Notes under the pieces: generated by a model
The model's database searches: none
What the model was told of the DNA's origin: nothing
Seen by the model: only the letters and a program-made list of their open reading frames with translations
Shown here: piece by piece, positions 1 to 40,167 of the stretch
How positions within the stretch are numbered: position 1 is the first letter of the stretch
Layout of the letters: each line of letters opens with the position of its first letter
Program-made: the position numbers and the translations under genes
Virus record (IMG/VR): IMGVR_UViG_3300022744_000054
Location: 1-40,167 of that record
Origin: a virus
Direction: 5' to 3' (one strand)
Length of the DNA: 40,167 bases

Positions 1-139
1 CAGCCTGCTAGGAGGTGCCGCTGGTGGTGCAGGTGGAGCCGCAGGCTCCACCGCCATCGGTCGCATCCTCGGCGGCACCGGCACCGCGAGCGACTGGGCC
101 AGCGTGCTCGGTCAGGGCGCGACCGGCGTGCTCGACTAC
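1..139. repeat. Left copy of terminal overlap (circular genome junction)
   Basis: The 139 bases here match 40029-40167 with a single difference: position 13 is A, the matching position 40041 is C. Both copies are read in the same frame and the difference is synonymous (Gly GGA or GGC). The simplest reading is redundancy from assembling a circular or circularly permuted genome. A true short terminal repeat cannot be excluded from sequence alone. Confidence 0.9.
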
Positions 140-595
140 CTCGGCAACGAGAAGCGGTTCGACTACGCCAAGGGCGTGGACGAGCGCAACTGGAACGCGG
201 GCGCGCCGTCCCGCAGCCGCTACGAGGCCGCGATGTCGCCCGGCTTCGACATCAACAGCATGCCCGGCTACAAGCAGGCCATGGACACCGCCACCGAGAC
301 GTACCTGCGTAAGCTGTCGGCTACAGGCGGGAACCCGGCCGGGATCGGCGCGGCACCGTCGCAGACGATGGCCTACACGATGGGCACCGTGGGCCTCCCG
401 GCGTGGCAGCAGTACGTCAACCAGAACGCCAACGCGGGCGGCATAGGCGCGCTGTCACAAGGCTCGACCGGCACCGGCATGGGCTTGGCCGACGCCAGCG
501 GTGGAACGTACAACAGCCTCGGCAAGAGCATTGGCGCGATCACCAACCCGACCACGTCGCTGCGCGATCTGCTGAGCCTGAACAGCCCGGTATAA
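1..595 (+). CDS. Probable ejection/internal virion protein, C-terminal part (continues from 38998)
   Basis: Reading frame 2 is open from the left edge to the stop at 593-595 and is the continuation of the gene that starts at 38998. An in-frame ATG at 104 is internal and should not be taken as the start. The joined product is about 541 residues, rich in Gly, Ala, Ser and Asn. It contains a Gly/Ala stretch of the kind that can insert in membranes, followed by a Tyr/Asn-rich soluble tail. No enzyme motif was recognised. It lies after the gp10-like tail gene and before two other large late proteins. In P22-like phages that is where the DNA-ejection proteins lie, so the role is inferred from position. 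Confidence 0.75.
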   Translation, partial: SLLGGAAGGAGGAAGSTAIGRILGGTGTASDWASVLGQGATGVLDYLGNEKRFDYAKGVDERNWNAGAPSRSRYEAAMSPGFDINSMPGYKQAMDTATETYLRKLSATGGNPAGIGAAPSQTMAYTMGTVGLPAWQQYVNQNANAGGIGALSQGSTGTGMGLADASGGTYNSLGKSIGAITNPTTSLRDLLSLNSPV

Positions 596-608
596 GGAGC
601 ACACAGTC

Positions 609-2336
609 ATGGCATACCAAGGCGCGTGGGAAGGCTACAACGAGGCCCGGGCGGCGAACGACCAGTCGTCCATGGTCGCGCTCAACCAGCTCAACCAAGT
701 CGATGCGATGCAGTCGAAGGTCCGCACGCGGCAGGCGCTCGCGCAAAGCGGCGGCGACCCCGAGGTGGCGATCAAGGCCCTGATCAATATCGGCGACGTG
801 AAGGGCGCGCAGGACTTGGGGCAGCTCGTGCAGTCCCAGATTCTCGCGGACCAGCGCCGCCAGCAGGTGGCGCACCGCAGGGAGTTCGACACGCTGTTCG
901 CGCCCGGCGCGGAGATTGACGACAAGGCCCTGACCCGTCTCGCGCTGAAGATGGGCGTCGATGGCTCCCCGGGCGCGAGCGCGATCCTCGGGCTCGTGCA
1001 GAAGCGCGAGCAGGACCGGACATACAAGGAGCTGATGGCGAACCTGACAAAGAGTCAGGCCCCGGGCCCGGCACCTGCCGCGCCCGACGTGCAGCTCAGC
1101 CCGAGCGCCGCCGCAGCCGTGGAGCGCGCGCCCATGGAAGAGCGCGCCGCGCTCATCACCGCTTTAAAGAACGACGCCGCCGGGCGCAACGTGGTCGTGC
1201 GCGCCGACGAGCCCAACATCAACCGCGTCGCCGACACCAATGCCCCGCTGGCCCCGACCGGCGGGGCGCAAGGCGACCGCCCGCCGGGGCTGCCGCCGGA
1301 TGAGGTGATCGCCACGCTGCTTGCCAGCACCGACCCGCGCGCGGTCGCGCAGGGCAAGCTGTACGAGCAGCAGCGGTTCCAGTGGCTCCTCACCGGCAAG
1401 AAGCAGGACTTCGCGCGCACCGAGCGCGTCGAGAGCCAAGGCTTCAAGCGTGATGAGCGTGTCGCGTCCCAGCAATTCAAGTCGTCCGAGGCCGCCAAGG
1501 TCGCGGCGGCGCAACTGGAGCGGCAGGAGATGGGTTACCGCAAGCCGGTGTGGGACAGCGCCACCAGCTCGTGGATGATCCCGCCCGGCGCGGACGGCTC
1601 CCCGGGGCGCGCGATCCAGCCGCTGGGTATCGACGGCAAGCCCGTCGCCAAAGACCTCAAGCTCACCGAGGTACAGGCCAAGGCCGTCACGTTCGGGATG
1701 CGGGCCCGGCTGTCGGCCGACGTGCTGGAGGATATCGGCAAGCACGGCGAGGTCCAGCGGGGCACGCTCAAGCGGATCGCCGAGGCGATGCCGTTCATTG
1801 GCGACGGGCTCGGCACGGTCCTGAACTGGACCCAATCCGAGGCCCAGCAGCAGGTGGAGCAGGCCGAGCGCGACTTCATGAACGCGGTGCTGCGGCAGGA
1901 GTCGGGCGCGGCCATTGGCGTGAACGAGTTCGACAACGGTCGCAAGCAGTATTTCCCGCAGCCGGGCGACAAGCCGGAGCAGCTTGAGCAGAAGCGCCGG
2001 AACCGCGAGGCGGCGATCCGGGGCTTCGAAATCACGGCCGGCGCAGGGGCCCCGGCCATGCGCGAGGCCGCGCAAGTGCTCAGAAACACGCCAGCGGGCG
2101 CTACACCGGTTTATCCGAGCGTCCAAGGGGGTAGCCCCACCCAAGCGCCACAAACGCCGCCAGCGGCCCCTACGCAAGCCGCAGGGCCATCCACGCGCGT
2201 CGAATCGCTATTGCAGGCCGACCCCAACCAGTACCCGGTCGGGGCGACCGCCCGGGGGACCGGCGCGGACGCCGGCAAGACCTACGTGATCGAAGCGATG
2301 CCCGGCGGGGGCAAGAAATGGTCCGTACAGAGGTGA
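609..2336 (+). CDS. Probable DNA ejection / internal virion protein
   Basis: A 575-residue protein with an AGGAG ribosome site just before the ATG. The N-terminal half is helical and rich in Ala, Gln and charged residues. A Pro/Ala linker lies near residues 145-165. Around residues 415-475 there is a block with AERDFMNAVLRQESGAAIG, a nearby FDN and then QYFPQPGD. I recognise this arrangement from internal or ejection proteins of several podoviruses. The C-terminus is a Pro/Ala/Thr-rich linker followed by a short folded end. It is the second of three consecutive large late proteins, as expected for an ejection set. The family motif is from memory; the exact role in the virion is inferred. Confidence 0.65.
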   Translation: MAYQGAWEGYNEARAANDQSSMVALNQLNQVDAMQSKVRTRQALAQSGGDPEVAIKALINIGDVKGAQDLGQLVQSQILADQRRQQVAHRREFDTLFAPGAEIDDKALTRLALKMGVDGSPGASAILGLVQKREQDRTYKELMANLTKSQAPGPAPAAPDVQLSPSAAAAVERAPMEERAALITALKNDAAGRNVVVRADEPNINRVADTNAPLAPTGGAQGDRPPGLPPDEVIATLLASTDPRAVAQGKLYEQQRFQWLLTGKKQDFARTERVESQGFKRDERVASQQFKSSEAAKVAAAQLERQEMGYRKPVWDSATSSWMIPPGADGSPGRAIQPLGIDGKPVAKDLKLTEVQAKAVTFGMRARLSADVLEDIGKHGEVQRGTLKRIAEAMPFIGDGLGTVLNWTQSEAQQQVEQAERDFMNAVLRQESGAAIGVNEFDNGRKQYFPQPGDKPEQLEQKRRNREAAIRGFEITAGAGAPAMREAAQVLRNTPAGATPVYPSVQGGSPTQAPQTPPAAPTQAAGPSTRVESLLQADPNQYPVGATARGTGADAGKTYVIEAMPGGGKKWSVQR

Positions 2337-2339
2337 CCA

Positions 2340-4331
2340 ATGCCATTCGAAATTGAGCTGCCGGCGCAGGCCGCCGCCCCGGAAGGGGGCGGCGGCTTCG
2401 TCATTGAGATGCCCCCATCCCGGCCGGCGGTCCCGCAGGGGCAGCGCCCGGGGCCCCAGCACGTCCCGGGCCCGGACGGCCGCCCGGTGCCCAAGCCCGC
2501 AGCCGCAGCGCCAGACACGCGGTCGCTGCCCGACCGCCTGCTGGACCGCTTCATGGCCCCCGCAGAGATGGCCCTGACGGGTATCAGCGGGGCCATAGGC
2601 GGGCTCGGGGCTGCCGCCCGTGGCGCTACCGATTTGGTGTCCGGTGTCGCCGCCACGGCGGGCCGCGCCGCGCTGGGGCGTCCGCAGCCCGGGCCCGCGC
2701 CCGAGGGGCAGCGCACCGAGGACCGCATGATTGACACGATGCAGCGGTTCACGTACCAACCGCGCGGGCTGGAGGCGCAGGAGGGCCTGCGGACCATCCA
2801 AGAGCTACTTGGCGCGACCAAGATACCCATGGACCCGACGCTGGGCAACGTGGTGATGCCGGCCCGACCCATGCTGCCCACGGGCCCCGGGGAGTTCCGC
2901 AAGACGACCGTGGGCACGCCGGCCGACATCGTCGGCGTGACGGCGGGCCCGGCGCGGGCCGCCACGGGGGTGATCCGGGGCGAGCTGGACCGACCCGAGT
3001 TCGCCATCGCCGAGCGCAACGCGCCCACGATGGCCGGCGGCGGCGCGGCCATGACCGAGGCGGCGACGCAGGCACGCACCACGGCGGGCGGGCTCCCGGT
3101 GCCGGTGCCGATCACCAACGCCGAGGCGCTGCGCGATCAGGCCATGCTGCGGCGTCAGGGCGAGCTGGCGAAGGACGACAGCGCCGCAGGGCGGCTGGTA
3201 CGCGCCAACGACGCCGAGAAGAACCGCGCGATCGCGCAGAACTTTGAGGTGCTGGTGGACGGCCTTGAGGCGATCCGCACCGAGAACCCCGAGGCGCTGG
3301 GCGAGCTTGTCTCCGGGCGCGTGCTCACCGCTGGCGAGCGCCGCCTCAAGGCGCGCCACCAAGCGACCTACGCCGCCGCCGAGCAGGCCGGGCACATGGC
3401 CGAGCAGATCGACATGTCTCCGCTGGTCCGGTGGATCGAAACGAACCGCTCGTCGTCCACGATGGCCCCCATCGTCGGCATGGTCGAGTCCGAGTTGATA
3501 CGGCTCGGGGCTGTGCGCAAGATGCCCAACGGCGAGCTGACGCCGCTGCGTCTCGGCATCAACGACCTTGAAGAGGTCCGCAAGCTGATGGTGTCGAACG
3601 CCAAGGGCGGCAACACCAACGACCAGCGTCTCGCGCTGGCGGCCAACCGCGTGATCGATGACATGACCGAGGGCCGTGGCGGGGAGCTGTACCGTCAGGC
3701 GCGCAGCGAGTTCCGTGAGTTCGCCAACGTCTACAGGAACAACGGGCTGGTGCGCGACCTGCTGGCGCTCAAGCCCGGCACCACCGACCGGCGCGTGGCG
3801 TACGAGAAGGTGTGGGACAAGATCGCGGTCGCACCCAACGACAGCATCCGGCACCTGATGGGCACGCTGGAGTCAATCGGCCCCGAGGGCGTGGAGGCGC
3901 TCCGCGAGATACAGGCGATGACGATCAGGCAGGGCGCACGGCGCGCGCTCGGCAACACCGCCATGGACGAGCAGCGCAACATCATCCCGAGCCCGGCCAA
4001 GTTCAATCGCTGGGTCGAGGTGATGGACCGCGAGGGCAAGCTGGACCTCCTTGCCGGGCCACGCGCCGCTGCTGTGCTGCGCGACATGCGCGAGACGATG
4101 CTCAACGTGCAGACGATGCCGCCCGGCACGCTCAACAGCAGCAACACGTGGTCGCTGATGCGCGAGGCCTTTAAAGAGCTGGCGACCGGGCACTTTGGGC
4201 CCGCAGTCTTCAACGCCCGGAACGTGTTCGGGGCACTCAGGAAAGAGCGCGACGACCTCCGGTTCGCGCGCGAGATTCTACCCCCGCAAATTCCGCGCGG
4301 GCTCCAAGGCGCAGTCCAACAGCAACCGTGA
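2340..4331 (+). CDS. Probable DNA ejection protein, third of the set
   Basis: A 663-residue protein whose ATG follows the previous stop by three bases, with GAGGTG as ribosome site. The first 60 residues are Pro/Ala/Gly-rich. Residues about 75-115 are a Gly/Ala-rich hydrophobic segment (ISGAIGGLGAAARGATDLVSGVAA) that could insert in a membrane. The rest is a long helical, Arg/Glu/Ala-rich region. There is no signal peptide and no catalytic motif that I can name. Size, helical content and place in the late operon match P22 gp16/gp20-type ejection proteins in general terms, but I see no specific sequence signature. It could instead be another internal structural protein. Confidence 0.55.
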   Translation: MPFEIELPAQAAAPEGGGGFVIEMPPSRPAVPQGQRPGPQHVPGPDGRPVPKPAAAAPDTRSLPDRLLDRFMAPAEMALTGISGAIGGLGAAARGATDLVSGVAATAGRAALGRPQPGPAPEGQRTEDRMIDTMQRFTYQPRGLEAQEGLRTIQELLGATKIPMDPTLGNVVMPARPMLPTGPGEFRKTTVGTPADIVGVTAGPARAATGVIRGELDRPEFAIAERNAPTMAGGGAAMTEAATQARTTAGGLPVPVPITNAEALRDQAMLRRQGELAKDDSAAGRLVRANDAEKNRAIAQNFEVLVDGLEAIRTENPEALGELVSGRVLTAGERRLKARHQATYAAAEQAGHMAEQIDMSPLVRWIETNRSSSTMAPIVGMVESELIRLGAVRKMPNGELTPLRLGINDLEEVRKLMVSNAKGGNTNDQRLALAANRVIDDMTEGRGGELYRQARSEFREFANVYRNNGLVRDLLALKPGTTDRRVAYEKVWDKIAVAPNDSIRHLMGTLESIGPEGVEALREIQAMTIRQGARRALGNTAMDEQRNIIPSPAKFNRWVEVMDREGKLDLLAGPRAAAVLRDMRETMLNVQTMPPGTLNSSNTWSLMREAFKELATGHFGPAVFNARNVFGALRKERDDLRFAREILPPQIPRGLQGAVQQQP

Positions 4332-4345
4332 AAGGAAGAACAAGA

Positions 4346-4636
4346 ATGGATACACCCCCATCGAACGGCTGGCTTGAGGCGTGGCACGCCGCGCTTGCGA
4401 TCCTCGGCGCTGGAGGCGTCTGGGCGTGGAACTTCGTTACGGGCGACATCCGCAAGCTGCGCGAGGAGAGCGTCACCAAAGTCACCTTCGCCGAGTACAG
4501 CGAGCACGCGCAGAAGCAGCGCGACGAGCTGCGCGAGTCCATCATCAAGCTGTACGACGGCCAGACCGCGCTCACCAAGCAGATGAACGACCAGCACGTC
4601 GCGACACTCAACGCAATCCACGAGGTGAAGAAATGA
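4346..4636 (+). CDS. Small membrane-anchored coiled-coil protein, possible lysis accessory
   Basis: A 96-residue protein. I chose the ATG at 4346, preceded by GGAAG, over an upstream GTG at 4328 that overlaps the preceding stop. Residues about 10-30 (WLEAWHAALAILGAGGVWAWNFV) form one hydrophobic segment. The rest is a charged helix with coiled-coil spacing. One N-terminal membrane helix plus a coiled coil resembles small membrane proteins found near phage lysis genes, such as inner-membrane spanin or holin-like partners. The stop overlaps the next ATG (ATGA), so it is translationally coupled to the following gene. Function is not established. Confidence 0.6.
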   Translation: MDTPPSNGWLEAWHAALAILGAGGVWAWNFVTGDIRKLREESVTKVTFAEYSEHAQKQRDELRESIIKLYDGQTALTKQMNDQHVATLNAIHEVKK

Positions 4637-4989
4637 ACCTGAACGAGCTGCTGCAAGGCCCACAGCAACAGGGCTCCCCCATGTACCCGGGCGGGGCGCC
4701 GGGCCCCGGTGGCCCACCCATGCCCATGGGTGGGCCACCCCAAGGCGGGCAGCCGCAGATACCGCCCCAGATGCTCCAGATGCTGCTGATGAAGCTCATG
4801 CAACAGCAGGGCATGGGCCAGCAGATGGCCCCGCCCGAGCAGACCCCGTACGAGAAGTGGGCCGCGCCGGGCTCCATTGGCTCCATCCCGCCCGGGACCA
4901 CGCCACTCAACAAGATCAACGGCACGCCGCCCGGTGGACCACAGGGGCCCATGCCGTCGCCCACCTACACGACCGGGGTGCGCGGATGA
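4633..4989 (+). CDS. Proline/glycine/glutamine-rich late protein of unknown function
   Basis: A 118-residue low-complexity protein. Residues 9-45 are almost all Pro, Gly, Met and Gln, followed by a short Met/Leu/Gln-rich helix (MLQMLLMKLMQQQ) and another Pro/Gly-rich tail. It starts by ATGA overlap with the previous gene and ends overlapping the endolysin start. The frame is supported by tight coupling on both sides. The coding DNA contains a near-perfect 32 bp palindrome (see 4708-4739). No family was recognised; a flexible virion or scaffold-like peptide is possible. Confidence 0.6.
   Translation: MNLNELLQGPQQQGSPMYPGGAPGPGGPPMPMGGPPQGGQPQIPPQMLQMLLMKLMQQQGMGQQMAPPEQTPYEKWAAPGSIGSIPPGTTPLNKINGTPPGGPQGPMPSPTYTTGVRG
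4708..4739. repeat. 32 bp near-perfect palindrome inside the Pro/Gly-rich gene
   Basis: Arms 4708-4722 and 4725-4739 are exact 15-base reverse complements separated by two bases. In RNA this would be a very stable hairpin just upstream of the endolysin gene. It is not followed by a U-run, so it is not a standard terminator. Confidence 0.85.
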
Positions 4990-5450
4990 ACCTGACGCCA
5001 CACTTCACCGTCGAGGAGCTGACGGTGTCGCAGTGGGCGGCCCGCAACGGGGTGGACAACACCCCGGGGCCGACCGAGCTTGCCAACCTCAAGCGTCTGG
5101 CGCAGGCGCTTGAGGTTGTCCGCTACACGCTCGGCGCTCCGGTGACGGTAACCAGCGGCTACAGGTCGCAGATGGTCAACCGCATGATCGGCGGCGTGTC
5201 GTCGTCGGCCCACACGCTCGGGCTCGCGGCCGACTTCATCTGCCCCGGGTTCGGCACGCCGCTCGACGTGGCGAAGAAGCTGATGGGCGTCGAGGCGCTG
5301 ATGTTCGACCAGCTCATCCACGAGTACGGGCGCTGGGTCCACATAGGGCTCGCGGTCGAGGGCAAGACCCCGCGCTTGCAAGCGCTCACCGTCTTCACCC
5401 CGGGCAAGTACTTGGCCGGGCTTCTCAGCGAACAGGAGGCTACAAAATGA
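4986..5450 (+). CDS. Endolysin, M15-family peptidase (D,D-/L,D-carboxypeptidase type)
   Basis: A 154-residue protein beginning MNLTPHFTVEELTVS. Zinc ligands expected for the M15A peptidase fold are visible: SSSAHTLGLAADF gives His76 and Asp83, and RWVHIGL gives His119. The VTSGYRS segment (residues 55-61) is also typical. Enzymes of this family cleave peptidoglycan stem peptides or cross-links. Length is usual for single-domain M15 endolysins. No signal peptide is evident, so export would depend on the downstream holin. The ATG overlaps the previous stop and the stop overlaps the next ATG, making a tight lysis cassette. Confidence 0.9.
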   Translation: MNLTPHFTVEELTVSQWAARNGVDNTPGPTELANLKRLAQALEVVRYTLGAPVTVTSGYRSQMVNRMIGGVSSSAHTLGLAADFICPGFGTPLDVAKKLMGVEALMFDQLIHEYGRWVHIGLAVEGKTPRLQALTVFTPGKYLAGLLSEQEATK

Positions 5451-5650
5451 AACCACTAATCGTCGTGCTGTCGTTGTTCCTTGTTGCGTGCTTCCCTGTG
5501 CGGCCAGACACCCCGGCCGCGCGCGCCTGCACAGCGCTCGCCAAGCAGAAGGCCGACGCCGCGTTCGCGCCCGGGCCCAGCATTGAGACAGCGCAGAAGT
5601 GGGTACAGGACGAGGGCCGCGCGTACGACGCGTGCATGGGGCTGAAGTGA
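5447..5650 (+). CDS. Small lipoprotein, candidate outer-membrane spanin (Rz1-like)
   Basis: A 67-residue protein with a classical lipoprotein signal: MKPLIVVLSLFLVAC, with LVAC as lipobox and Cys15 as the likely lipidated residue. The mature part is about 52 residues. It has an AGGAGG ribosome site and overlaps the endolysin stop by ATGA. A short lipoprotein between endolysin and holin suggests an o-spanin or unimolecular spanin role in outer-membrane disruption. The mature part is not very Pro-rich and no nested inner-membrane spanin gene was identified, so the spanin assignment is inference. Confidence 0.7.
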   Translation: MKPLIVVLSLFLVACFPVRPDTPAARACTALAKQKADAAFAPGPSIETAQKWVQDEGRAYDACMGLK

Positions 5651-6168
5651 TGAGCTTCACCGACATCGTCAAGACCCTCGCGCCGACCGTCGCCTCGGCG
5701 CTCGGTGGTCCACTCGCGGGCGCTGCCGTCACGGCGCTCGGCGGCATCCTCGGCCTGACCGAGCCCACGCAGGAGAAGATCGCCGAGGCGATCACGGGCG
5801 GGCGCATGACCTCGGAGCAGATTGCGCAGATCAAGGCGCTGGAGCTGCACTACCAGAACGAGGAGAAGGAGCGCGGGTTCCGCTACGCCGAGCTGGCGTT
5901 CAAGGACGCGGACAGCGCCCGGCAGCGCGAGATGCAGGTCAAGGACAACGTGAACATGGTGCTGGCCTACACCATCGTCGGCAGCTTCATCGCCGTGATC
6001 GGTGCCACGCTGCTGGGCTACGCCAAGGTCGAGAGCGTGCTCGCCGGCACGCTGGTGGGCTACCTGTCGGCCAAGGCCGAGCAGGTGCTCGCGTATTATT
6101 TCGGATCGTCCCGCAGCGGTGATCGCAAGACCGAGCTGCTGGCCGTATCGACACCCCCGAGGAGCTAG
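5650..6168 (+). CDS. Holin, 3-TM family (GTA_holin_3TM type)
   Basis: A 172-residue protein whose ATG overlaps the preceding TGA by one base. Hydrophobic stretches are at about 10-37 (LAPTVASALGGPLAGAAVTALGGILG), 98-121 (VNMVLAYTIVGSFIAVIGATLLGY) and 125-148 (VLAGTLVGYLSAKAEQVLAYYFG). They are separated by a charged linker with the LHYQNEEKERGF region typical of three-TM holins associated with gene-transfer agents and phages. Such holins permeabilise the inner membrane and release the endolysin. Position directly after endolysin and lipoprotein completes the lysis cassette. Confidence 0.8.
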   Translation: MSFTDIVKTLAPTVASALGGPLAGAAVTALGGILGLTEPTQEKIAEAITGGRMTSEQIAQIKALELHYQNEEKERGFRYAELAFKDADSARQREMQVKDNVNMVLAYTIVGSFIAVIGATLLGYAKVESVLAGTLVGYLSAKAEQVLAYYFGSSRSGDRKTELLAVSTPPRS

Positions 6169-6171
6169 ACG

Positions 6172-7608
6172 ATGCCACGCCTTTCCGACCTGTTGTCCGC
6201 AATCGATGAAGCCAAACGCTACGGGATGCGCCGCCTGAGTGACATAGGCGCGAACCCGGACGCGAACGTGGCGCAGGCGTACGGTGCGTACGTCGGCGAC
6301 CCCATGCGCGAGCGCGCGCTGCGCGACGCCGAGTCGCGCAGCGTGATGCCGCAGTTGAGCGGACCAGCGCGCGACGCGATACAGCGCGAGATTGAGGGCG
6401 GCCTCGTCGGCATGGCAGCCGGCGGCAAGTCGCTGCCGGCCAGCGCCCGCAACGGCGTGCCCATGCGCAGCATCACGGTCAACAACCCGGTACGGGTGGA
6501 CTACCCCGGCATCTACAAGCGCCCCGACGTGATCGCGGCCGAGGCGGCGGCCCGGGTGGCCCCGGAGAACGAGGCTTTAAAGCGCCTGTTCGGTGTGAAC
6601 CGCAACGAGCTGTACGAGGCGACCGTGGCGCGCGGGCCGGGCAACATTGAGCCCGTGCTGCCGGGCGCGGCGGCGAACCCCACGGGCTCGGCTGCCGCCA
6701 CCAACGTGATGACCCGGCGCAACGAGAACCGGCTCATCGACGTGCTGAGCGAGGCCGAGAAGTACCCGCAGCTCACGCGCGGGATGGATGCTTGGTACAA
6801 CATGGACCCGGTGTACCAGCGCATGGTGCAGCTCGTGGGCCCGGAGGAGGCCAAGGCGCGCTTCACGCGGCTCAACACGCTGTCGGGCATGGCGAGCCCG
6901 GGCAGCGACGTGCTGACCGAGCTGAACCGTGGCACGGCCGCCAACATGCTCGCCGAGCAGGGCCGGTTCGGGGACTTCCTCACGCACGGCGGCATGAGCG
7001 TCAAGCTGCGTGGCCCGGACTACCCGGCTGACATGCGGGCGGTGCAGGGTCACGCGTACCACAAGACCGCGCAGGCGAAGCCCATGGGGGATTACCTCAC
7101 CACGGGCGCTATGCAGATGGAAAGCCCCAAGGTGCCTATGTACATTCAGGCTTCAGGCACGCCCGAGACGGGGTTCCAGACGCGCATGCCGGTGGGCGAC
7201 GCGCACTGGTCGCGCGGCGTGGGTCTCGCCGACGTGCGCACCAACGCGAACCCGGGCGCAAGCGTATCGACCCCGGAGATGTCGCAGCTCGGGCCGTGGT
7301 GGCGCGACCGCGTCGCGGCCCAAGTGGGGCTGGAGTCGGTGCCGGCGCAGGCCCGGGCGTGGGGCGCGTTCGCGCCGCAGACCGGGGTGGGCACGCCCAT
7401 CGCCGCGCCCAAGCTGGAGCTGCTCGCGCAGCAGATCATGAAAGCCTCGCAGCGCATGGGCGTCACCCCGGAGCAGGCCCGCGACATGATCCTGATGGGG
7501 CGGGCTCACGCCGGGGCGGCGACCCCCGGGACCATGGGTCTGGCTGCCGGGGCCGGCGCTGGCGGTGCTGTAGCTTTAAAGTACCTCAACGGCGAGCCGT
7601 CTCAGTAG
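6172..7608 (+). CDS. Late protein of unknown function, last gene of the rightward arm
   Basis: A 478-residue protein with GAGGAG eight bases before the ATG. The N-terminal part contains repeated Arg/Glu/Ala helical segments. The middle is mixed, with Tyr/Met/Trp-rich blocks (AWYNMDPVYQRM, MYIQASGTPETGFQTRMPVGDAHW). The C-terminus has a Gly/Ala-rich hydrophobic stretch (GLAAGAGAGGAVALKYL) that could be one membrane segment. It lies beyond the lysis genes and ends tail-to-tail with the leftward arm, overlapping the J-domain gene by seven bases. I recall similar proteins in other podoviruses but can name no function. A virion or ejection role is possible. Confidence 0.6.
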   Translation: MPRLSDLLSAIDEAKRYGMRRLSDIGANPDANVAQAYGAYVGDPMRERALRDAESRSVMPQLSGPARDAIQREIEGGLVGMAAGGKSLPASARNGVPMRSITVNNPVRVDYPGIYKRPDVIAAEAAARVAPENEALKRLFGVNRNELYEATVARGPGNIEPVLPGAAANPTGSAAATNVMTRRNENRLIDVLSEAEKYPQLTRGMDAWYNMDPVYQRMVQLVGPEEAKARFTRLNTLSGMASPGSDVLTELNRGTAANMLAEQGRFGDFLTHGGMSVKLRGPDYPADMRAVQGHAYHKTAQAKPMGDYLTTGAMQMESPKVPMYIQASGTPETGFQTRMPVGDAHWSRGVGLADVRTNANPGASVSTPEMSQLGPWWRDRVAAQVGLESVPAQARAWGAFAPQTGVGTPIAAPKLELLAQQIMKASQRMGVTPEQARDMILMGRAHAGAATPGTMGLAAGAGAGGAVALKYLNGEPSQ

Positions 7609-8246
7609 CGAGCCCCAAACCCGTACCGCTTCAGCTCCGCAAGCATCTCGGCCACACCCGGCGCAGCGTACTGCGGCCCCAGCCCCTGCACACGCTCGTC
7701 GGTCCTGTAGCGCGCCTTGACCAGCAGCCCCAGCACGCGCTCGCCGACGCGCGTGCTCTGCTCGGACTCGGCCAGCTCCTTCTGCTTGCCCTGTAGCCGG
7801 GCCCGCAGCAGATCGGCGATCAGGCCCTCCTCGTCCTCCAGCCGCTGGAGCGCCTGCTCGCACTTGGTGACCTCCTTCTGGATGCGCTGGCGCATCTGCC
7901 GCACCTGCTCCATGCCGCTCTTGACGCTGTCACTGGCGCGGATCAGGATGTTGTCGCACACGGCGTCGCTGCCGTCCATCACCTGCTGGAGCGTCTGGGA
8001 CAGCACGGCGAAGACCAGCGAGTCCTCGGCATTGCCCTTCGCCTGCGGGTCTTCGCCGTGCTGGTCGTAGTACGCCCGGCGCTCGGGGTCGCCCAGCACC
8101 TCCCACGCCTTGGCGACCCGCTGGAACGTCTCCTGATCGCCACCCCTGCGGTCGGGGTGGTGCTTCTGTGCCAGCTTGCGGTAGGCCCGCTTGATGGTCA
8201 CCGGGTCGGCGTCGCGCTCGACCCCGAGCGTCTCGTAGTGGTTCAT
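7602..8246 (-). CDS. J-domain (DnaJ-like) co-chaperone
   Basis: A 214-residue protein. Residues 1-65 are a clear J domain: HYETLGV, helix II KRAYRKLAQKHHPD with the invariant HPD at 30-32, then FQRVAKAWEVLGDPERRAYYD. The remaining 150 residues are a charged helical/coiled-coil region without the Gly/Phe segment or zinc fingers of full DnaJ. J proteins stimulate the ATPase of host Hsp70 (DnaK) and deliver clients. The ATG at 8246 has GAGGAG upstream and overlaps the stop of the phosphatase gene. It is the last gene of the leftward arm. A possible use is virion assembly or remodelling of replication complexes, which is inference. Confidence 0.9.
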   Translation of the reverse strand: MNHYETLGVERDADPVTIKRAYRKLAQKHHPDRRGGDQETFQRVAKAWEVLGDPERRAYYDQHGEDPQAKGNAEDSLVFAVLSQTLQQVMDGSDAVCDNILIRASDSVKSGMEQVRQMRQRIQKEVTKCEQALQRLEDEEGLIADLLRARLQGKQKELAESEQSTRVGERVLGLLVKARYRTDERVQGLGPQYAAPGVAEMLAELKRYGFGARY

Positions 8247-8728
8247 CAGAACGCTCCTCTGGCTACTTGGAAACAAGCGATGCCGGCAGCGCGCCACATG
8301 TCGACCACCTTGTCGCGGTCGTCAAACACGGCCGTCAGGCGGCCGTACTCCGGCGGCTCCAGTTCCGCCAGCCAATGCCGCTTGAGCACGTCGTCCGGGG
8401 TGTAGTCCCCGGCCTTGCGCATCTTCAGGGCCTCGGGCGGGGTGAACGGCTCCCAGTGCAGCAGCATGGTGCTGCGGATGATCCGGTGCTCGTACAGCCA
8501 CTCCTCGGTTTCAGCCCGGACCTCGTCGCTGCGGCCGCTCCAGACCCAGCACTCGGCCCCCGCCTTGCGCAGGGTCTGGAGCGTCTGGATAACCGGGATG
8601 TTGGGCTCGTCGTTGACGCAAGCGCGGTAGAACGCGGGCCAGTCTTTTTTCGGGCCCTCGACAAGGTGCCGGCGGTGGTCAATCAGCGCCAGCGTGCCGT
8701 CTAGGTCGAATATGTACAGTGGTCGCAT
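8246..8728 (-). CDS. HAD-family phosphatase, polynucleotide 3'-phosphatase-like
   Basis: A 160-residue protein starting MRPLYIFDLDGTL. HAD motif I is D8xD10, motif II SGR at 64-66, motif III likely Lys116, motif IV DDRDKVVDMWR at 136-146. The last motif and the following GIACFQVARG closely recall the C-terminal phosphatase domain of T4 polynucleotide kinase (PseT/Pnkp). No kinase P-loop is present, so this is a stand-alone phosphatase domain, probably acting on 3'-phosphate nucleic acid ends. The ATG at 8728 has a GGGAG site. An upstream in-frame extension overlaps the next gene and lacks homology. It is coupled to the J-domain gene by ATGA. Confidence 0.85.
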   Translation of the reverse strand: MRPLYIFDLDGTLALIDHRRHLVEGPKKDWPAFYRACVNDEPNIPVIQTLQTLRKAGAECWVWSGRSDEVRAETEEWLYEHRIIRSTMLLHWEPFTPPEALKMRKAGDYTPDDVLKRHWLAELEPPEYGRLTAVFDDRDKVVDMWRAAGIACFQVARGAF

Positions 8729-8729
8729 G

Positions 8730-9389
8730 TCAGTCGCTCCCGCAGGAGCTGGAACCACCGGAGCTTGAGCCCGAATCACCGGAGCTGTAGCTGCTGGAGC
8801 CACCGGAGCTTGAGTCGGACGAGCTGGAAGGGCTCCACGACGCGCTAGAACCGCCGCCATCGAACGAACCGCCTCCGGTTGATACGAAGGGTACGTCGCG
8901 CACTGCGGGCTCGCTGGCGGGGCTGTACGAGGCCCGGACGGACCTCCCGTCGTCCAGCTCGGTGAACAGCGGCATCTGCTGCTGCGGCGGCGTGCCGGCG
9001 AACTCGACCGCGTCAGCGTGCCGGCGCGCCTCCTCGTTCTTGCGCCGCTCCTCGGCGCGCTCGACCCGGGCCCGGCTGGTCCCGGCCGGGATGGCCCAGC
9101 CGTACAGGACGTTGCCCTGCTGGTCCAAGGCCCCGGCCTTGGTCATCCGCTCGGCCCGGATGATCGCCTCGGGGTCGGGCGGCAGGCTGTGCCGGTACGC
9201 CTCATCGATCATGCGCTGGTTCGCCTTCCGCAGCAGCTCCTCGCGCTCCAGCATCTCGTCCAGCTCGCGCTGCCACTGCCGCTCGCGCCGGTCGGCGCGC
9301 CACATCCTGAAGCCATCAACGGCAAAGTACGCCAGCACGATGCCAAGCGCCAGAAAAGCAAAACCTAGCGTGTAGTCCACGTTGCTCAT
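8730..9389 (-). CDS. Membrane-anchored protein with Ser/Gly-rich C-terminal tail
   Basis: A 219-residue protein; the ATG at 9389 is preceded by a strong GGAGG. Residues about 6-27 (YTLGFAFLALGIVLAYFAVDGF) form one membrane helix. The middle is a highly charged helix (RADRRERQWQRELDEMLEREE), then a mixed region. The last 45 residues are nearly all Ser and Gly with two Asp-rich steps, ending SSSCGSD. The tail-coding DNA contains direct repeats (see 8755-8814). It forms an overlapping pair with the gene at 9386-9619. No family was recognised; it may modify the host envelope early in infection or have a superinfection role, but there is no direct evidence. Confidence 0.6.
   Translation of the reverse strand: MSNVDYTLGFAFLALGIVLAYFAVDGFRMWRADRRERQWQRELDEMLEREELLRKANQRMIDEAYRHSLPPDPEAIIRAERMTKAGALDQQGNVLYGWAIPAGTSRARVERAEERRKNEEARRHADAVEFAGTPPQQQMPLFTELDDGRSVRASYSPASEPAVRDVPFVSTGGGSFDGGGSSASWSPSSSSDSSSGGSSSYSSGDSGSSSGGSSSCGSD
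8755..8814. repeat. Short direct repeats in the Ser/Gly tail region
   Basis: A 15-base unit, CCACCGGAGCTTGAG, occurs at 8755-8769 and again at 8800-8814. A 10-base core copy, CACCGGAGCT, lies between them at 8777-8786. They encode Ser/Gly-rich sequence on the minus strand and probably vary by slippage or unequal recombination. Confidence 0.8.
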
Positions 9390-9619
9390 TTCCCACCTCC
9401 ACAGGTTGACGTGCCAAAGGCGACGCCCTCGGTCCACGCGCTGAACACCATCCGGTCCTCGCGGTCGCTCACGACGCTGTACGCGAACGCGAGGATCACG
9501 AGGGCCGCCACCAGCTCCCCGAGCGCCTTGACCCACCAAGGCGCGCGCGGTGCCGGCTTGATCACCACCGGGCGGCGGGCCGCCCTGCGGATCGCTGACA
9601 GGCCGACCGGGCCCTTCAT
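9386..9619 (-). CDS. Small single-pass membrane protein
   Basis: A 77-residue protein. The ATG at 9619 overlaps the upstream gene's stop and the stop overlaps the next ATG, so it sits in a coupled chain of three genes. The N-terminus is basic (AIRRAARRPVVIKPAPRAPWW). Residues about 29-50 (WVKALGELVAALVILAFAYSVV) form one membrane helix, followed by a short acidic/polar tail ending CGGGK. By the positive-inside rule the N-terminus would be cytoplasmic. The function is unknown. Confidence 0.6.
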   Translation of the reverse strand: MKGPVGLSAIRRAARRPVVIKPAPRAPWWVKALGELVAALVILAFAYSVVSDREDRMVFSAWTEGVAFGTSTCGGGK

Positions 9620-9930
9620 TTGTTCAGGTCCAGAAACGTGCGGCCCTTCTCGACCACGAACACGTCGGGCCGCAGCAGCGACGGCGGCACGCCGCAGTAC
9701 TCGGCGATCTGCTTGGCGCGCAGCGCCGGCAGCAGGAAGTGACGGTCGGTCGCGCAGCGCGCCTTCCACTTCGACAGGGTCTGTGGCGCGATGTCGAGCT
9801 TGGTGGCGAGCTTGGTGTTGTCGCCCGGCTCCTTGAGCTTGGTGGCGTACAGCCACAGCAGCGGGTGCTTGGTGGTACGGCTGCCGTCGGGCATGGTAGC
9901 CGCGAGCTTCACTTGCTTGGTGGTCTTCAT
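9616..9930 (-). CDS. YdaS-like helix-turn-helix DNA-binding protein
   Basis: A 104-residue protein. The segment TKLATKLDIAPQTLSKWKARCATDRHFLLPALRAKQIAEYCGVPPSLLRPDVF looks like a Cro/YdaS helix-turn-helix, including the characteristic LRPD close to its end. Proteins of this class are phage transcription regulators. The ATG has AAAGGAAA upstream and the gene follows the helicase by three bases. It is the best visible candidate for the protein that binds the 17 bp operator family in this arm, but that link is inference. Confidence 0.7.
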   Translation of the reverse strand: MKTTKQVKLAATMPDGSRTTKHPLLWLYATKLKEPGDNTKLATKLDIAPQTLSKWKARCATDRHFLLPALRAKQIAEYCGVPPSLLRPDVFVVEKGRTFLDLNK

Positions 9931-9933
9931 GGT

Positions 9934-11319
9934 TCAGTTTCCTTTGAGTGAGTTGAGGATGGCCGACTGGATGTCGGCCTTGTTTTGCAGCGCCTCGGCG
10001 ATGGACTCGTCCACCGTGCCGGCCGCCACAATGTGGTGGATCACGACCGGGTGGTCCTGACCCTGCCGGTAAACCCGGCGGTTGAATTGCAGGTAGTCCT
10101 CCAGCGCCCACGTCAGGCCAAACCAGCACACGGCGTGCCCGCCGGCTTGCAGGTTCAGGCCGTGCGCCACGCTGGCGGGGTGGGCCAGCAGCACCGGCAG
10201 CTCGCCCGCGTTCCACGCGCGGACGATCCGGTCGGCCTCCTTGTCGCTGACACCGCCGCCGAGGTACGGGATGCTGTCGTCGCCGAGCGCCTCGCGGATC
10301 GCCGGCACCTCGTGCAGGAACGCGACCGCGACCAGCAGCGGGGTGCCCTGCTGCTGCTCCACCAGATCGGCCAGCGCCTCCAGCTTGGCGTCGTGCATGG
10401 GCACGCTGCCGGCCTCGCTGTAGACCCAGCCGTTGGTGATCTGGCGCAGCTTCATGTTCACCGCTGCGGCATTGGGGGCGGTCAGCACGGTGCCGCTGGA
10501 CAGCTTGGCGTACAGCTCCCCGGCAAGGCCCTCGTACGCCGCCCGGGCGGCGCGCGGCAGCTCCACCGGGATGTTGTTGTAGGACAGGTCAGGCATCTGG
10601 AGGTAGTCCTCGGCCTTGAGGTGGATCGCAATGTCGCGCAGGCGGTGCTCGACCAGCGCGGGCGCGTTGGCCTTGGCGGTCCACTTGGTGATGGTGCGGC
10701 CGCCGCCAATGAAAATCTCGGTCGGGTCGCAGAACTGCTTGCGGAAATGCGTGATGAAACGCCCGAGGCGTTGGCCCTCGTCCACGATGAAGGTCTGCCC
10801 AAACAGGTCCTCGACCGCCTGCGGCGCTGGCGTGCCGGTCAGGATGTAGCGGCGCGCGAACTTGGGCAGCAGCGGCTTCAGCTCTTTAAAGCGCACGCTG
10901 GTGGCGTTCTTGAATTTGGTGGACTCGTCCACGGCCAGCATGTCAGGCACGACCTTGAACGACTCCAGCCGGCGGCCGGCGAGCCAGCGCACGTTCTCCG
11001 GGTTGATGATGTAGATGTCGGCTTCGACGCCCATGGCCTTGAGGCGCTCGGCCTCGGTGCCCAGCACCAGCGACACGCGCAGGTGGCTGAAATCGGCCCA
11101 CTTGGCGACCTCCTGACGCCACGTCAGGCGCGCCGGGCGGCGCGGCGCGATCACCAGCATGGCGCGAACGGCCTTGTGCTCCTTGAGCACGGTGAAACCG
11201 GCCAGCGTGATGGAGGTTTTGCCCATCCCGGGGTCGAGGAACAGGCACCCGCCCGGCTCGGCGCACATGAGCTGGATGGCGCGGAGCTGGTACGGGTGGG
11301 GGGCGTATTGCTTGGGCAT
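9934..11319 (-). CDS. SNF2/DEAD-box superfamily 2 helicase
   Basis: A 461-residue superfamily 2 ATPase. Walker A is DPGMGKTS (29-36), motif Ia VIAPRRPARLTW, motif II DEST at 131-134 in place of DEAH, motif III LTGTP at 160-164. The C-terminal lobe has GLNLQAGGHAVCWFGLTWALEDYLQFNRRVYRQGQ, a typical SNF2 motif V/VI region. It resembles the compact helicases that accompany VRR-NUC nucleases in many phages. A likely role is remodelling DNA during replication or recombination. The ATG at 11319 follows AAGGAG; the longer upstream frame runs through the promoter and operator and is rejected. It is the first gene of its own transcription unit. Confidence 0.88.
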   Translation of the reverse strand: MPKQYAPHPYQLRAIQLMCAEPGGCLFLDPGMGKTSITLAGFTVLKEHKAVRAMLVIAPRRPARLTWRQEVAKWADFSHLRVSLVLGTEAERLKAMGVEADIYIINPENVRWLAGRRLESFKVVPDMLAVDESTKFKNATSVRFKELKPLLPKFARRYILTGTPAPQAVEDLFGQTFIVDEGQRLGRFITHFRKQFCDPTEIFIGGGRTITKWTAKANAPALVEHRLRDIAIHLKAEDYLQMPDLSYNNIPVELPRAARAAYEGLAGELYAKLSSGTVLTAPNAAAVNMKLRQITNGWVYSEAGSVPMHDAKLEALADLVEQQQGTPLLVAVAFLHEVPAIREALGDDSIPYLGGGVSDKEADRIVRAWNAGELPVLLAHPASVAHGLNLQAGGHAVCWFGLTWALEDYLQFNRRVYRQGQDHPVVIHHIVAAGTVDESIAEALQNKADIQSAILNSLKGN

Positions 11320-11348
11320 TTCGGTGCTCCTTGTTGGTGGTGAGGTGC

Positions 11349-11365
11349 TGAAGCCGTAGTCTACA
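11349..11365. promoter_or_regulatory. Operator-like site O4 (17 bp imperfect palindrome)
   Basis: TGAAGCCGTAGTCTACA, one of five related sites with consensus TGTAGAYNNNGGCTWCA (here on the minus strand). It overlaps the promoter-like -10 of the helicase unit. Compare 13571, 15544, 16585 and 16765. Confidence 0.75.
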
Positions 11366-11386
11366 TCACAGAATTTGAAAACGCAA
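11358..11386 (-). promoter_or_regulatory. Weak sigma70-like promoter for the helicase unit
   Basis: On the minus strand, TTGCGT (11386-11381), a 17-base spacer and TAGACT (11363-11358). Match to consensus is poor, but position and overlap with the operator-like site match the other leftward units. It lies about 40 bases before the helicase ATG. Confidence 0.45.
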
Positions 11387-11647
11387 ACACCACTCAAAGG
11401 CGTCCCGGTCGCGGACCACGTCCACCGTGAAGCCCATCTCGCGCAATTGCGCGTGGACCACCTCCTGCCGCTTGCTGACGCGCCCGTCCGGGGCCTTGAA
11501 CTCGACAAACCAGACCTTGCCGCCCGGGATCAGGAACAGCCGGTCGGGCAGCCCCGTGATGAGCGGCCAGAGCTTCAGGGCCCACATGCCGAGCGACTTG
11601 GCGCGCCGGCAGCAGGCGGCCTCCAGCCGGGCCTCGGGGCCGCTCAC
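11366..11647 (-). CDS. VRR-NUC domain nuclease
   Basis: A 93-residue stand-alone VRR-NUC (PD-(D/E)XK) domain. It reads EARLEAACCRRAKSLGMWALKL near the N-terminus, then GLPDRLFLIPGGKVWFVEFKAPDGRVSKRQ, giving Asp35, Glu49-x-Lys51 and Gln61 as the catalytic set. I chose the GTG at 11647 because it makes a GTGA overlap with the upstream stop and gives the normal family length; longer frames upstream are the shadow of the next gene. These phage nucleases often sit next to a SNF2 helicase and probably process branched DNA. The stop lies beside the operator of the helicase unit. Confidence 0.85.
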   Translation of the reverse strand: MSGPEARLEAACCRRAKSLGMWALKLWPLITGLPDRLFLIPGGKVWFVEFKAPDGRVSKRQEVVHAQLREMGFTVDVVRDRDAFEWCLRFQIL

Positions 11648-11940
11648 TTGCGCAGCCCCGAGACAAAGAACAGCGGGCCGTCCCGACCCGTCACCATGTC
11701 CTGCATAAGCTCGGCCACGGTGTCGAGGTCGCAAAGGGCGTTGTACGCGAGCAGGATCAGGTACGCATTGGTGTCGAACCCCAACCGCCGCGCGTCGGCC
11801 GCAACGCGGCGCGCCGTGGACAAGGCCGGCGTTTCCACGTGCTCGGGGCCCGGCGGGCGGCCCTGCATGTCGTGTCCGTCGGCGAGCTTGCCGAGTATGT
11901 CCGCAACTTCTGCCATCGTGGTCTGTTTCTCGTTTGCCAT
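11644..11940 (-). CDS. Small helical early protein of unknown function
   Basis: A 98-residue acidic helical protein with a strong AAGGAGGTG before the ATG at 11940. It has no Cys/His cluster or membrane segment. The start overlaps the previous gene's stop by ATGA, and its own stop overlaps the GTG of the nuclease gene. I recognise no family. Placement suggests an accessory of the nuclease-helicase pair or a host-takeover protein. Confidence 0.65.
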   Translation of the reverse strand: MANEKQTTMAEVADILGKLADGHDMQGRPPGPEHVETPALSTARRVAADARRLGFDTNAYLILLAYNALCDLDTVAELMQDMVTGRDGPLFFVSGLRK

Positions 11941-12188
11941 CACGCACCTCCTTCCACCTGCGGCGTGCCGGCCGGCGGCTCCAGATGCACGGCCCGGTAC
12001 TCGACCGGGTGCCAGCGGTGCTGCGGCTTGTCCTCGGACGGCACGACCCGGTGGTCCAGCACGGCCGTCCACCGCTGCGCGAGGTCGCGCGCGTACGTCT
12101 TGGCGTCCTCCTCGGTGGAGAACCGCAGCAGGTTGCCGACCCACTTGCCGCTGCTGTCGGCGATCACTTCGACTTTAAAGCTACTCAT
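11940..12188 (-). CDS. Small early protein of unknown function
   Basis: An 82-residue protein starting MSSFKVEVIADSSGKWVGN. Two ATGs occur in tandem at 12191 and 12188. I chose 12188 because GAGGAG lies seven bases ahead of it. The fold looks alpha/beta, with a strand, a helix (STEEDAKTYARDLAQRW) and a Pro-rich end. Octamer CTTTAAAG at 12173-12180 encodes Ser-Phe-Lys at the N-terminus. It overlaps both neighbours by a few bases. No homologue was recognised. Confidence 0.65.
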   Translation of the reverse strand: MSSFKVEVIADSSGKWVGNLLRFSTEEDAKTYARDLAQRWTAVLDHRVVPSEDKPQHRWHPVEYRAVHLEPPAGTPQVEGGA

Positions 12189-12330
12189 CATCACACTCCT
12201 CGGTTTCAGGTTCCCAGCCGGCCGGCGCGGCGTGGTTCATGCCGCAACCACGGCATCGCAGCCACCAGCGGGAGCCCAGCTGCCCGAGCAGCGCCTGCTC
12301 GGGGTACTCGCAGCACGGGCAGTCGATCAT
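12181..12330 (-). CDS. 49-residue zinc-ribbon-like protein (Lar-like)
   Basis: A short gene between two coupled genes. It reads MIDCPCCEYPEQALLG, then WWLRCRGCGMNHA and an acidic end. Two Cys pairs (CPCC and CRGC) with a central Trp-rich strand resemble the small zinc ribbons annotated as restriction-alleviation (Lar-type) proteins, usually 50-70 residues. The ATG at 12330 follows AAGGAG and overlaps the stop of the next gene by ATGA. The stop overlaps the downstream gene by eight bases. Frame and ribosome site make it a convincing real gene; the anti-restriction idea is only a family guess. Confidence 0.7.
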   Translation of the reverse strand: MIDCPCCEYPEQALLGQLGSRWWLRCRGCGMNHAAPAGWEPETEECDDE

Positions 12331-12551
12331 GTCGAGGCTCCTTCAACGTCGTGCCAGCCTTCCACCCAAACAGAAGTCGCTACGGTGCAAGAGTCAACAG
12401 CCGCGATTAGCTCTTCCCGTACCTGTCGCAAGTCGCCGCCAATGCGCGTGAGCTTTGGCGTGCCTTTGAACGGGACGCACACCGTAAAAGACCCCTGCGG
12501 CGTCTTCACGCGAACGACGGTGCCGAGATGCTTTCCGTGTGCGACGGTCAT
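12327..12551 (-). CDS. Small early protein of unknown function
   Basis: A 74-residue protein starting MTVAHGKHLGTVVRVKTPQGSFTVCVPFKGTPKL. It is beta-rich at the N-terminus with a C-terminal helix (DLRQVREELIAAVDSC). The ATG at 12551 is preceded by GGGGAG. It is coupled by ATGA overlap to the small zinc-ribbon gene. No family was recognised. Confidence 0.65.
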   Translation of the reverse strand: MTVAHGKHLGTVVRVKTPQGSFTVCVPFKGTPKLTRIGGDLRQVREELIAAVDSCTVATSVWVEGWHDVEGAST

Positions 12552-12883
12552 GGTTCGCTCCCCATGGTCAGGTCGATGCGGCACGCAGCCAGCGCGTGCC
12601 AGCGGCGGCTACGCTCACGCTCGCGCCGGGCCAGCTCCTCGCGCATCAGTTGCAGCTCGTGGCTGTACCCGTCCTCCAGCCAGTCGTCCATCGCGATGTT
12701 GAACTCCTGCTCGGCGTACATCTGCGCCATGTCGCCGTGGAGCCCGGCGGGCCACATGGGCATGGGCTCGGGGTCGTAAAAGTTCTCCCGGGTGCGCTCG
12801 ACCATGGCGATGGCCGCGCGCAGGTGTTCGATGGTCATGTCGGCAAGGTCGATGCGGCGGCCGTCACGCGTAGTCCACTTCAT
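12548..12883 (-). CDS. Conserved phage-type hypothetical protein
   Basis: A 111-residue protein starting MKWTTRDGRRIDLADMTIEHLRAAIAMVER. This opening, W-T-R-D-G then a Met-x2-HL helix, is one I have seen in small phage hypothetical proteins. The C-terminal half is strongly charged and helical (LMREELARRERERSRRW). The ATG has GGAGGTG upstream. Both ends overlap neighbours by four bases. The function is unknown. Confidence 0.7.
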   Translation of the reverse strand: MKWTTRDGRRIDLADMTIEHLRAAIAMVERTRENFYDPEPMPMWPAGLHGDMAQMYAEQEFNIAMDDWLEDGYSHELQLMREELARRERERSRRWHALAACRIDLTMGSEP

Positions 12884-13068
12884 GTCTTCACCTCCGGTTC
12901 GATACCCAGCTTGCGGGCCCGCTCGACAAACGCGGCCGCCTCCTTCTTGGTGGCGAACGTGTGCGTGCCTTGGTATTGCGACCCGACCGGAAAGCAGACG
13001 TACCAGCCGCGCCCCCGGGGCTTCTGATAGCCCCGGATGACGCCCGGCAGGATCACCGGGCGGCCCAT
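12880..13068 (-). CDS. Small basic early protein
   Basis: A 62-residue basic protein starting MGRPVILPGVIRGYQKPRGRGWYVCFPVG, with a C-terminal helix (KKEAAAFVERARKLG). The strand-strand-helix pattern with basic loops resembles AP2/Arm-type DNA-binding modules of integrases, but the length is minimal and I cannot confirm it. It overlaps the upstream stop by one base (TAATG) and the downstream start by four. Confidence 0.6.
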   Translation of the reverse strand: MGRPVILPGVIRGYQKPRGRGWYVCFPVGSQYQGTHTFATKKEAAAFVERARKLGIEPEVKT

Positions 13069-13361
13069 TACGCCACCACCTTGCGGGCCGTGACCTTGAG
13101 GACCAGCGTGGTGCTCTCGCTGGTGTGCGCCGTCACCAACTGGCGCGACGGCTCCAGCTTCTTGGCGATGGACTCCCAGTCGATGCTGGTGCGGGTCTGT
13201 TCGAACACGTTGGCGTCGAAGAACATGCCGCTGGTGCGGGCGACGCCGCCGCCGGCCTTGAGCGACGCTTCGATGGCCTTGGCCTTGGTCTGAAGCTCGG
13301 CGATCTGGGCCTTGAGGTTGCCCAGTTGATCGACCTCGGAGATTGCGAGTGCTTGTGTCAT
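13068..13361 (-). CDS. Small coiled-coil early protein
   Basis: A 97-residue protein starting MTQALAISEVDQLGNLKAQIAELQTKAKAIEASLKAGGG. The first 40 residues form a coiled coil. The second half is beta-rich (LVTAHTSESTTLVLKVTARKVVA). The ATG at 13361 has AGGAG upstream. I could not place it in a family; the opening resembles small phage proteins that bind host nucleases or replication factors, but that is weak. Confidence 0.65.
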   Translation of the reverse strand: MTQALAISEVDQLGNLKAQIAELQTKAKAIEASLKAGGGVARTSGMFFDANVFEQTRTSIDWESIAKKLEPSRQLVTAHTSESTTLVLKVTARKVVA

Positions 13362-13384
13362 GGTGTGGCTCCTGTGGTGAGGGT

Positions 13385-13543
13385 TTACTGCTTCTTGGCG
13401 TATTTCAACGCCGCTTCCAACTGCTTGAGCGCGGTGCCGAGTCTCGGGGTCGGGTCTTGAAACCACGCCCTTTTGCACTGCGCGTGCTGCGCCTCCAGCA
13501 GTGCCAGCCTTGCGGCCGCGTGGGGGTTCTGGGGTGTTTGCAT
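13385..13543 (-). CDS. 52-residue early protein
   Basis: A short gene that reads MQTPQNPHAAARLALLEAQHAQCKRAWFQDP and ends AALKYAKKQ. It is helical and basic. An AGGAG ribosome site precedes the ATG at 13543. It is the first gene after the operator-like site O3 and promoter at 13569-13598, which supports it as the head of a transcription unit. The function is unknown. Confidence 0.6.
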   Translation of the reverse strand: MQTPQNPHAAARLALLEAQHAQCKRAWFQDPTPRLGTALKQLEAALKYAKKQ

Positions 13544-13568
13544 TTTCGTTCTCCTGTGGTGAGCCGTT

Positions 13569-13598
13569 AGTGTAACCGCAGTCTACAAACAAAGTCAA
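13569..13598 (-). promoter_or_regulatory. Sigma70-like promoter for the 13543 unit
   Basis: On the minus strand, TTGACT (13598-13593), an 18-base spacer and TACACT (13574-13569), 26 bases before the ATG at 13543. The -35 lies within the last codons of the upstream metalloprotease gene. Operator-like O3 covers the spacer and -10. Confidence 0.65.
13571..13587. promoter_or_regulatory. Operator-like site O3 (17 bp imperfect palindrome)
   Basis: TGTAACCGCAGTCTACA. Reverse complement reads TGTAGACTGCGGTTACA, matching the family consensus TGTAGAYNNNGGCTWCA. It lies inside the promoter spacer and -10 of the unit that starts at 13543. Confidence 0.8.
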
Positions 13599-14302
13599 AC
13601 GGTCTGCACAACTTTTTTATCGGCCCGGTCGCCGGGGAACATCTCCTCGCCGCACGACGGGCACACCGGGAACCCGTAGTCCTCCAATTTCTTGGCGGTC
13701 GCGTAGACCTTGTTGCCGCACCCGCACTCGCAGCCGTGCAGGCCGTTGGACTCCTTCTTGACCTTCTCGGCCAGCACCAGCGAGCGGTGCGGGTACGGGC
13801 CCAGCTCGACGGCCAGCTTCTGGATGAACAGCAGCGTGTCGCCGGCCGCGCGGCTGGTCTTGCCGCCCGTGTAGCTGACGGCCACGCTGTTGCGGGTGAA
13901 CTCCTTGCCGTGGCCCGACTTGCAGTCGTCGGCGACGTGGAGCAGCTCGTGCCCCAGCACGTCGATCACCTGCACCGGGCTCTCCAGCGTCGGGTTGAGG
14001 AACACCTCGTTGACGCCGGCCAGCGACCGGCTGCGGGGCCAGCACTCGCCGATCCGCTTCTTGGGGCTGCCGCCGCCGGGGAACCCGCACGTGACCTTGT
14101 AGTCGTCGGGCACCTTGACGCCGCTGGCGGCGAAGCGCGCAGCGAGGGCCTTGGCGGCCCGCTGGAGCCACTGCTCGCGCACGTCCGGGGGTGTGGGTAC
14201 AAACACCGCCGGCTTGCGCACCTTTACGGTTTTAGGGAGCGCGGTGGCCGCCTTGCGGGCGGCGGCGTTGATCTGTTCGATGGTGCGGGTGTCTTTGGTC
14301 AT
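13595..14302 (-). CDS. SprT-like zinc metalloprotease with C-terminal zinc ribbon
   Basis: A 235-residue protein. The zinc-binding HExxH is HELLH at 118-122, followed by HVADDCKSGHGKEF, whose His131 could be the third ligand as in SprT/Spartan-type proteins. The C-terminus has a zinc ribbon: CECGC (191-195) and CPSC (214-217). SprT-type proteases in cells remove DNA-protein crosslinks; phage copies are common but poorly studied. The ATG follows AAGGAG. It is the last gene of the unit transcribed from the 15571 promoter. Confidence 0.82.
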   Translation of the reverse strand: MTKDTRTIEQINAAARKAATALPKTVKVRKPAVFVPTPPDVREQWLQRAAKALAARFAASGVKVPDDYKVTCGFPGGGSPKKRIGECWPRSRSLAGVNEVFLNPTLESPVQVIDVLGHELLHVADDCKSGHGKEFTRNSVAVSYTGGKTSRAAGDTLLFIQKLAVELGPYPHRSLVLAEKVKKESNGLHGCECGCGNKVYATAKKLEDYGFPVCPSCGEEMFPGDRADKKVVQTV

Positions 14303-14324
14303 GTCGGTTCTCCTTGTGCGGTGT

Positions 14325-14537
14325 TTAGGTGCGGAGCCAGCGGCGTTGCTGGATCGCGCCGCGAACGCCCCAACCGGCGCGGGCCGTGATGCTGAGCCGC
14401 TGCTGGACGTGGCGCACGTACCACGTCTCGGGCGCGTGCAGGTAGAGGTACGTCCGGGGGCGCGGCCGCTGTTTGGGTTTGTGCTTGGCCCACAGGCGGT
14501 ACTCGTAGTTTTTCTTGGGTGCGCGCTGGTGGTTCAT
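14325..14537 (-). CDS. Small very basic protein
   Basis: A 70-residue protein starting MNHQRAPKKNYEYRLWAKHKPKQRPRPRTYLYL. It is rich in Arg and Lys, with many Tyr and Trp and few acidic residues. The ATG at 14537 follows GAGGAG. The composition suggests nucleic-acid binding, but no family was recognised. Confidence 0.65.
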   Translation of the reverse strand: MNHQRAPKKNYEYRLWAKHKPKQRPRPRTYLYLHAPETWYVRHVQQRLSITARAGWGVRGAIQQRRWLRT

Positions 14538-14548
14538 GTCGTCTCTCC

Positions 14549-15208
14549 TCAGTTGAACTTGGTCGCGCAGATCGGGCCGATACCGGCTTCGATGGACTGC
14601 GGGTCGGTCAGGTCGCGGCCGCACGAGCAGCAGCGGCCGCTGAGCTTGCCGTACTTGACGGCGGCCACGAGCGGGTTGGCCTCCAGCTCCAGCAGCAGGG
14701 CGCGGAGGGCCTCCACGGACGCGCCACGCGTCTCGCAGTTGCGGACGTATATCTCGGCCACGCCGTCGGCGATGCGGCCCACCACGCCCTCGTGGCCCTC
14801 GGCGGTGATCCAACACAGGCTGTCCTGATTGCGGCGGCGAATCTTGAAGGCATCGACGTGGAACGTCGCGTGCTGCTGCATCACCGCAAACAGCGACGGC
14901 ACCGGGAACTTGTTGGGGTTGACCGCCGGGGCTGGTGCCGGGATCGCGTGATGGTCCGCGCCAGCCCACGCCACCAGCTTCTCGGCGTAGCCGCGCTGGT
15001 TCTCGCTGGCAAAGCTGCCGAACCGCTCCAGCTTGGCGGCGATGTCGCGGCAGGTGTCGGCCTTGCCCATGGCGAAGCTGCCGGTGCGGTGGTCCCACAC
15101 GCTGGCTGCGGCGCGCAGCTTGGCGACCATGGGGTGGACCGCCGGGGCGGCGGCTACGGGGGCGGGGGCCTTGACGGCCACGGCGGCTTTCCAGTTTGCG
15201 ACTTGCAT
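14549..15208 (-). CDS. DUF6011-type zinc-binding protein
   Basis: A 219-residue protein. An Ala/Pro-rich N-terminus is followed by a helical region (PMVAKLRAAAS, RDIAAKLERFGSFASENQRGYAEKLVAWA). The last 27 residues, CCSCGRDLTDPQSIEAGIGPICATKFN, match the DUF6011 pattern of a Cys knuckle plus GIGP-x-C. The domain is common in phage early proteins. Its exact role is unknown, though the Cys residues should bind one zinc. The start has AAGGAG nine bases upstream. Confidence 0.8.
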   Translation of the reverse strand: MQVANWKAAVAVKAPAPVAAAPAVHPMVAKLRAAASVWDHRTGSFAMGKADTCRDIAAKLERFGSFASENQRGYAEKLVAWAGADHHAIPAPAPAVNPNKFPVPSLFAVMQQHATFHVDAFKIRRRNQDSLCWITAEGHEGVVGRIADGVAEIYVRNCETRGASVEALRALLLELEANPLVAAVKYGKLSGRCCSCGRDLTDPQSIEAGIGPICATKFN

Positions 15209-15232
15209 GGTGTGCTCCTTGTGGTGGTGTGG

Positions 15233-15502
15233 TTAGACGTTGCAACCGAGGCGGCGAAGCTGGCGCTTGACGCCCGCGATGTACGCCTTGCCCTCGTACA
15301 GGTGAAGCCCTTGCCCCGGGCCCGCGTCGCCGAACATGGCGCACTCGCTGCGGTACTGGCACTCGCTCTCGCCGAGGCCCTCTTCGTACGCGTCCAGCGC
15401 GGACATCATGTCGTACGGGCCGCTGCCCTCGGGGTTGGACGGGGCGGTCCAGTATTCGATGAACTCGGCGGCAGTCATGGCTTCAGTGTTGGCGATGGAC
15501 AT
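15233..15502 (-). CDS. Small acidic early protein
   Basis: An 89-residue acidic protein with three Cys residues. The ribosome site AAAGGAG directly overlaps an octamer CTTTAAAG (15513-15520), so any protein bound to the octamer could also affect this start. It is the first gene downstream of the promoter and operator at 15542-15571. No family was recognised. Confidence 0.65.
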   Translation of the reverse strand: MSIANTEAMTAAEFIEYWTAPSNPEGSGPYDMMSALDAYEEGLGESECQYRSECAMFGDAGPGQGLHLYEGKAYIAGVKRQLRRLGCNV

Positions 15503-15541
15503 TTCGTTGCTCCTTTAAAGTGGTGAGGTGTTGCTGGCGCT

Positions 15542-15571
15542 ATTGTAGATCAAGGCTTCAAAACTTTGCAA
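15542..15571 (-). promoter_or_regulatory. Sigma70-like promoter for the 15502 unit
   Basis: On the minus strand, TTGCAA (15571-15566), an 18-base spacer and TACAAT (15547-15542), one mismatch from the ideal -10. The ATG at 15502 is 39 bases downstream. Operator-like site O2 overlaps the -10. Confidence 0.7.
15544..15560. promoter_or_regulatory. Operator-like site O2 (17 bp imperfect palindrome)
   Basis: TGTAGATCAAGGCTTCA, matching the family consensus TGTAGAYNNNGGCTWCA directly on the plus strand. It sits in an 80-base gap and overlaps the -10 of the leftward promoter. Confidence 0.8.
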
Positions 15572-15582
15572 CAACTGTTTTC

Positions 15583-15810
15583 CTAGTGCCGTTCGATGAC
15601 AAAGCGGGTGGCGTGGTGCCAGCCCTTGATGGTGACCAGCTTGGGCGGCCCAAGGACCAGCTTGCCGTTGTTGGGCCCGGTGCCGCAGACCCACACGGGG
15701 TCTTCCACCACGATGCGGCTGGGGTTCTCGGCGATGGTCGCCTTGTAGCCGTAGTACTTCAGGTACTTGACGATCTGGTCTGCCTCTTGGGCGAATATGT
15801 TGGCAGCCAT
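15583..15810 (-). CDS. Small early protein of unknown function
   Basis: A 75-residue protein starting MAANIFAQEADQIVKYLKYYGYKATIAENPSRIVVEDPVW. The helix-strand-strand pattern suggests a small alpha/beta fold. The ATG at 15810 was preferred to a GTG one codon upstream. It follows the next gene by four bases and ends just before the promoter for the following unit. No family was recognised. Confidence 0.6.
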   Translation of the reverse strand: MAANIFAQEADQIVKYLKYYGYKATIAENPSRIVVEDPVWVCGTGPNNGKLVLGPPKLVTIKGWHHATRFVIERH

Positions 15811-15814
15811 CACG

Positions 15815-16129
15815 TCACCCGATCATGTTCACGTCGCCGACCTCGTACCCGGCGGCCTTGACGTACGCCGCAGCCTGCGTGCGGGTGTTGGCGTCGATCC
15901 GCAGCTCCACGCGGCGGCCCTCGGCCAGCCCGTACACGCCGACCTCGTACAGGTGCTTGGCGTTCTTGCGCCGATACAGCTCGGTCAGGGCGTCGTTGAC
16001 TTGGTCAAGGTACTTGGCCTCGGCCTTGTCGTCCACGCCCTTCATGGCGCGGGCGGCCAGCCCCGCGTCTTCGAGGATGTAGCGGAGCTGGTCGTCGGTC
16101 TTGATGCGGTACTGTGCGAGCTGGTTCAT
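15815..16129 (-). CDS. Small early protein of unknown function
   Basis: A 104-residue protein. The first 55 residues are helical (DQLRYILEDAGLAARAMKG, KYLDQVNDALTELYRRK). The C-terminal part (VGVYGLAEGRRVELRIDANTRTQAAAYVKAAGYEVGDVN) looks like strand-strand-helix. GGAGG lies ahead of the ATG at 16129. No family was recognised. Confidence 0.65.
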   Translation of the reverse strand: MNQLAQYRIKTDDQLRYILEDAGLAARAMKGVDDKAEAKYLDQVNDALTELYRRKNAKHLYEVGVYGLAEGRRVELRIDANTRTQAAAYVKAAGYEVGDVNMIG

Positions 16130-16130
16130 G

Positions 16131-16547
16131 TCAAACCTCCGTGCGGTTGAAACCTTCGACCATGATCACGCGCGGCGTGGCGGCGTTTGCCTCCTCCAGC
16201 GACCGCTCCATGATCCTCTGATAGTGCGGGCCGCCCGTGCCACGGGCGATCAGGTCGGCGTAGTGCTGGCGCGCCCGGGCGAGACTCTTCGCGCCAAGCT
16301 CCCGGGCGAACGGTGCCGGGTCGGGCATCTCGGACACGAGACGCACGCGGGTGTTGGTCCAGTAGACCGGGTGCCCGTCCACGTCCTGCGGGTACAGGCG
16401 GTGCTGGACCGGCTGACCGTTCTCGTGGCCGACGGCGGTGCCCTGCTTCTTGCCCCAGCTCGTGAGGATGATCTTGCGGACGTAGACCTTGCCGCTGTCC
16501 TCGCGCAGGAAGTGCCAGACCGCGTCGCCCTTCTTGAATGTTGCCAT
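16131..16547 (-). CDS. First gene of leftward arm, possible SH3/KOW-like basic protein
   Basis: A 138-residue protein starting MATFKKGDAVWHFLREDSGKVYVRKIILTSWGKKQGTAVG. The opening KKGDAVWHF is typical of small beta-barrel (SH3/KOW-like) domains. The C-terminal half is helical (ELGAKSLARARQHYADLIARG, QRIMERSLEEANAA). AAGGAG precedes the ATG. As the first gene after the main leftward promoter it is likely made very early. The function is unknown. Confidence 0.65.
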   Translation of the reverse strand: MATFKKGDAVWHFLREDSGKVYVRKIILTSWGKKQGTAVGHENGQPVQHRLYPQDVDGHPVYWTNTRVRLVSEMPDPAPFARELGAKSLARARQHYADLIARGTGGPHYQRIMERSLEEANAATPRVIMVEGFNRTEV

Positions 16548-16582
16548 GGTGCTGCTCCTTGTGGTGGTGAGTACGAGTCCGT

Positions 16583-16613
16583 ATTGTAGCCGACATCTAC
16601 AACCATGTGTCAA
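16583..16613 (-). promoter_or_regulatory. Main leftward early promoter
   Basis: On the minus strand, a perfect TTGACA (16613-16608), a 19-base spacer and TACAAT (16588-16583), 36 bases before the ATG at 16547. The spacer is longer than ideal. The operator-like site O1 covers most of the spacer and the -10. Confidence 0.6.
16585..16601. promoter_or_regulatory. Operator-like site O1 (best palindrome of the family)
   Basis: TGTAGCCGACATCTACA. With one more base on each side the arms are TTGTAG and CTACAA, exact inverted repeats separated by seven bases. Reverse complement TGTAGATGTCGGCTACA fits the family consensus. Confidence 0.82.
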
Positions 16614-16764
16614 CACTTTAAAGCAAATATTTTCGGTCCGGCACCAACACTATAGTATGCACAAACAGCCGCAGGCTACAAGCAGCAACCGTGCCAACAT
16701 CAAATTCATCGTATTCCAATGGCATAAACGCGAGCCTCTAGAACGGCCCAAAATCGATTAACGG

Positions 16765-16781
16765 GGTAGACTGAGGCTACC
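16765..16781. promoter_or_regulatory. Operator-like site O5
   Basis: GGTAGACTGAGGCTACC, the fifth member of the 17 bp family. It shares TAGACTGNGG and the GTAG-N7-CTAC geometry but has G and C at its ends. The exact inverted repeat extends to seven bases per arm (16763-16769 and 16777-16783). No obvious promoter overlaps it. Confidence 0.6.
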
Positions 16782-16970
16782 CCCTTGCCAAACACGAAAA
16801 CGCAGCCACGGGCCTTCTAGGGGCCTTAGAATCGAATGACATTGGCATAAATCGCCTATTTTTTGTGCAAATGCTCATTTTTTAGGCAGCGCGTTTTCTG
16901 GCACACTCTGTGCATGTAGCTTTTAGGCACAACAATTGCAGTGTGCTGCGCCGCACAGACGGCCCCGGAT

Positions 16971-17000
16971 TTGACAACACCCCGGACCCGGGTTTAGTCT
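16971..17000 (+). promoter_or_regulatory. Rightward early promoter (candidate)
   Basis: TTGACA (16971-16976), an 18-base spacer and TAGTCT (16995-17000). The -35 is perfect and the -10 weak, similar in type to other boxes in this phage. It lies 45 bases before the DUF2800 nuclease ATG, with a 16 bp quasi-palindrome just upstream. Confidence 0.5.
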
Positions 17001-17045
17001 GCGCGTCCGCACTTCAACTTCACTTCATTCAAGGAGAGCCTCACC

Positions 17046-18155
17046 ATGAGCCACGCAGTATTCAGCCCCTCCGCGTCCAAGCGTTGGATGGCATGCCCCG
17101 GCAGCTTCGCCGCCAACATCGACGCACCCAACACCAGCAGCAAGTACGCCGACGACGGCACGCTGGCGCACGACCTCGCGGCCTCACTGATAGAAGGCAC
17201 GATGAAGCTCCCGGCAGTCCAGCGGGCGGCCCCGTCGCCCGAGCACGCCGAGGCCATCGCGGTCTACGCCGACTTCGCCCGGGGCATCAAGAAGAGCGCC
17301 GACTGGTTCGAAGTCGAGTCCAAGGTCCGCTGGAACGACGAGCTGTTCGGCACCGCCGACCTGCTGGCCGTAACCGGCGACACGATGGATGTCGGCGACC
17401 TGAAGACCGGCGCGGGCGTGTACGTGGACCACGTCGAGAACAGCCAGATGCTCACGTACGCGTTCCTCGCGCTGTCCACCATCCCGCGCAACGTCACCCA
17501 GAACGTCAAAAAGGTCAACCTGCACGTGATCCAGCCGCTGTTCCCGGGCGCACAGCCGATCCGCACGTGGTCCTGCCCCATCGCCGTGGTGCTGGAGTGG
17601 GGGCAGGCGGTCCAGCGCGCCATGGAGGCCGCCAAGCAGCCCAACGCGCCACGGGTGCCGGGCGAGGAGCAGTGCCGCTGGTGCGCCGTCAAGGTCAACT
17701 GCCCGGCGTCGCAGGGCATCGTCAGCAGCCTCATGCAACCGGCGCTGGTGGACACCAACCCGGAGCAGCTCGGGGAGTGGCTCCGCAAGGTGGCGCTGGC
17801 CGAGTCGTTCATCAAGACGCTGCGCGAGACGGCCCACAAGCTGGTGGAGCAGGGCGTCAACATCCCGGGCTGGAAGCTGGAGCCCAAGCGCGCCACCCGC
17901 AAGTGGGCCGACGAGAAGAAGCTCATCGCCGCTGCCGTCAAGGAGGGCATCGACGTACGGGTCCAGACGGTGATGTCCCCGGCCGCGCTGGAGAAGCACC
18001 TCAAGGACAAGCTGCCGCCGAAAATCGAGGCACTTGTCACGGCCGAATCCAGCGGCTACAATCTTGTGGTAGACAAAAGCTACGTGCCTAGTCTGCCAAA
18101 GGCCGCAGCGCCCGACCTCAAGTCGGCGCTGCGGAATCTCAAGCACCGGGTCTAG
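17046..18155 (+). CDS. DUF2800 PD-(D/E)XK exonuclease with Cas4-like cysteines
   Basis: A 369-residue protein starting MSHAVFSPSASKRWMACPGS, the usual opening of DUF2800/RecB-like phage nucleases. The catalytic set is visible: His42 (LAHDLA), Asp105 (FGTADLL), Asp118-x-Lys120 (GDLKTG) and Gln134 (SQMLTYA). Four Cys residues (C17, C210, C213, C219) match the iron-sulphur arrangement of Cas4/AddB-type nucleases. The likely role is resection of DNA ends for recombination-dependent replication. AAGGAG precedes the ATG. It leads the rightward early operon and is followed by a terminator-like hairpin. Confidence 0.85.
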   Translation: MSHAVFSPSASKRWMACPGSFAANIDAPNTSSKYADDGTLAHDLAASLIEGTMKLPAVQRAAPSPEHAEAIAVYADFARGIKKSADWFEVESKVRWNDELFGTADLLAVTGDTMDVGDLKTGAGVYVDHVENSQMLTYAFLALSTIPRNVTQNVKKVNLHVIQPLFPGAQPIRTWSCPIAVVLEWGQAVQRAMEAAKQPNAPRVPGEEQCRWCAVKVNCPASQGIVSSLMQPALVDTNPEQLGEWLRKVALAESFIKTLRETAHKLVEQGVNIPGWKLEPKRATRKWADEKKLIAAAVKEGIDVRVQTVMSPAALEKHLKDKLPPKIEALVTAESSGYNLVVDKSYVPSLPKAAAPDLKSALRNLKHRV

Positions 18156-18169
18156 GCCCGGGGCTTTTT
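18146..18169 (+). terminator. Terminator-like hairpin after the DUF2800 gene
   Basis: CCGGG (18146-18150), six-base loop, CCCGG (18157-18161), then GGCTTTTT. The stem overlaps the stop codon. With only five base pairs it may act as an attenuator more than a full stop. Confidence 0.5.
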
Positions 18170-18206
18170 CACTTCGCTTCACTCAACTCAGAAGGACACT
18201 TCAATC

Positions 18207-18860
18207 ATGGCAACAGAAAAAGCATCAACGGCAATCGCGGTCCCGTTCAACCCCAAGGCGCTCGCCGTCTCGCTCAAGGGCATCAAGCGCGAGGTGGGGC
18301 CCACGCTCAACTTCCTGAAGATGGGGAAGGACGGCGTGTGGAGCTGGGGCAAGGAGGAGAACGAGGTTGACGAGGACGAGCAGCTCCTCATCAACCCCGC
18401 AGGCTTCAAGCACGGGTACGTGTGCTGGTCCGCGAAGGGCTCCACCAAGCTCGGCGAAACCATGGCCGACCTCGGCTCGCCGATCCCGGACCACGGGCCC
18501 GCGCCCGACGGCGGCCGGGGCTGGGACTTCCAGCTCGGTGTGCACCTCAAGCTCGTGAGCGAGAACCTCGACCTGCTGTGGGCCTCGGCCTCGTTCGGCG
18601 GCAAGAAGGAAATCTCGCGCATCGCTGACGAGGTGGGCACCAAGCTGGAGGAGGGCGACGAGGCGTGCGTCGCGGTCGTGACGCTGACCTCCAGCTCGTA
18701 CCAGCACAAGGAGTACGGCAAAATCTACACCCCCGAGGTCGTGATCAAGAAGTGGATCACCATCGCGGACGTGGAGAAGATGCTGAGCAAGACCGCAGCG
18801 CCGGCCAAGAAGGCGGCACCCGCAGCACCGGCCAAGAAGGTTCCGGCCAAGAAGAAGTAA
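18207..18860 (+). CDS. Probable ssDNA/DNA-binding replication protein with Lys/Ala/Pro tail
   Basis: A 217-residue protein. Residues 1-185 look beta-rich and soluble (PTLNFLKMGKDGVWSWGKEE, WDFQLGVHLKLVSENLDLLWASASFGG). The last 25 residues are a histone-like tail, PAKKAAPAAPAKKVPAKKK. Proteins in this slot, beside a DUF2800 nuclease and DNA polymerase, are often annotated as single-stranded DNA-binding. I do not see the acidic C-terminal tip usual for SSB; the tail is strongly basic. DNA binding is therefore likely but the exact role is inferred from context. A strong terminator follows. Confidence 0.6.
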   Translation: MATEKASTAIAVPFNPKALAVSLKGIKREVGPTLNFLKMGKDGVWSWGKEENEVDEDEQLLINPAGFKHGYVCWSAKGSTKLGETMADLGSPIPDHGPAPDGGRGWDFQLGVHLKLVSENLDLLWASASFGGKKEISRIADEVGTKLEEGDEACVAVVTLTSSSYQHKEYGKIYTPEVVIKKWITIADVEKMLSKTAAPAKKAAPAAPAKKVPAKKK

Positions 18861-18879
18861 GCAGCGCCACGCAGCAAGG

Positions 18880-18903
18880 ACGGCCCCACCCGGGGCCGTT
18901 TTT
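18880..18903 (+). terminator. Rho-independent terminator after the basic-tailed protein
   Basis: ACGGCCCC (18880-18887), loop ACCC, GGGGCCGT (18892-18899) and a run of five T (18899-18903). An eight-pair GC-rich stem with a T-run is the clearest classical terminator in the window. Confidence 0.85.
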
Positions 18904-18929
18904 CATCTCATCACACAGGAGCTACAAAC

Positions 18930-19352
18930 ATGCGAGTTATCACCGAGCACATTGTCAACCCGGCCAACGACCGCCTGAAGATCACCGTGGTGGACGCGCC
19001 GACTCACGGTGGCGCTAACCATGCGTACCGCATCGAAGGTTTCGACCCTGCCACCAACCCGGCGTACGAGCAGCTCGCGGACGCGCAGTTGGATATTGGG
19101 ACCATGAACCCGTGGACCGGCATCGCGTTCCAGAACGGGCCCATCGACGCGGACGGCAACGGCGTCAACGGCGTGACCCACGAGGCTTTGCTTGCCATCG
19201 TTGCAGACCGCCTTCGCGGCTTTCAGAGGGGGCCGTACGCGTGCAAGGAGAACGCCTGCGCGCTGACCCACATCGAAGAGGCACAGCACTGGCTCCAGCA
19301 GCGCACGCTGGCGCGTATGCGCCGGGGTGTCGAGGGTACGCATCAGGTCTAA
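18930..19352 (+). CDS. Possible Acb2/Tad1-type anti-defence protein
   Basis: A 140-residue protein. The N-terminal 60 residues are beta-rich (HIVNPANDRLKITVVDAPTHGGANHAYRIEGF). Then comes NGVTHEALLAIVADRLRGFQ, and then CKENACALTHIEEAQHWLQQRT with an RGVEGTH end. I associate the Ala-Leu-Thr-x-Ile/Leu-Glu-Glu-Ala-x-x-Trp helix hairpin and the RGVEGT end with the Acb2/Tad1 hairpin domain. Those proteins sequester cyclic nucleotide or gcADPR signals and block CBASS or Thoeris defence. The link is from memory of the motif and is not certain; the surer statement is that it belongs to a common phage early-protein family. Leader AGGAGCTACAAAC precedes the ATG. Confidence 0.6.
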   Translation: MRVITEHIVNPANDRLKITVVDAPTHGGANHAYRIEGFDPATNPAYEQLADAQLDIGTMNPWTGIAFQNGPIDADGNGVNGVTHEALLAIVADRLRGFQRGPYACKENACALTHIEEAQHWLQQRTLARMRRGVEGTHQV

Positions 19353-19357
19353 CCATC

Positions 19358-19377
19358 GCGGCCCCGCAAGGGGTCGC
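19358..19377 (+). terminator. GC hairpin with GNRA loop between early genes
   Basis: GCGGCCCC (19358-19365), loop GCAA, GGGGTCGC (19370-19377), an eight-pair stem with one G-U. No T-run follows, so this is more likely an attenuator, mRNA-stability or processing element than a terminator. Confidence 0.5.
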
Positions 19378-19397
19378 CTCACCACAAGGAGCTACAA

Positions 19398-19664
19398 ATG
19401 CCATTGATACTTTCCGACGCGATGCTCGTTGAGTACGAGCAGAAGGTCCAGACGTTCCTCAAGGACTGCATGGAGCGCACGCTCGACATCGACATGGTGC
19501 TGCGCGTGAACCAGTTGCTGATGATCCGCAGCGTGCTGCTGTGGATGACCGACGAGGACATCGCCGTGGTCCGCACGGGCGACGTGGAGGCGATGCTGGC
19601 GCTGATCGCCGCCATGGAGGACGCGATGCTCAAGAGCGAAAGGGCAGCCAAGCATGTCCATTAA
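19398..19664 (+). CDS. Small helical early protein
   Basis: An 88-residue protein, nearly all helical (MLVEYEQKVQTFLKDCMERTLDIDMVLRVNQLLMIRSVLLWM). Its ATG is preceded by AAGGAGCTACAA. It overlaps the next gene by 11 bases. No family was recognised; an adaptor role is possible but unsupported. Confidence 0.6.
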   Translation: MPLILSDAMLVEYEQKVQTFLKDCMERTLDIDMVLRVNQLLMIRSVLLWMTDEDIAVVRTGDVEAMLALIAAMEDAMLKSERAAKHVH

Positions 19665-19971
19665 GACCTACGACGTGGGGTACCACGGCCTGATGATCGA
19701 AGGCGACGGCGGCGAGTACGTCAAGGCCGCCGACCTCGCATGGGTTCCCACCGCTGATCGCTTACCTCCAGCGGAAACCCCCGTGCTGGTAGTCGTCAAC
19801 GGAGCACATCGCATTGGCGCGCTGTTCTGGGAGCGCCCGGGGTACGAGGACACTTTCGACCCGTACCTGTACTGGGATGATCCGGGCAACGATGGACAGG
19901 ACTGGGACCAAAGCACCGTGACCCATTGGGCCCCATTGATGCCGGTACCGGCCGGGGTCGCCCATGACTGA
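19654..19971 (+). CDS. DUF551 domain protein
   Basis: A 105-residue protein. The pattern WVPTADRLPPAETPVLVVVNG, then IGALFW, then VTHWAPLMPVPA matches DUF551, a short domain widespread in phages and prophages with unknown function. It overlaps the polymerase gene start by eight bases, so it is translationally coupled to DNA polymerase. Confidence 0.8.
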   Translation: MSIKTYDVGYHGLMIEGDGGEYVKAADLAWVPTADRLPPAETPVLVVVNGAHRIGALFWERPGYEDTFDPYLYWDDPGNDGQDWDQSTVTHWAPLMPVPAGVAHD

Positions 19972-22024
19972 CATCCTCTGGCTCGACATCGAAACGCGCA
20001 GCCGCTGCGACCTCAAGAAGCGCGGCGTCTACAACTACGCCGCCGACCCGTCCACGCAGGTGCTGGTGATCTGCTGGGCGTGTAACAACGGCCCCGTGAA
20101 GACGTGGACCAAGTCCAGCGGCAAGGGCTGGCCGGTCGAGTTCCTCAACGCGTACAAGTCCTACGAGGCGCAGAAGCGGGCGCACAACGCCGGCTTCGAA
20201 CGGCTCGTGCTCGGAGCCAAGTGCGGTCCGCGCCCCATAGAGGAGTGGTACTGCACCGCCACGCAGGCGCGCGCCTGTAGCCTCCCCGGGGCGCTCGACA
20301 CGCTCAGCATGGCGCTGAACCTCGACGTGAAGAAGAGCAAGCGGGGCCTGTTCCTGATCCGCGAGCTGTCGATACCACGTCCTGATGGCAGCTTCAACGA
20401 AGACCCGGCGCTCATGGCCGAGTTCGCGTCCTATTGCGCCGACGACGTGCGGTCGATGCGCGAGATGAGCCTCGCGCTGGCACCGCTCACCGACGAGGCG
20501 CTGGAGGTGCACCACGTCAACGAGCACATCAACGACCGGGGCGTGCCCATCGACACCGAGCTGTGCGAGCTGGCTACCGGGTACGCCGAGCGTGAGGCCG
20601 AGGAGGCCAACGCGATGGTGCAGGTGATCAGCGGCGGGGCGCTCAAGACCGCCAAGGGCACCAAGCTCACCGAGTGGCTGTACGAGCGCCTGCCCGAGCA
20701 CGCGCAGAACAAGATGGTGAAGCACAAGACCGTCGCGGTGAACGTCGAGCAGCGCGGCTCGGCAATGGCCGGCAGCGGCTCCACCGAGATGACCCCGGGG
20801 GCCCCCGAGACGATGACCAAGCGGTCGCTGTCGCTGGACGCCGACATCCGCAGCACGCTGCTGGACCTCGTGGCCGAGAACCCGGACGAGTACGACATCG
20901 ACGCTGTCAGCATGCTGGAGGCGGCCGAGGCCGCAGCCATGTCCTCCGTGTCGAAGTTCCAGACCATGCTCAACCGCGCCAACAGCGACGGCCGGCTGCG
21001 CGGCGCGATCATCACCAACGGCGCGGCGCAGACCGGGCGCTTCAGCAGCACCGGGGCGCAGCTCCACAACTTCAGCCGCACGGTCGCCCCGGACCCGGAG
21101 GCCGTCAAGGCGCAGATGCGCAAGGGCGAGGATTTCGGCAACCAGACCCTTGCCACTTTAAAGTCGATGCTGCGCCCGGCCATCGCCAGCCCCAAGGGCA
21201 TGATCGTGCGCGGTGACTGGTCAGCGGTCGAGGCCCGGGGCTTGCCGTGGCTGGTCAACACCGGGGGCAGCCAACGCTACCTCGACGCGTTCCGCGACCC
21301 GACCCGGGACATCTACGTCGAGCAGAGCCACGCCGCCGGCCTAGGCGGGGCAAGGCAGCCCGGCAAGGTGGTGGTGCTGTCGCTGGGCTATGGCGGCGGC
21401 CCCAACGCGCTGCTGCGCATGGCGAAGGGCTACAGCGTGACCATCGACGCACCGGACGCCACGGTCAGGCAATGGCGCGCCCGCAACGGCTGGGCGGTGC
21501 AGTGGTGGAAGGCGCTGGTGGCCGCCGCCAAGGACGCCATCGTCGCCGATCTGCGCGGCGAGGGCGGCAAGCTGTTCCACGCGGGCCGGATCGCGTTCGC
21601 GTGCCACGGCGGCTGGCTCATCATGCAGCTCCCGTGCGGTCGGTGCATCTACTACCCGTTCGCCAAGCTCACCGAGGGCAAGTACGGCACCGACATCGAA
21701 CACATGAAGGCGGCGTGGAAACCCAAGGCGGGCGCGACCGAATGGCCCCGGGCGAGGCTGTGGCACGGCACGCTGGCCGAGAACGCCACGCAGGCGGCGT
21801 GCGCGTCGCTGCTGCGGTACTCGCTCGTGCGCGGCTTCAGGAAGGGCCTGCCGATCATCGGGCACGTGCACGACGAGGTGGTGCTGGAGTACCCGGGCCG
21901 TGGCAAGAAGGCCGTGGCGGCGATGCAGCACGAGCTTGAGCAGGTGATGGTGGAGGTGCCAGACTGGGCCGAGGGGTTCCCGCTGGCTGTCGAGACTGCG
22001 GCAGCGCCGCGCTTTGGAAAGTGA
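19964..22024 (+). CDS. DNA polymerase, family A, with 3'-5' exonuclease
   Basis: A 686-residue protein. The exonuclease domain starts at WLDIETRS (Asp8, Glu10), with HNAGFER near 74-80 and YCADDV near 157-162. Polymerase motif A is GDWSAVEAR (Asp418), motif B region RQPGKVVVLSLGYGG (Lys468, Tyr476), motif C HDE at 636-638. No 5'-3' exonuclease domain is present, as usual for phage enzymes. This is the replicative polymerase. The ATG overlaps the DUF551 gene. An octamer CTTTAAAG lies within it at 21156. Confidence 0.93.
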   Translation: MTDILWLDIETRSRCDLKKRGVYNYAADPSTQVLVICWACNNGPVKTWTKSSGKGWPVEFLNAYKSYEAQKRAHNAGFERLVLGAKCGPRPIEEWYCTATQARACSLPGALDTLSMALNLDVKKSKRGLFLIRELSIPRPDGSFNEDPALMAEFASYCADDVRSMREMSLALAPLTDEALEVHHVNEHINDRGVPIDTELCELATGYAEREAEEANAMVQVISGGALKTAKGTKLTEWLYERLPEHAQNKMVKHKTVAVNVEQRGSAMAGSGSTEMTPGAPETMTKRSLSLDADIRSTLLDLVAENPDEYDIDAVSMLEAAEAAAMSSVSKFQTMLNRANSDGRLRGAIITNGAAQTGRFSSTGAQLHNFSRTVAPDPEAVKAQMRKGEDFGNQTLATLKSMLRPAIASPKGMIVRGDWSAVEARGLPWLVNTGGSQRYLDAFRDPTRDIYVEQSHAAGLGGARQPGKVVVLSLGYGGGPNALLRMAKGYSVTIDAPDATVRQWRARNGWAVQWWKALVAAAKDAIVADLRGEGGKLFHAGRIAFACHGGWLIMQLPCGRCIYYPFAKLTEGKYGTDIEHMKAAWKPKAGATEWPRARLWHGTLAENATQAACASLLRYSLVRGFRKGLPIIGHVHDEVVLEYPGRGKKAVAAMQHELEQVMVEVPDWAEGFPLAVETAAAPRFGK

Positions 22025-22029
22025 AGACC

Positions 22030-22332
22030 ATGATTGACAAGAAGCCAGCGGTCGGCCGCATCCTGTTCCGCACCAGCCCGTTGTGGGGCGGGCACTTCGC
22101 GCGCTGCGGGGTGATCACCCGTGCCGGCGACAAGACCGTCGCGTACGTCAGGCGCAAGAACGCCAAGCCCGGGATGCTGTACACGCTATCTGTAGCCGCC
22201 GTGTGCGACACCGAGGACGAGGCCGCGACGCTTGAAGCGTTCGACCGGCGCGCCCGGGAGACGATCAGCGACACCATCGACCGCTTCCGTTTCGAGGCAG
22301 CGGTGCTCACCAACAGCGTGCGCAAGCCCTGA
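22030..22332 (+). CDS. Small basic early protein after DNA polymerase
   Basis: A 100-residue protein starting MIDKKPAVGRILFRTSPLWGGHFARCGVITRAG. A GTG at 22021 overlapping the polymerase stop is an alternative start; the ATG at 22030 is better spaced from GGAAAG. A basic beta-rich front is followed by an acidic helix (TEDEAATLEAFDRRARETISDTIDRFRFEAA). No family was recognised. Confidence 0.6.
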   Translation: MIDKKPAVGRILFRTSPLWGGHFARCGVITRAGDKTVAYVRRKNAKPGMLYTLSVAAVCDTEDEAATLEAFDRRARETISDTIDRFRFEAAVLTNSVRKP

Positions 22333-22340
22333 AAAGACAA

Positions 22341-22363
22341 CGGCCCGGGGGTTGCCCGGGCCG
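22341..22363 (+). terminator. Strong GC hairpin downstream of the post-polymerase gene
   Basis: CGGCCCGGG (22341-22349), loop of five, CCCGGGCCG (22355-22363), nine perfect pairs. The bases after it are CCGCTTCC, without a T-run, so termination would be inefficient or factor-dependent. Confidence 0.55.
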
Positions 22364-22384
22364 CCGCTTCCTCACCACAAGGAG

Positions 22385-22442
22385 GGTTCACGCCCTCTGG
22401 TCGGGAGGAGGGGGTACTCAAAACCAACCAGAGGGATGAACC
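22385..22442 (+). promoter_or_regulatory. RNA hairpin that could mask the primase-helicase ribosome site
   Basis: GGTTCA (22385-22390) pairs with TGAACC (22437-22442), and CCCTCTGGT (22393-22401) pairs exactly with ACCAGAGGG (22427-22435). That makes a 15-pair stem with a small internal loop. The GAGGG at 22431-22435 is the likely ribosome site for the GTG at 22444 and is inside the stem. The loop holds a decoy-like GGGAGGAGGGGG. This could be a translational switch or protein-binding operator. Confidence 0.65.
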
Positions 22443-22443
22443 A

Positions 22444-24510
22444 GTGACGAACGATACAGACAAACCGGCGGCAACGCAACCGTACCCCGAGGCGATGCGG
22501 GAGGCGAAGCGGTGGCTGCTCCACAAGGCCAAGAAGCCGTACTACACCAGCGGCACCAGCCGGGGCAAGACCGGCACCCCGCGCGACATCGCGCGCCTTG
22601 CCACGTACGACGAGGCGGTCGCGGCGCTGGCCGCGTCACCTGACAGCTACGACGGGCTCGGGTTCGCGCTCGGCGACGGGTGGCACGGGGTGGACTTGGA
22701 CAAGATCGGCAAGCCGTGGGGCAAGGTCGCCGAGCCGTGGGCGTCGAAGATCATCGATACCGCTTTAAAGCAGGGCCTGTACGTCGAGCGCAGCTTCAGC
22801 GGCAGCGGGGCGCACCTGATCGGGTTCGGGCCGTGCGACGTGACCATGGGCGCGAACAAGAGCGGGGTCGAGGTGTACAGCGCCGGGCGGTACTTCACCA
22901 TGACCGGCAACACCGGGTTCGGGGCCATGACGCGCAAGGGCGCGATCCTCGGCAACCTTGAGGGCCCGCTGCTGGAGCTGATCCAGCGCCGGCACGGCGC
23001 GTTCAGCAAGCGCACCGCGCGCCCGGACATCACGCACGTCGTGGCGCTGCCGCCCGAGCGCGTGCCGACGCTGTGGGACGACATCTCGCGGCGCGCCCCC
23101 AAGCTCTTGGAGGACATCGACCCGGACTGCGGCTACGACGACTGGTACAAGGTCGGGATGGCGCTCCACAAGGAGTCGAACGGGCACCCGGACGCGCTCC
23201 AGATGTGGGAGGGCTGGTCGATGAAGGGCTCCAAGTTTCAGGACGGGGACTGCTCGAAACGCTGGGACGGGTTCAGCGTGGACCGGGGCGACGCGGTCGG
23301 ATTCGGCACCATCGTGCATCTGGCCGAAACGGCGCGGGCCACTAGGAAGGCCGCCAAGGGCCCAAAGCGGTCAAGGCAGGGGAAGGTATCAACCGACGCC
23401 CAAAACGCCGCTGGCGGGGCTGTACGCAAGCCGCAGGGGCCTTTTGCGGCGATCCCGAGCGGAAACCTGATGCCGGAACAGGAAAGTGTTGCACCAGCGC
23501 AACAGGACGGCCTGATCAACGGGCTGCCGTCGAGCTTCATGCTGGGGGCGCTGCGGAAGATGAACATCCCCAAGACCGAGTGGCTGGTCGAGGGGATGAT
23601 CACCCGGGGCCTGCACATGCTGGCCGGCGCACCCAAGGGCGGCAAGAGCTACCTCGTGCTCCAGATGTGCATGGCGGTGGCGGCCGGCAAGCCGTTCCTC
23701 GGGCGCGCCACGCGGCAGTGCCGGGTCAGCTACTTCGACCTTGAGGAGTGGCACGAGCTGCTCGACATCAGGGCCGAGCGGATCGCGCTCGGGAACGACA
23801 TCGACATGGACCACTGCCCGGTGTCGGTGCGGCTGGAGACGGGCGTCGGCGAGGCGGCGATGGCCGACATGCAGGCCGAGATAGACGCCGGCAGCAAGCT
23901 GATCGTGATCGACCTGTTCGCGCGGATCAGGGACGAGCTTTCCGAGAACCCCAAGGCGAACGTGTACGCCCGGGACATGGAGGCCGTGGGGCGCTTGGCG
24001 GACTTCGCGCTGAGCCACCCGGACGTCGCCATCGTGGTGGTGCACCACACCAACAAGGGTACGCACAGCGAGTGGCAGAACAGGCTCAGCGGCTCGGCCG
24101 GCGTGGCCGGGGCGTCGCACACCAACATCCTGCTGTCGCGGCCGGACATGCGCGGCTGGGACGAGGACGACCGCGAGGAGGGCATGAAGTACCGGACCCT
24201 GAACGTGGCCGGCAAGATGGTGGACGAGCAGGAGCTGGTGCTCGCGCAGATGGCGCACGGCGGCGGCTGGGAGGTGAGCGGCCTGAAGCCGTGGGAGGTG
24301 AGCACGACGCGCAAGCAGAAGAAGCTGGTGCTGTACCTGCACGCGGCATACCCGGAGTGGCGCGACAGCAAGACCGTGGCCGAGGCCATGGGGATGAAAC
24401 GCGACGCGGCCCTGAAGCTGTTGCAGCGGATGGCGCAGCAGGGGGTGATTGAGTCGGACGGGCAGGGCGGGAAGGGCTACCGTGCGAAGCAGGCGAGGGC
24501 CGGTGATTGA
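22444..24510 (+). CDS. Bifunctional primase (PrimPol) and RepA-like helicase
   Basis: A 688-residue protein starting at GTG. The N-terminal PrimPol domain shows GLGFALGDGWHGVDLDK with catalytic Asp84 and Asp86, and SGSGAHLIGFG. A PriCT-like module follows (DCGYDDWYKVGMALH, LQMWEGWSMKGSKF). A linker leads to the RecA/RepA-like helicase: Walker A GAPKGGKS (395-402), Walker B LIVIDLFARI with Asp490, and VVVHHTNKG. A short HTH-like tail ends the protein. It synthesises primers and unwinds DNA at the phage fork. Translation may be controlled by the hairpin just upstream. Confidence 0.9.
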   Translation: MTNDTDKPAATQPYPEAMREAKRWLLHKAKKPYYTSGTSRGKTGTPRDIARLATYDEAVAALAASPDSYDGLGFALGDGWHGVDLDKIGKPWGKVAEPWASKIIDTALKQGLYVERSFSGSGAHLIGFGPCDVTMGANKSGVEVYSAGRYFTMTGNTGFGAMTRKGAILGNLEGPLLELIQRRHGAFSKRTARPDITHVVALPPERVPTLWDDISRRAPKLLEDIDPDCGYDDWYKVGMALHKESNGHPDALQMWEGWSMKGSKFQDGDCSKRWDGFSVDRGDAVGFGTIVHLAETARATRKAAKGPKRSRQGKVSTDAQNAAGGAVRKPQGPFAAIPSGNLMPEQESVAPAQQDGLINGLPSSFMLGALRKMNIPKTEWLVEGMITRGLHMLAGAPKGGKSYLVLQMCMAVAAGKPFLGRATRQCRVSYFDLEEWHELLDIRAERIALGNDIDMDHCPVSVRLETGVGEAAMADMQAEIDAGSKLIVIDLFARIRDELSENPKANVYARDMEAVGRLADFALSHPDVAIVVVHHTNKGTHSEWQNRLSGSAGVAGASHTNILLSRPDMRGWDEDDREEGMKYRTLNVAGKMVDEQELVLAQMAHGGGWEVSGLKPWEVSTTRKQKKLVLYLHAAYPEWRDSKTVAEAMGMKRDAALKLLQRMAQQGVIESDGQGGKGYRAKQARAGD

Positions 24511-24511
24511 C

Positions 24512-24615
24512 CCTCGCGCGCGATAGAACTGTATTGTTTACTAGTCTGATGTGTCCTATGGTAATCAAAGGTTCGGACACTTCGGACTAGTATTTGATAT
24601 AGCACGCGCGCGAGG
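24512..24615. repeat. Large nested inverted repeat between replication and packaging genes
   Basis: Three nearly concentric pairs of arms: CCTCGCGCGCG at 24512-24522 with its exact complement at 24605-24615 (11 bp), TACTAGTC at 24539-24546 with 24585-24592 (8 bp), and GTGTCC at 24551-24556 with 24575-24580 (6 bp). The inner two share the same centre. The inside is A/T-rich. It lies in the only large gap of the rightward arm before the terminase genes. It could be an origin, a packaging signal, an operator or a long RNA hairpin; no T-run follows. Confidence 0.85.
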
Positions 24616-24716
24616 CGGCGACGTTTGCCCCGCTGGAACGCTAACCACATGGGGCTGGACAGTGTCAAGCGGGTGGGGTACAGTCCCGCGCATCAACGGG
24701 TTAGGGGGTGCAGGGT
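24616..24716. other. Gap upstream of the small terminase gene
   Basis: Together with 24512-24615 this is a 206-base gap. I see no convincing gene in either strand and no strong sigma70 promoter. A weak candidate, TTGACC (24507-24512) with TATTGT (24532-24537), falls within the left arm of the repeat. AGGGGG before the terminase ATG serves as ribosome site. Confidence 0.4.
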
Positions 24717-25094
24717 ATGGCGTTTGGGCACGGCAAGGGCAAGAGCAACCCCGGGGGGCAGCCGACGACGGCTCTGCCCCCGCGCCCGTTTGAGGCCGCT
24801 TTAAAGCGTGCGATCATCCAAGAGAACAGCTACCGGCTGCGCAAGATGGCCGAGCAGGTGCTGGACCTCGCGGCCGAGGGCGAACAGTGGGCGGTGCTCT
24901 TCGTCGCTGACCGCCTCGACGGCAAGCCGCGCCAAGCAGTGCCGACGCAGGACGAGAACGGCGCGCCGGTCACCGTGGGCAGCATCACGTACCACATCGT
25001 TGACGCCACCAAGCCCACCGACCGCAGCAAGGAGCCTCCGGCTACAGTCACACCGCTGCGGCCCACCATGGCCGCTGTGAGGCGCTCGGCGTGA
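24717..25094 (+). CDS. Terminase small subunit-like protein (DUF5681-like start)
   Basis: A 125-residue protein. The N-terminus KGKSNPGGQP matches the short NP-x-G-x-P motif of DUF5681 proteins found beside terminases. Residues 25-60 form a helix (FEAALKRAIIQENSYRLRKMAEQVLDLAAEGEQWAVLFVADRL) and the C-terminus is Pro/Thr-rich and flexible. Small terminases recognise phage DNA for packaging. The ATG at 24717 is preferred to a GTG three codons upstream. The stop overlaps the large terminase GTG. Position is the strongest evidence. Confidence 0.75.
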   Translation: MAFGHGKGKSNPGGQPTTALPPRPFEAALKRAIIQENSYRLRKMAEQVLDLAAEGEQWAVLFVADRLDGKPRQAVPTQDENGAPVTVGSITYHIVDATKPTDRSKEPPATVTPLRPTMAAVRRSA

Positions 25095-26329
25095 ACGCCC
25101 CGGCCAACCTCATGCTCCCGGTCGCGCGGCCCTTTGAGCCGCTGCTGGCACCGGCACGCAACCTCGCCGCATGGGGTGGCCGCGCATCAGGCAAGTCCTA
25201 CTTCTTCGCCGACCGCGTCATCAGTCGCTCCATGGGCGAGAAGCTCGACGTGGTCTGTATCCGCGAGGTACAGCGCACGCTGCGCACCAGCGTGAAGAAG
25301 CTGCTGGAGGAGCGCATCTCCGAGCACAACGTCGGGTACGCGTTCGAAGTGCAGGACGCGCGCATCCTGACCAAGCTCGGCGGCGTGATCATCTTCGAAG
25401 GCATGCAGAACCAGACCAGCGAGTCGATCAAGTCGCTGCAAGGCTTTAAAGTCGCATGGGCCGAGGAAGCCCAGACCCTGTCACAGCGAAGCATCGAAAT
25501 GCTCGTGCCGACGCTGCGAGCGCCCGGCAGCCAGCTCTGGTGGTCATGGAACCCCAACCTCCCCACCGACCCGGTCGATGCGTACTTCCGCGCGGAGGGC
25601 GAGGAGCTGCCGCCCGACACGATCATCGTCAAGGCGCTGTACCACGACAACCCGTGGCTGTCCGACGAGTCTCTCGCCGACGCCGAGTACATGCGCCGCC
25701 GCGACTTCGAACGCTACCTGCACGTGTGGGAGGCAGAGTACGAGAGCCGCAGCGAGGCGCGCGTCTTCAAGAACTGGACCATCGAAGAGTTTGACACGCC
25801 GCCCGGCACCATGCTGCGGTTCGGTGCCGACTGGGGCTTCAGCGTGGACCCGAGCGTGCTGGTGCGCTGCTGGCTCGACGGTCGCCGCCTGATGGTGGAC
25901 TACGAGGCGTACATGCGCGGTTGCGAGATTGACATGCTGCCCGACCTGTTCGACACGGTGCCCGAGGCGCACAAGTTCTTCATCACGGCCGACAGCTCGC
26001 GGCCCGAGACGATCAGCTACATGCAGAAGCACGGCTATCCGCGCATGAACCGGGCCGTGAAGGGCCCCGGGTCGCTGGAGGAGGGCATCGCGTTCCTCCA
26101 GAGCTACGACATCGTGGTGCACCCGCGCTGCACGCACGTGATCGATGAGCTGAAGGCGTACAAGTACAAGACCGACGAGCTGACCGGCAAGGTGATGCCG
26201 CTGCTTGAGGACAAGAACAACCACGTGATCGACAGCCTGCGCTACGCCTGCGAGGGCGTCCGACGCGCCGCCAAGGCGCAGCACAGCTTTAAAGCGGAAG
26301 ACATGCGACCAACCCGGAGCATCATGTAA
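25091..26329 (+). CDS. terL: Terminase large subunit
   Basis: A 412-residue protein of the PBSX/XtmB type. The ATPase has Walker A GGRASGKS (29-36) and Walker B VAWAEEA (121-127). The C-terminal RNase H-like nuclease shows FGADWGFSVDPS (Asp247), ITADSSRPE and NNHVIDSLRYA. It drives DNA translocation into the prohead and cuts the concatemer. The GTG start makes a GTGA overlap with the small subunit. Two octamers CTTTAAAG lie in the gene (25444 and 26287). The stop overlaps the portal ATG. Confidence 0.93.
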   Translation: MNAPANLMLPVARPFEPLLAPARNLAAWGGRASGKSYFFADRVISRSMGEKLDVVCIREVQRTLRTSVKKLLEERISEHNVGYAFEVQDARILTKLGGVIIFEGMQNQTSESIKSLQGFKVAWAEEAQTLSQRSIEMLVPTLRAPGSQLWWSWNPNLPTDPVDAYFRAEGEELPPDTIIVKALYHDNPWLSDESLADAEYMRRRDFERYLHVWEAEYESRSEARVFKNWTIEEFDTPPGTMLRFGADWGFSVDPSVLVRCWLDGRRLMVDYEAYMRGCEIDMLPDLFDTVPEAHKFFITADSSRPETISYMQKHGYPRMNRAVKGPGSLEEGIAFLQSYDIVVHPRCTHVIDELKAYKYKTDELTGKVMPLLEDKNNHVIDSLRYACEGVRRAAKAQHSFKAEDMRPTRSIM

Positions 26330-28767
26330 TGGCGAAGCGTCGCAACAAGACCCCACCTGTAGACAGCCGCTACGATATCGTCAAGGGCACGTTCGCTTTT
26401 GAGGACAGGCCGCTGCCGCCCGCGAACAAGGACGGCGACGGTGACGACGAGGCCGGCGAGCCGCAAAGCTCCGACGAGGACATCCTCAAGGAGGCCAACG
26501 AGCGGTGGGAGTACAGCGTCGAGAACGACACCGACAACCGGAACCAGTACAAGGAGGACTACAACTTCACGTACACGCCCGGGTCGCAGTGGGACGACAG
26601 CCTGCGGGCCCAGCGCAACGTGTGGAAGGAGCCCTGCCTTGAGTTCAACCAGCTCACGCAGTTCGTCCATCAGGTCGTCAACGACCAGCGCCAGAACCGC
26701 CCCGGCATCCGCATCTACCCGGCCGGCGGCAAGGCCAGCGAGGCCGCTGCCGACATCCGGCAGGGCATGATCCGCAGCATCGAATACCACAGCAAGGCCG
26801 AGTCGGTGTACGACACCGGCTACGAGTGCAGCGTCGTGGGTGGCCGTGGCTGGTGGCGCATGCTCACCGAGTACGAGCCCATGTCGTTCAACCAGCGCAT
26901 CGTCATCAAGGCCATCAAGGACTCGCTGAGCGTGCGCGCCGACGACAACTACGAGGAGCCCGACGCGCGCGACCGCAAGTGGCTGTTCGTGCAGGAGGTG
27001 CTCAGCAAGGACGAGTTCACGCGCCGCTACCCCAAGGCGAAGCCGCTCGACTGGGACAGCCTCGACAAGTCGTGGACCGACGGCCGCGACACGGTCATCG
27101 TGGTGGACTACTACCGGCGCGTGTGCCGGCAACGCACGCTGGTGATGATGAGCGACGGCGCGGTGGGCTGGAAGGACACGATGCCCACGCCGCCCGAGGG
27201 CGTCACTATCAAGGCCGAGCGCGAGGCCGACGACTGGGAGGTCGAGTGGTTCAAGCTCGCGGGCGGGCAGCAGGTGCTGGAACGCTACGAGTGCCCGGGC
27301 AAGTACATTCCGGTGGTCCAGACCGTGGGCGACGAGCTGCTGCTTGAGGGCAAGCGCACGTACCAAGGGCTCATACGCCACGCCAAAGACCCGCAGCGCA
27401 TGCTGAACTACGGCATGACCCAGCAGGCCATCCACCTCGCGCTGACGCCACGCGCGCCGTGGATCGCGGCCGCAGGCCAGATCGAAGCCTACAAGGACAT
27501 CTGGAAAAACGCGAACGTGGACAACCACGCGTACCTGCCGTACGACCCGATCACCATCGACGGTGTCGCGGTGCCGCCGCCGCAGCGCACGCAGCCGTCG
27601 ATGCCCGACGCCGGCTGGCTGAACTGGACGCAGCAGCAGATCGCCATGATCAAGTCCACGATCGGCATGTACGAGAACAGCCTCGGGCAGCGCAACAACG
27701 AGCAGTCCGGGCGCGCCATCCTCGCGCGCGAGAAGCAGGGCGACAACGCCACGTTCCACTTCAGCGACAACCTGTCGCGCGCCATCGCGCTCACGGGCGA
27801 GATTGCGATGGACTGGCTCCCGGTCGTGTACGACACGCGCCGCATCGTGCACATCGTCGGGCTCGACGGCTCGCGCAAGCAGGTGGAGCTGAACCAGCCG
27901 GGCGTCGATGTAGCCGAGAACGGCGCGATCCAGTCGATCAAGCTCAACAGCCTGAACGACGACGGCCAGTACGCGGTCGTGGTCGAGGCTGGCCCGAGCT
28001 ACGCCACCAAGCGGCAGGAGACGGCCGACAAGCTCGCGCAGCTCGTCAAGGCATTCCCGCCCATCATGCAGGTCGCCGGCGACCTCGTGGTCAAGGCGCA
28101 GGACATCCCCGACGCCGACGCGCTCGCCGAGCGGCTTCGGTTCGCGCTGCCGCCCGCGATACAGGAGGCGCTGCGCGCCGAGGAGCAGGGCAACAAAGCC
28201 CCGGACCCCAAGTCGATGATGCTGGCGAACCAGCTCAAGCAGATGCAGGGCATGTTGCAGAAGGCGGCGCAGGACGTGCAGCGCCTGCAAAGCGGTGTAG
28301 CCGAGAAGATGCAGGCGGCGCAGCTCACCGCTCAGGCTACAAAGGAGGCCGCCGACCGCGCCTCGCAGGAGGCACAGGTCAAGGCCCAGAACGACACCGT
28401 GAAGTCGATCCGGCAGGCCGAGATGGACGCCTCTTTAAAGATCAGGCTGGCGATGATCGACCAGCAGACCGCGCTGCGCAAGGCGGCCATCGACCGTGCC
28501 ACCAAGCTGGAGGTCGCGGTCATGGCGACCGAGGCCGAGCAGGAGCAGCAGCGCATGGTGCTGGAGGCTGAGGCGTACGCCCGGGCGGCGCAGCAGGCGG
28601 TCGACAGCGAGCACCACTACAGCTCGCTCGCGGCCGAGCAGGAGGCGCGCACGGTCGAGCAGGAGATGGCGCAGCAGCAGCACGAGGACCAGATGGAGCA
28701 GCAGCGTGCTGCCATGGAGCAACAGGCCGCCGCTGACGCGGCATCGCAGACAGGAGCTACAGAATGA
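26329..28767 (+). CDS. Portal protein, P22-like
   Basis: An 812-residue protein of the size and layout of P22 gp1-type portals (P22 gp1 is 725 residues). Recognisable features are WEYSVENDTDNRNQYKEDYNF, LEFNQLTQFVHQVVNDQRQNRPGIRIYP and AILAREKQGD. After about residue 600 there is a long Gln/Ala/Glu-rich helical barrel region that runs to the C-terminus (EQQRMVLEAEAYARAAQQAVDSEHHYS). The portal forms the dodecameric DNA channel at one capsid vertex. It starts by TAATG overlap with terL and overlaps the next gene by four bases. Confidence 0.88.
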   Translation: MAKRRNKTPPVDSRYDIVKGTFAFEDRPLPPANKDGDGDDEAGEPQSSDEDILKEANERWEYSVENDTDNRNQYKEDYNFTYTPGSQWDDSLRAQRNVWKEPCLEFNQLTQFVHQVVNDQRQNRPGIRIYPAGGKASEAAADIRQGMIRSIEYHSKAESVYDTGYECSVVGGRGWWRMLTEYEPMSFNQRIVIKAIKDSLSVRADDNYEEPDARDRKWLFVQEVLSKDEFTRRYPKAKPLDWDSLDKSWTDGRDTVIVVDYYRRVCRQRTLVMMSDGAVGWKDTMPTPPEGVTIKAEREADDWEVEWFKLAGGQQVLERYECPGKYIPVVQTVGDELLLEGKRTYQGLIRHAKDPQRMLNYGMTQQAIHLALTPRAPWIAAAGQIEAYKDIWKNANVDNHAYLPYDPITIDGVAVPPPQRTQPSMPDAGWLNWTQQQIAMIKSTIGMYENSLGQRNNEQSGRAILAREKQGDNATFHFSDNLSRAIALTGEIAMDWLPVVYDTRRIVHIVGLDGSRKQVELNQPGVDVAENGAIQSIKLNSLNDDGQYAVVVEAGPSYATKRQETADKLAQLVKAFPPIMQVAGDLVVKAQDIPDADALAERLRFALPPAIQEALRAEEQGNKAPDPKSMMLANQLKQMQGMLQKAAQDVQRLQSGVAEKMQAAQLTAQATKEAADRASQEAQVKAQNDTVKSIRQAEMDASLKIRLAMIDQQTALRKAAIDRATKLEVAVMATEAEQEQQRMVLEAEAYARAAQQAVDSEHHYSSLAAEQEARTVEQEMAQQQHEDQMEQQRAAMEQQAAADAASQTGATE

Positions 28768-29141
28768 CCATCGCCGATACCGTACCGTTCCAGCCCCGTG
28801 GCAACACGATCCGCATCGCGGGCGTCACCGCCGGGCCGCCCACGGGCGTGCAAGTGCCGGTGTTCCCCAATGCCGACGCTAACGGGCAGAGCACCACCAA
28901 CCTCAACTTCCGTATCCGCAACACCTCGCTGACCGCTGACGTGGCCGTAGGCTACGGCGAGACAGCGGCGCTGGCGACCACCAACGCGTCGGTGCCTGCG
29001 GCCGCCGGCACGGGGACCAAGTCGCTGTCGCTTGGTCCGGGCCAGACCGAGGTCTATACGCTCCCGGCCGGCACGTTCTTCAGCGTGCTGTCGGTCGGCG
29101 TCGCGGCGAACGTGGACATCACCCCGGGCGAGGGGGCGTAA
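28764..29141 (+). CDS. Small beta-rich virion protein, possible head decoration
   Basis: A 125-residue protein, beta-rich and low in charge, with many Thr, Ala, Gly and Val (NLNFRIRNTSLTADVAVGYGETAALATT). There are no Cys residues and no signal peptide. Leader AGGAGCTACAGA precedes the ATG. It lies between portal and the fibre-like gene and overlaps both. A capsid decoration or fibre-base role fits the composition and site, but no family was recognised. Confidence 0.5.
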   Translation: MTIADTVPFQPRGNTIRIAGVTAGPPTGVQVPVFPNADANGQSTTNLNFRIRNTSLTADVAVGYGETAALATTNASVPAAAGTGTKSLSLGPGQTEVYTLPAGTFFSVLSVGVAANVDITPGEGA

Positions 29142-31585
29142 TGACGCAGCACAGCGGCTCCGCACGGCACGGCCCATCGCGCGCTGGACAGGCCGCGCAG
29201 GCTGGCGGCTTTCCGTCGGCCGGGCTGTCGTTCGCCGCGCCGCTGACGACCTCGCTCGTGCCGTCTGTAGCCGCTGGCTCCAACGTGCCTACCTACTCGC
29301 GCGCCACGGCCGCGTACGTGCAGGATCACGAGGGCGTGCAGCGGCTGGTGCTTGCGAACGAAGCGCGCTTTTGGGGTGCTAGGCGTGTCTACAATCAGGT
29401 GCCGACTAACAGCCAGAACCCCAACAGCGCGGGGTTCACCAACGGTGACGTGACGGTGACCGTCGCGTCTGGTGAGACAAACCCGCACGGTGGCGGCAGC
29501 GCGTATCAAGTGCTTGAAGGCTCGGCCGGTACGGCGGTGCTCAGCATGACGCCACTTGCCGCCAACGCTAACGCGATCACAATCGCGGGGTCGATGACCG
29601 TCAAGTACGGCGGCACCGCGCCCAACCCGTGGGTCTTGCTGCGCATCGTCGATACGACTGGTTTTGGTAATGGGCGCGCGTGGTTCAACCTGCAAACAGG
29701 CACCGTGGGCAGCACCGCCACTACGGTCGGGGTCAACACGCCAACCGTGGTGGGTACGCCCGCCATGGCGGCTCTTGGCAATGGCTGGTATCGGCTCAAG
29801 CTCGTTGTGAGCTTCACGGCCGCCGCCGGGAGCACGTACTGCGTGCGCTACACCAGCGCGAGCGCCGACGCCAGCAACACGCGCGTCTCCAACAGTACCA
29901 CGCTGTTCGCGGCGGCGCAGTTTGAGGATGTTACCGGGCAGTCAGTGCAGACGGTTGCGGAGTACGTCAGCGTGGGCATCACGGCAACGCCGTACCAAGG
30001 CGCGAATGTCGATGGCGTGCAGTACCTCGACACGGTGCGGTTGCATACGCAGAACCAGATAACGCAGTCTGTAGACATAAGCAACGCCGCGTGGACGAAG
30101 ACAGCGTCTTCAATCACAGGCCCGTTCGCCGCTTTTGACGGCTCGTTGACCGCATGGAAGCTCGTTGATACGGTGGCGAACACGCAGCACGTTTTCTATC
30201 AAGGCGGCAATGCCGCGCTCCCCCAAGGCACGCCGGTCACCGTCGAAATTGATGTCAAACGCGCCGACTATCGCTACGCGGAACTGCAAGCCAAGGACCA
30301 GTCGTTCGCACAGCTTTTCAGTGTGCGCATTGACTTCAACAATCCCACCTTTGCGGGGCTGCTTGCTTCGGCACTTGGTGGGCCACCCACCCCTACGGTT
30401 TACGGTATCACCGACCTAGGAGGAGGTTGGTACAGATTGTCGGTGACGGGTGTTTTCACACTATCCACCCCTCAAGTATTTATCCACCCGCTGCTGCAAA
30501 ACGATATCGGGGCGAACGCTTTTGCCGGGACAGGCTCCAGCGGGACGTTGTTTGCTCGTCCAACTTTGCGTGGCGGCACCCCATCCTTCCTTTCGACCTA
30601 CGTCCCTACCACCACCGCAGCCGTCGGCCCGACCGACACCGGCACCACCGCGCCGATCCCGGCGACGACGTTGCTGGGGTATCTGGCCGAGGCCGCAGGC
30701 ACGCAGCTTGTGACACCGACAGCCGCGATCCGCAACATGACCGACGGAAGCTGGACGCTCGGGGCGACGATGACGCGCGCCTTCACCAGCACTGGCGTGG
30801 ATGGTGTGCCGACCTCCGCTACACGCCTCACTGCTGGCGCTGTCGCGGCTACCAACACCATCACCCAGACGCTTGTAGCCGCAGCCTCCAGCCGCACGTA
30901 TTCTTGCTACATCCGCCGCGTGACGGGCACTGGGCCTGTTCGGTTGACGCAGGACAACTTCACCGGCGGTACTGACATCAGCGGCTCGCTCGTACCGGGG
31001 CAATGGGTTCGCGTGTCGTTCAACGCAGCTATCCTCAACGCGCAGTTCGGCATCAAGATCGACACCAGCGGCGACGCTATTGATGTGGACTTCAACCAGT
31101 TTGAAGCAGCAAGTGCCGCACTGAATCTTTCTTACACCAGCCCAATGGCTACAACGGGGGCAAGTCGCAATACAGACAACCTTTCGTATGTTGTTGCTGG
31201 CAACATAAACGGCACACTGGGAAGCGCTTACGTAGAGTGGCAGACCTCCCTTGTGGCGAACAACGGCGCGATGATAGGTTCTGGTGGCACCGTTTTGGGT
31301 ATGGGGGGTGCGAATGTTGACTATAGCTACGACAACACAACCTTCTTGAATGCCGCTGCCGGGGTGGCAGCATTCACGTCGTATAAGTCGGCCGTGTCGT
31401 GGGGTGGAGGCGCTAGATCGCTGGTCCGAGGGGGTTCTGCCTTACAAACTGGAGTGTTTGATGGGGACTTTAACCTAGCGGGTATATCCCCCGGCAGCGC
31501 TCCCGCTGCTTCACTGATTCAACGCAATCTTCGCATCTATAGCCAAAAGCTGACCGACGCTCAACTCACCGCAATGGTGGCCTGA
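29141..31585 (+). CDS. Large repetitive fibre/head-spike-like protein with carbohydrate-binding-type modules
   Basis: An 814-residue protein. It opens with PTYSRATAAYVQDHEGVQRLVLANEARFWGARRVYN, a motif I have seen in phage receptor-binding or head-fibre proteins. It then has repeated beta-sandwich-like modules marked by NGWYRLKLVVSF, GGWYRLSVTGVF, DISNAAWTKT and similar units. The C-terminus ends in a lectin-like segment (GTLGSAYVEWQTSLVANNGAMIG). It may bind host glycans. Base composition drops at about 30,100-30,600 and 31,100-31,560, indicating domain exchange. Its place between portal and scaffold, away from the tail genes, is unusual. The role is inferred. Confidence 0.6.
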   Translation: MTQHSGSARHGPSRAGQAAQAGGFPSAGLSFAAPLTTSLVPSVAAGSNVPTYSRATAAYVQDHEGVQRLVLANEARFWGARRVYNQVPTNSQNPNSAGFTNGDVTVTVASGETNPHGGGSAYQVLEGSAGTAVLSMTPLAANANAITIAGSMTVKYGGTAPNPWVLLRIVDTTGFGNGRAWFNLQTGTVGSTATTVGVNTPTVVGTPAMAALGNGWYRLKLVVSFTAAAGSTYCVRYTSASADASNTRVSNSTTLFAAAQFEDVTGQSVQTVAEYVSVGITATPYQGANVDGVQYLDTVRLHTQNQITQSVDISNAAWTKTASSITGPFAAFDGSLTAWKLVDTVANTQHVFYQGGNAALPQGTPVTVEIDVKRADYRYAELQAKDQSFAQLFSVRIDFNNPTFAGLLASALGGPPTPTVYGITDLGGGWYRLSVTGVFTLSTPQVFIHPLLQNDIGANAFAGTGSSGTLFARPTLRGGTPSFLSTYVPTTTAAVGPTDTGTTAPIPATTLLGYLAEAAGTQLVTPTAAIRNMTDGSWTLGATMTRAFTSTGVDGVPTSATRLTAGAVAATNTITQTLVAAASSRTYSCYIRRVTGTGPVRLTQDNFTGGTDISGSLVPGQWVRVSFNAAILNAQFGIKIDTSGDAIDVDFNQFEAASAALNLSYTSPMATTGASRNTDNLSYVVAGNINGTLGSAYVEWQTSLVANNGAMIGSGGTVLGMGGANVDYSYDNTTFLNAAAGVAAFTSYKSAVSWGGGARSLVRGGSALQTGVFDGDFNLAGISPGSAPAASLIQRNLRIYSQKLTDAQLTAMVA

Positions 31586-32151
31586 TGCTCTACTACGTGA
31601 AGACCCCCACCGACGAACTCGTGTACGACGACGTGGAGTTGTCAGCCGCCGACGCAGCCAAGCGCGCGACTTTCCTCACGCGTGTAGCAAACATCCAAGC
31701 GTGGCTAGACGCGAACCCCGGCACCAAGTTCAGCACGCTGTCAGGCGCTGCCCTGATCACCTACAACGCGGTCGTCAACTTCCTCAAGACTGCGGGCGCG
31801 TCGTTCATCCTGACGCACGTCGTGCAGCGTGGCGGCACTGCGCAGACCCCGGGCCAGATCAACCTGTCCACAGCGACCTACGCCGCCATGTGGGATGGCA
31901 AGCAGCCGTACGTTCGCACGTTGCTAGGCGCGTTCCCGGCCAGTGGCATCAGCTTCATGGGCTGGCCCCAGACCGACGTGCCGCCCGACCCCCCGACGCC
32001 ACCGACGCAGGCGCAGATCGACGCGGCGGTCGCGGCGGCGGCAGCCAAACAGGCGGCGCAGGCTCAGTGGCGCATCGACGCGCAGGCGCAGATGCAGCTC
32101 GGAATCTCAACCTATCAGGCGTGGATCGCCACGCACCCGTACCCGCTTTAA
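31585..32151 (+). CDS. Protein following the fibre gene, possible fibre assembly or base protein
   Basis: A 188-residue protein starting MLYYVKTPTDELVYDDVELSAADAAKRATF. The end has a Pro-rich hinge (DVPPDPPTPPTQAQ) and a long Ala/Gln helix. It overlaps the fibre gene stop by one base. Small genes after fibres often encode assembly chaperones, but I recognise no chaperone domain. The TAA stop is the centre of an octamer CTTTAAAG, and a hairpin follows. Confidence 0.55.
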   Translation: MLYYVKTPTDELVYDDVELSAADAAKRATFLTRVANIQAWLDANPGTKFSTLSGAALITYNAVVNFLKTAGASFILTHVVQRGGTAQTPGQINLSTATYAAMWDGKQPYVRTLLGAFPASGISFMGWPQTDVPPDPPTPPTQAQIDAAVAAAAAKQAAQAQWRIDAQAQMQLGISTYQAWIATHPYPL

Positions 32152-32154
32152 AGT

Positions 32155-32177
32155 TTGGCGCACAATAGCGCCAATTT
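32155..32177 (+). terminator. Hairpin after the fibre-associated gene
   Basis: TTGGCGC (32155-32161), loop ACAATA, GCGCCAA (32168-32174) then TTT. A seven-pair stem with a short T-run, likely a weak terminator or attenuator directly after a CTTTAAAG octamer. Confidence 0.55.
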
Positions 32178-32212
32178 CCCGGGCCTCCCGGCCCTCAACC
32201 TAGGAGCTTCAA

Positions 32213-32947
32213 ATGTCAACAGCAATCACGCTTCTCGCCGCCGGGAAGGTTTCCGACCCGATCCCGGTAACCCCCCTGCAATCCCTCATGGCCGCGCCGC
32301 AGGTGCTTGGCGGCACGGTCCTCATCGAACAGGCCCCGACCCAGAACGGCCCGTGGAACACGGTCGCCTCGGCGCAGGGCTTCGCGCAATCGGCCCGCCC
32401 GCTGGTCAACTCATGGTTCCGCGTCACGGCAGCGACGCAGGCCGGCGTCATCGCCGTCTCCGATATCGGTGCCGGCTCCGGCGGCGGCACCAACTTCGAC
32501 TCCATCGTCAACTGCCAAGTGCCGCTGGCGTCGCCCAACAGCACGTCCGAGGTGGTGCTGGCGACCTTCCGTCTGCCGCCGCTGCTGCTCAAGCCCAACT
32601 TCCGTTGCCGCATCCGCGCCACGGCGTCTTTCACCAACAACGTCAACGCCAAGACGCTCCAGTGCCGCATGAACGGCCTCACCGGCACGTTGTTCTTCCA
32701 GAGCCCGGCGCTGGCCTCCAACGCCAACTACGCCTTCGAAGCCGACTTCGTTGGTATCGGCGACGGTGCCACGCTCAAGGGCCTCGGCTCCGGCGCGACC
32801 GGCGGTTTCGGCCTGTCCACCACCGCCCTGACCACGCTCGCTCGTGACTACATCAACAACGAGACTGAGATTGTGGTCACCTGCACCAAGGCGACCGGCA
32901 CGGACACGTTCCAGCTCGACTCGTTGTACGTCGACCTGCAACAGTAA
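32213..32947 (+). CDS. Beta-rich virion protein of unknown function
   Basis: A 244-residue protein, low in charge and beta-rich (FRCRIRATASFTNNVNAKTLQCRMNGLTGTLFFQ). It has an N-terminal segment that looks like a small Ig-like or fibre-base domain (GGTVLIEQAPTQNGPWNTVA). AGGAGCTTCAAATG provides the ribosome site. It could be a decoration or fibre-attachment protein of the head. No family was recognised. Confidence 0.5.
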   Translation: MSTAITLLAAGKVSDPIPVTPLQSLMAAPQVLGGTVLIEQAPTQNGPWNTVASAQGFAQSARPLVNSWFRVTAATQAGVIAVSDIGAGSGGGTNFDSIVNCQVPLASPNSTSEVVLATFRLPPLLLKPNFRCRIRATASFTNNVNAKTLQCRMNGLTGTLFFQSPALASNANYAFEADFVGIGDGATLKGLGSGATGGFGLSTTALTTLARDYINNETEIVVTCTKATGTDTFQLDSLYVDLQQ

Positions 32948-33035
32948 GCCAGCAGCTACAAGACCTTCTCTTTAAACCGGCAGTCACGGGCACCCGTTCC
33001 CGATATAGCGGGGGTTTCAACCAAGGAGCCTTTCC
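32948..33035. promoter_or_regulatory. Leader of the scaffold-coat genes
   Basis: An 88-base gap with a near-octamer CTTTAAAC (32970-32977), a small hairpin ACGGG-CA-CCCGT (32986-32997) and AAGGAG before the scaffold ATG. No clear sigma70 promoter is seen. It may hold a processing or activator-dependent signal for late capsid expression. Confidence 0.4.
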
Positions 33036-33941
33036 ATGGACCAGCAAGACAACCAGCTACCCGTCACTGATGACTTGACCGGGGATATGCCTGACGACAA
33101 CGGCGAGCTGAACGGCTCGACGACCGGTGGCACAGGCACGCCGGATGCAGCAGATCAGCAGCACAACGAGGAAACAGACGAGCAGAAAAACGCCCGGATC
33201 GCCGCCGAGGCTGCCCAGCGTTCCGCTGAGCGCGCCGCACGTGCGCAGTCCAAGATCAACCAACGCATGGCCGAGCTGACCGCTGAGAAGCGCGCAGCGG
33301 AGCAGCGTGCCGCCGACGCCTTGGCGCTGGCCCAGCAGGCGATGCAGAATCGCGCTGCTGGGCCAGCGCCGCAGCAAGACGACCCGCTGGCTCCACCCGT
33401 GCGTGGTGCGGAGGAGTCTTATGAGGACTTCGTCATCCGCAAGGCCGTGCATCAGAACCGGGTCGAGATGTTCCGGGTGATGCAGGCCCGCGATCAGCAG
33501 GCCCAGCAGATTGCGCAGCAGACCGCTGCGCAGGCGAGCGAGGCCGCCATCGCCAAGGCGTACGCGGAGCGGCACGCGAAAGCGGCAGCCGCCATCCCCG
33601 ACTTCGCCGAGGTGATGGAGGACGCGGACGTGCAGGTGCCCAACGCGGTCGCGCGGGCGCTTCGCACGATGGAGGACGGCCCGGTGGTGGCGTACCACCT
33701 GCAAAAGAACCCGGCCCTCGTGGCCCAGTTCGCGGGTGCGGACCCCATCGCGCAGTTGGTCGTTCTGGGCAAGATCGCCGCATCGTTGAAGACCTCGTCT
33801 ACCGACGCATCAGCTCAACCATCGTCCGCGCCAGCGCCCGGACGCCCTGTCGGTTCCTCCAGCGGGGGTGGCGGCAACGCCGACTCCCCGCCCGAGGACA
33901 CCGGGGCGTACATGCGCTGGGCGGCAAAACACATGAGGTAA
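33036..33941 (+). CDS. Scaffolding protein
   Basis: A 301-residue acidic and helical protein rich in Gln, Ala and Glu, with low complexity at both ends. The N-terminus is Asp/Gly/Thr-rich. The middle is coiled coil (QSKINQRMAELTAEKRAAEQRAADALALAQQAMQN). The C-terminus ends in a charged helix (DTGAYMRWAAKHMR), as expected for the coat-binding end of P22-type scaffolds. Position immediately before the coat gene is the main support. It directs prohead assembly and leaves before DNA packaging. Confidence 0.8.
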   Translation: MDQQDNQLPVTDDLTGDMPDDNGELNGSTTGGTGTPDAADQQHNEETDEQKNARIAAEAAQRSAERAARAQSKINQRMAELTAEKRAAEQRAADALALAQQAMQNRAAGPAPQQDDPLAPPVRGAEESYEDFVIRKAVHQNRVEMFRVMQARDQQAQQIAQQTAAQASEAAIAKAYAERHAKAAAAIPDFAEVMEDADVQVPNAVARALRTMEDGPVVAYHLQKNPALVAQFAGADPIAQLVVLGKIAASLKTSSTDASAQPSSAPAPGRPVGSSSGGGGNADSPPEDTGAYMRWAAKHMR

Positions 33942-33945
33942 TACC

Positions 33946-35187
33946 ATGCCAAATGCATACCAGAACCCGGTGATGTACACCAACGAGTGCCTGCGCATTC
34001 TGAAGAACGACATCATCCTCGGCAAGAAGGTCAGCCGGAAGCACCAGCAGGAGTTCGGCAAGGACGAGATGAAGATCGGCGACACCTTGAACGTGCGCCG
34101 CCCGGCGCGCTTCACGGTGTCGTCCGGTGCTTCGTTCGCGCCGCAGGACTACGTCGAAACCAGCGTCCCGCTGGTGGTCAACCAGCAGCGCCACGTAGAC
34201 ACCGCCTTCACCTCGGCCGACATGACGTTGAAGCTGCAAGACTTCAGCAACCGCGTCCTGCGCCCCAAGGTGATCCAGCTCTGCGCCCAGATCGACATCG
34301 ACGGCTACGTCAACGCGAAGAACACCGTGGGCAACCTCACCGGCACCGCCGGCACGGCCCCCAACGCGTTCTCGTTCCTGACCGATATCGGCAAGAAGCT
34401 GGACGACTTCTCGACCCCGCGCGACGGCAACCGCTACTACGTGCTCGACCCCGCGTCGAACGCGTCGCAGATCGGCGCTGTGTCGGGCCTGTTCAACCCG
34501 CAGACCAAGATCGGCAACCAGTACAACGAGGGCGTGTTCGTTGACGCGACCAATACCCTCGGCCTCAAGATCGCAATGACGCAGAACGTGGCCCGCCACA
34601 CCGTCGGCGCGCTCGGCGGCACCCCGCTGATCAACGGCGCGAATCAGGCGCTCACCAGCGGCTGGTCCAACACCTACGCGCTGATCACCGACGGCTGGAC
34701 CGCCGCAGCGGCTCAGCGCCTGAACGCTGGCGATATCTTCACCATCGCCAACGTGTTCAGCGTGAACCCCGTGACTCGCCAGTCCACCGGCCAGCTCATG
34801 CAGTTCTGCGTGGTGTCGGCCGCGTCCTCGGACGCCTCGGGCAACCTGACCGCTGTCGTGTCCCCGGCACCGATCAGCGCCGGGCCGTTCCAGAACATCA
34901 ACGCGGCCCCTGCTGACAATGCTGCGCTGACGATCAACGGCACCGCAGCCACCAGCTACGTGCGCAACATCGCGTGGCACGAGGACGCTTTCGAGCTGGC
35001 CGTGGTCAAGATGCAAGACCTCGCCATGTTCGGCGGCTGGGGTGCGGTTCGCTCCGACGAGGGCTTCAGCATCCGCGTGTTCCGTCAGGCGGCCATCAGC
35101 TCCGACACCGTGGGCAACCGCGTTGACGTGCTGTACGGCTGGGCGACCGTGTACCCCGAGCAGGCAACGCAACAGGTCGGCGCGTAA
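33946..35187 (+). CDS. Major capsid protein, P22 coat-like (HK97 fold)
   Basis: A 413-residue protein, close to the 430 residues of P22 gp5. Typical features are NAYQNPVMYTNECLRILKNDIILGKKVSR at the N-terminus, IGDTLNVRRPARFTV, VNQQRHVDTAFTSADMTLKL and FSNRVLRPKVIQLCAQID, matching P22-type coat proteins. GAGGTAA precedes the ATG. A perfect stem-loop follows at 35205-35230. This gene is expected to be the most expressed late product. Confidence 0.92.
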   Translation: MPNAYQNPVMYTNECLRILKNDIILGKKVSRKHQQEFGKDEMKIGDTLNVRRPARFTVSSGASFAPQDYVETSVPLVVNQQRHVDTAFTSADMTLKLQDFSNRVLRPKVIQLCAQIDIDGYVNAKNTVGNLTGTAGTAPNAFSFLTDIGKKLDDFSTPRDGNRYYVLDPASNASQIGAVSGLFNPQTKIGNQYNEGVFVDATNTLGLKIAMTQNVARHTVGALGGTPLINGANQALTSGWSNTYALITDGWTAAAAQRLNAGDIFTIANVFSVNPVTRQSTGQLMQFCVVSAASSDASGNLTAVVSPAPISAGPFQNINAAPADNAALTINGTAATSYVRNIAWHEDAFELAVVKMQDLAMFGGWGAVRSDEGFSIRVFRQAAISSDTVGNRVDVLYGWATVYPEQATQQVGA

Positions 35188-35204
35188 GCACTGACCGTCA
35201 ACCG

Positions 35205-35230
35205 TACCCCGGGGCTACAGCCCCGGGGTA
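35205..35230 (+). terminator. Perfect hairpin after the coat gene
   Basis: TACCCCGGGGC (35205-35215), loop TACA, GCCCCGGGGTA (35220-35230), eleven perfect pairs, then TTTC. The weak T-run suggests partial termination or protection of the coat mRNA 3' end. A GGCTACA heptamer spans the end of the left arm and the whole loop. Confidence 0.7.
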
Positions 35231-35247
35231 TTTCAAGGAGAAGTGAA

Positions 35248-35631
35248 ATGAGCAACGCAGACATCATCACGCAGGGGCAGCCCGCGCTCGACTTCAGCGA
35301 TCTGGTTGTGCCGCCATCTGGCACCGCTGAGGACGACTACGAGCCGCCCAAGCACGTGTTCTACGGCAAGAAAGACCCGCGCACCGGGCGCATGGAGAAG
35401 GAGCCGGTGTATGTGCACCAGTCGTACCCCAAGATGCTGTACAAGCTGGAGGCCGGCCGCATCCGCATCACGCAGGTGAACGACGAGCGGGCCTTCAAGG
35501 TCTACAGCAAGGACGGCTGGTCGGAGAGCCCGGCCGAGTTCGGCTATATCGGCGCGCCGTCGCAGGAGGAAATCCTCGACGCCAAGGAGGCCGCGTTCGC
35601 CGCCGCCGAGCGTACTGGGGAGGCCGCCTGA
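35248..35631 (+). CDS. Small virion-region protein with YPxxLYK motif
   Basis: A 127-residue protein. The core HQSYPKMLYKLEAGRIRITQVNDERAFKVYSKDGWSESPAEFG resembles a short domain common in phage structural regions (YP-x2-LYK then DGW and PAE). AAGGAG precedes the ATG. The following gene carries a shorter version of the same core, so the two may be related by duplication. The role is not known. Confidence 0.65.
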   Translation: MSNADIITQGQPALDFSDLVVPPSGTAEDDYEPPKHVFYGKKDPRTGRMEKEPVYVHQSYPKMLYKLEAGRIRITQVNDERAFKVYSKDGWSESPAEFGYIGAPSQEEILDAKEAAFAAAERTGEAA

Positions 35632-35849
35632 TGAGCTACCCCCGCACGCTGTACAAGCTCCCCGAGGGCGCGACCGCGTCCGTCTCGACCATGGTTCAGA
35701 ACTTGGACGAGCACGACGCGGCCCTGCTGGACGGCTGGCACGACGATCCGGCCTGTGGCGCGCTTCCGGCCCCGGATGAGGCTGCCCTCTCAACCGAGCC
35801 CGGAGCGCCTGCTGGCGGCGATTCTGGCGCGTCTGGGGAGGGTTCCTGA
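35631..35849 (+). CDS. Short relative of the preceding protein
   Basis: A 72-residue protein starting MSYPRTLYKLPEGATASVSTMVQNLDEHDAALLDGWHDDPA, which lines up with the core of the upstream gene. The rest is a Pro/Gly/Ala/Ser-rich tail. TGATG coupling links it to both neighbours. The function is unknown. Confidence 0.6.
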   Translation: MSYPRTLYKLPEGATASVSTMVQNLDEHDAALLDGWHDDPACGALPAPDEAALSTEPGAPAGGDSGASGEGS

Positions 35850-36289
35850 TGAGCGTCGCACCTATCCGCCGCAGCGACGAGTTCCTGTTCGACCCCAGTT
35901 CCGTGGCCGAGCCCGACGCCGCCCCGGCGTTCCCGTTCCGGGCCGTTCAGGACATCGTCATCATCGAACAGCTCGTCAAGGACAAGAGCGCGGGCGGGAT
36001 CGCGCTCTTGGACGACGGCCGCAAGTACCCCTGCGGCCGTGTCGTGGCGCACGGCCCGGGCCGCACGTACGCGTTCTACATGGACGCGAACGGCAACACG
36101 CAGGCCGGGCACACCGTCCCCATGCAAATCAAGGTCGGGGACTGGGTCGTGTTCGGGCGCTACAACTCCGGCGGCGAGCCCATCGAAGTCGATGGCAAGA
36201 AGTACCTCATGTGCAGGGAAGGCGATATCGGTCTGGTCGCGCTGAGCGGCGAGCCCGAGGTCAAGCTCTGCCCCAACCCCGCTGGCTAA
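35849..36289 (+). CDS. GroES-like (Cpn10) co-chaperonin
   Basis: A 146-residue protein. Residues 31-132 match the Cpn10 barrel: RAVQDIVIIEQLVKDKSAGGIALLDDGRKYPCGRVVAHGPGR, then IKVGDWVVFGRY and KYLMCREGDIGLVAL. KDKSAGGIALLDDG is the mobile-loop region that would contact host GroEL. There is an extra 30-residue N-terminal stretch and an insert around residues 73-92. T4 Gp31 sets the precedent for a phage co-chaperonin that folds coat protein; here the gene lies close to the coat gene. It starts by TGATG overlap. Confidence 0.85.
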   Translation: MSVAPIRRSDEFLFDPSSVAEPDAAPAFPFRAVQDIVIIEQLVKDKSAGGIALLDDGRKYPCGRVVAHGPGRTYAFYMDANGNTQAGHTVPMQIKVGDWVVFGRYNSGGEPIEVDGKKYLMCREGDIGLVALSGEPEVKLCPNPAG

Positions 36290-36304
36290 CAGGGAGCCGC
36301 CGAC

Positions 36305-37003
36305 ATGGCAACACCAAGCACCATGATTCTCACGGCCTTGCAAAAGATCGGCGAGAAGCCGGTCGGCGGCACCTTGAACGCCAACGAGCAGACCGAGTAC
36401 CTCCAGCGCCTGAACCAGATGCTGGAGCTGTGGGACACCGACGGCATCATCTGCTACGCGACCCAGACCGACAGCAAGGCGCTGACGGCTGGAGACGGCA
36501 TCTACACTATCGGCAGCGGCGGCGACATCAACGTGCCGTGGCCGGTGCACATCGAATCGGCGTACACCATCGACGGCGCGGGCGTCACGCACGGCATGGA
36601 CATCGTCGGCAACGACGAGTGGGCGCAGATCACTTTAAAGAATTTGGGCAACGGCTACCCGACCAAGCTCTGGTACGACAACAGCTTCCCGCTAGGCACC
36701 ATCTACCTGTGGATGCTGCCGCTGGGCGGGCTCACGCTGTACATCACGTCGTACCAGCGCCTGCAATCGTTCCCGTTGATCAGCACCACGGTGAGCCTGC
36801 CGCCCGGGTACGAGAAGGCGATCATCGACAACCTTGCCATCGACTTGGCGATGGGCCTCACCGAGCCCTCGCCGACGCTGGTCAAGGCGGCCGACAAGGG
36901 CCTCGCCATGATCAAGCGCAACAACATTCAGGTGCCCAAGCTCAACGTGCCGACCAACGGCGCGCTCTCGCAGCAGCAACAGTTTCCCATGCCCCCATGG
37001 TGA
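36305..37003 (+). CDS. Head-tail adaptor, P22 gp4-like
   Basis: A 232-residue protein starting MATPSTMILTALQKIGEKPVGGTLNANEQTEYLQRLNQMLELWDTDGIICY, the usual opening of P22 gp4-type tail accessory factors. It binds the portal and begins tail assembly; in P22 the protein also has muramidase activity, which I cannot confirm here. It is longer than P22 gp4 (166 residues). GGGAG precedes the ATG. An octamer CTTTAAAG lies inside at 36633. Confidence 0.85.
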   Translation: MATPSTMILTALQKIGEKPVGGTLNANEQTEYLQRLNQMLELWDTDGIICYATQTDSKALTAGDGIYTIGSGGDINVPWPVHIESAYTIDGAGVTHGMDIVGNDEWAQITLKNLGNGYPTKLWYDNSFPLGTIYLWMLPLGGLTLYITSYQRLQSFPLISTTVSLPPGYEKAIIDNLAIDLAMGLTEPSPTLVKAADKGLAMIKRNNIQVPKLNVPTNGALSQQQQFPMPPW

Positions 37004-37009
37004 TATCGC

Positions 37010-38572
37010 ATGAACAAGACTGACGTTCCCAACGTACGACTGCCGCTGGCGGCGAGTTACAACACGCGCGGGCAGAACGGTATTAGCACGGCGGTCACGC
37101 GCACCACGGACCAGCGCAAGATTAATTCGATGTACCAGATGATCAACAACGCCGCTACGGGGGCGGCAAGTCTGAAGCTGGTCAAGCGCCCCGGGACGGT
37201 CTACAACACCAGCACGTTCGGCCTTGCCACGCAGTACGTCCAGTTGGGGACGCAGGACGCGAGCCAGAACCCGGTGCTATTCACCACCGCCGCATCCGTA
37301 ATACCTACAGACGTTATCGTCAAGGGGGCGGGCGGGGCCACCAGCACGCTCATCGTGGGCAGCAACTATCTGCCGCGCTACTGTGACCGGGCCTTCATCA
37401 CCGGTACCGAGACGATGATCGTGCAGCTCGTCTACACCGACACGGTCCGGCACCGCATATTTTTCGGCACCGCCGCCGGTGGCCCGTGGACCGAGATAAC
37501 GGACGCAAACTTCGTAACATTCCTGAATCGCGGCAAGATGGAGTTCATGGACGGCTGGGCGTTCATAATGACCAGCGACAACAAGGTTATCAACCTCGAC
37601 CTCAACTCGTTGACGGTGATGACCAACACCAACCAGTTTTACCGCAAACAGATTGAGCAGGATGTACCCCAAGGCTTAGCCAAGCTGGGCAACCAGCTAC
37701 TGGCGTTCGGTCTGGAAACGATGGAGGTGTTTGTCAATGGCGGAGTCGCTACCGGGTCGCCTCTCACTCCGGTTAAGCAGCTCGCGCAGCGTGTAGGCCT
37801 GCCGTCTACCGGATACCTGAACGGGTTCGGCTCCTTCAGCACGCACTACTACTGCGTCATCGGCAAAAAGCTCTACTTTGTCGGTAGCGTCGCGGCCGAC
37901 ACGGGCGTCGCCAGCACGGCGTTCTACGTGTACGACGGCTCCGAGGTATCCAAAGTGAGCCCGCCTAACATCGACGCGTTCCTCAACGGGCAAACCACGT
38001 ACAGCGTGTCCCGCGTCAACATCATGGGCCGCGCGGCTGTAGCCATAGGACTCAGCAACTGGCAGGCGGCTAGTGCGTACTGGTTGATGTACTTCCCGGA
38101 CGTGAACGAATGGTTTGAGTGGACCAGCTCGGTGTTCCAGCCCACCAACAACGACGCGTATTTTCTTGGCATCGGCAACACCGCCAGTGCGAACAAGCTG
38201 CAATCGTTCTCCGCGCTCGACTACGGGTCAGAGCCTTACAACGTGTGGAACGACGGCGCAACGTTTGGTGTGCAGGGCTCCGGCACGGCGTTCCAATGGG
38301 CGCACCAGTTCAAGCTCCCGGCGGACGGCAACGAGCGCAAGCAGCACAAGTGGGCCGCGCTGGTGGGTGACACTGCGCGCGCTGCGCAGGCCATCGACCT
38401 CAGTGTCTCGGACGACGACTACCAGACATGGACCTCGCTCGGCACCATTGACATGACATCCGACAAAAAGGCCCTCTACCGCCTCGGCGGCTTCAACCAG
38501 CGCGCGATCAGGTTGTCGTACACGGGCTCGCTCGGTGTTGACCTGACGCAATTTCTGTCGAGGATTGAGTGA
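37010..38572 (+). CDS. Tail hub / DNA stabilisation protein, P22 gp10-like
   Basis: A 520-residue beta-rich protein starting MNKTDVPNVRLPLAASYNTRGQNGISTAVTRTTDQRKINSMYQ. Further on, KMEFMDGWAFIMTSDNKV and LAKLGNQLLAFGLETMEVFVNGG are typical of P22 gp10-type proteins that plug the portal and link to the needle. P22 gp10 is 472 residues. Ribosome site is weak and the gene lies seven bases after gp4. GC is slightly lower than in neighbours. Confidence 0.85.
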   Translation: MNKTDVPNVRLPLAASYNTRGQNGISTAVTRTTDQRKINSMYQMINNAATGAASLKLVKRPGTVYNTSTFGLATQYVQLGTQDASQNPVLFTTAASVIPTDVIVKGAGGATSTLIVGSNYLPRYCDRAFITGTETMIVQLVYTDTVRHRIFFGTAAGGPWTEITDANFVTFLNRGKMEFMDGWAFIMTSDNKVINLDLNSLTVMTNTNQFYRKQIEQDVPQGLAKLGNQLLAFGLETMEVFVNGGVATGSPLTPVKQLAQRVGLPSTGYLNGFGSFSTHYYCVIGKKLYFVGSVAADTGVASTAFYVYDGSEVSKVSPPNIDAFLNGQTTYSVSRVNIMGRAAVAIGLSNWQAASAYWLMYFPDVNEWFEWTSSVFQPTNNDAYFLGIGNTASANKLQSFSALDYGSEPYNVWNDGATFGVQGSGTAFQWAHQFKLPADGNERKQHKWAALVGDTARAAQAIDLSVSDDDYQTWTSLGTIDMTSDKKALYRLGGFNQRAIRLSYTGSLGVDLTQFLSRIE

Positions 38573-38991
38573 TGCTGGGCGAGTTGCTTCAGCTCATCAA
38601 CCCCGCGTCGTTCGCATGGAAGAACCTGCGCAACGAAGACGTGTGGGAGCAGCGGACGCAGGCCGACGTTGCGTTCACGCAGCAGTTCAGCGTGGCCGTG
38701 GTCGGCACGCCGATTTACACGCTGCGCTGGCGGCTACTGGGGCGTCAGTGCTTCTTCCAAGCCGTGATTGACAGCGGTACGACGCTCGCCACGACGGCGG
38801 GCGTGAGCTACATGGTGCTGCCGGTGACGGCCAACGCGCTGAGCTTGGGCGGGCAGATTGACATGAAGAACGCAGTCACTAACGTAGCCATAGGCGCGGG
38901 CCGCATCAACCCGGCGCTCAATCATGGGTACCTGCCGACGCAGGCGGCGATCGCCGATCAACTTGAAATATCTGGCTGGTACGAGGTGTAG
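38572..38991 (+). CDS. Small tail-region protein of unknown function
   Basis: A 139-residue beta-rich protein starting MLGELLQLINPASFAWKNLRNEDVWEQRTQADVAFTQQFSV. The ATG at 38572 is preferred to a GTG one codon upstream that overlaps the stop. Position after the gp10-like gene suggests a tail needle base, fibre adaptor or ejection partner. No P22 gp26-like trimeric needle pattern is visible. The function is unknown. Confidence 0.55.
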   Translation: MLGELLQLINPASFAWKNLRNEDVWEQRTQADVAFTQQFSVAVVGTPIYTLRWRLLGRQCFFQAVIDSGTTLATTAGVSYMVLPVTANALSLGGQIDMKNAVTNVAIGAGRINPALNHGYLPTQAAIADQLEISGWYEV

Positions 38992-38997
38992 ACGGCA

Positions 38998-40167
38998 ATG
39001 AATTACTACGACCCCAAGACCTACGCGGCGGTAGACCCCACAAAGGTCGTTCAGTCCATTTCAGGTTACGACGAATGGAACGCCCCTCAATACGCGTACT
39101 CCTTTAACGGCAGCCCCGTCAGCCCCGTGTCGGGGGCAGGCGTCAATGGCTGGGGTGAGTGGCTTGCTGGCGAAGGGGCGACCGCCAACGCACGCAGTTA
39201 CAACCGGCTTCAGCAATACATGGGCGACCTGTCCAAAACGTATGGCCTCGGCGCGGACGATTTCATCAAGGGGTTCCAGAGCTACGGCGCCACCTACAAC
39301 CCCGGCGCTACGGACGAATACGGGAACATCCACGGATTCGGGCGCGACCCCAACATGGGATGGTGGGGCGAGGACGCGATGATTCGCGCTCTCGGGCAGG
39401 GGTTGGACAAGGCTAATCCTGATGCTGCGTACAAGGGTTCGTGGCAAAACATGTGGGATCAGCAGCGCGAGTTGGGGCAGCAGAACGAGATTGCCACCAC
39501 ATGGCAGGCGAACCAAGACCGTTACAGCCAGTCCGCTGACTTTATGAACGACCTCCCGACCATTCTGGCGGGGCTGGGCATGGTTGCCGGTGTTGGTGGT
39601 CTTGCCAATGCTTTTGGCGGAAGCATCGGACTTCCGGGCGCGGATGTTGTTGGTTCGGATTGGGCGTCTGGATTATCTAGTGCGATGAATCCGGGTAGTG
39701 CAGGGACAACTGCATTATCGGATTTGGCTGTTGGTAATCCGGGGACTAGCGCAGTTGGCGCAGAAGTGAATCTTTCAGGGTCTGGAGGCGGTATGGGCGA
39801 CGAATTTTTACCTGACTTCAATTATGCGGATGACGTTATTGATGTTGGTACTGGCGGTGGCGGCGGCATGAGCGCGGCCGACGCGATACGCGAGGCCATC
39901 GCGAACGGCGGCTCCGAGTTCGGCACCACCTCCGCAGGTGGCCCGCTCGCCAACGGCTGGCAGGGCGCGCTCGCCAATGCGCTGAGCGGCATCCCCAACT
40001 TGCCGCCGGGGGTCAGTACGGCCATCCGCAGCCTGCTAGGCGGTGCCGCTGGTGGTGCAGGTGGAGCCGCAGGCTCCACCGCCATCGGTCGCATCCTCGG
40101 CGGCACCGGCACCGCGAGCGACTGGGCCAGCGTGCTCGGTCAGGGCGCGACCGGCGTGCTCGACTAC
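38998..40167 (+). CDS. Probable ejection/internal virion protein, N-terminal part (continues at 140-595)
   Basis: An open frame from ATG 38998 to the right edge, continuing at position 140 of the left end to give about 541 residues. It starts MNYYDPKTYAAVDPTKVVQSISGYDEWNAPQYAYSF. Residues about 180-220 form a Gly/Ala/Leu-rich segment (ILAGLGMVAGVGGLANAFGGSIGL), possibly membrane-active. The codon usage changes at about 39,860: before this point many A/T-ending codons are used, after it nearly all end in G or C. That suggests a recombination boundary within the gene. The ejection role is inferred from position. Confidence 0.7.
   Translation, partial: MNYYDPKTYAAVDPTKVVQSISGYDEWNAPQYAYSFNGSPVSPVSGAGVNGWGEWLAGEGATANARSYNRLQQYMGDLSKTYGLGADDFIKGFQSYGATYNPGATDEYGNIHGFGRDPNMGWWGEDAMIRALGQGLDKANPDAAYKGSWQNMWDQQRELGQQNEIATTWQANQDRYSQSADFMNDLPTILAGLGMVAGVGGLANAFGGSIGLPGADVVGSDWASGLSSAMNPGSAGTTALSDLAVGNPGTSAVGAEVNLSGSGGGMGDEFLPDFNYADDVIDVGTGGGGGMSAADAIREAIANGGSEFGTTSAGGPLANGWQGALANALSGIPNLPPGVSTAIRSLLGGAAGGAGGAAGSTAIGRILGGTGTASDWASVLGQGATGVLDY
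40029..40167. repeat. Right copy of terminal overlap (circular genome junction)
   Basis: Second copy of the 139 bp overlap with 1-139. Removing one copy gives a circle of about 40,028 bp and joins the reading frame that ends at 40167 to the frame continuing at position 140. Confidence 0.9.

Follow-up and report, generated by a model that had tools for sequence, protein, structure and literature searches.

Palindromic operator-like sites and a candidate Cro-type repressor at early promoters of an uncultured, apparently lytic podovirus

Described phage operators and the present locus

In the temperate actinophage phiC31, which carries an integrase and a larger repressor, the repressor operators are conserved inverted repeats at early promoters. 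The sites reported here, from the window (the whole 40,167-nucleotide stretch of DNA of a soil-type bacterial virus), resemble these operators, by description, as inverted repeats at early promoters and differ in that phiC31 is temperate. Phage repressors with many operators are already known from P1 and L5. The C1 repressor of phage P1 has 22 operators with a 17-bp asymmetric consensus (PMC8546580), while the stoperators of mycobacteriophage L5 are 13-bp asymmetric sites that follow the direction of transcription and are recognised by a monomer of two domains (PMC9283540). As with P1 C1, one repressor, here predicted, would have many operators dispersed in the genome at several transcription units and, as in L5, many copies of one predicted repressor site lie across the phage genome, mostly between genes. 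Unlike P1 C1, the present sites are palindromic, the protein is small and Cro-like and no lysogeny functions were found; unlike the stoperators, the sites are 17-bp palindromes in either orientation and embedded in promoters. Many copies of one site at phage promoters were found as four promoter-backed sites in the window and several noncoding sites per related genome, while the asymmetry of the P1 and L5 operators was absent, the half-site TGTAGCC being present on both arms.

The nearest fold, at E values short of significance, is that of small single-domain helix-turn-helix (HTH) proteins such as lambda- and P22-type Cro, Xylella prophage Cro (3bd1) and YdaS of prophage CP-933P (PMC8630535; PDB 8co2). 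Like these, the candidate repressor would act at palindromic operators of 17-18 bp over promoters and would repress its own promoter. Unlike the single control region of Cro and YdaS, operators are predicted here at numerous early-gene promoters; neither a cI or cII partner nor a lysogeny region was seen, the gene comes last in a helicase unit, and Pfam cut-offs for YdaS and P22_Cro were not reached. The lytic T1-like phages TLS and Stevie carry intergenic direct repeats, asymmetric and 21-22 b long, at a distance of about 76 b from start codons, and no protein has been named for them (PMC11447400, PMC4319613). The present element is likewise a regulatory-looking repeat between the genes of an apparently lytic phage, and differs in its palindromic form, its place over promoters and the candidate protein that covaries with it. 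No close DNA relatives were found among cultured phages, nor any account of this lineage's regulon in the literature searched.

The site family and its promoters

The 17-bp sequence TGTAGAYNNNGGCTWCA occurred exactly at 11349 (- strand), 15544 (+) and 16585 (-), with one mismatch at 13571 (-) and with two at 16765 (+), the sites at 15544 and 16765 being inverted relative to the other three. The first-pass annotation had grouped these five as a 17-bp family with an asymmetric consensus; the 17-bp palindrome was retained, although its form is better given by the half-site TGTAGMC around a 3-bp centre. With up to three mismatches allowed, 51 matches to TGTAGAYNNNGGCTWCA were counted in the window against 4.2 expected, a number reached by no shuffle, and in-gene, codon-driven matches are probably part of this excess. 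A matrix scan of the genome and its relatives had been set beforehand as a check. Trained on relatives alone (consensus TGTAGCC-NNN-GGCTACA), the matrix recovered the sites, giving its top scores in the window to those at 11349, 13571 and 15544, and in ten genomes the intergenic DNA (23 kb) held 31 strong sites (at least 18 bits) while the coding DNA (365 kb) held 2. At 14 bits there were 60 noncoding sites against 0.65 for permuted palindromes.

By our own gene calls, the leftward arm had just four gaps of more than 30 bp, at 11320-11365, 13544-13594, 15503-15582 and 16548-17045, and each held one of the first four sites at the head of a leftward unit. The best scores in these gaps were, in order, 18.8, 18.9, 19.4 and 13.8 bits; the remaining gaps of at least 25 b scored -10.9 to 6.6, with the exception of 35188-35247 (15.3). 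When four windows of equal size were placed at random, none of 20,000 placements matched the scores of the four leftward gaps, in agreement with the earlier view that such an arrangement is hard to get by chance. The overlap of each of the four sites with a -10-like hexamer (TAGACT, TACACT, TACAAT and TACAAT) was likewise borne out.

Predicted operator 1 (TGTAGACTACGGCTTCA, 11349..11365, - strand, 18.8 bits) lies over a promoter read from the sequence as TTGCGT-17-TAGACT (11358-11386) and heads the unit that begins with a SNF2-type DNA helicase gene (phrog_62, 9934..11319, - strand, E 7e-131) and carries the candidate repressor gene, encoding a Cro/YdaS-like HTH protein of 104 aa (9616..9930, - strand); it is thus over the promoter of the candidate's own unit. 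Equivalent sites occur upstream of the helicase in HTH-bearing relatives. Predicted operator 2 (TGTAGACTGCGGTTACA, 13571..13587, - strand, 18.9 bits) lies inside the promoter TTGACT-18-TACACT (13569-13598) at the head of the second leftward unit, which runs from 13543 to 11366 (- strand) with small ORFs and a VRR-NUC-like nuclease (11366-11647). Predicted operator 3 (15544..15560, - strand, TGAAGCCTTGATCTACA in the gene direction with the exact consensus on the + strand, 19.4 bits) lies inside TTGCAA-18-TACAAT (15542-15571) and heads the unit from 15502 to 13595 (- strand), which includes a phrog_6361 protein (13595-14302) and ORFs at 14325-14537, 14549-15208 and 15233-15502. Predicted operator 4 (TGTAGATGTCGGCTACA, 16585..16601, - strand) scores low with the matrix from relatives (13.4 bits), yet has the best promoter context, lying inside TTGACA-19-TACAAT (16583-16613) ahead of a unit of three small ORFs from 16547 to 15583 (- strand).

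A weak noncoding candidate operator absent from the first-pass annotation (TGTAGCCTGCGGCTGTT, 16664..16680, - strand, 12.6 bits) faces leftward upstream of a TACTAT -10-like hexamer. The fifth site (GGTAGACTGAGGCTACC, 16765..16781) lies in the divergent intergenic region, reads GGTAG...CTACC with the 13-nt arms of an inverted repeat, and is doubtful: several in-gene matches score as well as its 13.8 bits, and it is therefore a member by position and symmetry only. In relatives, GGTAGCCTGGGGCTTCA-type sites are located ahead of the first early gene. Some in-gene matches outscored or equalled both the 16585 site and the fifth site, which counts against the repressor reading.

The in-gene match at 7139 (17.8) nearly equalled the real sites in strength. 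Matches deep in coding sequence numbered 33 at 14 bits against 2.4 for permuted palindromes, and only 1 at 18 bits, a count reached by 20 of 150 permutations. A role for these as functional stoperators is not claimed, since the excess disappeared at 18 bits and GAAGCC/GGCTTC-type codon pairs are its likely cause. Also rejected were 35203-35219 (15.3 bits), which forms an arm of the terminator-like hairpin ACCCCGGGGCTACAGCCCCGGGGT, and positions 18044 and 18068 (1.6 and 4.5 bits).

A sigma-70-like promoter was present at 33 of 100 sites versus 8.5 in shuffles, and the site fell within -35 to -10 in 30 of these 33, with 18 as the commonest spacer (20 of 33). TTGAC stood just 5' of the site in 19 cases versus 2 in a control stretch, a -10-like hexamer at its 3' end in 42 versus 1, and many of the relatives' sites occupied the stretch that separates TTGAC from the -10. 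Against the repressor reading, about two-thirds of the relatives' sites had no promoter meeting a simple consensus, and some overlapped ribosome-binding sites instead.

The candidate repressor and related genomes

Sites of the window's type recurred in more than 12 related viruses. The proposal of one regulator over the four leftward units is supported by conservation of the sites at early promoters of relatives. It needs correcting as a switch of the leftward arm only: in relatives the predicted regulon extends to the units of polA and DUF2815 and to the gene for the major head protein.

In every relative that carries the motif, the HTH gene immediately followed the helicase, and helicase relatives without it (four whole records) had no matching site. 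Its product was the only HTH_3 match in each genome where any match was found, and no other Pfam DNA-binding domain was detected among the small ORFs scanned. The recognition helix changed from PQSLYKW to AQTLYGW in two relatives whose predicted operators are TGTAGGC-NNN-GCCTACA, and the half-site TGTAGCC became TGTAGGN in exactly those two genomes, which are related to each other. One relative with the HTH gene (G021) had just two noncoding sites, each with two mismatches, indicating that regulon size varies; in another (L111/G020) the HTH protein had diverged further and neither operator type was found. The earlier choice of 9616-9930 as the best regulator candidate was upheld by synteny behind the helicase, co-occurrence with sites, the lone HTH_3-type match and helix/operator covariation. 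As the sites recur in relatives and change with the HTH protein, it is very probable that the 9616-9930 product serves to turn down the four units.

The window protein itself scored below Pfam cut-offs (YdaS_toxin 16.1 against 30, P22_Cro 16.4 against 30.2 and HTH_3 18.5 against 23 bits), while in the aligned family YdaS_toxin matched 9 and HTH_3 13 of 21 members at E of at most 0.01. Its AlphaFold model (pLDDT 80) had as nearest PDB folds by Foldseek 3bd1 (rmsd 1.8, TM 0.65 on target) and 8co2, at non-significant E values of 0.16-0.20, and a profile match to 3bd1, also not significant (E 0.074), took in the C-terminal RPDVF. Among cultured phages, the HTH relatives consisted of one weak Klebsiella phage match.

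Proposed mechanism and alternatives

Judged from sequence, the sites are likely the operators of one phage-encoded repressor, 9616-9930, in a Cro-like shutdown of four leftward early units. The HTH protein would bind the 17-bp palindromes as a dimer. Since these lie in host-type sigma-70 promoters, either in the -35/-10 spacer or over the -10 itself, the bound protein would keep RNA polymerase off. Operator 1 heads the unit that contains the HTH gene, so the protein would also repress itself. We infer repression, rather than activation, and its timing: the four units would be on early in infection until the protein accumulates and would then be shut off jointly, as with Cro.

It is possible, though unlikely, that the phage is instead temperate or plasmid-like and the protein its immunity repressor, silencing the genome in a carried state in the style of P1 C1 or L5 and not timing a lytic cycle. 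The breadth of the regulon, which in relatives takes in the major head protein gene, resembles immunity regulons. However, the tyrosine integrase family (PF00589) was found in 0 of 14 genomes, no prophage relatives were found, no HTH relatives were confirmed in 84,980 bacterial genomes, the HTH domain is alone in the protein, and no partition or integrase family was seen among the window's larger proteins. As 14 genomes gave no tyrosine integrase and 84,980 bacterial genomes no relative, the system has the look of a regulon under a Cro-type repressor, carried by uncultured podoviruses of a lineage that is apparently lytic.

Phages can carry sites for host regulators, and the promoters are of the host sigma-70 type, so that the palindromes could belong to a host transcription factor used for timing while the linked HTH protein has another role. 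Among helicase relatives, however, the sites follow the presence of the HTH gene and their sequence switches with its recognition helix. A factor supplied by the host would show no such link to a gene of the phage, which makes this reading improbable, although a host change in the two genomes with the altered helix could mimic the switch. We give similarly little credence to an activator, MerR-like or Cro-like, acting inside long-spacer promoters to switch the units on together. The 19-b spacer with the palindrome inside it at 16585 and at seven relatives' sites, as in MerR-type promoters, and weak MerR matches from two family members would suit it, but a spacer of 18 is the commonest, near-consensus promoters need no activator, Cro and YdaS are the nearest folds, and MerR geometry misfits the late-region sites and those over ribosome-binding sites. 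Control through small RNA hairpins near leader starts (translational or by attenuation) was rejected as very improbable: perfect copies could form a 7-bp stem with a 3-nt loop and some of the sites in relatives cover a GGAG and stand 8-12 b from the start codon, but promoter-associated sites are upstream of the expected start point and the arms do not covary, positions 3 and 15 matching below chance (27 versus 38.5).

The repressor reading extends to a broader claim that we hold to be about evenly balanced, namely that obligately lytic uncultured podoviruses use a lone Cro-type protein, with no lysogeny circuit, to repress early promoters genome-wide (and in relatives the head protein gene too), and that in this lineage the recognition helix and a single symmetric base of the operator have changed in step across the whole regulon, a switch of specificity that arose in nature.

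Regulation is poorly known in phages that have no lysogeny module and rely on host RNA polymerase, and the repeats of lytic T1-like phages have so far been assigned no role. In the present case a specific candidate protein, the promoter geometry and natural variation in both partners accompany the repeated element, which together make the role of a Cro-type repressor in an apparently lytic phage directly testable, and the operator/recognition-helix pairs constitute a natural data set on DNA recognition by Cro-type proteins.

A conserved family of operator-like sites

The window spans an entire IMG/VR virus record, 40,167 b long (G+C 66%), and carries a 126-b direct repeat (14-139 = 40042-40167) that starts 13 b in from the left end. 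This end repeat makes it probable that the genome is complete, either circular or with terminal redundancy. It encodes podovirus-type portal, scaffold, major head protein and terminase as well as a DNA polymerase, primase-helicase, SNF2-type helicase and exonuclease. Other products included a phage-encoded GroES-like co-chaperonin amid the head genes (35849-36289, phrog_3188), a DnaJ-domain protein (7602-8246) and, within the last leftward genes, a PNKP-like HAD phosphatase domain (8246-8728; PF25109, E 1e-28).

A pattern search of the window recovered all five of the 17-bp imperfect palindromes proposed in the first-pass annotation: the sites at 11349, 15544 and 16585 match exactly, that at 13571 differs at one position and that at 16765 at two. 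Our own gene calls agreed with its placement of the first four in the gaps heading leftward units, each across a promoter-like -10, as exactly four leftward gaps exceed 30 b and each holds one site, overlapped by a sigma-70-like promoter (TTGCGT-17-TAGACT at 11349, TTGACT-18-TACACT at 13571, TTGCAA-18-TACAAT at 15544 and TTGACA-19-TACAAT at 16585).

IMG/VR yielded 43 helicase relatives, about 25 of them at near 60% identity. A matrix trained on 104 upstream noncoding sites of 12 relative genomes only, some from near-identical contigs, and excluding the window, scored the window sites at 18.8 (11349), 18.9 (13571), 19.4 (15544), 13.4 (16585) and 13.8 bits (16765). Top scores per leftward gap were 18.8, 18.9, 19.4 and 13.8 bits, and four such windows placed at random did as well in none of 20,000 trials. 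Remaining gaps of at least 25 b gave -10.9 to 6.6 bits except 35188-35247. The latter is a strong hairpin, ACCCCGGGGCTACAGCCCCGGGGT, 3' of the major head protein gene, which mimics the matrix (15.3 bits) and is probably a terminator. Across ten genomes, 60 noncoding sites reached 14 bits, where 150 column-permuted palindromes averaged 0.65. At 18 bits or more there were 31 sites in 23 kb of noncoding versus 2 in 365 kb of coding sequence. The sites are almost certainly a real, conserved cis-regulatory family; this and the likelihoods below for protein, repression and shut-off are judgements, not computed values.

The candidate regulator

The annotation's suggestion of one regulator, perhaps the 9616-9930 product, was strengthened by synteny, presence or absence with the sites, and covariation. 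A homologue lies directly behind the helicase on the same strand in every motif-bearing relative whose contig extends there, while four helicase relatives lacking it (whole records, 39-43 kb) had zero operator matches. The family protein was the sole HTH_3 match per genome in genomes giving any. The nearest structures to its model (pLDDT 80) were Xylella prophage Cro and YdaS, and its profile aligned to the Xylella Cro through a C-terminal RPDVF; since no E-value was significant, a Cro/YdaS-type fold is likely rather than certain.

The recognition helix reads PQTLSKWKA in the window, PQSLYKWER in most other relatives and AQTLYGWER in relatives G011 and G019 (contigs L042 and L109). A half-site scan allowing two mismatches, with all 16 choices at positions 6-7, peaked at TGWAGCC in the 12 other relatives (46 noncoding), at TGWAGCC/AC/CT in the window, and at TGWAGGN in G011 and G019 (19 noncoding counts summed over four choices, some sites entered under more than one), where no noncoding TGWAGCC was found. 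Several sites in these two genomes are found 25-50 b upstream of early genes, the helicase gene among them. As the two are related, the paired change probably arose only once. Were a host factor the regulator, operator change would not be expected to track a phage gene in this manner. The 9616-9930 product is very probably the protein that acts at the sites. In relative G020 (contig L111) a further diverged Cro-like protein is encoded directly behind the helicase (6893-7186); neither operator type was found there, and its own operator should represent a third specificity.

Promoter geometry and regulon reach

The combined set of 100 distinct sites was oriented toward the downstream gene before promoter search. 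A sigma-70-like promoter was present at 33, compared with 8.5 on average and at most 14 in shuffles; its spacer was most commonly 18, and in 30 of the 33 the operator fell within -35 to -10. TTGAC stood just 5' of 19 sites (control stretch: 2), and 42 sites had a -10-like hexamer at their 3' end (control: 1). Upstream of the relatives' helicase, TTGAC is followed by an operator filling the spacer and often a second over the -10. Judged from sequence, this placement is the geometry of a repressor, and if the 9616-9930 product is the protein, repression rather than activation is very likely.

Relatives' sites also precede the polA unit and the DUF2815 unit, and late-region sites stand ahead of the major head protein gene; the window lacks a site at this last position. 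In relative G001 (contig L051, 8562-8578) the operator-like head-gene site is TGTAAACGCAGGCTTAA, directly 5' of the gene, and it or close variants have equivalents in G002, G003, G007, G010 and G014. A good sigma-70-like promoter in the window at 18034-18062 (+), TTGTCA-17-TACAAT, inside the exonuclease gene 3' end and ahead of 18207, carries just half an operator.

Life style and known systems

A tyrosine integrase was found in 0 of 14 genomes (control search positive in 14 of 14 reference genomes) and relatives of the 9616-9930 protein in none of 84,980 bacterial genomes, which points to a lytic lineage. The phage may alternatively have a plasmid-like carried state; no integrase or partition family was seen among the window's larger proteins scanned. 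Early shut-off is the more probable role, ahead of immunity.

The P1 repressor C1 recognises 22 asymmetric operators of 17 bp scattered over its genome (PMC8546580), and L5-type repressors bind more than 20 asymmetric 13-mers (PMC9283540). The candidate operators here are likewise spread over many promoters but are palindromic. YdaS of CP-933P binds over PRM and PR in a Cro-like manner (PMC8630535), and repeats with no assigned role lie between genes of lytic T1-like phages (PMC11447400, PMC4319613). What is new here is the combination of such features, with palindromic Cro-type candidate operators at many promoters of phages in which no lysogeny circuit was seen.

Follow-up and report, generated by a model that had tools for sequence, protein, structure and literature searches.

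A nested hairpin directly behind a primase-helicase gene is a probable replication origin of a phage genome

Results

We have analysed a 40,167-nt phage sequence (IMGVR_UViG_3300022744_000054), referred to throughout as the window, with all coordinates counted along it. Its ends (1-139 and 40029-40167) form a direct repeat of 139 bp with 138 of 139 positions identical, and because of this repeat the record is probably a complete genome with a circular map of about 40,028 bp. The region of interest lies between the replication and packaging genes, where the original prediction had placed its inverted repeats, in a gap of 197 bp between the end of the replication gene at 24510 and the first open reading frame of the packaging block at 24708. 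That replication gene (22444-24510, + strand) encodes a 688-residue primase-helicase that we propose as the initiator, and a nested hairpin (24511-24617), the proposed core of the origin, starts immediately after its stop codon. Further along is a sigma-70-like site, TGGACA-N17-TACAGT (24656-24684, +; one found, 0.1 expected), which is a probable late promoter, and comparably placed -35/-10 pairs can be picked out by eye in two relatives (L021 and L040). It is followed by a putative small terminase gene (24708-25094, +), assigned by position and having no family match, and by the large terminase gene (25091-26329, +), identified by PHROGs and by Pfam (Terminase_3 and Terminase_3C).

The 688-residue protein has an AEP-type primase domain at residues ~12-160, PriCT_2 at 220-294, an AAA_25/RepA-like helicase at 374-539 and a winged helix at ~615-681. 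The primase assignment comes from a PHROGs match together with the PDB primase chains 7rr3, 6k9a and 6a9w, the last two of which we take to be the NrS-1 phage enzyme. Pfam reports AAA_25 (87.7 bits) and PriCT_2, and a P4/D5-type helicase match is absent from its results for this protein. The full-length AlphaFold model has a pLDDT of 37 and is unusable, and the usable model is that of the 86 C-terminal residues, which has an H-H-H-b-b topology at moderate confidence (pLDDT 71) and which in the PDB comes closest to winged-helix folds of the IclR, Z-alpha and MarR type.

The nested arms described in the original prediction are present where it had located them and share nearly the same centre, with arm centres differing by no more than 2 bp. 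The outer G/C arms CCTCGCGCGCG (24512-24522) and CGCGCGCGAGG (24605-24615), both given on the + strand, are perfectly complementary to one another; inner arms of an ACTAGT type lie inside a pair of 18-nt segments (24539-24556 and 24575-24592) that are 89% complementary; and the innermost arms, GTGTCC and GGACAC, occupy 24551-24556 and 24575-24580. To these we add a middle stem of eight pairs (24529-24536 with 24595-24602) that had been missed, and because it joins the outer arms to the inner ones, the nested arms constitute a single, near-concentric hairpin of 37-38 pairs. From the outside inwards this has 12 pairs, a 6/2 internal loop, eight pairs, a 2/2 loop, 11 pairs, a 1/1 mismatch, six pairs and an 18-nt loop. 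The two halves of the middle stem are contained in A/T-rich flanks, 24523-24541 on the left and 24590-24604 on the right, and no other 80 bp of the genome are as rich in A/T as 24521-24600 (62.5%), inside the hairpin. The AEP priming motif GTG is symmetrically placed beside the loop (24551-24553 on the + strand and 24580-24578 on the - strand), a likeness that weighs little in a 3-mer. A hairpin telomere site was considered and dropped, the arms being imperfect and the loop 18 nt long.

RNA and DNA folding had been suggested as a check on these repeats, and both strands fold far better than shuffled sequences under both parameter sets. The predicted energies are -55.1 kcal/mol for the + strand and -47.0 for the - strand, four G-U pairs favouring the + strand in absolute terms, and against 200 dinucleotide shuffles the z-scores are -7.2 (+) and -7.4 (-), with none of the 200 folding equally well; with DNA parameters they are -6.2 and -6.3. 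A dyad test admitting Watson-Crick pairs only gives z 7.7, again with a score that 0 of 200 shuffles reach. When hairpins are scanned over the 40-kb genome with correction for GC content, 24511-24617 is the strongest (z -6.43, with the runner-up at -3.84), and by uncorrected dyad score it is third of about 790 windows, after two GC-rich stretches. We note that the inverted repeats of two G/C-rich segments inside structural genes (33251-33410 and 33801-33960) match the hairpin in strength before GC correction. The hairpin has no family match in a search with Rfam covariance models, and a DNA search with the region recovered its own record as the only match, with none in annotated phages, plasmids or viral contigs.

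The inner arms can be read as two plus two inverted units of about 9 bp. In this putative arrangement L2 (ATCAGACTA, 24542-24550) and L1 (ATAGGACAC, 24551-24559) are on the - strand and mirror R1 (TTCGGACAC, 24572-24580) and R2 (TTCGGACTA, 24581-24589) on the + strand across a 12-bp central spacer (GGTAATCAAAGG, 24560-24571). The sequence TTCGGAC, noted with R1, occurs only twice in the genome, each time in the hairpin. The A/T-rich parts of the hairpin fall outside the units, and what lies between the unit pairs is the spacer. The only direct-repeat spacing in the array is 9, with three 5-mer matches, a pattern that has a background frequency of 7.6% and is modest evidence by itself. A joint tandem-plus-dyad scan places the units 12th genome-wide, and reading the window's array as iterons therefore depends on the relatives. 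A repeat-count test across the windows of the genome does not single out the site, and a scan with a matrix built from the repeat units of three relatives (L021, L040 and L099) misses it. A degenerate motif, WTCRGRY with a 9-bp repeat, matches the window site only (0.04 expected), and we give this zero weight because the pattern was made after both sequences had been viewed.

Relatives were sought through the terminase and the helicase. Single-sequence scans with the primase-helicase (against genomes and viral sequences), the small terminase and the DNA polymerase found no relatives. The large terminases related to that of the window are 55-64% identical to it, and in two of these relatives, L021 (record G015) and L040 (G023), an AAA_25 helicase is followed by the terminases as in the window; L099 is a third helicase relative. 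A scan upstream of the large terminase by raw folding energy mostly picked up G/C-rich coding stretches and was replaced by GC-corrected scans. In L021 an equally large hairpin of different sequence occupies the corresponding position (z 7.5), and the dyads are shorter in L040 (z 4.7), where the - strand folds better than the + strand, and weaker in L099 (z 2.5). The distance from array to large terminase varies from 517 to 1363 bp among the large-terminase relatives. Behind more distant proteins, with TOPRIM or Prim-Pol modules joined to AAA_25 (L059, L075, L087/L088, Salicola phage CGphi29, Alteromonas phage PB15, Idiomarinaceae phage 1N2-2 and MW202867), direct and inverted repeats of 7-9 bp crowd the stretch after the gene. 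Helicase relatives also match DnaB_C.

In seven genomes the 150 bp following the helicase gene rank 3, 5, 1, 3, 1, 6 and 2 for dyads among some 700-800 windows each. By repeat count the same stretch comes first in four of the seven and third in one, and G015 places it 154th and the window last; because of these ranks, low in two genomes and high elsewhere, the window and G015 have dyad-type arrays and the other five genomes iteron-type arrays.

A profile made from four helicases recovered 62 viral loci and 80 loci in prokaryotic genomes, chosen by protein similarity alone and not by the presence of a hairpin, and 115 of these had enough downstream sequence to be tested with a threshold at the top 2% of each locus for inverted repeats. 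At 28 of the 115 loci (24%; 34% of viral and 15% of genomic loci) the 150 bp that directly follow the stop codon of the helicase gene reach this threshold; the 160 bp beyond them do so at 2 of 113, and stretches upstream of the gene in 4.8% of cases. After clustering of similar proteins the proportion is 16 of 63 (1.3 expected, binomial p ~1e-13) and that of the next 160 bp is 2 of 61; the other 47 of the 63 non-redundant clusters lack a strong array by this test. In sums over loci mostly chosen for having arrays, the commonest offset between direct 5-mer repeats is 9 bp (138 versus 17 in the control), with a harmonic at 18 bp (71 versus 12). Among the 63 non-redundant loci, which were not selected for arrays, 25 have at least three 9-bp-spaced matches, versus a background of 7.6%.

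The array is also found outside phages. The 8,291-bp plasmid pATHE01 of Caldicellulosiruptor bescii (L260, NC_012036) has, as the sole replication-type protein listed in its incomplete gene table, a Prim-Pol with AAA_25 and winged-helix domains, and right behind the winged-helix codons are six perfect tandem 9-bp units, ATTCACTCT, followed by inverted copies. No inverted repeat of the plasmid is stronger than this array, at ~6465-6560 on the complement, and thus the array travels with a primase-helicase-type protein in a replicon that has no phage late genes. The pATHE01 array is in frame with the Prim-Pol/AAA_25 gene, such that the iteron-like repeats are translated as a protein tail of Ser-Ile-His repeats.

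Discussion

The most plausible role for the hairpin is that of the phage's own origin of replication, with the primase-helicase encoded just upstream as the protein that recognises it, and we put the probability of this at about two in three, judging from the sequence and from analogy with characterised replicons. The analysis itself established that the genome has only one such dyad, that this directly follows the stop codon, how the protein is built up from domains and that arrays recur behind related helicases; the published systems support an origin by analogy because the origins of SaPI/PICI elements, SCCmec Cch2 and plasmid pRN1 sit directly behind the initiator gene. By the same analogy, the C-terminal winged helix would bind the ~9-bp units, as two inverted pairs around the 12-bp spacer, and helicase rings would assemble at the array and open its A/T-rich parts. 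The hairpin or a cruciform may extrude on supercoiled DNA, and the AEP primase could then prime the exposed strands, with forks departing from the array.

Three published systems offer useful comparisons. In SaPI and other PICI elements the origin is directly 3' of the initiator gene and has two iteron sets around an A/T-rich region, and the rep-ori segment drives a plasmid (PMC6092414; the origin is described also in PMC7581432). The window resembles these in having its candidate origin 3' of a proposed initiator-helicase, arms that can be read as two sets of short repeats, an A/T-rich stretch, although outside the units, and a C-terminal domain as the proposed reader, but its helicase is AAA_25/RepA-like rather than of the PICI Rep type, and it has few units (two plus two), a 12-bp spacer and one long hairpin with G/C outer arms. 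The C-terminal domain of SCCmec Cch2 likewise binds repeats just downstream of its gene (PMC7581432), and these lie just 3' of the operon as in the window, although the Cch2 iterons are three direct repeats of 5 nt, inverted repeats are dispensable for binding and priming is assigned to a separate primase, CCPol-MP.

The archaeal plasmid pRN1 has a stem-loop of ~100 nt behind a gene for a prim/pol, helicase and winged-helix protein, which is needed for replication and is conserved in structure and not in sequence; its authors did not see ORF904 bind the stem-loop specifically, GTG-type priming motifs are dispensable, and a stem-loop is proposed for the Bordetella phages BIP-1 and BPP-1 (PMC4234260). 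That of BPP-1 was not significant in our scan, which used few shuffles. The window hairpin, at 107 nt, is of similar size and lies behind a gene for an AEP primase, helical domain, helicase and winged helix, and its relatives (L021, L040 and, less strongly, L099) also keep structure without sequence. However, the pRN1 helicase belongs to SF3 and its origin is described without iterons, whereas the window has an AAA_25 helicase and arms that may contain 9-bp units. The candidate origin would function in the manner of these two, but because the helicase is of the AAA_25 family and the putative iterons are few and weak, we assign it to neither the PICI nor the pRN1 type. It fits instead the set of AAA_25 helicases followed by an array that our comparison brought together, in which CGphi29, PB15, 1N2-2, G030, G039 and pATHE01 share the helicase family, the position and the direct and inverted units. 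The phages among them have 9-15 copies by our own count, whereas the window has at most four and a stronger single dyad, and several of the iteron-array relatives have a different primase before the helicase (TOPRIM or another Prim-Pol). We found no paper describing such a group in a limited search of the open-licence literature.

Several observations count against an origin at the hairpin. The cumulative GC skew has its maximum at 24,896, adjoining the hairpin, and speaks against the assignment in that the skew should be near its lowest at a bidirectional origin. The flanking genes share one direction, and gene direction confounds the skew in the window and in its relatives, in several of which the array lies nearer the skew minimum. 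The weakness of the 9-bp units, the 47 clusters that lack a strong array, the difference in helicase family from the SaPI and pRN1 systems and the negative results on ORF904 binding in pRN1 and on the BPP-1 stem-loop count on the same side. The main alternative location for an origin is 16597-17045, a long A/T-rich gap between divergent gene blocks that is a probable early control region.

The original prediction listed an origin, a pac region, a late operator and a long structured RNA as candidates without choosing among them, and of these it is the origin that gains from the arrays behind related helicases and from the published precedents. An operator role, alone or additional to that of an origin, is possible because the promoter-like site begins 39 bp downstream. 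The winged helix, or some other phage regulator, would bind the inverted 9-bp units and switch the phage from replication to late genes, as the two inverted unit sets and the similarly placed promoters that can be made out by eye in L021 and L040 would allow, and an iteron array can do both jobs. As a rival to the origin we nonetheless think it unlikely, since the arrays recur behind helicases in other phages, in bacterial genomes and on a plasmid that has no terminase genes; together with the varying distance to the large terminase, this indicates that the array's constant partner is the helicase rather than the late operon. The same recurrence speaks against a pac start site for the terminase genes just downstream. 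Adjacency to those genes and an end repeat compatible with headful packaging would suit such a site, but known pac sites usually lie in or near terS and are not hairpins of this type, and we regard this reading as very improbable.

The structured RNA fared worse in our analysis than the origin. Such an element would act where the transcript of the replication operon ends, perhaps in RNase III processing, in stabilising the 3' end or in antitermination. In its favour, the hairpin has 37-38 paired positions with z -7.2 as RNA, begins right after the stop codon and gains energy on the + strand from its G-U pairs. Yet the two strands stand equally far above chance, as would be expected if the element works as DNA and not as RNA, and the better folding of the L040 - strand and the absence of an Rfam match point the same way. 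The relatives, moreover, keep the position and the dyad without the sequence, and their 9-bp-periodic repeats are not needed for an RNA stem; we consider an RNA role distinctly unlikely. As for a terminator, whether intrinsic or bidirectional, the place between two operons would be apt, but there is no T-run after the hairpin on either strand, which argues against an intrinsic terminator and bears out the earlier statement that this is not a standard one. With an 18-nt loop, a four-part stem and one weak inner match in a terminator scan (0.5 expected), termination is the least probable of these readings.

Many unrelated phages, islands and one plasmid have what read as differently spelled arrays in the equivalent place, and this wider positional rule is a more interesting outcome than a single origin. 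We tentatively suggest, at odds that we place somewhat below even, that AAA_25 primase-helicases with a C-terminal winged helix may define a broad, unnamed class of origins in phages, islands and plasmids, each with its own 9-bp-periodic inverted array behind the gene and with unit sequences that diverge along with the winged helix. The window would then be an extreme form in which the array is condensed into one long hairpin, itself perhaps the recognised structure. Origins are unknown for most metagenomic phages, and if the rule holds, the origin could be read in many phages, islands and plasmids as a 9-bp-periodic inverted array behind a RepA-like helicase gene. Co-variation between winged helix and unit sequence would be testable, as would the notion of a single continuum with the pRN1 stem-loop type at one end and the PICI iteron type at the other, and the class could supply small self-contained replicons for hosts that have no vectors.

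Some further observations were made along the way. At 18930-19352 (+) the window encodes a 140-residue protein with a weak, below-cutoff match (E 0.002) to an Acb2/Tad1 hairpin domain, as in the anti-CBASS and anti-Thoeris sponges, and with strong PHROGs matches to families of unknown function. A near-perfect A/T-rich hairpin, TACTAGTACAAGTAA..TTTACTTGTACTAGT, lies upstream of the small terminase gene at 2220-2265 of L016, and the same stretch is present in L017; the gene in front of it is not helicase-like, and the hairpin is probably something other than a helicase-linked array. Seven viral records of ~9-12 kb (L140, L146, L147, L149-L151 and L153) have in common a 374-residue RepA-like helicase and an array, ACTACCATACC..GGTAGTTTC. 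No copy of the L147 element was present in the E. coli genomes searched, and the family possibly represents phage satellites.
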